From Sabellastarte sp. h YS-2021 (Eukaryota > Annelida > Polychaeta > Sabellida > Sabellidae): DNA of 64,000 nucleotides. The translations under genes were made by a program, and so were the position numbers. Positions 1 to 64,000 of the stretch are shown here, piece by piece. Each line of letters starts with the position of its first letter. The stretch's first letter is position 1. The notes beneath the pieces were generated by a model that saw nothing but the letters and a program-made list of their open reading frames with translations, was not told the origin of the DNA and ran no database searches. The DNA lies in contig OZ024933.1 of assembly GCA_964017235.1 (NCBI GenBank), positions 62,912,255-62,976,254 of the forward strand, in the 5' to 3' direction.

Positions 1-1185
1 ATCTTTAGGAATATATTTCGCTTTTAAATCTGTTAAATGAACCTTCAAAAAACAATCCTCTCTTCCCCGTAAACATTTTTTTCCAAATTTTCAATGAAAG
101 AGTTAAAAACCAAAATTGTCACAATTTCAACACTCAGTATTATTAAAATCCCCTTAGTCATCTCCACAATTTCATGTAGCATATGAATAGCATATCATAT
201 TATTATTATTATTTTTTTTTATTTATTTATTTATTTTTCTGTAAATAACGAAATATGTTACTCTGTATTTTGTTTCTCTCTCTGTTCGCAAAAAAAAAAA
301 ATTCAATTTGATTGTTTGATCACCTAACGATGTACTGGGTCACCCACTATGCCAGGGTGTGTGTACCCCCAGTGTGTTTCTCTCTTTTTGTTAGTGGCAT
401 AACTATATCAAATTGGATAATATTAAAAAAAAAAATAGCACATAGCTACTGGGATGGAGGAAAGCACAGCAAAAAAAAAACATTATTCTATTGGTCATTA
501 TTCTACTCTGAAAACCAATGGATACCAGTGAGCAACCAATAACTTTTCAACTACAGGTCCTAGCAAGGGTTCCATAACCTTAGAGGTGGGCAGAGGAAAA
601 TTAAGCAGTACCCTACTGTGCCTCCTTCACTGATATTTTTTCAGCTAGGCTGGATTCGTACCCATGACCACAAGAATTACAATGTAATAAATACCAATAT
701 ACATCATAATGACGTAAGGATACCTAACAAATGCCTGATATATATTTGTATCTGTACATGTAAGATGCAGTATTATTACTTTCCATATTTTGCTCATTGT
801 GTTATTTTTATAATGAGGTTTCTGTGCTTGCTGTCTTTTAAACATATTTCAGAGCATTCCGAGTGAAATTATGTGATCATTAGAATTTGTAGTGTTTGTT
901 CTTGGAACAAATGGCTATTTAAAGAAACTAAATATAAAAAATCATCTGTTTGTGGGATATGTACTGAGGAAAGTGAAACTATTATTTATCTGTTTGTAAT
1001 ATATGGACAAGTTGATGAGTTATGGCACAACATAATTATATGGTTGAGCAAAAGCTGAAACTAAAAGTGAAGCTTGATGACGAATCAAAGATTCTGGGGT
1101 ATTATGTAAAAGATCAGTTTTGGGGGGGGGGGGGGGGGGGGGGGGGGCAATAAATTTGATATTAACTGTTAGAAGAGAATATATT
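1..1185. other. AT-rich upstream DNA, no gene seen
   Basis: AT-rich sequence with short ATT/TTTA simple repeats near 200-235 and several A-tracts. The short open frames here show no recognisable domain and no splice-consistent partner. I see nothing functional beyond the poly-G run annotated separately. Confidence 0.6.
1122..1147 (+). repeat. 26-nt uninterrupted G run
   Basis: Twenty-six consecutive G residues next to the 5' side of the decayed LINE. It could form a G-quadruplex and its length is likely to vary between reads. Confidence 0.95.
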
Positions 1186-1299
1186 TTTCAATGTTCAAAA
1201 AATAATCAAAAACTTAACATATATTATCTTCAAACCAGAATAAAAGAAATATTCCTGGAACAACAAAATTTATGTAGCATGAGATCTTCCAAAAATATT

Positions 1300-1990
1300 T
1301 TCAGTAAAAGATGGTGTGGATGGGAACAACTTGACATCTTGGGTATAAATGAGGTGCATTGGACAGGTCAAGGAAAGACCCAGATAGAAGATAAAACTAT
1401 TATATATTCTAGCAGAGACGATCAAATACATAGAGAAGGAATAGCATTTATGTTGTCTAAGAACACAGTCAGATCCCTCATTGACTAGACTCCAGTAAAC
1501 AAAAGAATCATTAAAGCAAGATTCTACTCAAAACACATAAAGCTCACTATGATACATTTATATGCCCAAACAGAGGTAGCTGATGGCGATGTTAAAGAAG
1601 AGTTTTACACCAAACTCCAGGAGCTAGTTAGTGACGTACACCAGCAAGACATGTTAATAATAACTGGAGACATGAATGCATAGGTCGGGAGCAATAACAA
1701 CTGCTATGAGAGCATAATAGGAAATCACGGCATTGAGCAAAGAAACAACAATGGAGAAAGGATCTGAGAGTTTTGTGACACAGATCAGCATGTCATCACT
1801 GGTACACTCTTTAACCACAAAGAAATCCATAAAGCAACATGGAACTCCCCTGATGGTACAACCAGCATCCAAATCGATCACATCCTTGTTAAGAGGAAAT
1901 TCAGAACATCTGTCATAGACACACGGGTCCTCCGATCAGCACACATAGGAAGAGACCACAACCTAGTATGCACAACAATCAAGTTGAAAG
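1300..1990 (+). pseudogene. LINE endonuclease domain, broken
   Basis: The fragment starts with LDILGINEVHWTGQGK. After an in-frame stop near 1486 it continues with a LYAQTE block, a GDMNA block, the ITGTLFNHKEIHKATWNSPD block and a final RDHNLV block. These match the order of metal-binding and catalytic segments in exonuclease III-like LINE endonucleases. At least three stops (near 1486, 1681 and 1768) make it non-functional. Confidence 0.8.
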
Positions 1991-2744
1991 AAAACAAAGA
2001 AAGATAAAAACTCCTCATCAAGAATCAGATTTGACTTAGCAAAATTAAAAAGAGACAGCATAAAGAAAAAAATTGTACTTTCACTAAAGAATAAATATGA
2101 AGCACTGGGAAACCTAAGCGAAAAACCAGAAGATGAAATCGAAATGGAGTGTCTAATAATGGAAAAAAGCTTTAGAGAAACAGCAAAAAGTGTCCTTGGG
2201 AAGAAGAAGAAAAGGAAACGACCATAGATAAGTGAAGAAAATTGGACATTGATAGAGCAAAGGAATGAGCTCAACACGAAAATGCTAGGGACACACTTTA
2301 CAAGAATCAGAGAATGCCTAAGAAAAGAATACAGAGAAAAAGATAAGGAAGTAAAGAGACACATAAGAGCAGATATAAGGAGTTCATTAACAACATTGCT
2401 GAACAAGCAGGGGAAACAGCATATCACCAAAACATGAGAACTCTCTATACACTAAAAAAAACTGAGCAGTGATGGAAAACTGGAGAAACAGCTAAGAGGT
2501 GGAACGAACATTTCAAGGAAATTTTAAACAGAAAAGACCCGGAGATACCTGTCAAGGATGAAAAAACCGAAAGTATAAAAGTAGAAGAAATAAGCAAGGA
2601 AGAACCAACCATAGAGGAAATCAAAAGAGCAATCAAACAACTAAAGAATGGAAAGTCAGTCGGAATCGATTCTATAACTGCAGAAATATTTAAGGTTGAC
2701 ATAGATTTCTCAACAAGAAAAGTAAAATTGCTTGTTGACAAAAT

Positions 2745-3200
2745 TTGGAAGGAGCAAATACCCAAGAAATGGAAAAAGGAATAATCATCAAACTACCAAA
2801 GAAAGGGAATCTAAAAAAATGCAAAAACTGGAGAGGTATAACCCTACTACCCATAGTCAGCAAGGTATTGGAAAGAATTTTAATAAACAGAATTAGAGGA
2901 GTAGATCATAAATTAAGAAAAGAGCAAGCTGGATTCAGAGCCGGACGTGGGACAGTCAAACAGATATTTATTCTCAGAAACATAATAGAATAAACAAATA
3001 AATGGCAAGCTACCCTATACCTGAACTTCATTGATTACAAAAAAGAATTTGACTCCATACACCGAGAAAGCCTCTTGAAAATCATGAGGTCATACGGTAT
3101 ACCAGAGAAACTTATTAACATCATAAAAGAATTCTACACAAAGATTTTAGATGCTCCGTTGAAGATAATGGTGAAACATCAGAGTGATTCGAGGTATTAA
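2745..3200 (+). pseudogene. LINE reverse transcriptase N-terminal part, truncated
   Basis: The open part reads KGIIIKLPKKGNLKKCKNW followed by RGITLLPIVSKVLERILINR and QAGFRAGRGT, the RT fingers motifs of endonuclease-type LINEs. After a stop near 2991 a decayed DYKKEFDSIHR block, equivalent to the first catalytic aspartate region, follows. The palm YxDD motif is absent because the element ends near 3225. Confidence 0.8.
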
Positions 3201-3799
3201 CCGGCGTCAAACAAGGATGCAATATGTCAGGATAGGTAACAGGTAACAGGTAACAGCAGGAGTATATTTTTTAAAAAAACAAGGCAAGATTCAGACAAGA
3301 GAAAAAAGTAGACACTGTTATTGAACAGTTAGAAACAGCAACCAATATTTACCCGCTTGGTGAAAAGCACTGTACCACAAAGAAGTTGTGAAGTAAATAA
3401 GTTGTGTAATGAACAACAGTAATGCAGTGGGTAATAACAATATAAACAGGGCAAAGTTGTAGTTTTATAGCACTCTCAGGGGGAAATAAAAGACTGGTGT
3501 GTTGGAAAGATATAAAGTTCTCCAAAGTTCTCTAGAGGTTCTCTAAAGCTCTAAAACTGGAACACTACCTGTACGTATGCAAGCTGTGATACAGGAATTG
3601 CAGTGGCAATTGTAGAGATGGTCACTTCTCCCCTGTATAACCACAGAGGGGCTTTGAAAAGCTATTCAGTAACTGAATACTTGTGAAGACCCAGAAGTAG
3701 TTATCATCAATTATGAAATATTGAAAAGATGTTTGTGTATCTTAGATCAACAATGTTAATTTTAAGCATGCATGAGTTTTAGCCCAAATAACATTCTGT

Positions 3800-3990
3800 G
3801 ATTGGATGAACATTGGCTGTTGGTTGCATGGTTGGCAGATGTTGCCAACGTTGGGCCCATGTTGGCTATTTGTTCGCATGGTCAGCAGATTTTGCCACTG
3901 TTGGGCTAATGTTGGCCCAATGGTAGCTCGCAAACCAGTACTCAGGCTGTATATCTCCATATTATGCCAATGTTGGGCCAACAGTGGATT
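3800..3990 (+). repeat. Degenerate minisatellite (GTTGGGC / ATGTTGG)
   Basis: Variants of 'TGTTGGCCCAATGTTGG' recur at irregular spacing. The tryptophan- and glycine-rich open frames across it are a by-product of this repeat. Confidence 0.6.
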
Positions 3991-4170
3991 TTTATTCAAG
4001 ATGGCTGGAGCAATAATAGGGGATTTGGGAAAACATAGTAAAAATTATTGATGTTTTGTCTAAAAATCATATTCAGTGAGTCCACAATTTTTAACTAACT
4101 ATTAAACCATTTTAGACATAAAAATAATATTCTTATTATAAATTCATACTAAAAAGGTGTTTGTAAAGAT

Positions 4171-4250
4171 TATAATGTTATCATTGGATTATAGACTATC
4201 ACCTTAAGACTATAATGTTATCACCGGATTATGGACTATCACCTTAAGAC
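4171..4250 (+). repeat. 40-bp tandem duplication
   Basis: Two adjacent 40-bp units (4171-4210 and 4211-4250) begin TATAATGTTATCA and end ACTATCACCTTAAGAC. They differ at only a few positions. Confidence 0.9.
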
Positions 4251-5051
4251 CTTAAGGCCCATACATCTAGAGATCACTTTTTAAATTTTTTTTTTGGTTA
4301 CCTGACTTTCATGCAATCTGCACTTCCAGTAATGAATCTGCCCTGTCAGTGTGGACCACCCGTGTTTCTGATTGCTTCAAAGCTCTGATGTCAGTGCCCT
4401 ACTGATGGCTTTGCAGTTCATGCCTGTAGATCCAAAGACTTTTTAATCTTGTTCCTTAGGAATGAAAAGTTGAATTGTATGTATAAAGCACACAGATGTT
4501 TAAAGTGCTAAGTTTCAGAAAGACATGTTAGAACTCAAGGGTAAAGCAGTAACATAGAAGTCCATGAATGGAACTGAGGTTGATGCCAAAAGCATTTGTG
4601 CATCCAGAGGAGAAGATACAATAGAGGACAGACATCATTAAAGAAGTGAGCATTGAACCTGTCATTAAGCGATAACAATGTGGCAGCTGATCTTAACAAA
4701 AACTGTTCCAAATCCTGAGTCCATCATTAGCAAAACATCTATCAATATAAGTTTGTACACCCCTGTCATTAATGTTGGACATCATTAATGTTCGGCGGTT
4801 TGCCATTATCTTGACTGTTTTTTGCAATTTCCATAAAATGTTAAGAAATGAAATAAGTGGGCCCTGATTTATATATACCAATGTATATTTAATCACATAA
4901 ACCTATTTGTGTCATTGTCTAGCATAAATACCGTTAAGCATTGATGACAGGGATGTTCATATCACATTCTCCACAAAACGAAACGCAGCTACGTTTTATT
5001 ATTATTGGTTGGATTAAAATTCTACAAATTTTCAGCTAATTGTTTGGAAAA

Positions 5052-5160
5052 ATGGCTTCCGGTGAGAAAGTTGTTACATTATCGCACAACAAACTCCAAG
5101 ATTTAGCTCGTAAACACGAACATGGTGATTATAGAGTTGAACAAAATGATGTACCAAGAG
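5052..5160 (+). CDS. Host gene exon 1 (initiator exon)
   Basis: The ATG at 5052 has a favourable context (AAAAATGGC). It encodes a charged 36-residue leader beginning MASGEKVVTLSHNKLQDLAR. The donor AAGAG|GTAATA follows residue 36 in phase 1, matching the phase of exon 2. The frame stays open to a stop at 5253-5255, so an unspliced 68-residue product is possible, but phase matching over eight later junctions supports splicing. The leader is not recognised on its own; its position before the first EJC-binding-type motif parallels SMG6. Confidence 0.6.
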
Positions 5161-5597
5161 GTAATACCCAAATGAAAGGCCTGACTTCTCTTAGAGATCA
5201 GTACCGTTATCGTTCTGGCCATGAAGCAAGTCGACCCTTCACTGCTTTTTCTTGATTTCTTGTCCTTAGACGTGGTTACCTCAGCTCTACGTTACTTGCA
5301 TGTTTATCTTTGGATCATACCTCTTAGTATTGGTACTGGATATTTGCTTTAAGCAAGTGGTAATGTGTAGACCCATTTCTCACATACGTTATATTCTCAT
5401 CATGCAAAATAAAAAGAAGAATAACCTAGCTGTGTGGCTCATTCCAGATTACCAGTTCAAATCCACAAAAACGTTTTTGCCCAACTATATTATAATTATC
5501 AGATCGTTTTCCGCCAAAATATTTCGCCCAGCTATTATACAGTTGATTCGCTCAATTTATTTTTGCTGAGCATTTCTAAATGCATAGAAAATACGTA
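5161..5597. other. Intron 1, first part, no feature seen
   Basis: AT-rich intron sequence between the exon 1 donor and a mariner-type MITE. The open frames at 5300-5649 show no domain. Confidence 0.5.
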
Positions 5598-5831
5598 CTG
5601 CCTTGTTACCATTTATTGGCGGGTACCAATTATCGCCAGGCAAAATTAAAATACACATAACTTGGAAAATAGTCATGTCTGAAACTTATTCATAAGGTAG
5701 AACTGTTTCCAAACTGCATGTCACCAATACATGCCAAAAGGGCATGAAGATATGTAGCCATTACAGAAATATGAACATTTTATTTACAAGTGGCGGTAAT
5801 TGGTAGCCAGCGATAATTGGTCACAAGGCAG
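5598..5831 (+). mobile_element. Mariner-type MITE with TA target duplication
   Basis: A 234-bp element whose ends are inverted copies starting CTGCCTTGT and ACCA-rich for about 40 bp, flanked on both sides by TA (5596-5597 and 5832-5833). It has no coding capacity. TA duplication plus TIRs indicate mobilisation by a Tc1/mariner-type transposase. Confidence 0.75.
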
Positions 5832-5934
5832 TAGTGGCTAATGTCACTGAGCCGTGAACGGAAATAAATAGCTTGTGTCATGGAACTATCTATATTCACA
5901 GACGCGAGTGTTTTTGTTTGTGGGTTTGGAAATC

Positions 5935-6195
5935 ACGGCAGTAGTATGAACTCATTAATATTCAAGAGAAGATATGAGGTCACAGATTTACCGGGTTTTG
6001 TAACAGTATTTTGTAAAATGGAAGCTTCATTGAAGGTTAAATACCTTAAACTCGAGAATTCACGTGAGTAGCATCAACTTATTAATATTCATGAGAAGAT
6101 ATGATGTCATGGATTTCTCAGTTTTTTTGTAACAATAGTTTGTACAATGGAAACTTCACTGAAGATAAAATATCTTAAACTCGAGAATTCACGGC
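5935..6195 (+). repeat. Diverged tandem duplication of about 125 bp
   Basis: Two units share ATTAATATTCA, AGAAGATATGA, TTGTAACA and CTTAAACTCGAGAATTCACG at matching offsets. The second unit ends near 6195. Confidence 0.8.
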
Positions 6196-6520
6196 AGTAG
6201 CCTTGTCGTAGAAAATATATTTTGACAAGCAATATTTCAATTAAAATGTTCTAATTAGACAGCTTGAGGTCACAGAATTGCTTGGGATTTATAGATAATA
6301 ATTAAAAATACCTCATCTTCAAGCAGCATTTCTATTTATAGAAGAGGGATAGGAAATCCCAGGGAATTGTTATTTGTCAAATATTGTCAGGAAACCCTGC
6401 AGAAAACCATGACCTCATTTGTATGCATATATGAAAATTTATGATTTGTTCTCATAACCTATTTGTAGTTAGCTGACTTTGCAAAAGGCCAAGTTTGAAA
6501 CTATGAATGAGAGAATAATA

Positions 6521-6943
6521 TAGTGTAGGGATTGAAATCCAATTTCAATATCGATATCAAACTCTATTTTGGCTTTGCATATCGATCGATATTGAAATAT
6601 CGTTTCACGCCGTAAAATTGGTTATTTTGCACCTACTGATTTTTCAGTTATGATAAATTGTTTTGCTAACATATAAGATATACAAAACTGACCATGAATT
6701 TAATACAAGCAGCCTGTAAAAACAATTAAATTTCATGAAAAATCTCACAAGAAGTCTTTTTAATGCATAAATATTGATGATCATCATCAAACTACAGGGA
6801 ACTGATAAATTACAGAACTATTTTGAAAATTCTTCTTGGTGGGTGATGGAAACGATATTGAAATTCCCACTTTTAGTATCGATATTGAATTTAGAAAGAC
6901 ATATTGATCGATATTTCAATATCGATATATGATCCCTTCACTA
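6521..6943 (+). mobile_element. hAT MITE with 8-bp target duplication
   Basis: The element begins TAGTGTAGGGAT and ends with the inverted equivalent ATCCCTTCACTA. It is flanked by identical 8-bp copies of GAATAATA at 6513-6520 and 6944-6951. Both subterminal regions are rich in ATCGATAT/GATATTGAAAT boxes in opposite orientation. The 8-bp duplication and TAGNG-type TIR identify the hAT superfamily; no transposase is encoded. Confidence 0.9.
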
Positions 6944-7110
6944 GAATAATACCGGTCTTACAGTATCAAGTCCATTTCACTGAAATACCAAAATGAAATA
7001 TTCCCACATGTTGAATTTCAGTTCATAAAATTATTAGAAAACTTGAAATATTACAAACGTGCCATAAATAAAAAGAAATTCTCACACATTTTATCCAGTA
7101 ATGTTTTTTT

Positions 7111-9760
7111 TTGCAAATTTCAGGTTTTATAGTGTTTTTTTGATGAATCTGTTTTGTTTTGATCACCATTTCTTATTAACAGCCAACTTGATTAGGAAAA
7201 AAAATAATACGCAGTTTATTCCTGTATCCAGGAATTGGAGTAGTTTTGCATTGTTGGGATACCAAAACAAAATATCTGCTGCATTCCCATTACTGTTTGA
7301 AATGGGTTAAGATGTCCCCAAAACACCTGAATCCAGTACCAAACACAACAAGCTCATGTCTTGGAATAAATGAGGCGGTTACCTTGGCTTGACTTACATC
7401 AGTTACATGTAGAGCCTTTAAGTGATTCTACTTCAAACTGACAATTTGCTTGAGAAACTTAAATAAAACTTGATAAAATGACTGAATTTTATATTTAGTT
7501 AAAAGTAACTGATTTATCTAAGGACATGGACAATGTGATACAAAAACAAAGGGAAAAGTGGTTAGAAATGGTGGACCTGGATTCTAACTTTAGCGATAGA
7601 TTAAGGGTCCCTGATTTTTAATGCTTATATTGGAAACTGGGTCCTGCTAAAACACCTTATGCAATATAAATAATATTGTTAGGAAATCCCACAGACTTCT
7701 GTGACCTCATATTTTCTATGCATACATGAATATCACTGTGTTGGACAAGTCAACAAATTTGAAGTATTGGATCTTTACTAATGTACTTTATCTTCAGTCA
7801 GTATTTCCATGTTGCACACCTACACCCCCAACCAATGTCCCTACCAAGTATCAAGTTCCTACGCGATTCCACTAGTGGAGACTCTGATCAGAGTTTCCCC
7901 TAGTGGAAACTGTGATTACAGCCCTTAAATAATAGTCAGCATCTCCACTAGTGGAGACGTTGATTGGGGACATTCACCAGGGGAATCACCGTTTCCCCTG
8001 AATTGGAGTCTCCACTGTGACACACAGATGAATATTTATCAGTTATAATTATAAAGTGTAGAATTTTAGTGGGGACCTGAATTCTGAGGTGTAGATCAGA
8101 ATTTTGGGGCTCATATTTTTTATGGATTTGGAATACAAGTAACCTGTTGCAAAAAAAACAAAAAACAAAAAAAAAAAAAAAAAAAACCCAGCAAATTTTC
8201 TAGAATTGGTTCAAAAAAAAAAAAGTGAGGAAAAACCCCGGAAATGTTATTTATTTTTTTTTTGTGTATACATTTCTATAGTTTAAGCAAGTATCCTGTT
8301 ATGGATAGGGTCTAGTGCTGGAAAAGCTAAGTTGTAATTATGTAATAGTGGAAAATATGACTTTTAAATAACAAATAACAAACCAGCAAGTAAAAGTGAA
8401 TAAAACCACTGTACAATGTAGTCACATTTACATTTGGCACCATTATTTGATGCAAGTCATTTGTAAATAGGTTACAACTTACAGAAAGTATGAAGTAAAA
8501 GTTCTTCCCATTTTTGACCATTTTTATGCACCAGCAATTGTGTATGCATTTGCAGAAAATATGACTTAACAGAATATCCTCTGGGATTTCCTACAACATT
8601 TTATCAACTGAAAATTCGAAATAATAATTATGTTTTTGCAAATTTCAGGTTTTATAGTGTTTTTTTATGAATCTGTTTTGTTTTGATCACCATTTCTTAT
8701 TAACAGCCAACTTGATTAGGAAACCACTAAAACACAGTTTATTCCAGTATCCAGGAATTGGAGTAGTTTTGCATTGTTGGGATATCATAACAAAATATCT
8801 GCTGCATTCCCATTACTGTTTGAAATGGGTTAAGATGTCCCCAAAACACTTGGATCCAGTACCAAACACAACAAGCTCATGTCTTGGAATAAATGAGGCG
8901 GTTACCTTGGCTTAACTTACATGTAGAGCCTTTAAGTGATTCTACTTCGAACTGGGTCCTGCTAAAACACCTTATGCAATAAAAATAATATTGTTAGGAA
9001 ATCCCACAGACTTTCGTGACCTCATATTTTCTATGCATACATGAATATCACTGTGTTGGACAAGTCCACAAATTTGAAGTATTGGATCTTTACTAATGTA
9101 CTTTATCTTCAGTCAGTATTTCCATTAAACCTAATAAAATATTGCTAGAAAAACCCAATGCAATTCCATGACTTCAAGTTTTCTATGCATCTGTCACAAT
9201 GGAGACTCCGATTTAGGGGAATCAGTGATTCCCCTAGTGAAGATCCCGATCAGAGTTTCCACTAGTTCACAGTTCACACCGTGACGTACACCTACAGTCC
9301 CTAACCAATGTCCCTACCAAGTATCAACTTCCTACACATTACGGTTTCCGAGAAGTAGCCCGGAGAAGATTTTCAAACTCAAGGTCACTATGATAAGGTC
9401 AAGTCAAGGTCACACCATGATGTTGCACACCTACACCTCCAACCAATGTCCCTACCAAGTATCAATTTCCTACGCGATTCCACTAGTGGAGACTCTGATC
9501 AGAGTTTCCCCTAGTGGAAACTGTGATTACAGCCCTTAAATAATAGGTCAGCATCTCCACTAGTGGAGACGTTGATTGGGGACATTCACCAGGGGAATGA
9601 CCATTTCCCCTGAATTGGAGTCTCCACTGTGACACACAGATGAATATTTATCAGTTATAATTATAAAGTGTAGAATTTTAGTGGGGACCTGAATTCTGAG
9701 GTGTAGATCAGAATTTTGGGGCTCATATTTTTTATGGATTTGGAATACAAGTAACCTGTT

Positions 9761-9799
<39 letters not shown>

Positions 9800-10245
9800 C
9801 AACAAGTTTTCTAGAATTGGTTCAAAAAAAAAAAAAAAAAAGTGAGGAAAAACCCAGGAAATGTTATTCATTTTTTTTGTGTATACATTTCTGTAGTTTA
9901 AGCAAGTATCCTGTTATGGATAGGGTCTAGTGCTGGAAAAGCTAAGTTGTAATTATGTAATAGTGGAAAATATGACTTTTAAGTAACAAATAACAAACCA
10001 GCAAGTAAAAGTGAATAAAACCAGTGTACAATGTAGTCACATTTACATTTGGCACCATTATTTGATGCAAGTCATTTGTAAATAGGTTACAACTTACAGA
10101 AAGTATGAAGTAAAAGTTCTTCCTATTTTTGACCATCATTATGCACGAGCAATTGTGTATGCATATGCAGAAAATATGACTTCACAGAATATCCTGTGGG
10201 ATTTCCTACAACATTTTATCAACAGAAAATTCGAAATAATGATTT
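7111..10245 (+). repeat. 1.5-kb tandem segmental duplication
   Basis: The segment starting TTTGCAAATTTCAGG at 7111 recurs at 8636. The copies run in parallel through a CCACTAGTGGAGAC-rich stretch, a long A-tract and a TGCA-rich end (about 8600 and 10235). Copy 1 has about 200 extra bp near 7440-7650; copy 2 has about 300 extra bp near 9130-9430, including CCAATGTCCCTACCAAGTAT repeat sequence. The open frames at 7101, 8327, 8667 and 9942 are matching by-products of the two copies. Confidence 0.9.
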
Positions 10246-10334
10246 ATGATTTTGTTTACTCAAGTGCACATGGAGTAACATATTTGCAAATTATAACGGT
10301 TATCCTTTGTGACAGATAGCAATTAATGTCTTAA

Positions 10335-10552
10335 TTTAGATTTATTTGTCGTTTTATGTCACATTCAACAGCCAGGGTCATATTGCGACAGGTAGTTCAC
10401 AGGTGGAGGAAACCAGTGCATGCTGCACTGTAAACCACCGGGCATCGGCAAGTAACTACCAACTTTCCAACATGAAGCCCCCGGCTCGAGATTCGAACCG
10501 GCGGCCTCAGAGGTTGGAGGCGAGAACTCTAACCGCTACACCACCGTGCCCC
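10335..10552 (-). mobile_element. tRNA-derived SINE with target duplications
   Basis: Read on the minus strand it has a tRNA-like head with pol III boxes: an A box in GGTGTAGCGGTTAGAG and a B box GGTTCGAAT. A conserved body and a 3' end ACATAAAACGACAAATAAA follow. It is flanked by 14-bp direct repeats AATTAATGTCTTAA (10321-10334 and 10554-10567), the hallmark of LINE-mediated insertion. Confidence 0.93.
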
Positions 10553-10567
10553 CAATTAATGTCTTAA

Positions 10568-12070
10568 ATAATAACATCTGTTGAATTTGTGATAAAATGG
10601 TACTAAAATACAATGAAGTAAAGAATAACTCCAAAATAACTAGTGTTACAAGCCCAATTCTATTTCACTGTGACAGGTACATGTGGGGTTTAGGAGCTTG
10701 TGTTCGATCACCAGAAACTATGACACAAGACATGCTGAGAAATAAATGATTCTTTTCCAAACTTCCATGTATTTAGATGATTCGCAAATAAATTAAACAT
10801 GTCCAGTTGTGAAAATTGTATGAAATAGCTGATGTGTCATATTATAAGTGTCTTTGGATTAATGTCAGTTGTTTTTAAAACAAGAAATTTTAATTCAACA
10901 TGAAAGTAGTTTAAGCCCATCTGAAGCTCTAGTTGGGATCATGCAACAGCTGTATGTGCAGTAAAGACTTCACTGTATAGTTGAGGTAATCATGTCTAGT
11001 GCAGCCTATACTGCCGTATGTTTTTTTGTTGCATGCATAAAAATGACATAATTCATTTTAACAACATAAGTATGATGAGACATTCTAGATTGGTTATTTG
11101 AAATTTATCTTTGATTGAAAAAAAAATTCAGCTGTGCAACTGTATTAAAACTAATCAACTTACTGCATAAAGCAATGTTCAGTGCAATAAGCAATGGTTT
11201 CATGTCAGTTGTTCTGCCTCAGTACGTTTTGACATTTGTGCATGATAAATCAAAAACGCTTTGACAGATTTTATTCGAACTTGGCACACACATTTATCGG
11301 AGTCAGGAGATTAACCCTATTTTAAGTCAGGACCTTAAACTTCCAATAATGAAGAATGTATGGCCATCTTAAGATCAGAAATTTACATTTTGGCCACCTA
11401 ATGCCCTCTAGGTCAAAAACTATGTGGCTCATCTGGCTAAAATTTTTTAAATTGTGTTTGTGGCCCATAAAGACTATACTTAGGTATTTTTTCTACATTT
11501 TTCACTTATTTTGCCATGTAATTTGGAAATGGTAATTCTGAGGAGTCTCAAACTGTGCTAGATGTAACTTTTATATGTAATGTTTGTCTGTGGAAAAATT
11601 GAGGTCTGTGTCTTTAATTTTAAGGTCTCTAAAATGGCCATGGAGACCCAATTTATGGACTTTTTGACACTTTTTAGCCTAACAGCTCAAAAACAATGTA
11701 GTACTTTCACATAAATCTCATCCGGGAGTAAATTGATACGCTCTGATTATCAAGAATCAGGGCTTCAAGTTGACATTTAACATGTGTATATTAAAGCCCT
11801 GATATGATGACCACCTAACCCAGTGAGGTATTTAAAAGGCATACGATGATTACAATCTCTACAAAACTATTTTGCTACTATGTTAGAATGTATAGTAAAT
11901 TAGTAAACTGTTTAAATACTTTGAGAAAGGATTGATAGACAAAAAAAAAAAAAGAAAAAAAAAGTGAATCACACAAAATGACAGCTACAAACTACCCAAT
12001 GAATGCTTGTGAAATGAGAGATGGCCTGTTTGGGGATGTATTAGTGTTGAGTCAGCGCAATCTAGTTGTA
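10568..12070. other. Intron 1 sequence without identified gene
   Basis: AT-rich intron DNA. 11220-11870 has the look of an old dispersed repeat but no ends could be found. An A-rich tract lies at 11941-11964. Confidence 0.5.
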
Positions 12071-12124
12071 TCCCGGCGCGAAGCGGGGATACTATGGATT
12101 CGTCGTCCGCGTCCACAGAGATTT

Positions 12125-12960
12125 CTTGTTAGCAACCTACAGTCCACATTTCTTTCCAGATTTCTTTCATATTTGGCAGGTGGCTTGGTATGCTAGAGGA
12201 CTCGCCACCCTATCTTTTTGGTAGGCTTTATGTCTAAATTAGGCCTGTGGTAGACAAAAATGTCTAAAATGTGGAGTATTGCTTGTTAGCGACCTACAGT
12301 CCACATTTCTTTCCAGATTTCTTTCATATTTGGCAGGTGGCTTGGTATGCTAGAGGACTCTCCACCCTATCTTTTTGGTAGGCTTTATGTCTAAATTAGG
12401 CCTGTGTTAGACAAAAATGTCTAAAATGTGGAGTATTGCTTGTTAGCGACCTACAGTCCACATTTCTTTCCAGATTTCTTTCATATTTGGCAGGTGGCTT
12501 GGTATGCTAGAGGACTCTCCACCCTATATTTTTGGTAGGGTTTATGTCTAAATTAGGCCTGTGGTAGACAAAAATGTCTAAAATGTGGAATATTGCTTGT
12601 TAGCCACCTACAGTCCACATTTCTTTCCAGATTTCTTTCATATTTGGCAGGTGGCTTGGTATGCTAGAGGACTCGCCACGCTATCTTTTTGGTAGGCTTT
12701 ATGTCTAAATTAGGCCTGTGGTAGACAAAAATGTCTAAAATGTGGAATATTGCTTGTTAGCGACCTACAGTCCACATTTCTTTCCAGATTTCTTTCATAT
12801 TTGGCAGGTGGCTTGGTATGCTAGAGGACTCACCACCCTATATTTTTGGTAGGGTTTATGTCTAAATTAGGCCTGTGGTAGACAAAAATGTCTAAAATGT
12901 GGAATATTGCTTGTTAGCGACCTATAGTCCACATTTCTTTCATATTTGGCAGGTGGCTTA
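12125..12960 (+). repeat. 157-bp satellite array in H1
   Basis: CTTGTTAGC recurs at 12125, 12282, 12439, 12596, 12753 and 12910, exactly 157 bp apart. Units contain GACCTACAGTCCACATTTC, TTGGCAGGTGGCTTGGTATG and TAAATTAGGCCTGTG. The last copy is internally deleted. Confidence 0.95.
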
Positions 12961-13850
12961 TCGCTTAAAAGTATTGCAGATAGCCAATTTTTCTCAAATA
13001 ACTCATTCACCTACTTTTGGGAGAGCTTTCACATGGTGAAGTTTCAGACCCGTAGATAATTACTCACCTACTCAAAATGAGTAAATGCGAATTATCTCTT
13101 AAAAGTATTGCAGATAGCCAATTTTTCTCAAATAACTCATTCACCTACTTTTGGAAGAGCTTTCACATGGTGAAGTTTCAGACCCATAGCTAATTACTCA
13201 CCTACTCAAAATGAGTAAATGCGAATTATCTCCAAACCTATTGCAGATAGCCAATTTTTATCAAATAACTCATTCATCTACTTTTGGGAGAGCTTTCACA
13301 TTGTGAAGTTTCAGACCCATAGCTAATTACTCACCTACTCAAAATGAGTAAATGCCTATTATCACTGAAAGTATTGCAGATAGCCAGTGTTTCTCAAATA
13401 ACTCATTCACCTACATTTTGGAGAGCTTTCACATGCTAAAGTTTTTTTTATGAATTTTTAAAATAATTTTTAATGCATTAAAATTAATGAAATCATGCAC
13501 TAAATCAATTATAACTTGAAAAGTATTGCATTTAGAGCACTTTGTTAAAATATGTTATTCAGCTACTTTTTCCATAGCTACAACATGGTGAGTAACTTGA
13601 GTGTCTATCTCAATAGCTAAGTGAGTAATAGCTATTTTTTACTTTTCACTAACTTCCATCATGAGTAGAATCACTTGTAACTTGAAAACTATTGCATTTA
13701 GAGAATTTTGTGCAAATCTGTTATTCACCTACTTTTGGGTCAGCTATAACATAGTAAAATTTCAGACCTCTAGCTCGTGGCATAGCTGAGTAATAGCTAC
13801 TTTTGCCTTTGCCGGTGGATACATCTTGCAGCTGGCCATAGATGCGTCCT
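12961..13850 (+). repeat. About 134-bp and 156-bp satellite units in H1
   Basis: From 12964 about four units of a 134-bp family (AAAAGTATTGCAGATAGCC, CTACTCAAAATGAGTAAATG). These are followed by two units of the related 156-bp family (AACTTGAAAA, TATTGCATTTAGAG, GAGTAATAGCTA). Confidence 0.9.
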
Positions 13851-13858
13851 TGGTCTAG

Positions 13859-14420
13859 TTTAAGAGTGCTTTTGATTGCTTTATTACATTAAAATATTTA
13901 ATATCCATCAAGAAATATGAGGGGCAAACATTCTTACTGGAGTTGTTTATACCAGTATTTATCTATAGTGGGTACCAGGAATACAAATTTTATGTGCATC
14001 TAAAATAAGGTCACAGAATACCTAGGTAATTTTATTTTTGCATATTTTACTTGAGTAAAGTCACCTAATATCATCCATTATAATTGTTGCTTCAAATATC
14101 AGGATAAGTCACAGTCATCTTCGCCTCTGTAATTTAGTTGTTGGAAAGTCTTTTAAATTATTGAACTAAAACACCTGGCCTCCGGTATAGAATTTCCTTC
14201 AAATTTTAGTACTTGTACAAAAATCAACCCACTGGTTACTTGTTATCAACCTTATGTGGATTAAAAATATGCTTTTCCAAAATGCTGATAATATAAACAT
14301 TAGGGACATTACTCTTCTGTCATTCTTGGATAACTGTGGTCATACTCAGTCAAAAATCCTGTTCGGCTAGTTAAAGAACTGTTTAAATGTAATGATATCA
14401 TTTGTATGTTGTTGATTTAG
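13859..14420. other. End of intron 1
   Basis: Unique AT-rich intron sequence up to the acceptor TTGATTTAG before exon 2. No gene or repeat recognised. Confidence 0.5.
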
Positions 14421-14480
14421 GGCAACAGAGAAGTCAAGGGAAGTCACAAAAGAAGCCTGATGTGGAAATTTATCGCCCTG
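14421..14480 (+). CDS. Host gene exon 2, first EJC-binding-type motif
   Basis: A 60-nt exon between acceptor TTTAG and donor CCTG|GTAATA, phase 1 at both ends. It encodes a QQRSQGKSQ lead-in and KKPDVEIYRPG. The K/R-R/K-P-D-x-x-I-Y-x-P-G pattern matches the exon-junction-complex-binding motifs of SMG6, which contact the eIF4A3/MAGO-Y14 core. The short length and open, in-phase splicing on both sides support a real exon rather than a chance frame. Confidence 0.65.
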
Positions 14481-15104
14481 GTAATAGTATAGATTGTACA
14501 GAATAACTGATGTTATAATCACATTTAAATTGTACTAATTTCATTCGGTATCAGCTAGCAGAAAAGTTATCCTGATGCATATCATTAATCTTCTGAGGTT
14601 GAATATTTAGGCAGTGTTTATTTTTATTTTGCTTGTATGGTATACAATCTAATTGAATTTTAAAACTCACTAAATATAATTATATCCTAGTGTATTTGTA
14701 AACAGAATATTTTAAGAATAAAATTTGTAACATTGTGTTTTTATGTAAAATTATGAAAACTATTTTGTGGGTGAGGCTGTAAAGAGTATGTTGAGAACTT
14801 GTTAAATAAATAGAAAAACAAACTTTTCAGGGTACATTGTCAAGAAAAGTAGATTCTGGCATATCACAGTTTTGGGGTTTCCAAAGTGCAAAATATATTC
14901 TTTATCAAGACCCAACAATTTTGTAATTCAGAAAAAGAAAATTTTGTAATCTCTGGCTACTTAAAAAAGAGTACAAGAAAATATACAGTGGAATAATTTT
15001 AGATTAAAACCTGGTCCCAAAAATTACTTCTCATTTTTCCAGTCCACTGTATCGTTTGTTAGTCAATGTATGGACTACAAGTCTGGTTATAATATTCTTG
15101 ACAG
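14481..15104. other. Intron 2
   Basis: AT-rich, no recognised element. It ends TTCTTGACAG. Confidence 0.55.
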
Positions 15105-15215
15105 GAATGTCCCGCAAGAGTAAAAGAAATGACACAGAGAGCAGCTCTCATTCCAGCCAACTCTCCCCTGAAGTTGAAAGTGTCTCACACCAGTTAGCAG
15201 ATGTAAAAATTACAG
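15105..15215 (+). CDS. Host gene exon 3
   Basis: A 111-nt exon, phase 1 at both ends, between TTGACAG and TTACAG|GTAACC. It encodes a serine/glutamate-rich stretch with MSRKSKRNDTESSSHSSQLS, predicted to be disordered. No domain is recognised. It directly extends the first EJC-binding-type motif, consistent with a linker between the two motifs. Confidence 0.6.
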
Positions 15216-16665
15216 GTAACCCTTACTGGTTTTCCAGGGGAATTCCACACAAATGTATTTCAAAGGCATCCATGTCTGACAGTGGATAAGTCTTTTGGCT
15301 GTGTGGATATCAATATTGAATGTAAAAATATTTCAATTTTGGCTGATATCGGAGGTCATATTCTCTACCAGATATTTACGGTGTCAGTTACAGTTTTATT
15401 TAAAATGGCGATATTTATATACGTCTTTAGAAATCGATATCATCAACCCCGCCCAAAAGAATACTTATCGCTAATAACGATAAGTAATGTAGCCACTAGC
15501 ATCCAACATCCCTAGTGTCTATCTTCAGAATGAAGTCTCAGTCTGAAACAGTACATGAAAAGAGGGATATGAAACTGAGATTTCATAGAGGCCTCACATA
15601 GTCACAAATGTACTATGAAGAATTCTCACAGGTTAAAGAAATAGAAAGGGGGTGTCCTCACTGGTGTATTTCACAAACTCTGTGGAAAATTTCAGATTTC
15701 TTACTTTGTTTAGTTACTGCTTATATTTACAGATACTTCTGTAGTATCATAGTCACAGAATTGAATTTACTGAAGTATTAGACCAGAAATGAAGAAGTAG
15801 TCATTTTAAGTGGAGGTCTGTATTATATGTTGATGAGACCTACTGGTGTGATAAAAGTACGAGAATTCTTCAGAACAGATTTTTTTCTGTGTCAATTCAA
15901 AGGTTTGGGTTGGTAACACTGGTATCTTGGTGTGAATTGACTTGTTGTACCAGCTCTAACGGTATTATCAACTTGGATTGTATCAATATTACTGCAAGCA
16001 GGCCTTAAGAGACATAAAAAGCTATAGATTTGGAATGACCCACCTGACAAAATGTGAAATGAAACTTCATTTGCCCCCTTTTAATAAAAAGCTCAAAACT
16101 TACCTGTTTGAAAAATCCTATTTTCGTAGCTACCCCATCTCAATGTGCCTTCTCTGGTATGACCTTGCTATGCTATTGGTCCAACTCTTATTCAATATGT
16201 TTATGTATAGTTACGCCTCAGAGTTTGTCACTTCATGGGGATGAAGCGTTATAAAAATCTTTATTAGATTAGGTTAAAATTGGGGTATTATAATTGCAAT
16301 TTAAAGACCTTGATATCATGGTTAAACAAAATATTTTGTGCAAATATTATTCTCCATGAATAGTACAAATACAGATGCTGTAAACTTTGGAAAAAGGTCC
16401 TAAATCTTGTTATGTTGAACAAATTAGTGTTTGTACCTTGTTAAAAAGTTTTCAAATTTATCTGCCATGTATTTATTCTTCCATCAAAATAACATTAACA
16501 GCAATTTTTATTGCCTTAGATATGTGAAGGCATTAAAACACCATCAAATAACCACTTTTGGATCATGATACCTTTTTAATCTTGCTGTATATTTGTTAAA
16601 ATTTAAACACTATAGTGACAATTTTCTTCTTGTATGCTAAAGTGATTTATATTTTCTAACAATAG
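15216..16665. other. Intron 3 with a possible LINE tail fragment
   Basis: Mostly unannotated. Around 15990-16130 the + strand reads FNKKLKTYLFEKSYF, resembling the C-terminal 'FKkLKTyLF' end of CR1/L2-type reverse transcriptase ORFs. This is a weak, short match. Confidence 0.35.
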
Positions 16666-16871
16666 ATGAAAACCGAGGAAATAATGGAGTTAGACTGGAC
16701 ACAGAACAGAAGCCAGTTAACAGCACTGAGACCATACCCAAGAGCAAGGAACAAAAAGTTAAAGAGGATAGCCCCACTGGAGAGGAAAAGGCACAAAGAA
16801 GGAGACAGAAGAGACCAGACATGAAGATTTATGTACCCAAACCAAGGCAGCAACACTCAGAGGCTCAACAG
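16666..16871 (+). CDS. Host gene exon 4, second EJC-binding-type motif
   Basis: A 206-nt exon entering in phase 1 (after TCTAACAATAG) and leaving in phase 0 (CAACAG|GTAGCG). It encodes a lysine/glutamate-rich region ending in RRRQKRPDMKIYVPKPRQ. This second motif falls near residue 142-154 of the spliced product. SMG6 has its second motif at about the same place; the YVPK variant also resembles R3HCC1L. A MITE begins only 13 bp after the donor. Confidence 0.7.
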
Positions 16872-16884
16872 GTAGCGTTACTTA

Positions 16885-17517
16885 GGGGCCAGTTACACAT
16901 AGCCGGATGCGCCACAGATATAGCCCACAGTTCCATATATGATAATTGATAGGGATGAACAAGTAATGGGGGTGGTCATGTAAAAGATTTATGGAACTGC
17001 CATGGATCTTTCACACATCTGCTACGGGCCGCTACGAACTGCTACGGACAGGTTTGCGGATGAAAAGATTGCACCAAGGATTGGTCTTATGACTGTTTTT
17101 TAATCCACAAGCCCTGTCCGTGTCAGTCCGTAGCAGATCCAGTTAGAACAGGCAATGTTTTTATAGATATTTTTTGCTGCGGAAGCGTCAAGGATGTAAG
17201 GGATGCCACAAGGACATCCAGGATGGGTGTACGGACAATAAGGACACTCACCGATGAGCTATGGATGAGATACGGAAGAGCTACGGATATCAATTACAGA
17301 TAAGATCCGCAAAGCCCTTACAGAAAAATCAAGCAGTTCGATTTTTCTGTGGCTTCCCCACGGACACATGGCATCCATGGCGGAAGCCACAAGGACATTA
17401 TGGACGTTACGGATGGCTGTACGGACAGAAAAGATGATCCGTAAATCACTCAACATTTTCCATATAAGGAATCCTGCCGTGATCCGGCGGTACAACCGGC
17501 TCTGTGTAACCGGGGTC
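16885..17517 (+). mobile_element. MITE, possibly Harbinger-like, next to the exon 4 donor
   Basis: The left end GGGGCCAGTTACACATAGCCGG-type sequence and the inverted right end ending GTGTAACCGGGGTC form imperfect 22-bp TIRs. Flanks are TTA on the left and TAA on the right. The interior is GC-richer than the intron and full of short ACGGACA/GGATG repeats. No transposase. Superfamily is inferred from the TIR style and 3-bp TWA-like flanks only. Confidence 0.6.
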
Positions 17518-17743
17518 TAAATGTAACTTTGAAAGAGTCAACAAAAAAAAGGCCCAATATAAGTTCCAGAGAGTAAAAGAAGTTCATGAAAATGATGGAC
17601 CAGTGTAAAATTGCTATGTAGTACCTTGTGAATTGTGTTGTGATTGTCTTCTTGCTGTCAGATCCTGTTGGTGTGTATGTTGTTTTTGTGTTTCTGTTTC
17701 ACTATAAGACAAATGGCAACCTTCTAAAATCATGTTTCATTGC

Positions 17744-17926
17744 GTTAATACATCTTACCTACCAGACGATAGCTATAGCCCGGCGCCAGCCGGTCCCGCC
17801 AAACGAAAGAAAAAGACGTCCCGGGTTTCACCCCCGGCAGGACCGGCACACTACAATCCACTCGCCAGGTGGCCTAGTTCCTGCCTCACTCGCCAGAGGG
17901 ACGTGACGTCATAGCATCTTTTTCGT
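17744..17926 (+). repeat. DIRS element 1 left inverted terminal repeat
   Basis: Matches the reverse complement of 28540-28720 almost base for base, including GTCCCGCCAAACGAAAGAAA, CCTGCCTCACTCGCC and GACGTCATAGCATC. The only clear difference is a 2-bp indel in the TACATCTTACC / TACCTTACC stretch. Confidence 0.95.
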
Positions 17927-18039
17927 TTGGCGCAATATTTAAAGTTGTGGATTTTTATCTGTGAACTCTTTAGTTTTTATATTGTGTTATATCTGTTTAA
18001 TTTGTGTCGGAAGTGTTGCCATTAGTTAACTGTTCTATC

Positions 18040-20004
18040 ATGGCATCTCCAGGACAGAAAAAGGGTGCGTGTGGCCATATTATGGCTTCATTTGACAAAC
18101 ATAGTAGGTGTGCGCGTTGTCGCGAGAAAGGACAGGGTGATGACCCTTGTGTTCAGAATCTGCAGTGTGACTTTTGCAGTGTCCTTACCCCGGAGCAAGT
18201 GCTCAAGTTAAGTACTCCTACCTATAAACTCAGAAAGGAAAAGGCTAAAGCAAAGGAAGTGTTAGTCGATCCGTCTTCTGTGGTAGTACTTGATGCCCAG
18301 CCAGAACAAGAACCTGCTGTATCTGTTTCTTCTGCTCCGGATTTGTCCCTTCCTGTGCCTCAGTTTAAGAAAGATCTTCAGGAACTGGACGAAAAGTGGG
18401 CCACTCGTATGGCCAGGCTTGAGGCGCTTATCACTTTAGGACATCGCTCCTCACCTTCTGTACAAAATCCAACATTTTCTCCGGTCAAAGTACCGGTCTC
18501 TCATGCTGCTCCAGCAGGTGCTCTTTCCCAGACACCCTTTTTTGTCTCTACTTCGGCTTCTTCCGGCCCAGCCGGTCCGGCTGTTGGCCCGGATGAGCCT
18601 AGAGATCAGGATTTTTCAATTGCTGACAGACAATCTCCACTTCAAAACCTCTACCCGGAAGCAGAACCTATGTTTAAACACCCTGCTCCGGTGGCTACTG
18701 TGTCGTCAGCTGCTATGTCTGCTTCCTCTCAAGCTGCATTTCAACAACCTTCTTCCGGCTCCGGGCCGGTCACCTTCCGCGATTTCAATCCTCAGGAAAC
18801 ATTTGAAGAGGGTGAGTTATCTGACGCAGAGGAATCCCCAGACTTAGAAACCTCAGACCCGGACCGGGTCCTCAGTGAAGATCAAAATTACCGCGAGACT
18901 GTGAGAGGCGTCCGCGCGTTCATGGGATGGACACACATTCCTGACCTGGAGTTTTCTCCTCAATCCCGCACTGATAATCCTTGGGCAGGTCACCGTTCTC
19001 AACCTGTGGGCAAGATTTCTGTGGATCTTCCTCCGGAAGATTGGTTGTGCCGAAAACTAGAGACTCTAAACCTTGTACTGATAGAAGGTTATCCTTCAAA
19101 ATCTAGTGATCCAGGTGGCCTGCATGTGGACCAATTCCTCAGACCCCCCAAATCCCAGAGCAGATGGTATGGGATACACCCGGCGGAGCCTACAGATCCA
19201 ACTAGGCCGGGTAAATCAGTGAATTCTTGGCCAAATGATGCGGCGAAGATAAATAGTTCATTCCCCAGGATTTCAACCATATCTTCTGCATCCCCTCAGC
19301 CTCCATCCCGCCCACTATCACAAGACACTATGCGTAAGTGGGAGAAAGCAGCAAAAGAGTCTTCATATATTTGCAACCAGTCAGCGGGGTTTAATCGCTG
19401 TATTACCAAAATACAGGATGCCTTCCAAGAACAATTGCATATTTTACAAAGTGAACTTAAGAAAGGCAAGTCTTCTGTCAAAGCTCAAGGTGCATTGGAT
19501 GAACTTTTGTATTTATCTTCATTTAACCAGAATGTCAGTTTCGCCATGGGTAAATCTCTACAACATTTGGCAGACTTTACATTTGTGCAGATGGCAAATT
19601 TGACCCTACTCCGTAGGGATTCATACTTGGAAGCTGTGAAACCGGGGATTAAACCAGATACGTTCAATTCCTTGAGAAATTGCCCCCTGAATGGATATGG
19701 GCTATTTCCAGATGCTGCTATTAGAAAAGCTGAGGATGAAATAAACCAATTAGAAGCTTCCCGACGTACTTCCCAGCCCGGCCCGGGCCGCGGGGGGTTC
19801 GCCGGTAGAGGCAGAAAACAGAGATACCAACCCTACAGTACTGGTTGGAAACCTCAAGACACTGCTAAAACAACTTCTCAAGCCGGAAAGGAACTACCAG
19901 CTTGGAAAGCGTTTGGTTCCCGCAATAGAGGCCGGGGCAGAGGCCGGGGTGGTCAACCCGGACGTGGTACCAAAATGGCTCATGAGAAGACACAGTATAA
20001 ATGA
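18040..20004 (+). CDS. gag: DIRS element 1 Gag
   Basis: Intact 654-codon frame from ATG 18040 (TCATCATGGCATC). An earlier in-frame GTG at 18004 is not needed. N-terminal cysteine/histidine cluster: CGH (about residues 11-13), CARC (about 24-27), C (about 37), CDFC (about 43-46), shared in layout with the second DIRS element. Then a long S/P/E-rich region, a conserved helical middle (about residues 430-560) and a basic glycine/arginine-rich tail (GRGGFAGRGRKQR, RNRGRGRGRGG) fit for nucleic-acid binding. The stop TGA at 20002-20004 is followed by CAATTA, which fits the CARYYA readthrough context, and the frame continues open downstream. Role inferred: structural protein of the replication particle. 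Confidence 0.9.
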   Translation: MASPGQKKGACGHIMASFDKHSRCARCREKGQGDDPCVQNLQCDFCSVLTPEQVLKLSTPTYKLRKEKAKAKEVLVDPSSVVVLDAQPEQEPAVSVSSAPDLSLPVPQFKKDLQELDEKWATRMARLEALITLGHRSSPSVQNPTFSPVKVPVSHAAPAGALSQTPFFVSTSASSGPAGPAVGPDEPRDQDFSIADRQSPLQNLYPEAEPMFKHPAPVATVSSAAMSASSQAAFQQPSSGSGPVTFRDFNPQETFEEGELSDAEESPDLETSDPDRVLSEDQNYRETVRGVRAFMGWTHIPDLEFSPQSRTDNPWAGHRSQPVGKISVDLPPEDWLCRKLETLNLVLIEGYPSKSSDPGGLHVDQFLRPPKSQSRWYGIHPAEPTDPTRPGKSVNSWPNDAAKINSSFPRISTISSASPQPPSRPLSQDTMRKWEKAAKESSYICNQSAGFNRCITKIQDAFQEQLHILQSELKKGKSSVKAQGALDELLYLSSFNQNVSFAMGKSLQHLADFTFVQMANLTLLRRDSYLEAVKPGIKPDTFNSLRNCPLNGYGLFPDAAIRKAEDEINQLEASRRTSQPGPGRGGFAGRGRKQRYQPYSTGWKPQDTAKTTSQAGKELPAWKAFGSRNRGRGRGRGGQPGRGTKMAHEKTQYK

Positions 20005-20313
20005 CAATTACTGCAAGTCAAGTCCGGTGCCGGTGGCCCGGCCAGTCAGTTCTGTACAAAGTGTCATAACAAGAAACTCTTTTGTATCTGTTCCAACAAA
20101 TGTTTCTTATCATGTTGTATGTCGTGTACCTACTGTAACAAGGTGGCAGTCGCAAAAGAAAGACGTAAGACCAAAATTAAAGATCAAAAGTCAAATAAAG
20201 TGTGTGAAAAGTGCTTCTTTTGTCGGTCACTTTGTTTCTGCTCCAAATGTTCCAAATGTCCCCAATGTTGCAAGTGTCCAACCAGTGGGGGGACGTCTTC
20301 AGAGTTTTTATGT
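19913..20313 (+). pseudogene. DIRS element 1 RT gene, 5' part (split by insertion)
   Basis: Frame +1 relative to gag, overlapping the last 92 nt of gag and the whole cysteine-rich module. It ends in GGRLQSFYV, the conserved motif that precedes the RT of DIRS elements; the second element has HGGRLQHFWQVWE at the same point. The Helentron-like element interrupts the codon after Y. The continuation resumes at 25120 with WEIWAHKG. There is no obvious independent start codon in good context, so initiation or frameshifting is unknown. Confidence 0.75.
20005..20313 (+). CDS. Cysteine-rich readthrough extension of Gag (interrupted)
   Basis: In frame with gag and directly after its UGA, 103 codons without a stop. 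From about 20053 it has 20 cysteines in about 87 codons, mostly as CxxC and CC pairs, for example FCTKCHNKKLFCICSNKC and CSKCSKCPQCCKC. This is strongly suggestive of a zinc-binding module. The module ends exactly at the codon before the Helentron-like insertion (20314). On the other side (25120) the same frame continues to the tyrosine recombinase. The overlapping frame also carries the start of the RT gene, so both frames appear to be coding here. I do not recognise the module as a named domain. Expression by readthrough is inferred. Confidence 0.6.
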
Positions 20314-20689
20314 CAGCTGACTTGTCAGTCAGCTGACATTATGTCGTCACTCTGCGGCGTGGGCGTACGCGTACGCGTCCGCGTACGCGTCCGCGTGAAC
20401 AACTTCTCCTCCAAAACTACAAGGCCTAGAGACGTGCTGTTTTTTTTAAAAGATACCTTATCTATCGAGGATGAAAAATTGTTCAAGGCATGCAAATCTG
20501 TCTGTTCGTCTGTTTGCTAGAGACATTACAAGGGGGGTACCCCCACCAAAAGTGTGAAAATTTCAACACTTAATCACAATTTTCTCAGTGACTATTGCAG
20601 GGATTTCTCTCATATCTTGCATATATGTACTAGGCCACAGGTAGATTCTCTTGTGTGAGTATGAGACCTGGATCTGTCTTACTTTTTTT

Positions 20690-23600
20690 TTAATAAATTT
20701 TTTTAATAATTTTTAATGCATTAAAATTCATGAAATCATGCACAAAATCATTTATAACTTGAAAAGTGTTGCATTTAGAGCATTTTGTTAAAATATGTTA
20801 TTCAGCTACTTTTTTCATAGCTACAATATGGTGAGTAAGTTGGGTGCCTGTCTCAATAGCTAAGTGAGTAATAGCTACTTTTGGGCTTTTCAGTAACTTC
20901 CATCATGAGTAAAATCACTTGTAACTTAAAAACTATTGCATTTAGAGAATTTCGTATAAATATGTTATTCAGCTACTTTTGGGTCAGCTATAACATAGTA
21001 AAATTTTAGACCTGTAGCTCATGGCATAGCTGAGTAATAGCTACTTTTAGGTTATCACTGTTGAGTAAATCGCTTATAACTTGAAAACTATTGCATTTAG
21101 AGAATTTCGTATAAATATGTTATTCAGCTACTTTTGGGTCAGCTATAACATAGTAAAATTTCAGACCTGTAGCTCATGGCATAGCTGAGTAATAGCTACT
21201 TTTAGGTTATCACTGTTGAGTAAATCGCTTATAACTTGGAAACTATTGCATTTAGAGTATTTTGTTTCAATATGTTATTCACCTATTTTGGGATCAGCTA
21301 TAACATAGTGAAGTTTCAGATCTGTGGCTCATTTCATAGCTGAGTAATAGCTACTTTGAAGTTCTCACTATTGAGTAAATCACTTGTAACTTAAAACCTA
21401 TTGCATTTAGAGAATTTCGTATAAATATGTTATTCAGCTACTTTTGGGTCAGCTATAACATAGTAAAATTTCAGACCTGTAGCTCATGGCATAGCTGAGT
21501 AATAGCTACTTTTAGGTCATCACTATTGAGTAAATCAGTTGTAACTTGAAAACTATTGCTTTAACAGTATTTTGCTTAAATATGTTGTTCACCTACTTTT
21601 GGGTCAGCTATAACATAGTAAAATTTCAGACCTGTAGCTCATTGCATAGCTGAGTAATAACTACTTTGAGGTTCTCACTATTGAGTAAATCAGTTGTAAT
21701 TGCAAAACTATTGCATTTAGAGAATTTCGTATAAATATGTTATTCAGCTACTTTTGGGCCAGCTATAACATAGTGAAATTTTAGATCTGTAGGTCATGGC
21801 ACAGCTGAGTAATAGCTACTTTGAAGTTCTCACTATTGAGTAAATCAGTTGTAATTGGAAAACTATTGCATTTACAGAATTTCGTATAAATATGTTATTC
21901 AGCTACTTTTGGGTCAGCTATAACATAGTAAAATTTCAGACCTGTAGCTCATGGCATAGCTGAGTAATAGCTACTTTTAGGTCATCACTATTGAGTAAAT
22001 CAGTTGTAACTTCAAAACTATTGCATTTACAGTATTTTGCTTAAATATGTTGTTCACCTACTTTTGGGTCAGCTATAACATAGTAAAATTTCAGACCTGT
22101 AGCTCATTGCATAGCTGAGTAATAACTACTTTGAGGTTCTCACTATTGAGTAAATCAGTTGTAATTGGAAAACTATTGCATTTACAGAATTTAGTATAAA
22201 TATGTTATTCAGCTACTTTTGGGCCAGCTATAACATAGTGAAATTTTAGATCTGTAGGTCATGGCACAGCTGAGTAATAGCTACTTTGAAGTTCTCACTA
22301 TTGAGTAAATCAGTTGTAATTGGAAAACTATTGCATTTACAGAATTTCGTATAAATATGTTATTCAGCTACTTTTGGGTCAGCTATAACATAGTAAAATT
22401 TCAGACCTGTAGCTCATGGCATAGCTGAGTAATAGCTACTTTGAGGTTCTCACTATTGAGTAAATCAGTTGTAACTTCAAAACTATTGCATTTACAGTAT
22501 TTTGCTTAAATATGTTGTTCACCTACTTTTGGGTCAGCTATAACATAGTAAAATTTCAGACCTGTAGCTCATTGCATAGCTGAGTAATAACTACTTTGAG
22601 GTTCTCACTATTGAGTAAATCAGTTGTAATTGCAAAACTATTGCATTTAGAGAATTTAGTATAAATATGTTATTCAGCTACTTTTGGGTCAGCTATAACA
22701 TAGTAAAATTTCAGACCTGTAGCTCATGGCATAGCTGAGTAATAGCTACTTTTAGGTCATCACTATTGAGTAAATCAGTTGTAACTTGAAAACTATTGCA
22801 TGTACAGTATTTTGCTTAAATATGTTGTTCACCTACTTTTGGGTCAGCTATAACATAGTAAAATTTCAGACCTGTAGCTCATGGCATAGCTGAGTAATAG
22901 CTACTTTGAGGTTCTCACTGTTGAGTAAATCGCTTATAACTTGGAAATTATTGCATTTAGAGTATTTTGTTTCAATATGTTATTCACCTATTTTGGGGTC
23001 AGCTATAACATAGTGAAGTTCCAGACCTGTGACTCATTGCATAGCTGAGTAATAGCTACTTTGAAGTTCTCAATGTTGAGCAAATCACTTATAATTTGAA
23101 AACTATTGCATTTAGAGAATTTAGTATAAATATGTTATTCAGCTACTTTTGGGTCAGCTATAACATAGTAAAATTTCAGACCTGTAGCTCATGGCATAGC
23201 TGAGTAATAGCTACTTTTAGGTTATCACTGTTGAGTAAATCACTTATAACTTGGAAACTATTGCATTTAGAGTATTTTGTTGCAATATGTTATTCACCTA
23301 TTTTGGGGTCAGCTATAACATAGTGAAGTTCCAGACCTGTGGCTCATTGCATAGCTGAGTAATAGCTACTTTGAAGTTCTCACTGTTGAGTAAATCAGTT
23401 GTAATTGGAAAACTATTGCCTTTACAGAAATTTGTGCAAATATGTTATTCAGCTACTTTTGGGTCAGCTATAACATAGTGAAATTACAGACCTGTAGCTC
23501 ATGGCACAACTGAGCAATAGCTATTCTCAGGCACTGACTGTTGAGTAAATCGGCTATAACTTGAAAAATATTGCATTTGGAGTATTTTGTTAAAATATAT

Positions 23601-24010
23601 TGTTCACCTACTTTTGGGTTAGCTATAACATAGTGAAATTACAGACCTATAGCTCATGGCATAGCGGAGCAATAGCTATTTTCAGGTTCTCACTATTGAG
23701 TAAATCAGTTGTAACTTGAAAACTATTGCATTTACAGTATTTTGCTTAAATATGTTGTTCACCTACTTTTAGGTCAGCTATAACAGAGCAAAAATGCAGA
23801 CATGTAGCTCATTGCATAGCTGTGTAATAGTTACTTTGAGGTTCTCACTCTTGAGTAAATCAGTAGTAACTTGAAAACTATTACATTTAGAGTATTTTGT
23901 TAAATATGTTTTTCACAGACGTTTTGGTCAGCTATAACATAGTGAAATTGCAGACCTCTATGTCATGGCATAGCTGAGCAATAGCTTCTTTCAGGTTCTC
24001 ACTGTTGAGT
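20690..24010 (+). repeat. 155-157-bp satellite array (about 21 units) in H2
   Basis: Units contain TTGAGTAAATC, AACTATTGCATTTAGAG, AATATGTTATTCAGCTACTT, GGGTCAGCTATAACATAGT and TAGCTGAGTAATAGCTAC. The adjacent-unit period is about 156 bp. GTATTTTGCTTAAATATG marks every third unit at 21567, 22032 and 22497, a 465-bp higher-order repeat. Confidence 0.95.
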
Positions 24011-24011
24011 A

Positions 24012-24835
24012 AATCATTGTATCCAACCTGTAGGAAATCATGGGCTGGGAATCTGTTAATATGGTCCGATTTGACCTTGGAACCCTCCTTCAAGGTCAAA
24101 TGAGGATAGCCAAACATAAAAGTGCTTATAACTCGCTTATTATTGGTCCTAGAGGTTTGGAATGAAAACCAACCTATAGAAAATCATGAGCTGGGAATTT
24201 TTTGGTGTGGTCGGATTTCACCTTGGACCCCTCCTTCAAGGTCAAATGAGGATAGCCAAACTTAAAAGTGCTTATAACTCGCTTATTATTGGTCCTAGAG
24301 GTTTGGAATGGAAAACTAACCTATAGAAAATCATGGGCTGGGAATCTTTTGGTGTGGTCAGATTTCACCTTAGACCCCTCCTTCCAGGTCAAACGAAGAT
24401 AGCCAAACTTAAAGTGCTTATAACTCGCGTATTATTGGTCTTGGAGGTTTGGGATGGTAAACCAACATATAGGAAATCATGGGCTGGGATTCTTTTGGTG
24501 TGGTCAGATTTGACCTGGGACCCCTCCTTCAAGGTCAATTGAGGATAGCCAAACTTACAATTGCTTAGAACTCCCTTATTATTGGTCCTACAGGTTTGGG
24601 ATGGTAAACAAGCTACAGGAAATCATGGGCTGGGAATTTTTTTGTGTGGTCGGATTTGACCTTGGACCCCTCCGTCAAGGTCAAACAAGGATAGCCAAAC
24701 TTAAAAAGTGCCTATGACTCACTTATTATTGGTCCGAGAGGTTTGGGATGGTAAACCATCCTAAATTCTTTGGCTGGGAATCTTTTGGTATGGTCAGATT
24801 TGACCTTTGGACCCCTTCTTCATGGTCGAACGAGG
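24012..24835 (+). repeat. 146-bp satellite array in H2
   Basis: AAATCATGGGCTGGGA-type blocks recur at 24035, 24181, 24328, 24474 and 24620 (146-147 bp apart), each followed by GACCCCTCCTTCAAGGTCAA and TATTATTGGTC. A two-copy remnant of the same family is at 34200-34430. Confidence 0.95.
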
Positions 24836-25119
24836 ATATTGCATTTATAGTATTTCTTTAAATATTTTTAACCTACTTTTTACACTTAAACAATTACCTT
24901 GTTACTTTATTTCATAATACCATTTGCAGGGCACAACTTTTTTGTCCTTTTTTTCTGTCAGCTTCGGAATATCTTTCGAACATGCTGTTCAGTTACCATT
25001 TACTGTATTTCTGTACAGCCATTTCCCTGATAATTATGCTTTCCTCTCATTATCACCATCACAAATCAAAAACATTCAGTCAGCTGACACAGTGCCCGTT
25101 CACGGGCACTCTCCTCTTG

Positions 25120-27127
25120 TTGGGAAATATGGGCTCACAAGGGTGCAAACCCAAAAGTAGTGTCCATATTAAAGGAGGGTTATGTTCTTCCCTTCAAAGT
25201 AAGACCTCCCTTAGTAAGGGATCCCCTGATAGTAAGTGGCTATGCAAACCCCATCAGAGACTCCCACTTGCAAGCAGCTGTACAAGCTCTGATCGAGAAA
25301 AAGGCAGTAGAGAGGGTCAGGGTTCAAACCTCACTAGCCTTTTTCAACAGACTGTTCATTGTCCCAAAGCCGAACCACAAGTGGCGGCCAATCTTGGATC
25401 TCAGTACTCTAAATCAGTTTTTATGCGTAAAAACATTCAAAATGGAGACTCCAGAGACAATCCGGACCTCTCTACAACAAGAGGAGTGGGTGACATCGCT
25501 AGAATTCAGCGACGCCTACTTCCACATCCCAATTCACTACACATCCCGAAAATTCCTCAGGTTCCACTTTCAGAACCAGTCGTACCAGTTTCGGGCACTT
25601 CCCTTTGGCCTGTCAACAGCTCCCATGGAGTTCACTGGTGTGGTCAAAGAGGTCAAGTTAATGGCTCAGTCACAGGGTATAAGAATCCACCAGTACCTAG
25701 ACGACTGGTTGATTCGAGCCCCTACCAAAGAATCTTGCCACCAGGGAACCCAATCCCTCCTAGCCCTCTGCCAGGAGTTGGGCTGGATGGTAAACATGCA
25801 AAAATCAGAACTGGAACCCCAACAAGTCTTCGACTTCGTAGGCTACCAGTACGACCTACTCAACGGAGTAGTCAGGCCTACTCAAAATCGTTGGGAAACC
25901 CTTCAACAGAAAATAACAGTGCTTTTACAGAACAGATCTTGCCGAGTGAGAACTTTCATGTCTCTTATAGGTCTTCTCACTGCGACAGAAAAACAGGTGA
26001 CCCTAGGCAGACTGCACATGAGACCTATTCAGTGGCACCTCAAGAAACACTGGAGAGTCCCAGAATCTCTGGAAAAGGAGATCCCAATTCCGAGGTCTCT
26101 CCATCAGTACCTGCAGTGGTGGACCCAAGAGGAAAATGTCCTAAAGGGTCAGCCCTTACACCCCCTGCGACACGCAGTTCAAATCTTTACAGACGCCTCA
26201 AAAGAAGGCTGGGGTGCTCACTTAGGCGACTTCACAGCAAGCGGTACTTGGTCAGTGCCCGAAAGCAAGTTGCACATAAACTTCTTAGAACTAAAAGCCG
26301 TGTTGTTAGCACTAAAAAGATTCCAACATTTAGTGCAAGGAAAGGTCGTCCTGATTGCCACAGACAACACCACGGTTGTGGCATACATCAACAAGGAAGG
26401 AGGTATGAGGTCAGGCTCACTCTGTGCCCTTCTTTGGCGGCTCCTATGTTGGTGCAGCCTCAATCAAATAGTACTGAAGGCCAGACACATTCCAGGCCGT
26501 CTGAATGTAATTGCAGACAAATTGTCTCGCCAAAGGCAGGTCATTCAGACGGAGTGGTCCCTCCATCAAGAGACCTTCGACCTCCTTTGTCAAACCTGGC
26601 ATTATCCCCGAGTGGACATGTTTGCAACAAGGTACAACTGCAAGCTAGTTCAATTTGTGTCCCCAATTCCAGACCCAAAGGCCTGGTCAGTGGATGCTCT
26701 GACATTGTCCTGGGAGGACCTGGACATGTACCTCTTCCCCCCAGTGTCTCTGATGGGGAAGGTGGTCAGCAAGCTGTCAGATCACTGGTATCGCAGAGCA
26801 ATCCTGATTGCCCCGGGATGGCCCAACATGCCTTGGTTTTGGGACCTAGTGGAACTATCTGCGAGGGTTCCTCTTTGTCTTCCACACCACCCAGATCTAG
26901 TGACCCAACCTTTCAACAAGGCACGTCACAGGGATCTGAGAAACCTAAATCTCCATGCCTGGCTCCTAGAGCCCAGACAATCAAGGAGCAGGGGTTCTCT
27001 AGCCCAGTGGCGTCAAGAATTGAGGCGCCTCAAAGACGTTCAACCAGAACAGTCTACGAAGCGAAGTGGGCCGTTTTTGTCAGATGGTGTGAAACAAGTC
27101 AGTTGGACTTCAGGAACCCATCTATAA
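25120..27127 (+). CDS. DIRS element 1 reverse transcriptase / RNase H / MT-like region
   Basis: Continuation of the split RT frame, open from 25088. RT fingers SRVxx-equivalent VPKPNHKWRPILDLSTLNQF, catalytic FSDAYFHIPI (near 25508), ALPFGLSTAP and YLDDW (25693-25707). RNase H follows with FTDASKEGWGAH (near 26187), ELKAV, ATDNTTVV and HIPG. The C-terminal block VDMFATRYN ... WEDLDMYLFPP ... LIAPGWPNMPWFWDL is the region DIRS elements carry where a Dam-like methyltransferase domain has been described. One oddity: FSDAYF where the second element has LKDAYF. The 5' end is cut off by the insertion, so the gene is probably inactive as it stands. Confidence 0.92.
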
Positions 27128-28029
27128 AACAAATAGCAGATTTCCTCCTGCACCTTTTCCAGGAGAAGAATCTCCAGCCCAGCACTATTGATGGTTACAG
27201 GTCAGCCATTGCAGACAAACTGGGAAATACCTCGGTTAATGTCGGCAAGGATGAAAATTTGACTAGACTGTTAGACAGTTTTCACAGAGATAGACCCAAA
27301 GGGCGCCGGGGGGTTCCTGCTTGGAACCTCTCCCTGGTTTTACACCAGCTTACAAAAGCGCCTTTTGAACCACTCAGAAAGGCTTCTCTGAAGCACCTTA
27401 CTTTCAAAACTGTTTTTCTCCTAGCCCTGGCTTCAGGAAAACGCAGGAGTGAGATTCACGCTTGGTTAAACAAAAATATCAGACACCAAGCTGACTGGTC
27501 CAAAGTTTCCCTCTACCCTTCACCAAGCTTCTTGGCGAAAAATCACTTGGCAAAAGAGGGACCAGAGTGCGTGGCCCCTGTGGTCATTCCAGCCTTAGCC
27601 CCCACTCTGGATAAGTCTTTAAAGGAAGACAGATCCCTTTGCCCCGTTCGGGCTCTTCGCTACTACCTGGACAAAACGCAGGACCTAAGAACGGGAAAGG
27701 AGTTAGTTTTTGTTTCATTCAAACAGGGTTTTAACAAGGACATCTCTCCTGCCACTATCTCGTCCTGGATCAAACAAACAGTAGTGTTGTGTTATGATCT
27801 CTCTGACCAAGATTCCTTGACCTTACATCAGGTTAAGGCCCATGATGTTAGGGCCTTTGCGGCCTCCAAAGCCTTTCAAGGTGGCATATCTCTGGACCAG
27901 ATCCTAGCAGCATGCCACTGGAAGTCCCACAACACCTTTACACAGTTTTACCTTAAGGATGTTGCCTGGGCAGATAAGGAGCTTTTTCACTTGGGTCCTG
28001 TGGTGGCTGCCCAACAAATCCACCACTAG
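25120..28029 (+). CDS. DIRS element 1 tyrosine recombinase frame
   Basis: Same frame as gag, open continuously over the RT gene and on to TAG at 28027. The recombinase proper begins about 27020 (APQRRSTRTVYEAKW). Catalytic residues visible: Arg in ASGKRRSEIH (about 27440), AHDVR (27838-27852), the His of CHWKSHNTF (about 27928) and the Tyr of FYLKDV (27949). It integrates the circular DNA copy. The upstream 600 codons overlap RT/RNase H and are S/P/R-rich with no domain. Because the frame joins gag through one UGA, YR may be made by readthrough. A separate internal start is the alternative. Confidence 0.9.
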   Translation: MGNMGSQGCKPKSSVHIKGGLCSSLQSKTSLSKGSPDSKWLCKPHQRLPLASSCTSSDREKGSREGQGSNLTSLFQQTVHCPKAEPQVAANLGSQYSKSVFMRKNIQNGDSRDNPDLSTTRGVGDIARIQRRLLPHPNSLHIPKIPQVPLSEPVVPVSGTSLWPVNSSHGVHWCGQRGQVNGSVTGYKNPPVPRRLVDSSPYQRILPPGNPIPPSPLPGVGLDGKHAKIRTGTPTSLRLRRLPVRPTQRSSQAYSKSLGNPSTENNSAFTEQILPSENFHVSYRSSHCDRKTGDPRQTAHETYSVAPQETLESPRISGKGDPNSEVSPSVPAVVDPRGKCPKGSALTPPATRSSNLYRRLKRRLGCSLRRLHSKRYLVSARKQVAHKLLRTKSRVVSTKKIPTFSARKGRPDCHRQHHGCGIHQQGRRYEVRLTLCPSLAAPMLVQPQSNSTEGQTHSRPSECNCRQIVSPKAGHSDGVVPPSRDLRPPLSNLALSPSGHVCNKVQLQASSICVPNSRPKGLVSGCSDIVLGGPGHVPLPPSVSDGEGGQQAVRSLVSQSNPDCPGMAQHALVLGPSGTICEGSSLSSTPPRSSDPTFQQGTSQGSEKPKSPCLAPRAQTIKEQGFSSPVASRIEAPQRRSTRTVYEAKWAVFVRWCETSQLDFRNPSIKQIADFLLHLFQEKNLQPSTIDGYRSAIADKLGNTSVNVGKDENLTRLLDSFHRDRPKGRRGVPAWNLSLVLHQLTKAPFEPLRKASLKHLTFKTVFLLALASGKRRSEIHAWLNKNIRHQADWSKVSLYPSPSFLAKNHLAKEGPECVAPVVIPALAPTLDKSLKEDRSLCPVRALRYYLDKTQDLRTGKELVFVSFKQGFNKDISPATISSWIKQTVVLCYDLSDQDSLTLHQVKAHDVRAFAASKAFQGGISLDQILAACHWKSHNTFTQFYLKDVAWADKELFHLGPVVAAQQIHH

Positions 28030-28387
28030 TCCCCTATGCTTCTTTGTATATAATTATATACAGTGTACATACTAGTTAGTTTTAGGTGTAGGCTCACTTT
28101 TAGCCTAGGCCTTGGCTTCTCAAAGTCTTTTACTTCAGAGTAATCCTCTGGGTATAGGACTTTCCCTACTCTTCCAGGTTAACCGTGGGAATCATTGACT
28201 TGAACTCTTACTCTCTTCCTCCCCTCAGAGCAGTCAAAAAGGGGGGGGGGGGGGGGGGGGCAGGTGAGTCTAGTTACCCTTGAGACTAACATGTCTCCTC
28301 AAAGGACTAGAACCTCACACCTAGGTATAATATAAGAGTTTCCCCAATCCTCAGAAGGCTGCCCTCCTTCCACTGGGTAGTTATTCT
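28030..28387. other. DIRS element 1 3' non-coding region
   Basis: Between the YR stop and the internal complementary region. Contains a 20-nt G run at 28241-28260. No coding signal. Confidence 0.7.
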
Positions 28388-28485
28388 AGCTATCGTCTGG
28401 TAGGTAAGATGTATTAACGCAATGAAATTGCAAATTTTAATTAGTAAATTAAATTTTTATTAGTTAATACCTTACCTACCAGACG
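28388..28485 (+). repeat. Internal complementary region of DIRS element 1
   Basis: 28388-28427 is the reverse complement of the left outer end (17735-17774). 28425-28485 is the reverse complement of the right outer end (28698-28758). They overlap at AAA. In DIRS replication models this region templates circle closure. The agreement also fixes both element borders. Confidence 0.95.
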
Positions 28486-28539
28486 GGAAATTCCCACCCG
28501 GCCTTCCCCGCTTCCAGCCTTCATCATTCAATCTTAGGG

Positions 28540-28720
28540 ACGAAAAAGATGCTATGACGTCACGTCCCTCTGGCGAGTGAGGCAGGAACTAGGCCACCTG
28601 GCGAGTGGATTGTAGTGTGCCGGTCCTGCCGGGGGTGAAACCCGGGACGTCTTTTTCTTTCGTTTGGCGGGACCGGCTGGCGCCGGGCTATAGCTATCGT
28701 CTGGTAGGTAAGGTATTAAC
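28540..28720 (+). repeat. DIRS element 1 right inverted terminal repeat
   Basis: Reverse complement of the left terminal repeat, from ACGAAAAAGATGC to AAGGTATTAAC. A unique right extension to 28758 is mirrored in the internal complementary region. Confidence 0.95.
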
Positions 28721-28886
28721 TAATAAAAATTTAATTTACTAATTAAAATTTGCAATTTTGGGCATATCTTCTCACTGTGGCCTAGTGCTTATATACAGAA
28801 GGACAATCATCGTATGGTGGATAAAAATAACACATATGTTTTGATTAAGAATGCAGAAATTTAACCCTCGGCCTCTTCCTTCAAGG

Positions 28887-29114
28887 GAGGGGCCATGGTG
28901 GCAGAGTGGTAACACTCTCGCCTCCCACCTCTGAGGCAGGGGTTCGGTTCCCGGCACGGCCTCAAGTGGGAAAGCTGGTAGTTGCTTGCCGTTGGTCAGC
29001 AGTTTACAGTACAGAACCCTGACAAACTGTATGTACTGGATTCCTTTGCCCTTCCAACTACCCGTCGTGATATGACTTGTACAGTGTTGAAAGTGACGTA
29101 AAACCATAAATAAA
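28887..29114 (+). mobile_element. tRNA-derived SINE with 13-bp target duplications
   Basis: The head holds a pol III A box in GGTGGCAGAGTGGTAACA and a B box GGTTCGGTTCC. The body is shared with the SINE at 10335-10552. The tail is ACGTAAAACCATAAATAAA. It is flanked by TCTTCCTTCAAGG at 28874-28886 and 29115-29127. Confidence 0.93.
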
Positions 29115-29127
29115 TCTTCCTTCAAGG

Positions 29128-30349
29128 ACATGGTCAGCAAACATCAATATGTTGGCCTTTTCCCCTATATTTTTGGTTATTTTCATTTGTAAGTACTTTA
29201 TGATATGTCAGAGTTTAGAATGTTAAATGAAATTACAGGAAATCGTGGGCTTGGAATCTTATGGAAGAGTTGGATTAACATTGAACCCTGCTTCAATGTC
29301 AAACTTCAAGGTTACTTACTTAAAAGACTTTATATCTTCCTCAGAGATTTTCTTTCAGAAGCATTTGAATAAACTTGTAACAATATGCCAATTTCAAAGC
29401 AAGGACACAAACCCAAAGCAAGGATACTAAGTGTTAGAACTGTATATGTGTGGGGATAATTACAAGATTGATGGGTTAGTATAAAAAGTATGTAGATCGA
29501 GTGGCCATCAGTGCAAAACCATTTCAATTCTGGTGTACCATTAAATCCCTCTCCCCCAGTATCCATCCCCCTTGTTTTAGGATGTCTTAGGGCCTGCCCT
29601 GGAAATGGATTCCCCAAATCAGAAAAAAGTGTTTTTAGTACATCCCCAATCAAATAGACTCACTAACAGGAATTGAAGTTCATGGAAACAAAAGCACAAA
29701 GATTGCTGCAACTGAGTATTATATGTACTTTTATTTATATATATGTATGGAATATCTCCATTGAAAATGGTACTTCAGTTAATAATTAGGTGAATTAGTC
29801 AATTTTACAGCTTCATAAGTTTTAGTTTACAACTTAATGCTATCATCTCACTATGACATTGTATTGTTCTAACACTTTAGCTTTACAATTGTGTTCTCCT
29901 GCACCTTTACATACCTTTCTGAAGGACTTCTTATCCTTGCACTTTTTCACTATTTGGATATCTTGTGGAGTTAAATGCTATTTTCCAAGGCTGTGGGGCA
30001 CGGGCATCTCTGATGCTATTTTAAATGTTTTAGGTGCATTAAGTTGTTAATTGTAGTTGGTATTTAAGACATTTATAGCTGTTAAAGATGATATGTTTGC
30101 TCCCTCACAATCAAAATTAAAGTGAAGCGAATCAGGGTTTTCTGGGTATCGACTCATTGTATATGCAGTAGTACCGACAAAAATATTTCTTTTAGAAATA
30201 GTCTCATTTCTCCCTCCAACGCATAAGCATTATTGAGGATAAAGTAAGTATTTAACTTAGAAAAAGTTAAATTACAATAAAATTTTTACAATTTCAACAT
30301 TAATCACAAGCTATGTATCAATTGTGGTCCTACTACTTTAGTATTTGTA
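29128..30349. other. Intron 4 sequence between SINE and H3
   Basis: 29220-29320 has a diverged single copy of the GAAATCGTGGGCTTGGAATC satellite family. 29690-30030 is a dispersed repeat paralogous to 46225-46575. No gene seen. Confidence 0.55.
29690..30030 (+). repeat. Dispersed repeat, copy 1
   Basis: Shares GATTGCTGCAACTGA, TACAGCTTCATAA, GGCTGTGGGGCACGGGCATC and TCTCTGATGCTATTTT with 46225-46575 in the same order. No ends or coding capacity identified. Confidence 0.7.
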
Positions 30350-31282
30350 TCCCCGACGCGAAGCGGGGATACTATGGATTCATCATCGTTGTCGTCCGCG
30401 TCCGCAGAGATTTCTTGTTAACGACCTACAGTCCACATCTTTCCGGTTTTTAGTCGAATCTTTGATTCGAGTTATGTACTGGGTTGTGGCCGCGATTTTA
30501 AATCGCCTATTTAAGCCCTTAAATATCAAATTCTGGATAATATTTGTTCACATATCGGTACATTAAGGTGTATATTATACACTCTGCCATTTTGAAGATT
30601 TTTAATGCTTTTATTAAGTTATATTTTATGAAGTAAAAAGCATGTCTGGCACTACGTCTGGCTTTCTATAAGGTCCAGTATGTCCTAGAACCTATTGTAT
30701 TTCCATTGTGATTTTCGACTCGAACGAGTCTTTTTTAACCGTTTCGTCTGCTGGTTTCTAGACGTGAAACCCTAATTAATTTATTTGTCTGCTGGTGTAT
30801 CACGCACTCACTGTTAATGTAAAATTGTTGTCTGCGCATCTACCAATTTGTCAAACAAATAAACCGCAAAGAAATTAATGAATGAAGTGACGTCACGGTA
30901 GTACTATACATTTTTCGTTCAGCCAATCAGAATCGAGAACACCTCTGGCAGAGACAATGAAAATATTCAAACTCCGTAGTTCTACATTCAACCACTCGAA
31001 GGCGCTTTTGCATGTCCTAGAAGTTTTCACATCATTTCGACGAAATTCTTCATAATTTGTGCTTCCCTATTTTCGCTCATTGTGGCCTAGAAGTTATCAC
31101 GTGATTTCGACGAAATACTTCATCGCCAGTAAAATATAGCATAATCGTTGACTCCCTATTTTCGCTCATTGTAGAAATAACACACAAATATTTTATTTAA
31201 ATACTTACAATTTGCTTCTGTAAAATATCCATATACAGTACTATATATCCACTCTTCTCATTTCAAAATCAAATTTCAAACT

Positions 31283-31575
31283 GCAAGTCCGTGAACAGGA
31301 AATATACTGGTACGTAGTTTTCGTCTTAAACCAGCCTTGTAAAATATTGCCGTGACTGCGCATGTTTGCTCATTAATATTAATGAGGCAAGTCCGTGCAC
31401 AGGAAATATGCTGGTAGTTTTCATCTTAAACCAGCCTTGTAAAATATTTTCAGGAAATCCCCTCAAAGAACTGCCGTGACTGCGCATATTTGCTCATTAA
31501 TATTAATGAGGCAAGTCCGTGGACAGGAAATATCCTGGTGGTTTTCATCTTAAATCAGCTTTGTAAATCTGCGGA
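31283..31575 (+). repeat. Triplicated 105-125-bp segment
   Basis: GCAAGTCCGTG-ACAGGAAATAT begins units at about 31283, 31387 and 31511. The first two units carry AAACCAGCCTTGTAAAATATT and end TGCTCATTAATATTAATGAG; the third is partial. Confidence 0.9.
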
Positions 31576-31769
31576 TCTACAGACCCTTTATATTTGTAAA
31601 CCTTTCACATCACGTCACTACAAATACCCATCTCGCTACACAAATCTGAAAAAAAATTCTCTGGAAGCGGTTTGCAAATGCGGGCGATAATATAGTTTAT
31701 AGGCTTCAACACCCAGTGCTGTCCCTAAGATTCGACTCTGTGGTTGGGTGAAAGCCAGCCACTTACCCT

Positions 31770-32036
31770 TGTCTTTCATATTTGGCAGGTGGCTTGATAT
31801 GGTAGAGGACTCGCCACCCTATCTTTTTGGTAGGCTTTATGTCTAAATTAGGCCTGTGGTAGACAAAAATGTCTAAAATGTGGAATATTGCTTGTTAGCG
31901 ACCTACAGTCCACATTTCTTTCCAGATTTCTTTCATATTTGGCAGGTGGCTTTGTATGCTAGAGGACTCGCCACCCTATCTTTTTGGTAGGCTTTATGTC
32001 TAAATTAGGCCTGTGGTAGACAAAAATGTCTAAAAT
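31770..32036 (+). repeat. 157-bp satellite, about 1.7 units, in H3
   Basis: Same family as 12125-12960, with TTGGCAGGTGGCTT and TAAATTAGGCCTGTGG at the same offsets. Confidence 0.9.
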
Positions 32037-33180
32037 GCATTAAAATTCATGAAATCATGCACTAAATCACTTATAACTTGAAAAGTGTTGCATTTAGAGC
32101 ATTTTGTTAAAATATGTTATTCAGCTACTTTTTTCATAGCTACAACATGGTGAGTAAGTTGGGTGTCTGTCTCAATAGCTAAGTGAGTAATAGCTACTTT
32201 TGGGCTTTTCAGTAACTTCCATCATGAGTAAAATCACTTGTAACTTGAAAACTATTGCATTTACAAAATTCTGTATAAATATGTTATTCAGCTACTTTTG
32301 GGTCAGCTATAACATAGTAAAATTTCAGACCTGTAGCTCATGGCATAGCTGAGTAATAGCTACTTTTAGGTTATCACTGTTGAGTAAATTACTTATAACT
32401 TCAAAAGTATTACATTTAGAGTATTTTGTTTCAATATGTTATCCACCTATTTCGGAGTCAGCTGTAACATAGTGAAGTTCCAGACCTGTGGCTCATTGCA
32501 TAGCTGAGTAATAGCTACTTTGAAGTTCACACTGTTGAGTAAATCAGTTGTAATTGGAAAACTATTGCATTTACAGAAATTTGTGTAAATATGTTATTGA
32601 GCTACATTTGGGTCAGCTATAACATAGTGAAATTACAGACCTGTAGCTCATGGCACCACTGAGCAATAGCTATTTTCAGGTACTGACTGTTGAGTAAATG
32701 ACTTGTAACTTGAAAAATATTGCATTTGGAGTATTTTGTTAAAATATGTTGTTCACCTACTTTTGGGTCAGCTATAACATCGTGAAATTACAGACTTATA
32801 GCTCATGGCATAGCTGAGCAATAGCTATTTTCAGGTTCTCACTATTGAGTAAATCAGTTGTAACTTGAAAACTATTGCATTTACAGTATTTTGCTTAAAT
32901 ATGTTGTTCACCTAATTTTGGGTCAGCTATAACATAGAAAAAATTCAGACATGTAGCTCATTGCATAGCTGAGTAATAGCTACTTTGAGGTTATCACTGT
33001 TGAGTAAATCAGTTATAACGTGAAAACTATTACATTTACAGTATTTTGTTTAAATATGTTATTCACATAATTTTTGGTCAGCTATAACAGAGTGAAATTG
33101 CAGACCTCTATGTCATGGCATAGCTGACCAATATCTACTTTCAGGTTCTCACTGTTGAGTAAATCATTGTATCCACTGGA
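32037..33180 (+). repeat. 155-160-bp satellite array in H3
   Basis: About seven diverged units of the family that fills H2 (GTCAGCTATAACATAGTG, CTCATTGCATAGCTGAG). Confidence 0.9.
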
Positions 33181-33289
33181 TAGCCGCAGTGTGTATAGAG
33201 ATTTCACCATTACTGCTCTAACGAAAAAAAATATTATAGCTAGCCTTCTCAAGTTTGTAAGGTATATTAGAGGGTGCACCACAGTATTC

Positions 33290-34440
33290 TATTGGTAGGC
33301 TTTATGTCTAAATTAGGCCTGTGGCTAAATTACTTGCCTACTAAAAATGAGTAATTCTGCATTTTCTCTAAAAGTATTGCAGATAGCAAATTTTTCTTAA
33401 ATAACTCATTCACCTACTTTTGGGAGAGCTTTCACATGCTGAAGTTCCAGACCTGTAGGTAATTACTCACCTACTCAAAATGAGTAAATGCAAATTATCT
33501 CTAAAAGTATTGCAGATAGCCAATTTTTGTCAAATAACTCCTTCACCTACTTTTGGGAGAGCTTTCACTTGAAGTTTCAGACCCGTAGGTAATTACTCAC
33601 CTACTGAAAATGAGTAAATGCAAATTATCTCTAAAAGTATTGCAGATAGCCAATTTTTGTCAAATAACTCCTTCACCTACTTTTGGGAGAGCTTTCACTT
33701 GGTGAAGTTTCAGACCCGTAGGTAATTACTCACCTACTGAAAATGAGTAAATGCAAATTATCTCTAAAAGTATTGCAGATAGCCAATTTTTGTCAAATAA
33801 CTGCTTCACCTACTTTTGGGAGACCTTTCACTTGGTCAAGTTTCAGACCTGTAGCTAATTATTCACCTACTCAAAATGAGTAAATGCTAATTATCTCTAA
33901 AAGTATTGCAGATATCCAATTCTTATCAAATAACTCATTCATCTACTTTTGGGAGAGCTTTCACATGTTGAAGTTCCAGACCCGTAGGTAATTACTCACC
34001 TACTGAAAATGAGTAAATTCGAATTATCTCTAAAAGTATTGTAGATAGCCAATTTTTCTCAAATAACTCATTCGCCTACTTTTGAGAGAGCTTTCACTTG
34101 TTGAAGTTTCAGACCCGTAGCTAATTATTCACCTACTCAAAATGAGTAAATGCGAATTATCTCTAGAATTATTGCAGATAGCCAGTATTTCTCAAATAAC
34201 TCATTAATATGAAAACAACTTATAGGAAGTCATGGGCTGCAAATCTTTTCATGTGGTCAGATTTCACCTTGGGCCCCTGCTGCTTATTATTGGTCCTAGA
34301 GGTTTGCAATGTGAAAACGACTTATAGGAAATCATGGGCTGCGAATCTTTTGATGTGGTCAGACTTCACCTTGGGCCCCTGCTACAAGGTCAAATAAGGG
34401 TAGCCAAACTTAAAAGTGCTTTCACCTTGCTTATTAACGA
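33290..34440 (+). repeat. 134-bp family array plus two 146-bp units in H3
   Basis: About six units with AAAAGTATTGCAGATAGCC and CTACTGAAAATGAGTAAATG, then two partial units of the 146-bp family (ATCATGGGCTGC) from 34200. Confidence 0.9.
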
Positions 34441-34528
34441 AAAATGCTGTTTATCTTCTAAACTATATTACTTGGCCTTTGTTGGTGGATACATCCAGCA
34501 TCTGGCCACAGATGCGTCCTTAGTGTAG

Positions 34529-34686
34529 TTGAGTCTTATACTTTACAGAAGATATCATATTGAAGCTCAGTTATCCAAACTTGCAGGATTCATGTAAACC
34601 ACTGGAAAATTATAATTGACTTTATAATATCAAATATTTTGATCATTAGAAAGTTAAGAAAATGACTTTCCTTATACTTCTAGCAG
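34529..34686. other. End of intron 4
   Basis: Short unique stretch ending in the acceptor TATACTTCTAGCAG. Confidence 0.55.
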
Positions 34687-34798
34687 GACACCGGACCCAA
34701 GATGGAAAGTTCTGATAAAAGGACCCAGGGAGGCGGTAGAGTGGCTAGAGGTGGTGTTAGGCAGCCCAGGGGTAGAGCCAAGAAAACAGAAGATGTGG
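34687..34798 (+). CDS. Host gene exon 5
   Basis: A 112-nt exon, phase 0 in and phase 1 out, between TTCTAGCAG and GTGG|GTGAGT, a near-consensus donor. It encodes an arginine/glycine-rich stretch, GGGRVARGGVRQPRGRAKK, likely disordered and RNA-binding. An acceptor 3 nt upstream (TTCTAG) would add one Gln. RG-rich sequence between the motif region and the S-rich part also fits an SMG6-like N-terminus. Confidence 0.65.
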
Positions 34799-36284
34799 GT
34801 GAGTATTCTCCTGCTAGAGGTCAGTCTTCCAACACTTTGAACTAAGTGTGCAGAGTTCTCTGGTCTGATATTATAATTACAGAAGAATTTTATCATACAC
34901 TGAACTGAATATGCAATAGGACAATTACATAAGAGTAGAGAGATTCACACAAACCGGGATACAGAATTGTGTGTTTTGTTTTCTCAAGTGAAGAAATTTA
35001 AATGAATACATCGCAAGGTTTCTTTTACATTAGGTATCCACAATTTTGTATAAATAATTAGTAAATATAAGTCATTATCAATTGTGGCAACATATGGAAA
35101 TTATTGACTTTTGGAAAGTTTATGTGAGCTTGACCAAAACTACATCAGGTCTATTGTTGGAAGAAAGCCAGTACTTCATCAAAAGTATGTTTATTTGAAC
35201 AAGGTAGATTCAAACCTTTTAATTAGACTACTGTTAAGTGGAATTGTGTTTTTAGTAGAAATACATATCAGGGATAGTATTCACTAACATTGATCAGTGA
35301 AGATCAGTAGTGCTGTGAGTTTGTGTGGGTTCGTTGTTTGGTATCTGTACAAGCCAGGGAACTTCGATCTAGTTTGATCGTTGCAACAACGTTTCAAAAT
35401 CGGTAAAACACAGAAATTTAACATAAAATCTTGTCACTTTGAAAATATACTAAAAATATAAAAATCCATATATATTTGGAATAAATTTCGCCATATTTTC
35501 ATTAAAATGCAGGTTTTATAGATTGACCATGATAGGATCCATTTGGATGTGGTGTAATCATGGTGATTTCTAAACGTTTTGCCAAGTCCGAATTTCAGAT
35601 GTTTAAAGTTTAAACTGGACTTTGAATTTGGGGCAGTAAATGAGTGAACTGTCGAACTTCTACAAACATGATCACAGCACTAAAGATCAGATCCAATATG
35701 ATTTAAAAAGAACAACTTTTGGCCAAATTTTAGGTCAGCTCAGATTCGTATTCAAGAAACACTTTGTCTGATCTTTTGATCAAATTTTGGATTAACGTTG
35801 ATTCATGCACTTTCATAGATTAACTTTTGGATCAAGACGACTCAGAAATAGCTAATAGATTTCTCAGGTAATGATTTGATCAGTCATTGCAGAGGGTTCT
35901 TCATTAGTGAATTAACCATTTAGATTTCCTGAGTGAAAAAGAACGCTATTTAAGATTATGAGATATAATAATAATAACAAAAAAAAATTACAGATAAGAA
36001 AAAATAATCTTTTCAGATCAAATTATCCGTGGTTTGTGAATACCTATTTGATTCAGTGGCTCACGTAAAAGACTTTTTTCTCAAATTTGAGCTGATCTTG
36101 ATTAGATCGTAATCCAAGTCAGTTAATACCACCTCTGGTCCCTTGCAGGACTTTCAGTTGATTGTGTCTTGCAAAATTATCTGTTGTAGACTTTTAATGT
36201 GATATTTTTGTTCAAGTTAAATGTAAATTTGAGTCTGTTTTTAAGTAAAAATTAAGAAGGTTTGATTAGTTGACTAGTAGTGAC
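34799..36284. other. Intron 5, first part, possible large inverted-repeat element
   Basis: ATAGTATTCACTAAC near 35276 and its approximate inverse GTTTGTGAATACCTAT near 36040 could be the ends of a roughly 770-bp MITE rich in GATC/TGATCA motifs. No target duplication was found, so this is tentative. Confidence 0.35.
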
Positions 36285-36669
36285 TAGGGCTGCGAACGAG
36301 TACTCGAGCCTCGGTTTACGAGGCGGTCTTGGCTTGTACTCGAGTCCATTTTAAAAACTCGGTTACTCGCAAGGTATTGTATTATTGCCCACGTAATCAA
36401 ACGCTTGTGTAAAATATGCTACATTTCAGCATTTCCGTCACATAATATCAATTAAAGTTGTTATTTTCGCTTGAAAACATACAATTTACTTCATATTCTA
36501 TAATATATGGTCAAGTAGAAGACATCTTTCTTCAAAAGTTTCGTTTCCGGAACCGACTATTTGTTTACAGAAAATGGTGGGAACTAAATCTCGCGGTTAC
36601 TCGAATTCGGGCCGGTTGTCAGAGGGCGAGTACTCGATGCCGTTTTTTTTTGTACCCGTCACAGCCCTA
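36285..36669 (+). mobile_element. hAT MITE with 8-bp target duplication
   Basis: Begins TAGGGCTGCGAACGAGTACTCG and ends with the inverted CACAGCCCTA. It is flanked by GTAGTGAC at 36277-36284 and 36670-36677. The subterminal GAGTACTCGAG palindromes are typical of hAT ends. The reading frame across it is not a gene. Confidence 0.9.
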
Positions 36670-36863
36670 GTAGTGACCATTAGAGTATTGACAAGGGCGG
36701 TTTGTGCCAAATAAAAGCACCAGTTAAAAACCACCCCTATAATTGATGGGCCAACCCTGCTTATTTTTCACACCAAAAAGGCCTGAAAATGTGACAAATA
36801 GGTCTATAAAAATTTGACCTTTGTGCACTTGCAGTACTACCGTATATGTTATATTTATTTTAG

Positions 36864-36973
36864 ATGACTATCAAAATGACATGGTAGTGACAGTGAGAAG
36901 TGATGGGGTTGCTACGCATCGATCTGTGGACAGTCAGACCGTGGGCAGGAGACAGCAGAACCGTCACTGGAAG
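36864..36973 (+). CDS. Host gene exon 6
   Basis: A 110-nt exon, phase 1 in (TTATTTTAG) and phase 0 out (TGGAAG|GTAAGC, strong donor). It encodes DDYQNDMVVTVRSDGVATHR and a basic end with RRQQNRHWK. No named domain recognised. Confidence 0.65.
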
Positions 36974-37138
36974 GTAAGCTCTGAGAGTGCAACTGTACTG
37001 AGTTGAGTGGAATCTCAACAAACCACAGTAATATTATCACCTGACCAGGAGTTTCCAGGGTTAAGTGTGGTGAAATGGATCCCCACTAGCATCCTTTCTT
37101 TATTGCAGTGAATATAAGAATGCTACTTATCAGTGTTA
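36974..37138. other. Start of intron 6
   Basis: Short unique sequence before a mariner-type MITE. Confidence 0.5.
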
Positions 37139-37363
37139 GAGTAAGAAATCTAAAATTCGCCACATATCTGAAATTCGCCACATGTGAAAATACTAATAAA
37201 ATAAATGAATTGTGGTGAGATTTGTTGACTATATAGTAAATTAAGGCTTTTTGAACTGAAAAATACCATTTTTTAGACAAAAACATTATTTTCTTCATAA
37301 AATTAATTAAGGTTTTAGAGGTGGCGAATTTTCGATTCCTGGCGAATTTTCGATTTCTTACTC
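37139..37363 (+). mobile_element. Mariner-type MITE, copy 1 (225 bp)
   Basis: Ends GAGTAAGAAATC and its inverse GATTTCTTACTC, each followed inward by two AAAATTCGCCA boxes. Flanked by TA on both sides. The same element is inverted at 45552-45776, with identical length. Confidence 0.9.
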
Positions 37364-39099
37364 TATATTTAATTGTTTTAATGTTCTCTGTCATATGTCA
37401 GTTTTAGTGAAGATTTTATTTTTTATTTCAAGTTATTTTGACATTAATCTAATTTCTATTAAATAAAACTTCTATACCTTTTTTATGGAAATGATTAATT
37501 TCATTTGTCAGATTGGATGTTACTGTAAGATCAAGCCTTCTCTCACTTGGAATGTTTTTTCAGTTGTTTGCACTTTTTAATTGTGTTGAAGGGCAATTCT
37601 CAGATTCTATTTAAGAGTGACAAAGTATTTGGGAGTATAGAATTAGGAAAAAGTACTTTTTTGTGTACTTAAATGTTAGAAAAGTTTTCAAATTATATTT
37701 GTGCTGTTATCTACAGCAATGGTTAAGGAGTATTTCAAGTATAAAAAATCAATACTTGTGGCCAGAGATGGATACAAAGCTCTGCTCTCCGGATATCGAA
37801 GCAATTTTATTTCAAGATTTGTCAGTGGTACTGGTAATATCTCTGTATCAATAGCATTTTAGTAAATACCGTGAAAACATCTTTAAAACTGCCATCTCGC
37901 TTGTCAATGCATAAAATTAAATGAAAACCTGAAATATTGGAAAACAAACCCTAAATCTGAAGAAATTGCGCACTTTTATGATTTTTCTTGCATTTGTGTA
38001 CATTTTGGAGATTTTTATTACAGTTTTGACCCGTCCTAAATTTTAAATTGAAAATTACACCAAAATATTTTAAACAACCTCTCAATTGTCAGCAGATATT
38101 CTGGTGAAAAAAAGACCCAAATATTTAAAAATGACCAATAAATTCAAAGAAATTAGATACCTGTATCCACAGTTTTTGAAGATGTTCTACTTTTATAGCA
38201 AATGTGGACCATAACCACAATGCAAAGTTTTCAATATCCTGAAATTGGGATGGTAGATATGCTACCTACTCTTCCCTAGTAAATTCGATTAGATACCTTT
38301 ACATCTTTGAAAAATACTATTTTAATTTAAACGATATGTAGAAGTAATTTTTTAGAATTCATTGTGTCATTTTCTTTGTCTTATTTATATTTTATTTCCT
38401 TTGCAATCTTCGGAGTAGCATGCTAAACATTTATTTCTGATACAGAACATTTTGTCACATTTTCTCGATATATTTTATAAAGTTCAACCCTTTCACTGTC
38501 AATGGATCACAGCACTGCTGTACTAGTGCTAATGACATCGTATGACCTAATTTATATAATAACTATAAAGCCCTCGGAGGACGGCACACATCCAAAAGGT
38601 AGAATGTTTGTGCATGCAGAATACTTCCAAAAATGAAACCACGCCTTTCTTTGGCCAGGCCCTATGCATTTAAAAATATATTTCATGAAGATCTGTTCAT
38701 TACTTTTGGAGGAATGTCAACCAGGAAGACAAAGTCACTGAAAATACATTAAAATGAGACCTTTGAAAATTCTGTTTTTTTTATGTATCCATTATACAAT
38801 CTATTGAACTTTACTGAAAGAAGCTGTCGGTGCATATGAGGGTTGTTGACTGGCATTTTAAATACCGGAAGTGCGCAGTGAACGAAAACCCTTCTGTGTG
38901 CATAGAATCAGCTGGGAGTAAAACCTCCGATAACCACCAGCTGAAAAACGGAAGTGTCGTTTCAAATTTCTCATTTGGAAATTCGTCCACTTTAATGAGG
39001 GCGATCATGCATTCAAAACAATATGGCGGCTCCCTTGTTTGTGTCACCTCATAAAAATAAAGGGATATTTCTTTCAACTAGGTAGGCTGGTCTTTATAA
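37364..39099. other. Intron 6 sequence, no feature seen
   Basis: AT-rich. The opposing open frames at 38811-39077 show no known domain and no support from splicing or codon pattern. Confidence 0.5.
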
Positions 39100-39260
39100 T
39101 AGTAATAAATACTTTGTGCTCGGGCGTTTGTTACAGGATATACGCCCGGCAAAAATTCCTTAATAATGCCCTCGCGCCTAACGGCGCTCTGGCATTATTT
39201 GAAATTTTTGCTGGGCATATATCCTGTAACAAATGCCCTCACAATCGGTATTTATTACTA
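39100..39260. mobile_element. Foldback element / near-perfect palindrome (161 bp)
   Basis: Left arm TAGTAATAAAT ... GTTACAGGATATACGCCCGGC ... AATAATGCC pairs with right arm GGCATTATT ... GCTGGGCATATATCCTGTAAC ... ATTTATTACTA. Arms are about 75 bp with a short CGCGCCTAACGGCGC centre that is itself palindromic. Confidence 0.85.
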
Positions 39261-39842
39261 CATTAATACATTTTGAACTGCATACATGAAATATAAACAA
39301 CAGTTGATCGATTGTAGTGAAACGGTTACATAGTCTTTTGTTCAAGCATGCATCACAATTATATTGTACTTTTCCCAAGGAGTAAGTTTTATTGGAATAA
39401 CATTTCATCGCATTGAGGAGGAAAATACATCATAAAAAATCCACAGACGTTGATATTGCTGATGGCACAGTATTCTCTATTTCAAATTCACATCTCGTGG
39501 AAGTTACATACTGATATACTGTTGTCTAAATAATTAACTGGAAAGGCAGAGTATACTGCTCAGTGGTGCTCCAAAACTTTCGGAATAATTGACATCTTGA
39601 ACTTCACTTCCCTGACCTGTTCCAGAAAAAGACTTAAAATATTTTTATTCAACAGAGCTTTAAAACTTTGATTCTCCTTGGTCATCCTGGCATCTCTGTG
39701 GTTCTTGACCCCTACCTGCCCAATGGCTATAAAATTTCAGAACAATAATTTTTGTGGACACCTTAGAATCTGCTTGTATGTACATTAAGCACTATATAAT
39801 TGTGGTATTAGATTAGTTTTAAAATGTATGAGTTTTGTCCAG
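39261..39842. other. End of intron 6 with a possible LINE tail
   Basis: 39565-39665 reads on the + strand as CSRKRLKIFLFNRA, similar to the extreme C-terminus of CR1/L2-type RT proteins. Short and unproven. The intron ends TTTTGTCCAG. Confidence 0.4.
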
Positions 39843-39938
39843 GAGCCCGGAGATTCCAAGAGAACCCAGCGCCAGAGGTCTTCGGATAGTATTGGCAGCG
39901 TGGAATTCCTGGACGATGGATTGGAGTGGGATTATCAG
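39843..39938 (+). CDS. Host gene exon 7
   Basis: A 96-nt exon, phase 0 both ends (GTCCAG / TATCAG|GTTATA). It encodes RQRSSDSIGSVEFLDDGLEW and flanking residues. The serine/acidic S-S-D-S-I-G-S patch could be a phosphorylation site; human SMG6 has a comparable SSTDSLDED patch, an analogy only. Confidence 0.6.
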
Positions 39939-41478
39939 GTTATATGCTGCTATTTTCTGTTGGACTGTGTTAAGCAGAAGCAATTTTTAGCTCAACTTTT
40001 GGCTTAATTTGATCGATCCATTAATATTGTTGAATCATTAATACTTAATCTAAATAATCAGCTTAATTGCTGGAAGCAATTTAAGCCAATGATTAGCTGA
40101 GCCATTTTCTGTAAACTTTAATTTGGATGTTTGGCTCAGCTTGATCCTTATTTGTCAGTATGACCTCTGCTTTGTTGAGGGTAAAAGACCCCCAGAAAAA
40201 AAATATTTATACTTTTACCAGAATTCAGTATAACAGAGTAAATTGCATTGTAAAAAGTCTTTGAAGGACCTAAGTTCTATTAAAAAAGAGAATTCTACTT
40301 AACAAAGTTTAATTTCAAGCAGTTTGACTGTCTTTAGGTTATAGTTAGGTTTGACCTTTTGCATATTCTTACCTGAAGCTTGTTTTGAGGGGATATTTAT
40401 GCAAAAACCTATTTTTATTGCTTTGTTCAGAAACCTCAGCACAGCAACCCTGAGTGTATAAATGCTTATATGTTATTTATATTTGATTGAATTTTTGTTC
40501 TATAGCCCAAATAGTTTGTACTAGTCAATATATATCCAAGATCTTTCCTCTGAACAAAAAAAAAAAAAAAAAAAAAAAAAAGTATGTAATTATTGCATTT
40601 TATTCCCTGCTCCCATATTAATATTCTTTTTGATATTACTTAAATGAAAATAGAATTTTAAATATAAAGCAATTTTAAATTGTTTATAATCATTCTTCAG
40701 ATTTTACAGTAAAAGTTTACAACTTTGTAAAATTGTTTCGCATAAGCCACTGTGTTCACAATGCAATAATCTGGAGCTTGGAAAACTTTCTCGCTTAAAT
40801 ATGCAGGAGAACCTTAGTTATTTGCCCTTTGTTTGAGTTTTCAATTGCTATGAACACAGTTTACTGTTACCCTGCTACTTTACACTGAAGTAACTCTTGT
40901 ATTTAACAAATCTTCTATTGTCCAAAAAGTTTCTTTCTCTTTCAATACATTTGGATAATAGAAGTTTTGCTGTATTTCATGCAATTCTTTGGAATGATTT
41001 GTTTTGCTTGTTTTGATATAAGATTGTGTCTGTACAAATAATGCTTTTTTTTGGTGAAAATTATGCTTGGTTTATTTATATCATTAACGTGACATTTATC
41101 CCTGATATTTTCAATGCTGTCCTATGTGTATGTGGACACAATAGTACCTTGTGCTTTGTATCTATATGCAGAGTAAATAATGTGTGAAATTTGCCACAGT
41201 ATTTAATATGTGAATTTCCCACTCACACAAAATCCTCTTAAGTCTATCTAAATGGCTATATCATTGCAGTTCCCATTGCATTGACATTTTGTATGTTGAC
41301 ACCTTTACTGAAAATAACTGTTGTACCTATCTTCACCATTATATAAAGACTTGTGTGTGAATAAATGTAGCCTCATCTTAAAGAAACAAAATGGCTGCAA
41401 TTTCATGTGCACAAAATTAATACCGTTTGTCTAATAAGTAATAACTAATGGTGTTCTGATATACCTGTATCTTTCTAG
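39939..41478. other. Intron 7, first part
   Basis: AT-rich. 39950-40150 has imperfect inverted repeats of TTAGCTCA/TGAGCTAA type that suggest an old MITE. A 23-nt A run lies at 40558-40580. No gene seen. Confidence 0.5.
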
Positions 41479-41716
41479 GGGGCTCGGGGGTGTAGCGGTT
41501 AGAGTGCTTGCCTTCAGCCTCTGGGGTCGCTGGTTCTAATATCGGCCTGGGCGCTTCATGTTGGAAAGTTGGTAGTTACTTGCTGATATCCGGTGGTTTA
41601 CAGTGCAGTATCTTGACCAACTAGTATGCACTGGTTCCTCCACCCATAAACTACCTGTTGCAATATGACCCTGGCTGTTGAACACAATGTAAAACAAAAG
41701 TTAATCTATAATCAGT
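41479..41716 (+). mobile_element. tRNA-derived SINE
   Basis: Same family as 10335-10552: GGGTGTAGCGGTTAGAGTG head, TTCATGTTGGAAAGTTGG and CAATATGACCCTGGCTGTTG body. CTGTATCT occurs just before (41465-41472) and just after (41717-41724), probably the remains of a target duplication. Confidence 0.88.
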
Positions 41717-42658
41717 CTGTATCTAGGTCTGGATGTCCTGAAACTCAAGAAAACTCTTAGATCTTAAATATCCACTTGGTCAATATTTGTTCAATCTGCA
41801 TTGAAATACGGAATGGCAACTTTTGTTATGGAGAGACTGGCAACTTTTGCTATGAACCTGTAACTTCGTACACTGGCTGTTTCCCATAAAAGTAGTGTCA
41901 ACTCATTTGGATTGAAACAATTGCCAATATTATCAAATTTATACATAGCTCTGTTGGCCAATGGCCTTCTTGGTATTGATTTTGGCCCATTCCAAAAACA
42001 CAAGATGGCCACCAAGGGTAGTTTCTTGAACACTGTTTCTGCTGGTTTCATTAGCTGACCCCCAGTAAAAGAAATACTTTTGTCACTGGATTAGTTGTGA
42101 AACTTCTTTTTATTTTAAGTGTCTGATCACCAGCAGCTTTTAAATAACTTTCAAAAATGATCGTCATCTTCTCCATTGATTACCTTGTACCAGTAAAGCA
42201 AATGCCCTAAGTTTGTGAACAATGTTTATGATATTTTTTTTTCTTCCTTCACCATTTTATGGACATTTTTCTTATTTTCACCCTAACATGTCAAAATGAT
42301 CTTTGTCCAGGTCAGTACTTGCCCACCATAATACTTTCAGCCTATGAAGTAAGTTATTCCAGTATGTCTGGTCTGTGTTGACTGTTTTTGGACAACCGAC
42401 CCGAATTTGACTAACCACGAGATTTAGTACGTACCATTAGAAATCTGTAAACAAATGGCGATGAAACTGTTGACGAAAAAAAAAACATATTCTATTTAAC
42501 CAGATATTTTTGGAAATGGAGTAAATTATACATTTATAAGCCAGAATCACAACTTTAATTGATATTATGTTGCGGAAATGAAGAAATGTCATTATATTTT
42601 ACACAAATGTTTTATTTCTCGGGTGATATTACAGTACACTGTGAGTAATGGAGTAGTT
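41717..42658. other. Intron 7, middle part
   Basis: No gene. The minus-strand frame at 41791-42051 has no recognised domain. 42390-42658 may be the left part of a hAT-like element split by H4, with TTTTTGGA at 42384-42391 and again just after CACCCCTAG near 43352. Confidence 0.4.
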
Positions 42659-43284
42659 AAGCGTCCCACGAGGGACGCTTGTTTTATATATGGGAGAAGC
42701 GACTCTGTCAGTTCTTTTCATATTTGGCAGCTGTATGCAGTAGATACCATTTTGAATTTTTGAATTTTTTTGCAAAAATCGCAAAGCACAAAAGTGCTTG
42801 TATCTCGAAAACTGTGCGAGATAGAGAGTTTTCGGCAAAATTTTTGACCCACAGGATATCTGTGAAGACTAGCCTTTTCAAGTTTCAACGAATATTTCAC
42901 TTGCGAAAAATGGCAGTCATGTTGAATTTTCGAATTTTTTTTAAAAATGCAAAACACAAAAATGCTTGTATCTCGAAACTGTGCTAGATAGAGCGATTTT
43001 GACGAAATTTTTTGCCCGCAGGGTAATAAATCTGCTGAGTAGCTGACCCAATTTTCAAAAAAATTTTGCCCCATCAAAAATGGCGGCCATTTTGAATTTT
43101 CAAAGTTTTCGCAAAAATTGCAAAACACAAAAAATACTTGTATCTCGAAAACAGTGTGACATAGAGCGATTTCACCAAAATTTTTGACCCACAGACATGA
43201 TTAAGCTGCCATTATTTCTCCTTTTCGGGACACTTTGTTTTTGCCATGCAAAAGCAGTCGTTTTGTTTTCAAGCGATCCTCTAG
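42659..43284 (+). mobile_element. Small Helentron-like element H4
   Basis: The 5' end is a perfect 9-bp hairpin, AAGCGTCCC-ACGA-GGGACGCTT (42659-42680). The core has about 2.7 units of a 168-172-bp repeat, with TATCTCGAAA at 42801, 42969 and 43141. Near the 3' end is TTTTGC-CAT-GCAAAA, and it ends CTCTAG followed by TT. The unit CGATTT ... TTTTTGACCCACAG is shared with arrays at 51040-51120 and 61350-62470. Confidence 0.55.
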
Positions 43285-43553
43285 TTAAAATGGACTCGAG
43301 TACTGGCAAAGACGGACTCTATCAAGTCTCGAATAACTGTTTGCACCCCTAGTTTTTGGAAATAAAAAGCATTCCCCTGCAGTAAACCACTGTAGTACTT
43401 AAACAAATACAGTAATATTTTCTGACAAAACTACATTTGTAACTCAATGACAAAATGGACATAATAGGAGTATTGACTGAGTGTGATTTCTTGTTTTGGT
43501 CATGTGTATATACTCAGAAATTCATATAAAGGTGTGAGTTTTTCTATATTTAG
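43285..43553. other. End of intron 7
   Basis: Contains GGACTCGAGTACTGG and TGTTTGCACCCCTAG, resembling the right end of a hAT MITE. It ends TTCTATATTTAG. Confidence 0.4.
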
Positions 43554-43574
43554 GAAACGGTAGGCCAAAGGAAG
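43554..43574 (+). CDS. Host gene exon 8, 21-nt microexon
   Basis: ATATTTAG|GAAACGGTAGGCCAAAGGAAG|GTGAGT: a consensus acceptor and donor bound exactly seven codons (ETVGQRK) in phase 0, the phase left by exon 7 and needed by exon 9. Microexons often depend on flanking splicing enhancers and are frequently alternative; skipping keeps the frame. Confidence 0.5.
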
Positions 43575-45320
43575 GTGAGTATATCCTGTTGCTTGTTGTA
43601 GTAGTTCTTATAAGAAAGCTGATTTTACAACAGAAAACTTGACACTGAAAAATAGAATGTGAAAGGATTAGTTCAGTCAGACGGAAAAGGTACATAGATT
43701 GAGGTTTTTTTTTTTTCAAAATGAATAAACTTCTGGTGTTTAACTGTGAAACATGCAAGTGTAGGTATAGTAAACCAGAAACCTATATGCTGACTGAAAG
43801 ACAATAATCAGGCTATCTACCATTTGTATACAACCCAAACCACTTTCTTTATATATTTAGTATTTTAATATAAGTTTACCAAAATATTCAACTATGAAAA
43901 ATATTTCACAGTATATTATTCTATTCTATCATTAGATGAGCCATTTTGTCAAAGTGGTACATATTAGATATGGTTATATATCATGTATAGCATGGCGTTT
44001 ACTAAATCAAACACGCATAGTTTTTCGATAAACTTCCCCTTTTGGCTGTGAAAATTGTGTTCAATATAGGAATAAAAGACATATTCGAGTGCTTTATGAT
44101 GGTTTTAAACTATCGATCGGCTGAATATTAAAGCCCCGAAGCCCGAAGGTTACACTAATATTTTGGTCAAAATAAGCAGTAATTCTTAAGCAAAACTCAA
44201 AACAAATCCAACGCAATGTTGGCTGTTCCATCACTGAAACATACATAGCAATATCTAAGGTAAAAAAATAAGTATTTTTGTCACTCTATTTTCATAGAAT
44301 TTGTTGTGAAATATTAAGAGACTGTCACTGTAGATGCTTTCAATTTGTTGTAAGCTTTAAAATTATATGCTATTTTTGAAAATCCAACAAGAAATGACAG
44401 TTTTATGAATATTTTAACCACTTATTTTAGCGAGTTATTTGTTTATATTTGTACACGAAGGGACGATGCACGCAGAATTCAACAGCATTAATTTATTTAC
44501 CGTTCTATATTCGCGAGTCCAGCATTGTGCAAAAGACATGTCTAAGGTCACTGCACAGCGTACCATTTTAGAATTTTTAATATATAGTATTCTTTTTAAA
44601 AAGTGAGTAAAGCTGTTTTGAGCTAATTTTCCGAATTTCGTTTTTCGAAGTTGTTTTAAGGATGTGAAAACAAGAATTTATGTTGTAAAATCAGCTTATT
44701 CAATGAAAATAGTGTTAAAAACCTAGGCATGAGATTGTTAGTGTTTCTTGTAGCCTTTATTAAGTTCCCAGAGTTTATATTTTATACCATTATGAATAAA
44801 ACCCCAAATTTACATTTTCCACTTTCTCCTTCGTTCAAAACCCATTGGTGTTGATGTCTTAGCAATGATGCCATCTTGTGGGATTATTTTGTCACTCCTT
44901 ATCGTCTTACAAGATTCATATTCAGATATTTATGGAACTTGATCTGTTGTGTCCCTATGAATTTATGAAACATGGTACCATGTGTCTAAAATCAGTCTGC
45001 CATTGGCGATAGTTGAGTTTCTATTTTGTCATCAGAAGCCAAGAAATGATATGAAAATAACTTAAATAAGTAATATACTTTGATCCAATACTTCTTGAGT
45101 ATTTTTTTCAAATATTGGGATTTTTGGTTTATCGTTGTTGAAATCTTACCAACGAGGGAACAGAGACTTTGCAATCACAAATTGCTTACATGGAAACAGA
45201 GCGTAAATACCTGTACACATCAAACTAATCCAATACCATATATACAGATAGGAACCCTTTTTATGCTGAACAAAATGGTCAAATCAATCCAGAAATTATT
45301 TTCAGATGTATACTTTTAGG
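43575..45320. other. Intron 8, first part
   Basis: AT-rich, no recognised gene or element. 43970-44560 has an oddly GC-richer patch (AAAGCCCCGAAGCCCGAAGG) with no identified origin. Confidence 0.45.
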
Positions 45321-45538
45321 ACACTACAGGTAGTATTGCCTACATTTATAGGCGTTCAAAACCCCTGAAAATTGTGGAGGCGGAAATTTTGAACATTTCA
45401 AGACTTCATGTTGTGTTTGACAGGTGAAGCAGGGAAAGCTAGAGTTTCTCAAGTTAACAAACAGAAGTGTATTTGTAATTACAGAAATGGGGCATGTAAC
45501 AGAATGTCTATTAAAATTGGCAATACCACCTGTAGTGT
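45321..45538 (+). mobile_element. MITE-like element with 20-bp TIRs
   Basis: ACACTACAGGTAGTATTGCC at the left and its inverse at the right differ at one of 20 positions. No clear target duplication. It ends 13 bp before the mariner MITE. Confidence 0.65.
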
Positions 45539-45551
45539 AACTGGGGTATTA

Positions 45552-45776
45552 GAGTAAGAAATCTAAAATTCGCCAGGAATCTAAAATTCGCCACCTCTAA
45601 AACCTTAGTTAATTTTATGAAGAAAATGATGTTTTTGTCCAAAAATTGGTATTTTTCAGTTCAAAAAGTCTTAATTTACTATACAGTCAACAAATCTCAC
45701 CACAATTCATTTATTTTATTAGTATTTTCACATGTGGCGAATTTCAGATATGTGGCGAATTTTAGATTTCTTACTC
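45552..45776 (-). mobile_element. Mariner-type MITE, copy 2 (225 bp, inverted)
   Basis: Same 225-bp element as 37139-37363 in opposite orientation, flanked by TA (45550-45551 and 45777-45778). Confidence 0.9.
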
Positions 45777-45944
45777 TAAAAGGCAAATCTTGCTGTATCA
45801 ATTTCAACTTTCTTATCGGATTAAATTGTCCCGTATCCTTGAGTATCGTTATTGATGTGTATAAACATATCAGGTAAGAAGTCGTTAACTTGGGAAGTAT
45901 TATGAAAAAATAATTCTTGTTTATTGTCCACATTTGTCCGGGCT

Positions 45945-46190
45945 GTAAGGAGTAGGAAGTTGATACGTGGTAGGGACATCTGTTAGGGGGTGTAGGTGTG
46001 CAACATCATGGTGTGACCTTGATTTGACATTTGACCTTGCTGTAGTGACCATGAGTTTGAAAATCTTGCCTGGGTTATTTCTTTGATTCCATAAGGTGTA
46101 GAAGGTTGACACTTGGTAGGGACATTGGTTAGGGGGGTGTAGGTGTGCATCATGGTGTGACCTTTAACTTTGACTCTGCCAAAGTGTGTT
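45945..46190 (+). repeat. About 145-bp tandem repeat, two units
   Basis: GTAGGGACAT, TTAGGGGG-TGTAGGTGTGCA and TCATGGTGTGACCTT recur about 145 bp apart. The reverse complement of this family is at 7815-7860 and 9285-9470. Confidence 0.85.
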
Positions 46191-46224
46191 CACCTGCCAT
46201 ATTTGAGACATCTTTCTCTTATGG

Positions 46225-46575
46225 CAAAGATATATGGATTGCTGCAACTGATTATTAATATGCACTTTTATATATTTGTGCTTTTTTCATTGACAGCTAT
46301 TCTCCAATTAATAAATTCTACAGCTTCATAATATTTAGTTTACTGATTAATTCTGTCATCTTGCTATTGAATTGTCTTTTTTTAATACTTTATCTTTACA
46401 TACATTTTCTTTCACTTAGGTGTTATTTTCTCTACTTAAACATTATTTGGAGCTTTATATAACTGACACTGCTCTGAAAGTATCCCGATCTTTGTACTGT
46501 TTCACTGCTTGTATATCATGGTGTTGAAAACTATTCCCCAGGCTATGGGGTATGGGCATCTCTGATGCTATTTTT
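46225..46575 (+). repeat. Dispersed repeat, copy 2
   Basis: Parallel to 29690-30030: GGATTGCTGCAACTGA, CTACAGCTTCATAAT, GGCTATGGGGTATGGGCATC, TCTCTGATGCTATTTT. Confidence 0.7.
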
Positions 46576-48515
46576 TTTTGTACGGTTAAAGCCAATTTTA
46601 TATGTATATAGGAGCTTTTTAACATATTTTATGTGTATATGTTAGAGTGCATTTTAAGTGGGTTAGACCTTTATGTTCTGTGTGTTAGTGTATACCAAAC
46701 TTAGCTATTGTGTCCTTGCTTTTTATGATATCCAGGTGTTGGTTGTTCAGTGTTGATTCTAGAATGTGTTTTTTGTAAGATCACACGTTTCTTTGCTGCC
46801 AAAGATAAATAGTGCTTTCAGTTTGGTTGTGTCGTAGACGGTGAAAACAAAAGATGAGAGTTTGTAACTGTTTCTGTTCTGCAAAACATGTTTCGATTAA
46901 TGCTTGTTGATAAAGTGGACTGTTATGATTTAGTATATTTTTTTAACTAAATTGGATATATTTTGTATGAATCTGTTGCACAATTTGGGTGTATATAACA
47001 TCTGAATGTATGAAATGAAGCATACAGTGGATCTCTACTTCAAAAATGGACACAAGCAAAGGCAATGAACTCACTTTTTTGAGTTTTCTAGAATCAATAC
47101 TGTTTTTTTTCTACCTTTGATTTTCCATTTTTGTGAGTTTATGGTATATGCATAAAATGTTTATTTTAATGTCCGAAATCTAACTGTTGACTTACAAATA
47201 AACAGTTAATGTTTACTTTTGCTTGAAAGGGACCCCCAACCCCCACCCGGCCATACCCCACCCCTCTCCACCCCAGTAGTTCTTATCTAAAGAGGTGCAG
47301 CTTTAATCCTTTTGCAAATGTATCGTGCATGCATATCATACATCAACAATCTATTCCCAGATTTCCACCTGCTGTTATACTCGGCAGCGCACCTTACTTC
47401 TAGCTCTTGGTCCTGGCTTTGATTTCAGGCCAGATCTAAAGTGGGAACGTTGATAGTTAAAGTATCTGTCATGATGTGACCTATACGATGTGTTGAAAGT
47501 AGTTAAACCTATTCAGTTGATTGATTCATGTGCTTTTGGTGAAAAAGAAACAATATTTGCCAGACTCCCCCATAATATATTATCATAATTGGTGTAAAAT
47601 ATTAATTGCTTTTGTTTATTTTGGATCCTATATCTTCAAATATTATAGTGTGTGATGACAAATGGAATTCAGATACTGATTTACATTTTAACTGTGATAA
47701 GACTGTGAAAGATTTCATGATATTTTGAGGGGTTTAACTGCAGATAGTCTACATTCTATTTTCAAGTTCATTATCCAACTCTTTACTGCTACTTTCCACT
47801 TTGAAGATACATAAGACCCTCTGTTGTCAGGAGTTTTGTTATGCTATTGTATAGGTAATTTTAACACCTTCATAACTACAGCTCACAATCATTTATGCTG
47901 AATTACCTCTGTTATTTATGGTCATGTTATTATCCAAACAAAAATAACCTCACCCAACATATTTAGATTGCAAAAGTATTCTGTATTCTAAACATTTTCA
48001 TGTTGGCTATTTTAATATTAGTCAGAAGTTCAGTTATTATAAAAGATGAATGCTTGCATTTTTATGTTGAACTTCATGCCCAAGTCATCAAGTAGTGAAT
48101 AATAAGTTCTTTTCAACCTTTGTCATGTAAGAGGTAGTGGGCTTGGGTACATAATGGAGTCTTGGTGACACACTTTGCACATACTTCTGAGGTTACCTCT
48201 GAATTCGGATCTAAGTGCCCTGGTGTTACTAGTTGGAGGAAGTTGGCAGTTGCTTAATGAAGTCCAGTTGTTACAGTGACCAGCTGCATGTGGTATGAAA
48301 AAGCATTTCAGAATTATGAAAGTTGGACCAGTTGCTGTACATTGCTTTCCTCTAATGACTCAACTATTCATTGCAACTTCAACCATTTATATGTTCAGTT
48401 TAAAATAATGCCAACCTTTCCGACTTTTCAGGTTGACACTGTTTCATTTCTGCCATTTTATGATCTCTCCTGTTGACTGTATACCATTATCTTTTTGACC
48501 TTTTTGATCTTTCAG
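46576..48515. other. Intron 8, last part, with SINE relics
   Basis: 47370-47525 and 48125-48290 keep the order of SINE landmarks (tRNA-like head, GTGGGAACGTTGATAGTT or GAGGAAGTTGGCAGTTGC) but are heavily decayed. 47230-47275 is a C-rich patch. The intron ends TTTTTGATCTTTCAG. Confidence 0.5.
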
Positions 48516-48737
48516 GTTGACATTGATGTGCAACCCAAAGGTGAGGAAGACTTTGATGATGACTTTGGGAATAACCTTGACTTTGGAGATCAGTTTGGGG
48601 TTGGACTTCTGGGTGACCTTGAGGAGTATGAGGGACTTCCTGTGCGGCCACCGATGCAGAATCTGCTTGGAATCGACACGTTTGACACATTGAGGGATCT
48701 GGATATCTCACTGTCAGGAGAGGAAGCATTTGATGAG
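48516..48737 (+). CDS. Host gene exon 9, acidic segment
   Basis: A 222-nt exon after a pyrimidine-rich acceptor. It encodes VDIDVQPKGEEDFDDDFGNN, then a Leu/Gly/acidic stretch with LLGDLEEYEGLPVRPPMQN and LRDLDISLSGEEAFDE. Codon pattern and compositional coherence support coding. At its end GAG|GTGTGA can be read either as a weak donor, continuing to exons outside the window, or as Val-stop, ending the protein at 48743. I favour the donor because SMG6-type proteins continue into TPR and PIN domains, but no further exon is visible by 64000. Confidence 0.65.
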
Positions 48738-48743
48738 GTGTGA

Positions 48744-48990
48744 ATAATGTGAAAAAAATATGACATTTAGTCATTTTCTGTTTGCACCTGTAATTTAGCA
48801 CCTGACTTAAATCAGCACAAATGGGAGTACCATGTTGGTATTACCCTTGCCTTTCACCTCTGAGATCTGAGTTTGAGTCCTGGCCCGATGTCATGTGGAA
48901 ATGTGGGAAAGCTGGTAGAGACTAGGGACTAGGCGTGATGTAAAACACTAAATATTAAATAAATAAATAAAAAACACCACAGACAGGGTG
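48744..48990. other. SINE relic downstream of exon 9
   Basis: 48815-48975 has SINE landmarks (ACCATGTTGGTATTACCCTTGC, GAGTTTGAGTCCTGG, GGGAAAGCTGGTAG) and an ATTAAATAAATAAA tail. The body is internally deleted. Confidence 0.6.
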
Positions 48991-49264
48991 TAAAGAATAG
49001 TGGTGGAACGATTCGCCGAGAACTTGATTCCCGAACTCGAGTCCACGTTTTAGCATCTACATCGATCCCATTGGAAACGTTGGCCACGGAAAACCCCCAA
49101 CAAAACTATGGAAGACGTTTTGAGTGGACGATAATAGAAATACTACAATGTGCGATCGTTTTTACAAATTTTAATGAACTTTTATTGTTTTATGAAGTAC
49201 TTAAAGGCGATAATGGGGAAAATGTGGGATCGCCTCGAAAATTTTTTTTGGTTTTATGGACTTA
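48991..49264. other. Possible hAT half-element
   Basis: TAGTGGTGGAACGATTCGCCG looks like a hAT left TIR followed by ACTCGAGTCC. No matching right end was found before the satellite begins at about 49265. Confidence 0.35.
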
Positions 49265-49279
49265 GGCCTAACGATAAGT

Positions 49280-51010
49280 GAGTAATAGCTATCTTAGCTA
49301 CTTGGAGTAAAGGGCTCATAACTCAAAAACTATTGCAGAAACAACTTTTTCTTCAAATATGTTGTTCAGCTACTTTGTCCTTAGCTATAAGATGGTACAT
49401 AGTTTGGGGTCCCATTGCATGCCATAAGTGAGTAATAGCTATTTTCTCATTTATAGCTAAATAACAAAAGGAGTAAATGTCAAATATCTTCCAAAGTATT
49501 AGAGTTATAGAAATCTTTTCAAATATGTTGTTCATCTACTTTTTGGTAAGCTATCACATAGTAAAGTTTCAGACCTGTTGCACCTTGGATAGCTGAGCAA
49601 TAGCTACTTTGAAATTCTGATTGTTGAGTAAAGCCATTGTAACTCCAAAACCATTGCAGTTAGAGTGTTTCCCTAAAATATGTTGTTCAGCTACTTTTTC
49701 CTTAGCTATAAGATGGTACATAGTTTGGGGTTCTATTGCATGCCATTAGTGATTAATAGCTATTTTCTCATTTGTAGCTAAACAACAGAAGAAGTAAATG
49801 TCAAATATCTTCAAAAGTATTAAAGTTAGGGATATCTTTTCAAATATGTTGTTCATCTACTTTTTGGTAAGCTATCACATAGTAAAGTTTCAGACCTGTT
49901 GCACCTTGGATAGCTGAGTAATAGCTACTTTGAAATTCTGACTGTTGAGTAAAGCCATTGTAACTCCAAAATTATTGCAGTTAGACTGTTTTCCTAAAAT
50001 ATGTTGTTCAGCTACTTTGTCCTTAGCTATAAGATGGTATATAGTTTAGGGTTCTATTGCATGCCATAAGTGAGTAATAGCTATTTTCTCATTTGTAGCT
50101 AAATAACAAAAGGAGTAAATGTCAAATATCTTCAAAAGTATTAAAGTTAGGGAAATCTTTTCAAATATGTTATCCATCTACTTTTTGGTAAGCTATCACA
50201 TGGTAAAGTTTCAGACCTGTTGCACCTTGGATAGCTGAGTAATAGCTACTTTGAAATTCTGACTGTTGAGTAAAGCCATTGTAACTCCAAAACTATTGCA
50301 GTTAGAGTGTTTTCCTAAAATATGTTGTTCAGCTACTTTGTCCTTAGCTGTAAGATGGTACATAGTTTAGGGTTCTATTGCATGCCATAAGTGAGTAATA
50401 GCTATTTTCTCATTTGTAGCTAAATAACAGGAGGAGTAAATGTCAAATATCTTCCAAAGTATTAGAGTTACAGAAATCTTTTCTATATGTTATCCATCTA
50501 CTTTTTGGTAAGCTATCACATAGTAAAGTTTCAGACCTGTTGCACCTTGGATAGCTGAGTAATAGCTACTTTGAAATTCTGACTGTTGAGTAAAGCCATT
50601 GTAACTCCAAAATTATTGCAGTTACAGTGTTTTCCTAAAATATGTTGTTCAGCTACTTTGTCCTTAGCTATAAGATGGTCCATAGTTTGGGGTTCTGGTG
50701 CATGCCATAAGTGAGTAATAGCTATTTTCTCATTTGTAGCTTGAGTAAAGCCATTGTAACTCCAAAATTATTGCAGTTAGAGTGTTTTCCTAAAATATGT
50801 TGTTCAGCTACTTTGTCCTTAGCTATAAGATGGTCCATAGTTTGGGGTTCTGTTGCATGCCTTAAGTGAGTAATAACTATTTTCTCATTTGTAGCTAAAT
50901 AACAGAAGAAGTAAATGTCAAATATCTTCAAAAGTATTAAAGTTAGGGAAATCTTTTCAAATATGTTGTCCATCTACTTTTTGGTAAGCTATCACATAGT
51001 AAAGTTTCAA
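49280..51010 (+). repeat. About 160-bp satellite with 321-bp higher-order period
   Basis: TTGAGTAAAGCCATTGTAACTCC occurs at 49624, 49945 and 50266, 321 bp apart. Each repeat has two alternating units, one with TCCTTAGCTATAAGATGG and one with TTGGTAAGCTATCACATAGT. The array continues, less regular, to 51010. Confidence 0.95.
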
Positions 51011-51159
51011 ATTTCAAAGTTTACAACTTTTGGTGGCCATCTTGAATTTTTGCGGAAAATGAGAAATGGCAAATATCTCTGAAACTGTCAGAGCGATTTC
51101 GAGCAAGTTTTGGACCCACAGTTTAGTAGAAGGGTTTCTGTTGAAACATGAAATTTTCA

Positions 51160-53165
51160 ATTTCACATGGTAAAGTTTCAGACCCATAGCTAATTACTCA
51201 CCTACTTAAAATGAGTAAATGCTAATTATCTCTAAAAGTATTGCAGAGAGCCAATTTTTCTCAAATACCTCATTCACCTACTTTTGGGAGAGCTTTCACT
51301 TGGTAAAGTTTCAGACCCATAGCTAATTATTCACCTACTCAAAATGAGTAAATGCTAATTATCTCTAAAAGTATTACAGATAGCCAATTTTTCTCAGATA
51401 ACTCATTCACCTACTTTTGGAAGAGCTTTCACTTGGTGAAGTTTCAGACCCATAGCTTATTACTCACCTACTCAAAATGAGTAAATGCGAATTATCTCTA
51501 AAAGTACTGCTGATAGCCAGTTTTTCTCAAATACCTCATTCACCTACTGTTGGGAGAGCTTTCACTTGGTGAAGTTTCAGACCCATAGCTAATTACTCAC
51601 CTACTCAAAATGAGTAAATGTGAATTATATCTAAAAGTACTGCAGATAGCCAATTTTTCTCAAATAACTCATTCACCTACTTTTGGAAGAGCTTTCACTT
51701 GGTGAAGTTTCAGACCCATAGCTAATTACTCACCTACTCAAAACGAGTAAATGCGAATTATATGTAAAAGTACTGCAGATAGCCAATTTTTCTCAAATAA
51801 CTCATTCACCTACTTTGGGAAGAGCTTTCACTTGGTAAAGTTTCAGACCCATAGCTAATTACTCACCTACTCAAAATGAGTAAATACGAATTATCTCTAA
51901 AAGTACTGCAGATAGCCAATTTTTCTCAACTAACTGATTCACCAACTTTTGGAAGAGCTTTCACATGGTGAATTTCAGACCCATAGCTAATTACTCACCT
52001 ACTCAAAATGAGTAAATGTGAATTATCTCTAAAAGTATTGCAGATAGCCAATTTTTCTCAAATAACTCATTCACCTACTTTTGGGAGAGCTTTCACTTGG
52101 TGAAGTTTCAGACCTGTAGCTAATTACTCACCTAATCAAAATGAGTAAATGCTAATTATCTCTGAAAGTATTGCGGATAGCCAATTTTTCTCAAATAACT
52201 CATTCACCTACTTTTGGAAGAGCTTTCACTTGGTGAAGTTTCAGACCTGTAGCTAATTACTCACCTACTCAAAATGAGTAAATGCTAATTATCTCTGAAA
52301 GTATTGCGGTTAGCCAATTTTTCTCAAATAACTCATTCACCTACTTTGGGAAGAGCTTTCACTCGGTGAAGTTTTAGACCCATAGCTAATTACTCACCTA
52401 CTCAAAAGGAGTAAATATGAATTATCTCTAAAAGTACTGCAGATAGCCAATTTTTCTCAAATAACTCATTCACCTACTTTTGGAAGAGCTTTCACTTGGT
52501 GAAGTTTCAGACCCATAGCTAATTACTCACCTACTCAAAATGAGTTAATGCGAATTATCTCTAAAAGTACTGCAGATAGCCAATTTTTCTCAACTAACTC
52601 ATTCACCTACTTTTGGGAGAGCTTTCACTTGGTGAAGTTTCAGACCTGTAGCTAAGTACTCACCTAATCAAAATGAGTTAATGCTAATTATCTGTAAAAG
52701 TATTGCAGATAGCCAATTTTTCTCAAATAACTCATTCACCTACTTTGGGAAGAGCTTTCACATGGTGAAGTTTTAGACCCACAGCTAATTACTCACCTAC
52801 TCAAAATGAGTAAATATGAATTATCTCTAAAGGTACTGCAGATAGCCAATTTTTCTCAAATAACTCATTCACCAACTTTTGGAAGAGCTTTCACATGGTG
52901 AAGTTTCAGACCCATAGCTAATTACTCACCTACTCAAAATGAGTTAACGCGAATTATCTCTAAAAGTACTGCAGATAGCCAATTTTTCTCAACTAACTCA
53001 TTCACCTTCCTTTGGGAGAGCTTTCGCTTGAAGTTTCAGACCCATAGTTAATTACTCACCTACTCAAAATGAGTACATGCTAATTATGTCTAAAAGTATT
53101 GCAGATAGCCAGTATTTCTCAAATAACTCATTCACCTACATTTTGGAGAGCTTTCACATGCTAAA
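51160..53165 (+). repeat. About 134-bp satellite array, about 15 units
   Basis: Units contain AAAAGTATTGCAGATAGCC, AACTCATTCACCTAC, GAGCTTTCACTTGGTGAAG and CTACTCAAAATGAGTAAATG. Same family as 12964-13440, 33290-34190 and 62505-64000. Confidence 0.95.
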
Positions 53166-53447
53166 GTTTTTTTATGACTTTTTAAAATAATTTTTTATTC
53201 ATTAAAAGTAATGAAATCATGCCCTAAATCAATTATAACTTGAAAAGTATTGCATTTAGAGCACTTTGTTAAAATATGTTATTCAGCTACTTTTTCAATA
53301 GCTACAGCATGGTGAGTAACTTGGGTGTCTATCTCAATAGCTAAGTGAGTAATAGCTACTTTTGGATTTTTCACTAACTTCCATCATGAGTAAAATCACT
53401 TGTAACTTGAAAACTGTTGTATTTACAGAATTTTATGCAAATATGTT
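53166..53447 (+). repeat. 156-bp family units before DIRS element 2
   Basis: Two units; the second is cut at GCAAATATGTT by the DIRS insertion and resumes at 58996 with ATTCATCTACTTTTGGGTC. Confidence 0.9.
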
Positions 53448-53465
53448 TTTTATTGCGTAAAATAG

Positions 53466-53645
53466 CCTTACCTTATCCTCACAAGTGCTTGGTTTGGTTT
53501 TGTGGAGCAAAAGCATCGACCGACGAGTCTTTTAATAAAGACTTTTCTTGTCGAGAAGTGACCCCTTTGTCTGCGAATATCCGCGCATGCGCCGACACCG
53601 TAGACGAGAGTGACTGTGTAGAAACTCTTCATTACATTTTTGGTC
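53466..53645 (+). repeat. DIRS element 2 left inverted terminal repeat
   Basis: Reverse complement of 58774-58952, including GAAGTGACCCCTTTGTCTGC and GCATGCGCCGACA. Few mismatches. Confidence 0.95.
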
Positions 53646-53680
53646 GTACTGGGAGCAGCATCGTTTCTTCTTCTATCATC

Positions 53681-55209
53681 ATGGCCGATTCGCAGGTCAA
53701 AAACTCGAAGGAACTTAAACGTGCACCAGGATGCGGACATCCTTTATTTGACTGGGATTGTCATCAATTCTGCTTTCCATGCAGGGAAAAAGGTCGTGGC
53801 AATGACGTTTGTGTGAAGAATAAAGAAGAAGATTGCTTTATTTGTCTACAATTCTCTGAGGATCAGAAGCGTAAACTGGTCCATAAGAGTAAAAGAAAAG
53901 AAAAATCTACGCCTAGCGTGGTGTCTCAAGAGATTGAAGATGCTTTACTGGGGGTGGAGTGCCACCAGAACCCAGTTTCTTCCAATCCACGACCTACAAC
54001 GGAGGGAACTACGACAGACCCCCTTCAAACCATTTTACAAAGATTAGATGATATGCAGGGCCAGTTAACTGCTCTTAAAGACAGAAACAGCGAGGTTTCT
54101 GTGTCTCTTCATTCTGAGGAAGGCGAAGCCTCAGACGAAGACTCCACCCTTCAAGAGTTAAACAACTCAAAGAAACGTGACAGATCGCCCTCACCTGATG
54201 ACATTGAAGACGACCCTTCCTACAAACCCTTGCTGCGGTGCGTTCTTTGTTACAACTCACTATTCCTGAGCAATTCTCCGAACAACCTTCCCGCATTTTT
54301 GGTTCTAGACAAAAAGACAAGCGAAAATCGTCTTTATTACCAATGGTCATGCCTCCTGTAGATGGAGTATTGGAGAGATGGGATTTTTATGAAAAGAAGT
54401 CCTCTGGAAACCCACAACAAGATCAACCTTACCTTCTAAAGACTAACCCTTTGAACTATGACAATTTCTTATATTTCACAAGGGCACCAATGAAGTTTTA
54501 TAAGTCCACGTCTGCGGACTTTTCATTCCAAGCTCCAAGATGCCAGGATTCTTTTCGCTCATCATTTCCTGGGCCTATTCCGTCTTCAGTCCGTATTCCC
54601 ATGAAGCAACATGTCCTGTTAGAAACAGTAAACAGGGAGCATGTACAGATCCTTTCGTATGTGCATTTCTTTCTCAATGCCATAGAAAAGACGGCCAATA
54701 ACCTGGAGTCCACCATGTTGACTGTAAAATCCTCCACAAAGGATCAAGCCATCATCAAAGAGTTAGAGACTATGCTGTCTGGCCTTCAGATTCAATTTAG
54801 TTGTATTGCTTCTATTGAAAAGGCTTTAGAAAACGTGACTGATAATTCGATTGCTGCATCTTGTAACTTGGAACTGGCACGAAGAGATACGGTACTCAAG
54901 AATCTTGCTCCCAACCTCAACGAGCACGATTTCAACAGACTAAGAAGGACGGGCTTCAAGTCTCATGATCTTTTTTGTCCAACTGTGTTAAATGAGGTTG
55001 AAAAGAAGATTCAAAAGTCTCCAAAAAGGCCTAGAACAGATCAAAAGTCTTCCTTTAGTTTCAAAAGACACTCTGATGACAGGAATACCAATAAACAGCA
55101 TTCCAACTACAACCAGAAGAGTTTTCGTGAGCAGAACTCATCTTCCTTCAAGAAACCAAACTTCCACTCTTCCCAGCCTTCCAGAAGAGGTGGAAGCAAG
55201 CGTAGGTGA
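53681..55209 (+). pseudogene. gag: DIRS element 2 Gag, one frameshift
   Basis: Starts at ATG 53681 (ATCATCATGGCC). The N-terminal cluster CGHPLFDWDCHQFCFPCREK plus a later C and DCFIC parallels element 1 Gag. Acidic/serine-rich region next. Near 54232 the frame shifts; the second frame (54238-55209) continues the conserved middle and a basic end, FKKPNFHSSQPSRRGGSKRR. Total about 509 codons, shorter than the 654 of element 1. The stop TGA (55207-55209) is followed by CTA, a known readthrough context, and the frame stays open into YR. The single indel probably makes this copy Gag-defective. Confidence 0.88.
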
Positions 55210-57277
55210 CTACAGCGTAGTTACTCACCATGGGGGCCGTTTGCAGCATTTTTGGCAGGTATGGGAGAATCTTTATTGTCATCCCAGAGTTGTGCAGGTC
55301 TTGAGGTGGGGTTACCGAATTCCTCTCCAATCGAATCCGCCCCTGTCTGTTTATCCCATAATGCAAAGCGGGTACGGAAGACAGGAAAAACATGGCTTCC
55401 TTCAAGATTGCGTAGTTCAAATGCTTCAAAAAGACGCAATTTACCATCTCAAGGACTGCACAACTCTAGGTTTCTCAAGCAGATTATTTCTTGTACCGAA
55501 ACCCGGCAAAAAATGGCGGCCAGTAATAGATCTCAGTGTTCTGAACAGCTACATGCATGTACCGACCTTCAAAATGGAAACTGCAGAAATTATAAGAAAT
55601 TCTCTGACAAAGAGCGAGTGGGTAGTGTCCATAGATTTAAAAGACGCGTACTTTCACGTGCCCATACATCCGGACTCTCAACACTTGCTACGCTTCCATG
55701 TAGACAACAGAACGTATCAGTTCAAAGCTCTCCCTTTCGGTTTAGCAACAGCACCACTAGAGTTCACGCGGATTGTAAAAGAAGCAAAACTCGTTCTTCA
55801 GTCTCGAGGAATTCGAGTTCACCAATACCTGGACGACTGGTTGTTAAGGGCAAGCTCCCAACACCAGTGCATGAGCCAGACAAAAGAACTTCTTCACACA
55901 ATCTAGGAATTAGGTTTCGTGATAAACTTCGAAAAATCAGAGCTCGTACCTACACAAAAAATCGACTTTCTGGGCTACCATTTCGATTTGGTACAAGGGA
56001 AGGTTTTTCCAACCCAAAAGAAGTTGAAAATTCTAGCAAAAGCTGTTCAGGACATGGAGGTCGTATCACTAACAACCCCAAGGTCGCTTATGTCCCTGAT
56101 AGGTGTACTAGCATCCCTAGAAAAGACAATACCAATGGGCAGGCTCCACATGCGTCCATTTCAGTGGTACCTGAAGACACATTGGCAATATCCCCAGTCT
56201 CTAGACCTGAAGATTCCTGTTTCAAATCTTCTGAAAAGTTATCTTCAGTGGTGGAAAGACCCCAAAAATCTAGAAAAGGGTTGTCCTTTACATCCTCAGG
56301 AACACAATACCCTTATTTTCACAGATGCGTCAAACCAGGGTTGGGGAGCTCATTTAGAAAATCTGACAGTCAGTGGCAATTGGACAGATCAGGAAAAATT
56401 GCTTCATATCAATGTCCTAGAGTTAAAGGCGGTATTTCTGGCCTTAAAAAACTTTCAAAACAGAATTCTAGACAAGAGGGTTCTCATAGCAACAGACAAC
56501 GCCACTGTAGTCAGTTATCTGAACAAACAAGGGGGAACACACTCATGGGACATGTGTCTCCTGGTTTGGCGCATCATGGCCTACTGCAATCCTCGAAACA
56601 TACTCATAAGAGCCAGACACATTCAGGGTTGCCTCAATGTCATAGCCGACAGTCTCTCCAGGAAGGACAAAATAATTCAGACAGAGTGGTCACTTCATCC
56701 TCAAATATTCTCCTTAATTTGCCAAATTTGGCACAAACCAATGGTAGACATGTTTGCCACCAAGATGAACCACAAACTTCCACTCTATGTTTCTCCAGTC
56801 CCAGATGCAGATGCACTGAACATAGATGCATTGAACATCTCTTGGGAGGGTCTGGACGGTTATGCCTATTGTCCTGTAGCTCTCATACCAAAGGTCATAC
56901 AGAAAATGAACACCTACAGGTGCAGAATGATAGTAGTAGCACCAGGGTGGCCCCTGATGCATTGGTTTTGGGATCTGGTGAATCTGTCAACCAAACCTCC
57001 ATTGCAGCTACCTCACTGGCCTCATCTGTTAAAACAGCCATTCAGTCACAAATACCATCAGAATCTGTTGTATCTGAATCTTCATGTTTGGCACCTAGAC
57101 ACCACTCAGAATCACTTGAATCATTCTCTGAGCAGGTGGCAGATCGAATTAAGGCACCTCAAAGACCCTCATCTAGAAGAGTGTACGAATCAAGGTGGTC
57201 CATTTTTGAACTCTGGTGCCAACAGAGTCAGGTGGTCAGCTCAGAGCCTACTATCTCAAAAATTGCAGATTTCTTGA
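54992..57277 (+). pseudogene. DIRS element 2 RT/RNase H/MT-like gene, one nonsense codon
   Basis: Overlaps the end of gag by 217 nt in the +1 frame. HGGRLQHFWQVWE precedes RT. RT: VPKPGKKWRPVIDLSVLNSY, IDLKDAYFHVPI, ALPFGLATAP, YLDDW (about 55825). TAG at 55904-55906 interrupts the frame where element 1 has a Gln codon. Then RNase H: FTDASNQGWGAH, ELKAV, ATDNATVV, HIQG. The last block, VDMFATKMNHKLPLYVSPVP ... APGWPLMHWFWDL, is the Dam/MT-like region of DIRS elements. Apart from the nonsense codon the frame is intact. Confidence 0.92.
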
Positions 57278-58164
57278 ACTATCTTTTCACTGTAAAAAAT
57301 CTCAAACCTGCTACTATTGCGGGCTACAGAACTGCTATTGCTGATCATTTAGGTCATTCTGGCCAAGAGGTGAGCAAGAGTCTTGACTTGAACAGGCTTA
57401 TTGCCAGCTTCTATAGAGATAAGCCTACTGCTAATAGGGGAATACCCTCATGGGATTTATCTTTGGTACTTTCAGCATTGACAAAGGCTCCTTTTGAACC
57501 ATTAAAAGATGCAAGTCTAAAGATTCTGACTTTTAAAACTGTCTTCTTGATGGCATTGGCATCTGGCAAAAGAAGGGGGGAGGTGCATTCTTGGACATAC
57601 TCCTCTCTTAGACACAAACCTCACTGGAAGGAGGTCACCATCTCTCCTTCTCCTGCTTTCCTTGCAAAGAATCAATTGGCATCAGATGGTCCAGACTTAT
57701 TAAGACCAGTAGTCATTCCAGCCTTAAAACCTTTCCTTAGCTCGGATTTGACTGAGGACATGACCTTATGTCCTGTCAGGGCACTTAGATACTATCTAGA
57801 CAGAACCAATGAGTTGAGGAGGGGAAAGAACCTCCTATTCATATCATTTAAGGAAGGCTTTGACAGAGATATCATGAGATCTACCATATCTTCCTGGATT
57901 AAACAAACTGTTTTACTAGCATATCAATCCTCTAAGGCTGATTCTCAGGATCTTCATATTAAGGCGCATGACATCCGATCCATGTCTGCATCTTTAGCTT
58001 TCAAGGGTGGGGCTTCGCTTGAGCAGATTTTAGGCTCCTGCTATTGGAAGAGTCACAACACCTTTACCACATTTTATTTGAAGGATGTAGCTTGGCAATC
58101 TCATGACCAGTCTGACTATAAATTAGGCCCAGTGGTCTCAGCTCAACATATTGTCAATGTTTAA
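55210..58164 (+). CDS. DIRS element 2 tyrosine recombinase frame
   Basis: Open for 984 codons directly after the gag UGA to TAA at 58162, overlapping the whole RT gene. The recombinase domain starts about 57160 (APQRPSSRRVYESRW). Catalytic set: Arg in ASGKRRGEVH, AHDIR, WKSHNTF and FYLKDV. Very similar to element 1 YR through the C-terminus (LGPVVSAQ). The overlap part is S/R/P-rich and without a domain. It is intact although gag and RT in the same copy are damaged. Confidence 0.9.
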   Translation, partial: LQRSYSPWGPFAAFLAGMGESLLSSQSCAGLEVGLPNSSPIESAPVCLSHNAKRVRKTGKTWLPSRLRSSNASKRRNLPSQGLHNSRFLKQIISCTETRQKMAASNRSQCSEQLHACTDLQNGNCRNYKKFSDKERVGSVHRFKRRVLSRAHTSGLSTLATLPCRQQNVSVQSSPFRFSNSTTRVHADCKRSKTRSSVSRNSSSPIPGRLVVKGKLPTPVHEPDKRTSSHNLGIRFRDKLRKIRARTYTKNRLSGLPFRFGTREGFSNPKEVENSSKSCSGHGGRITNNPKVAYVPDRCTSIPRKDNTNGQAPHASISVVPEDTLAISPVSRPEDSCFKSSEKLSSVVERPQKSRKGLSFTSSGTQYPYFHRCVKPGLGSSFRKSDSQWQLDRSGKIASYQCPRVKGGISGLKKLSKQNSRQEGSHSNRQRHCSQLSEQTRGNTLMGHVSPGLAHHGLLQSSKHTHKSQTHSGLPQCHSRQSLQEGQNNSDRVVTSSSNILLNLPNLAQTNGRHVCHQDEPQTSTLCFSSPRCRCTEHRCIEHLLGGSGRLCLLSCSSHTKGHTENEHLQVQNDSSSTRVAPDALVLGSGESVNQTSIAATSLASSVKTAIQSQIPSESVVSESSCLAPRHHSESLESFSEQVADRIKAPQRPSSRRVYESRWSIFELWCQQSQVVSSEPTISKIADFLNYLFTVKNLKPATIAGYRTAIADHLGHSGQEVSKSLDLNRLIASFYRDKPTANRGIPSWDLSLVLSALTKAPFEPLKDASLKILTFKTVFLMALASGKRRGEVHSWTYSSLRHKPHWKEVTISPSPAFLAKNQLASDGPDLLRPVVIPALKPFLSSDLTEDMTLCPVRALRYYLDRTNELRRGKNLLFISFKEGFDRDIMRSTISSWIKQTVLLAYQSSKADSQDLHIKAHDIRSMSASLAFKGGASLEQILGSCYWKSHNTFTTFYLKDVAWQSHDQSDYKLGPVVSAQHIVNV

Positions 58165-58627
58165 GTACGTCTTCATTTTACTTTATCATATACATATTCA
58201 TCGTTCTCCATACATACCAGTATTTTTACTGACATTTGTATTTTATTTTCTTTCCTTCAGATGGCTCCATAATCATCTGTAGTTAGGATTACAGCTCCAG
58301 CTCGGAGGCTTCTTCTTATAGAATGACGGCAGCCAGCCTGAGGGTATAGGAAGACTCCTCTGACCTTCACTGTTGACTAGTTAAGAAGACTTCATGATGT
58401 TTATTTTGCAACAATTGATGACATTTACAACTACATCAGCCACTGAAATTCAAGGTTAGCAAAGTTACTTATCATTATTGCTAAAGAAGTACTGTTTAAT
58501 CTGAGATGTGGCGTACTTAAGCTTATCTTATCCTCTTATCAAAGTGCTTTACATAGTGACCCCTTGTCTGACAATCATTTTACAGTGTGGTTACAACAAA
58601 TTCCCTCCACCTGTTATGGTTGCATTC
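58165..58627. other. DIRS element 2 3' non-coding region
   Basis: Between YR stop and internal complementary region, no coding signal. Confidence 0.7.
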
Positions 58628-58732
58628 AAGCACTTGTGAGGATAAGGTAAGGCTATTTTACGCAATAAAATGTAACAAATTTTATTGTAATTTAACTTTT
58701 TACAAGTTAAATACTTACCTTATCCTCACAAG
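58628..58732 (+). repeat. Internal complementary region of DIRS element 2
   Basis: 58628-58670 is the reverse complement of the left end (53448-53490). 58671-58732 is the reverse complement of the right end (58934-58995). Confidence 0.95.
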
Positions 58733-58773
58733 GATAAACCCACCCTACCTCCCCTCTAATTTGTTATCTTGGG

Positions 58774-58952
58774 GACCAAAAATATAATGAAGAGTTTCTA
58801 CACAGTCACTCTCGTCTACGCTGTCGGCGCATGCGCGGATATTCGCAGACAAAGGGGTCACTTCTCGACAAGAAAAGTCTTTATTAAAAGACTCGTCGGT
58901 CGATGCTTTTGCTCCACAAAACCAAACCAAGCACTTGTGAGGATAAGGTAAG
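58774..58952 (+). repeat. DIRS element 2 right inverted terminal repeat
   Basis: Reverse complement of 53466-53645. The open frames on both strands here mirror each other and are not genes. Confidence 0.95.
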
Positions 58953-58995
58953 TATTTAACTTGTAAAAAGTTAAATTACAATAAAATTTGTTACA

Positions 58996-59560
58996 ATTCA
59001 TCTACTTTTGGGTCAGCTATAACATAGTAAAATTTCAGACCTGTAGCTCGTTGCATAGCTGAGTAATAGCTACTTTTAGGTTATCACTGTTGGGTAAATC
59101 ACTTATAACTTGAATACTCTTGCATTTACATTATTTAGTTGCAATATGTTATTCACCTATTTTGAAGCAGCTATAACATAGTTAAGTTCCAGACCTGTGG
59201 CTCATAGCATAGCTGAGTAATAGCTACTTTGAAGTTCTTACTCAACACTACATCATTTATAACTTGAAAAGTATTGCATTTAGAGCATTTTGTTAAAATA
59301 TGATAGTCACCTACTTTTTCAATAGCAACAACATGGTGAGTAACTTGGGTGTCTATCTCAATAGCTAAGTGAGTAATAGCTACTTTTGGACTTTTTACTA
59401 ACTTCCATCATGAGTAAAATCAATTGTAACGTGAAAACTATTGGATTTAGAGAATTTTGTGCAAATATATTATTCACCTACTTTTGGGTCAGCTATAACA
59501 TAATAAAAATTTCAGACTTCTAGCTCATGCTATGGCTGGGTAATAGCTACTTTTGCCTTT
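58996..59560 (+). repeat. 156-bp satellite units resuming after DIRS element 2
   Basis: About 3.5 units with GGGTCAGCTATAACATAGT and TAGCTGAGTAATAGCTAC, leading into the H5 3' end. Confidence 0.9.
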
Positions 59561-59613
59561 GCCGGTGGATACATTTTGCATCTGGCCACAGAAGCGTCAT
59601 TGGTCTAGTTCTA

Positions 59614-60170
59614 ATAAGTCATTCACATACTTTTGGGTGATCTACCACATACTGAAGTTGCAGAACTGTAGCTCTTTGGATAGCTGAGTAATAGCTACTA
59701 AAATGAGTAAATGTCTTTTATCTCTAAAAGTATTACAGGTAGGCAATTCCTTCTAAATAAGTCATTCACCTACTTGTGGGTGATCTACCACATAGTGAAG
59801 TTGCAGAACTGTAGCTCTTTGGATAGCTGAGTAATAGCTACTAAAATGAGTACATGTCTTTTATCTCTAAAAGTATTACAGGTAGGCAATTCCTTCTAAA
59901 TAAGTCATTTACCTACTTTTGGGTGATCTACCACATAGTGAAGTTGCAGAACTGTAGCTCTTTGGATAGCTGAGTAATAGCTACTAAAATGAGTAAATGT
60001 CTTTTATCTGTAAAAGTATTACAGGTAGGCAATTTCTTCTAAATAAGTCATTCACCTACTTTTGGGTGATCTACTGCATATTAAAGTTGTAGAACTGTAG
60101 CTCTTTGGATGGCAGAGTAATAGCTACTAAAATGAATCAATGCCTTTTGTCTTTAAAAGTATTGCAATCA
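59614..60170 (+). repeat. 143-bp satellite array
   Basis: AATAAGTCATT occurs at 59613-59614, 59756, 59899 and 60042 (143 bp apart), with TTGGGTGATCTACCACATA and TAAAAGTATTACAGGTAGGC. It is not inside the H5 borders, so it may belong to a further, unrecognised element. Confidence 0.9.
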
Positions 60171-60255
60171 AACATTAAACTTGTCACTTCTACATGTGCC
60201 TCCATCTCACAAGAAAATTTATAATCCACTATCTTTAGTACATCTTATTTATACG

Positions 60256-60325
60256 GCGGGAGATAAATGCATGCGTCAGAATGCTTGTTTTTTATCTCCC
60301 GCCCGGCTCGCCGGAGGGAGATCAT
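60256..60325. repeat. 13-bp inverted repeat and hairpin cluster at H6 5' end
   Basis: GGCGGGAGATAAA (60256-60268) pairs perfectly with TTTATCTCCCGCC (60291-60303). The latter also begins the hairpin ATCTCCC ... GGGAGAT (60294-60322). Confidence 0.9.
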
Positions 60326-60529
60326 AATTTGCACCATGTGCGTGTGTACGTGTGTACGTGCGTGCGTGCGTGCGTGCGTGCGTGTGTCACGCAGTTTTCT
60401 CTGAAACTACTACAGTTACACATTTTTGGTAAATCACAAGTCCTAATGAATTTTTTTGCTCTTCAATATTTTTGGGGTTTGGTGAACTTTGGCCTACTTT
60501 TGAGTGAGTAATAGCTATTTTAGCTAATA

Positions 60530-61340
60530 TAATTATATGGCTTATAACTCTGAAACTATTGCATTTACAGAATTTTGTTCTAATATGTTGTTCAGCTACT
60601 TTCTCTACAGCTACAACATGGTCAGTAGTTTGGAAGTGTATCTCCATAGCTAAGTGAGTAATAGCTACTTTGTCAATTTTTAATTATAACCATAATGAGT
60701 AAATGGCTTATATCTTCATAAGTATTGCAGCTACACAATTTTGTTCCAATATGTTGTTCAGCTACTTTCTCCACAGCTACAACATGGTCAGTAGTTTGCA
60801 AGTGTATCTCCATAGCTAAGTGAGTAATAGCTACTTTTTCAATTTTTAATGATAACCATAATGAGTAAATGGCTTATATCTTCAAAAGTATTGCAGCTAC
60901 ACAATTTTGTTCCAATATGTTGTTCGGCTACTTTCTCCTCTGCTACAACATGGTCAGTAGTTTGGAAGTGTATCTCCGTAGCTAAGTGAGTAATACCTAC
61001 TTTTTCAGTTTTTAATGACAACCATAATGAGTAAATGGCTTATATCTTCAAAAGTATTGCAGCTACACAATTTTGTTCCAATATGTTGTTCAGCTACTTT
61101 CTCCACTGCTACAACATGGCCAGTAGTTTGGAAGTGTATCTCTATAGCTAAGTGAGTAATAGCTACTTTTTCAATTTTTAATGATAACCATAATGAGTAA
61201 ATTGCTTATATCTTCAAAAGTATTGCAGCTACACAATTTCTCTCAAATATGTTGTTCATGTGCTTTTTTGTGAACTGTAACATATTTAAGTTTCACAACT
61301 GTTGCTCAATGTACAAGTGAGTAATGGCTACTTTATTGCT
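60530..61340 (+). repeat. 166-bp satellite array
   Basis: ATGAGTAAATGGCTTATATC at 60695, 60861, 61027 and 61193 (166 bp apart), with TTTTGTTCCAATATG and GCTACAACATGGTCAGTAG. Confidence 0.95.
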
Positions 61341-62505
61341 ACTTTTAGTGAAAATGTGAAAAATCAGAAATATCTCTCAAACTGTAAGATATAGAGCAAT
61401 TTCGAGCAAATTTTTGACCCACAGGGTAGTACTAGAGTATCCTATTGCTAAGGGGGAAAAAGTTTGGTGAACTTTGGCCTACTTTTGAGTGAGTAATAGC
61501 GCTTTTACCTAATATAATTATATGACTTATAACTGTCAATGAGTAAATGGCTTATATCTTCATAAGTATTGCAGCTACACAATTTTGTTCCAATATGATG
61601 TTCAGCTACTTTCTCAACAGCTACAACATGGTCAGTAATTTGGAAGTGTATCTCCATAGCTAAGTGAGTAATAGCTACTTTTTCAATTTTTAATGATAAC
61701 CATAATGAGTAAATGGCTTATATCTTCAAAAGTATTGCAGCTACACAATTTCTCTCAAATATGTTGTTCATGTACTTTTTTGTGAACTGTAACATATTTA
61801 AGTTTCACAACTGTTGCTCGATGTACAAGTGAGTAATGGCTACTTTATTGCTACTTTTAGTGAAAATGTGAAAAATCAGAAATATCTCTCAAACCGTAAC
61901 ATATAGAGCAATTTCGAGCAAATTTTTGACCCACAGGGTAGTACTAGAGTATCCTATTGCTAAGGGGGGAAAGGTTTGGTGAACTTTGGCCTACTTTTGA
62001 GTGAGTAATAGCGCTTTTACCTAATATAATTATATGACTTTTAACTGTCAATGAGTAAATGGCTTATATCTTCAAAAGTATTGCAGCTACACAATTTTGT
62101 TCCAATATGATGTTCAGCTACTTTCTCCACAGCTACAACATGGTCAGTAATTTGGAAGTGTATCTCCGTAGCTAAGTGAGTAATAGCTACTTTTTCAATT
62201 TTTAATAATAACCATAATGAGTAAATGGCTTATATCTTCAAAAGTATTGCAGCTACACAATTTCTCTCAAATATGTTGTTCATGTACTTTTTTGTGAACT
62301 GTAACATATTTAAGTTTCACAACTGTTGCTCAATGTACAAGTGAGTAATGGCTACTTTATTGCTACTTTTAGTGAAAATGTGAAAAATCAGAAATATCTC
62401 TCAAACTGTAAGAGATAGAGAAATTTCGAGCAAATTTTTGAACCACAGGGTAGTACTAGAGTATCCTATGCTAAGGGGAAAATGGTTTGGTGAACTTTGG
62501 CCTAC
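61200..62505 (+). repeat. 512-bp higher-order satellite repeat, about 2.5 copies
   Basis: AAAATGTGAAAAATCAG at 61351, 61863 and 62375 (512 bp apart). Each block has two to three 166-bp-type units plus a CGAGCAAATTTTTGACCCAC module. Confidence 0.95.
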
Positions 62506-64000
62506 TTACTCACCTCCTCAAAATGAGTAAATGCGAATTATCTCTAAAAGTATTGCAGGTAGCCATTTTTTCTCAAATAACTCATTCACCTACTTTTGGG
62601 AGAGCTTTCACTTGGTTAAGTTTCAGATGCGTAGCTAGTTACTCACCTACTCAAAATGAGTAAATGCTAATTATGTCTAAAAGTATTGCAGATAGCCAAT
62701 TTTTCTCAAATAACTCATTCATATACTTTTGGAAGAGCTTTCACATGGTGAAGTTTCAGACCCATAGCTAATTACTCACCTACTCAAAATGAGTAAATGC
62801 GAATTCTCTCTAAAAGTATTGCAGATAGCCAATTTTTCTCAAATAACTCATTCACCTACTTTTGGGAGAGCTTTCACTTGGTGAAGTTTCAGACCCGTAG
62901 CTAATTACTCACCTACTCAAAATGAGTAAATGCGAATTATCTCTAAAAGTATAGAAGATAGCCAATTTTTCTCAAATAACTCATTCACCTACTTTTGGGA
63001 GAGCTTTCACTTGGTGAAGTGTCAGACCTGTAGGTAATTTCTCACCTACTCAAAATGAGTAAATGCTAAATATCTCGAAAAGTATTGCAGATAGCCAATT
63101 TTTCTCAAATAACTCATTCATTTACTTTTGGAAGAGCTTTCACATGGTGAAGTTTCAGACCCATAGCTAATTACTCGCCTACTCAAAATGAGTAAATGCG
63201 AATTATCTCTAAAAGTATTGCAGATAGCCAATTTTTCTCAAATAACTCATTCATCTACTTTTGGAAGAGCTTTCACATGGTGAAGTTTCAGACCCATAGC
63301 TAATTACTCACCTACTCAAAATGAGTAAATGCGAATTCTCTCTAAAAGTATTGCAGATAGCCAATTTTTCTCAAATAACTCATTCACCTACTTTTGGGAG
63401 AGCTTTCACTTGGTGAAATTTCAGACCCGTAGCTAATTACTCACCTACTCAAAATGAGTAAATGCTAATTATCTCTAAAAGTATTGCAGATAGCCAATTT
63501 TTCTCAAATAACTCATTCATCTACTTTTGGAAGAGCTTTCACATGGTGAAGTTTCAGACCCATAGCCAATTACCAACCTACTCAAAATGAGTAAATGCGA
63601 ATTTTCTCTAAAAGTATTGCAGATAGCCAATTTTTCTCAAATAACTCATTCACCTACTTTTGGAAGAGCTTTCACATTGTGAAGTTTCAGACCCATAGCT
63701 ACTTACTCGCCTACTCAAAATGAGTAAATGCTAATTATGTCTAAAAGTATTGCAGATAGCCAATTTTTCTCAAATAACTCATTCATATACTTTTGGAAGA
63801 GCTTTCACTTAGTGAGGTTTCAGACCCCTAGCTAATTTCTCACCTACTCAAAATGAGTAAATGCGAATTATCTCTAAAAGTATAGAAGATAGCCAATTTT
63901 TCTCAAATAACTCATTCACCTACTTTTGCGAGAGCTTTCACTTGGTGAAGTGTCAGACCTGTAGCTAATTTCTCACCTACTCAAAATGAGTAAATGCTAA
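62505..64000 (+). repeat. About 134-bp satellite array to window end
   Basis: About eleven units of the AAAAGTATTGCAGATAGCC family; the array continues past 64000. Confidence 0.95.

Follow-up and report, generated by a model that had tools for sequence, protein, structure and literature searches.

A candidate UGA readthrough route from Gag to the tyrosine recombinase in DIRS1-like retrotransposons of Sabellastarte sp.

Introduction

How the tyrosine recombinase (YR) of a DIRS retrotransposon comes to be translated is a question raised by two DIRS1-like elements, here called element 1 and element 2, which lie within one 64-kb window (the whole stretch of DNA that was analysed, 64,000 nucleotides). 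Inverted terminal repeats, an internal complementary region, gag, a reverse transcriptase-RNase H (RT-RNase H) and an overlapping YR frame are shared with DIRS-1, Xenopus DIRS and others. A long overlap of pol and YR is given for half of 28 DIRS1-like elements in the available part of one survey (PMC3266345), and a zinc-ribbon N-terminus of YR, in another DIRS group, in the available part of a second study (PMC3537659). The accessible portions of the DIRS literature that we found handle YR as an open reading frame (ORF) of its own and do not state its translation route. A sequence-only reading of element 1 had proposed that gag and YR occupy a single frame interrupted by one leaky UGA, from which a Gag-YR product would be made by readthrough.

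Results

Gag and YR of element 1 lie in the same frame

Element 1 comprises the following features.

17735..28758, + strand: DIRS1-like element 1, with terminal and internal repeats; insertion-free in 20 copies from the same genome
17754..17926, + strand: left inverted terminal repeat (partner 28540-28712; 173 bp, 100%)
18040..20004, + strand: gag ORF, 654 codons, ending TAT AAA TGA; relatives found by protein search
19754..20320, + strand: stop-to-stop RT frame (+1 to gag) in its upstream part, which overlaps the end of gag
20002..20004, + strand: gag UGA, the proposed readthrough codon; DNA read directly
20005..20010, + strand: CAATTA, a type I (CARYYA) readthrough context; ARYYA part deduced for 123 of 126 relatives' models
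20005..20309, + strand: cysteine-rich extension in the gag/YR frame, ahead of the RT overlap; in-frame ATGs begin at 20119
about 20310..25121, no strand: insertion that none of the 20 fetched copies has, with repeated units at 20745-24021
25091..27127, + strand: RT-RNase H, shifted +1 from the gag/YR frame (Pfam RVT_1, 1.1e-20; RT_RNaseH, 1.5e-6)
25120..28029, + strand: gag/YR frame, overlapping RT and ending in the YR stop TAG, from frame analysis
27016..28026, + strand: tyrosine recombinase domain (Pfam Phage_integrase, 7.3e-5, under the cut-off); 61% identical to that of element 2
28387..28485, + strand: internal complementary region, with arms of 41 and 61 nt that overlap by 3 nt

Both arms of the internal complementary region matched the termini at 100%. 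RVT_1 and RT_RNaseH scored above the Pfam cut-off in both elements; Pfam gave no match for the gag or the cysteine-rich segment of element 1, and a general Pfam scan gave no methyltransferase match in the region after RNase H.

Direct reading of the DNA located the gag stop TGA at 20002-20004 and, immediately after it, CAATTA at 20005-20010, as had been described. The frame past the stop was open over the 103 codons to 20313, of which the final one or two fall in inserted DNA, and further. The insertion is a multiple of 3, as claimed, and its length had to be corrected from 4806 to 4,812 bp by comparison with uninterrupted copies, three of which showed the junction GAG-TTTTT-GGG. Past the insertion the gag/YR frame resumes in phase, and its next stop is the YR TAG at 28027-28029. 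The RT frame itself contains no stop in the roughly 250 nt that precede the gag stop.

The 4,812-bp insertion sits in a run of T of element 1, and its repeated units at 20745-24021, with a step of about 155 bp, resemble the window stretches 32063-33171, 49273-51009 and 58984-60128. Another repeated unit, with a step of about 133 bp, is common to 51161-53169, 62502-64000, 33315-34205 and 12958-13444.

Uninterrupted copies occur in the genome

The genome (1.786 Gb, 647 contigs) was searched, giving 2,241 candidate places, from which the best 40 were scored and 20 of those fetched. Each of these best 40 aligned over 610 or more of the 614 bases with a rounded identity of 100%, which indicates that part of the element 1 family moved recently. 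An uninterrupted copy with gag and YR in one frame and the UGA as sole separator had been predicted, and such copies are real: in nine of the 20 fetched from the best 40 of 2,241 places, the gag TGA was the only stop from the gag ATG to the YR stop, located 3,213 nt before the latter. The RT frame was likewise open in seven of these nine. The remaining 11 copies carried indels, one extra stop or a truncation and did not show the clean arrangement. TGA CAATTA was present in 19 copies and TTA CAATTA in one; since the query used to choose the copies itself includes the site, this count says little on conservation. In one fetched sequence (L020, 37-766) a second DIRS 5' end, consisting of a terminus and a gag start in opposite orientation, adjoins the copy.

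The gag/YR frame avoids stops across the RT overlap

Synonymous-codon shuffling of 570 RT codons was performed for five of the 20 copies (L012, L014, L020, L021 and L024), with 5,000 shuffles per copy. Over RT, the gag/YR frame of element 1 contained 0 stops against a mean of about 19 expected and a shuffle minimum of 6-9, from which it follows that this frame is kept open. In the two RT segments of element 2, 0 stops were observed where 9.8 (minimum 1) and 16.3 (minimum 6) were expected. Judging by these codon choices, ribosomes evidently pass the RT region in the gag/YR frame. The third frame over RT showed 46-47 stops compared to 35-36 expected, at the top of the shuffled range, an excess without explanation.

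The frame relation recurs in element 2

Element 2 was annotated as follows.

53448..58995, + strand: DIRS1-like element 2, with inverted terminal repeats at 53467-53645 and 58774-58952 (98.9%) and an internal complementary region at 58627-58732
54208..55209, + strand: C-terminal part of gag, ending in TGA (55207-55209), then CTA CAG
54992..57277, + strand: RT/RNase H frame (+1), with one stop, TAG 55904-55906
55210..58164, + strand: gag/YR frame, 984 codons open straight after the TGA, to the YR stop

Its inverted terminal repeats measure 179 bp (98.9%), and the arms of its internal complementary region, of 44 and 62 nt, match both termini at 100%. Element 2 is a broken copy: gag is split over two frames (N-terminal part 53411-54361, C-terminal part 54208-55209) and RT carries one stop. 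The relation of gag, TGA and YR frame is the same as in element 1. The YR of element 2 gave no Pfam match and is 61% identical to that of element 1. The gag end reads AGG TGA CTA CAG, and in the YR frame an ATG, flanked by G at -3 and +4, lies at 55261. Element 2 is without the cysteine-rich spacer; its RT motif GGRL begins 22 nt past the gag stop, versus about 283 nt in element 1.

The site is conserved in the RT-frame proteins of relatives

Relatives were taken as 358 predicted proteins among the matches listed of three protein searches. The stop and the C after it were read as DNA in elements 1 and 2 only, and in relatives the site was read via protein models: the RT-frame residues N-D-N/S-Y/H/Q correspond, by the +1 shift, to (Y)GA (Y)AR YYA in the gag/YR frame, a protein reading which on its own cannot tell the T of the stop, or the C after it, from the T/C alternatives. 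The pattern used to locate the site tolerated two substitutions and is thus biased towards similar sites. An RT start motif was found in 177 models among the matches listed. In 126 of them the site was present, 92-125 residues upstream of that motif and mostly at 96 or 102. It was not found in the other 51, 50 of which have at most 94 upstream residues, too few or barely too few, and one of which (P0136) starts downstream of the site. All but three of the 126 models (P0140, P0163 and P0219), i.e., 123 among the matches listed, fitted (Y)GA(Y)ARYYA.

In a set of 21 representatives whose flanks are less than 50% identical, the six site columns were I in 76%, N in 100%, D in 95%, N in 95%, Y in 71% (the rest Q or H) and C in 95%, compared to 19-50% for the flanking columns, one of them at 74%. 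The protein-readable part of CARYYA is thus kept in nearly all of the 21. The Y/H/Q and N/S interchanges are the freedoms that CARYYA leaves and, read as protein conservation, would make no obvious sense. The conservation check suggested by the sequence-only reading came out in favour for frame identity with YR, in natural copies and in element 2, and for the protein-readable part of CARYYA (123 of 126). In element 2 the stop is followed by CTA; from this UGA CUA it follows that CARYYA is not universal. Scans of viral and prokaryotic contig collections, one of them by the YR frame, detected no relatives.

Predicted proteins on the gag side and the YR side of the stop

Among the best 120 of 260 gag matches, C-termini were YK in 69, FK in seven and QK in three; the other 41 of these 120 end otherwise. 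We paired the gag C-termini with RT-frame peptides through the codons in which they overlap. At zero shift, 12-17 residues agreed for 18 of the 120 listed gag models, placing the gag stop at N-D, and control shifts of 1 to 3 codons gave at most 7. An RT-frame partner of at least 12 residues was absent for the other 102 listed. Many of the models that lack a partner or end otherwise look partial or spliced. Since TGA is the sole stop among YGA, the pairing places TGA in the family of element 1 as well as in two other groups, whose partners are P0057 and P0236.

Past the stop, the gag/YR frame opens with the cysteine-rich segment, which is kept in the YR-frame proteins of relatives (P0054, P0069, P0112 and others). 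In two gag models the stop position is occupied by a sense residue, followed by QLL and then the cysteine-rich segment: QYK-W-QLL in P0255 and NPYK-G-QLL in P0264. Both are known as gene models and not as DNA, and the W or G could therefore be a modelled splice. In P0255 the cysteine-rich segment is free of Met, the first one coming after it, and the 63 residues of P0264 include none. Conservation thus does not extend to the first AUG, an argument against initiating YR separately. When the extensions of P0255 and P0264 were compared with RT-frame peptides, overlap runs did not exceed 6, whereas the comparison of element 1 with its own family gave 102; the partner may be missing from the compared peptides, or the models may be imperfect.

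Discussion

The shared frame in natural copies, its recurrence in element 2 and the kept site all support the interpretation that YR would be made as a Gag-YR readthrough product. We consider it probable that readthrough of the UGA, yielding a Gag-Cys-YR protein, is the best explanation of this arrangement, and UGA readthrough in a type I context would be its simplest account. Most ribosomes would terminate at the gag UGA and release Gag. A minority would decode the UGA as an amino acid, given the leaky context (AAA UGA CAAUUA in element 1, UGA CUA in element 2), and would go on in frame through the cysteine-rich, zinc-binding-like segment and the second frame of the RT region to the tyrosine recombinase. 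Uninterrupted copies of element 1 would yield a Gag-Cys-YR protein about 1,725 residues long (654 + 1 + 1,070). Readthrough would set a low ratio of YR to Gag, and the recombinase could be carried into Gag particles. The RT, in the +1 frame, may be reached by a frameshift in the gag overlap, by a +1 shift at the stop or by reinitiation. In both elements RT is exactly +1 and its frame runs uninterrupted past the gag stop, and for this reason the UGA may be imagined as a two-way recoding node, at which zero-frame decoding would give Gag-YR and a +1 shift at AAA-UGA would give Gag-Pol; we regard this extension as tentative and rather unlikely.

Leaky scanning and splicing were set aside on account of the number of ATGs in gag and of the frame kept open across RT. 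Ribosomes might instead start YR anew at an AUG past the gag stop, through reinitiation or internal entry, with the shared frame and the leaky-looking context going unused. ATGs are available in the YR frame at 20119 in element 1 and at 55261 in element 2 (the latter with G at -3 and +4), and predicted YR-frame proteins of relatives begin at such ATGs (P0006, P0054, P0069 and P0112). These starts, however, vary among families, several falling within the cysteine-rich segment from which Met is absent in P0255, as it is from the 63 residues of P0264. Moreover, ribosomes that merely scan are unlikely to arrive at the YR ATG, given the 28 ATGs in the element 1 gag ORF (all frames, start included), and the conserved site would be left without explanation. 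We judge separate translation improbable.

Smaller still is the chance we give to a reading in which the conserved residues were selected as part of an RT-frame Pol, the TGA being an ordinary terminator and YR being expressed via splicing or another frameshift. The conserved block is indeed read in the RT frame, which is open upstream of the element 1 stop, and some models (P0007 and P0118) join RT-frame and YR-frame parts as if spliced. Selection on Pol, however, does not sit well with residues that interchange (Y/H/Q and N/S) between neighbours that vary on either side, nor with a gag/YR-frame side that is conserved as well, and removal of RT by splicing needs no open gag/YR frame across RT. 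Hepatitis delta virus edits its RNA at a UAG, and an editing of the gag UGA to UGG would agree with the W of P0255, though this is a genome-derived model; editing, however, would have no need of CARYYA, and we hold it to be extremely unlikely.

In the available parts of the cited studies, CARYYA after the UGA of OPRL1 gave about 15% readthrough, with UGA and UAG similar (PMC4132726), and CARYYA is described as working on UGA too, natural cases being generally UAG (PMC3542737). Element 1 has the CARYYA after its stop and the open conserved frame beyond it, and lacks the UAG. The tobamovirus type I signal (UAG CAR YYA) has the same CAAUUA after the stop and an A before it, as A-UAG-CAA-UUA (PMC3542737, in the part available), and differs in using UAG where element 1 uses UGA. 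As in type I, folding of the sequence that follows the element 1 stop gave no stable 3' structure (z -0.49), nor was one found in the 120 nt past the stop of element 2 (z +1.15). Unlike type I cases, element 1 is a retrotransposon, and its extension is a recombinase reached via a region that codes in another frame. Element 2 shares UGA CUA (55207-55212) with type II, defined as UGA followed by CUA or CGG, which is the other published leaky context (PMC3542737, in the part available) and is found in alphaviruses and, as UGA CUAG, in OPRL1 and MDH1. Element 2 departs from type II in two ways: it has CUAC and not CUAG, and folding of those 120 nt gave no stable stem-loop, whereas type II UGA-CUA cases, in the accessible part of the literature, often have a 3' structure.

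Gammaretroviruses and Candida Tca2 likewise have one stop between Gag and a same-frame enzyme, which there is Pol, with a pseudoknot or a signal left unresolved, and here is YR, Pol being in the +1 frame (PMC3542737; PMC2194720, both as far as available). Readthrough of a Gag stop into Pol is thus already known in retroelements. For the recombinase of a DIRS element we found no report in the accessible literature, in agreement with the sequence-only reading, which knew of none; the main DIRS reviews lay outside the scope of this search, so that absence is unproven.

If true, a Gag-YR readthrough product would explain why the YR frame stays open through RT and would give DIRS elements a stoichiometry rule like that of Gag-Pol. 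The two-way node, should it prove true, would mean that a single codon determines how much Gag, integrating enzyme and polymerase DIRS elements make relative to one another. Gag-YR readthrough would also mean that one large genome holds many natural candidate UGA-CARYYA sites.
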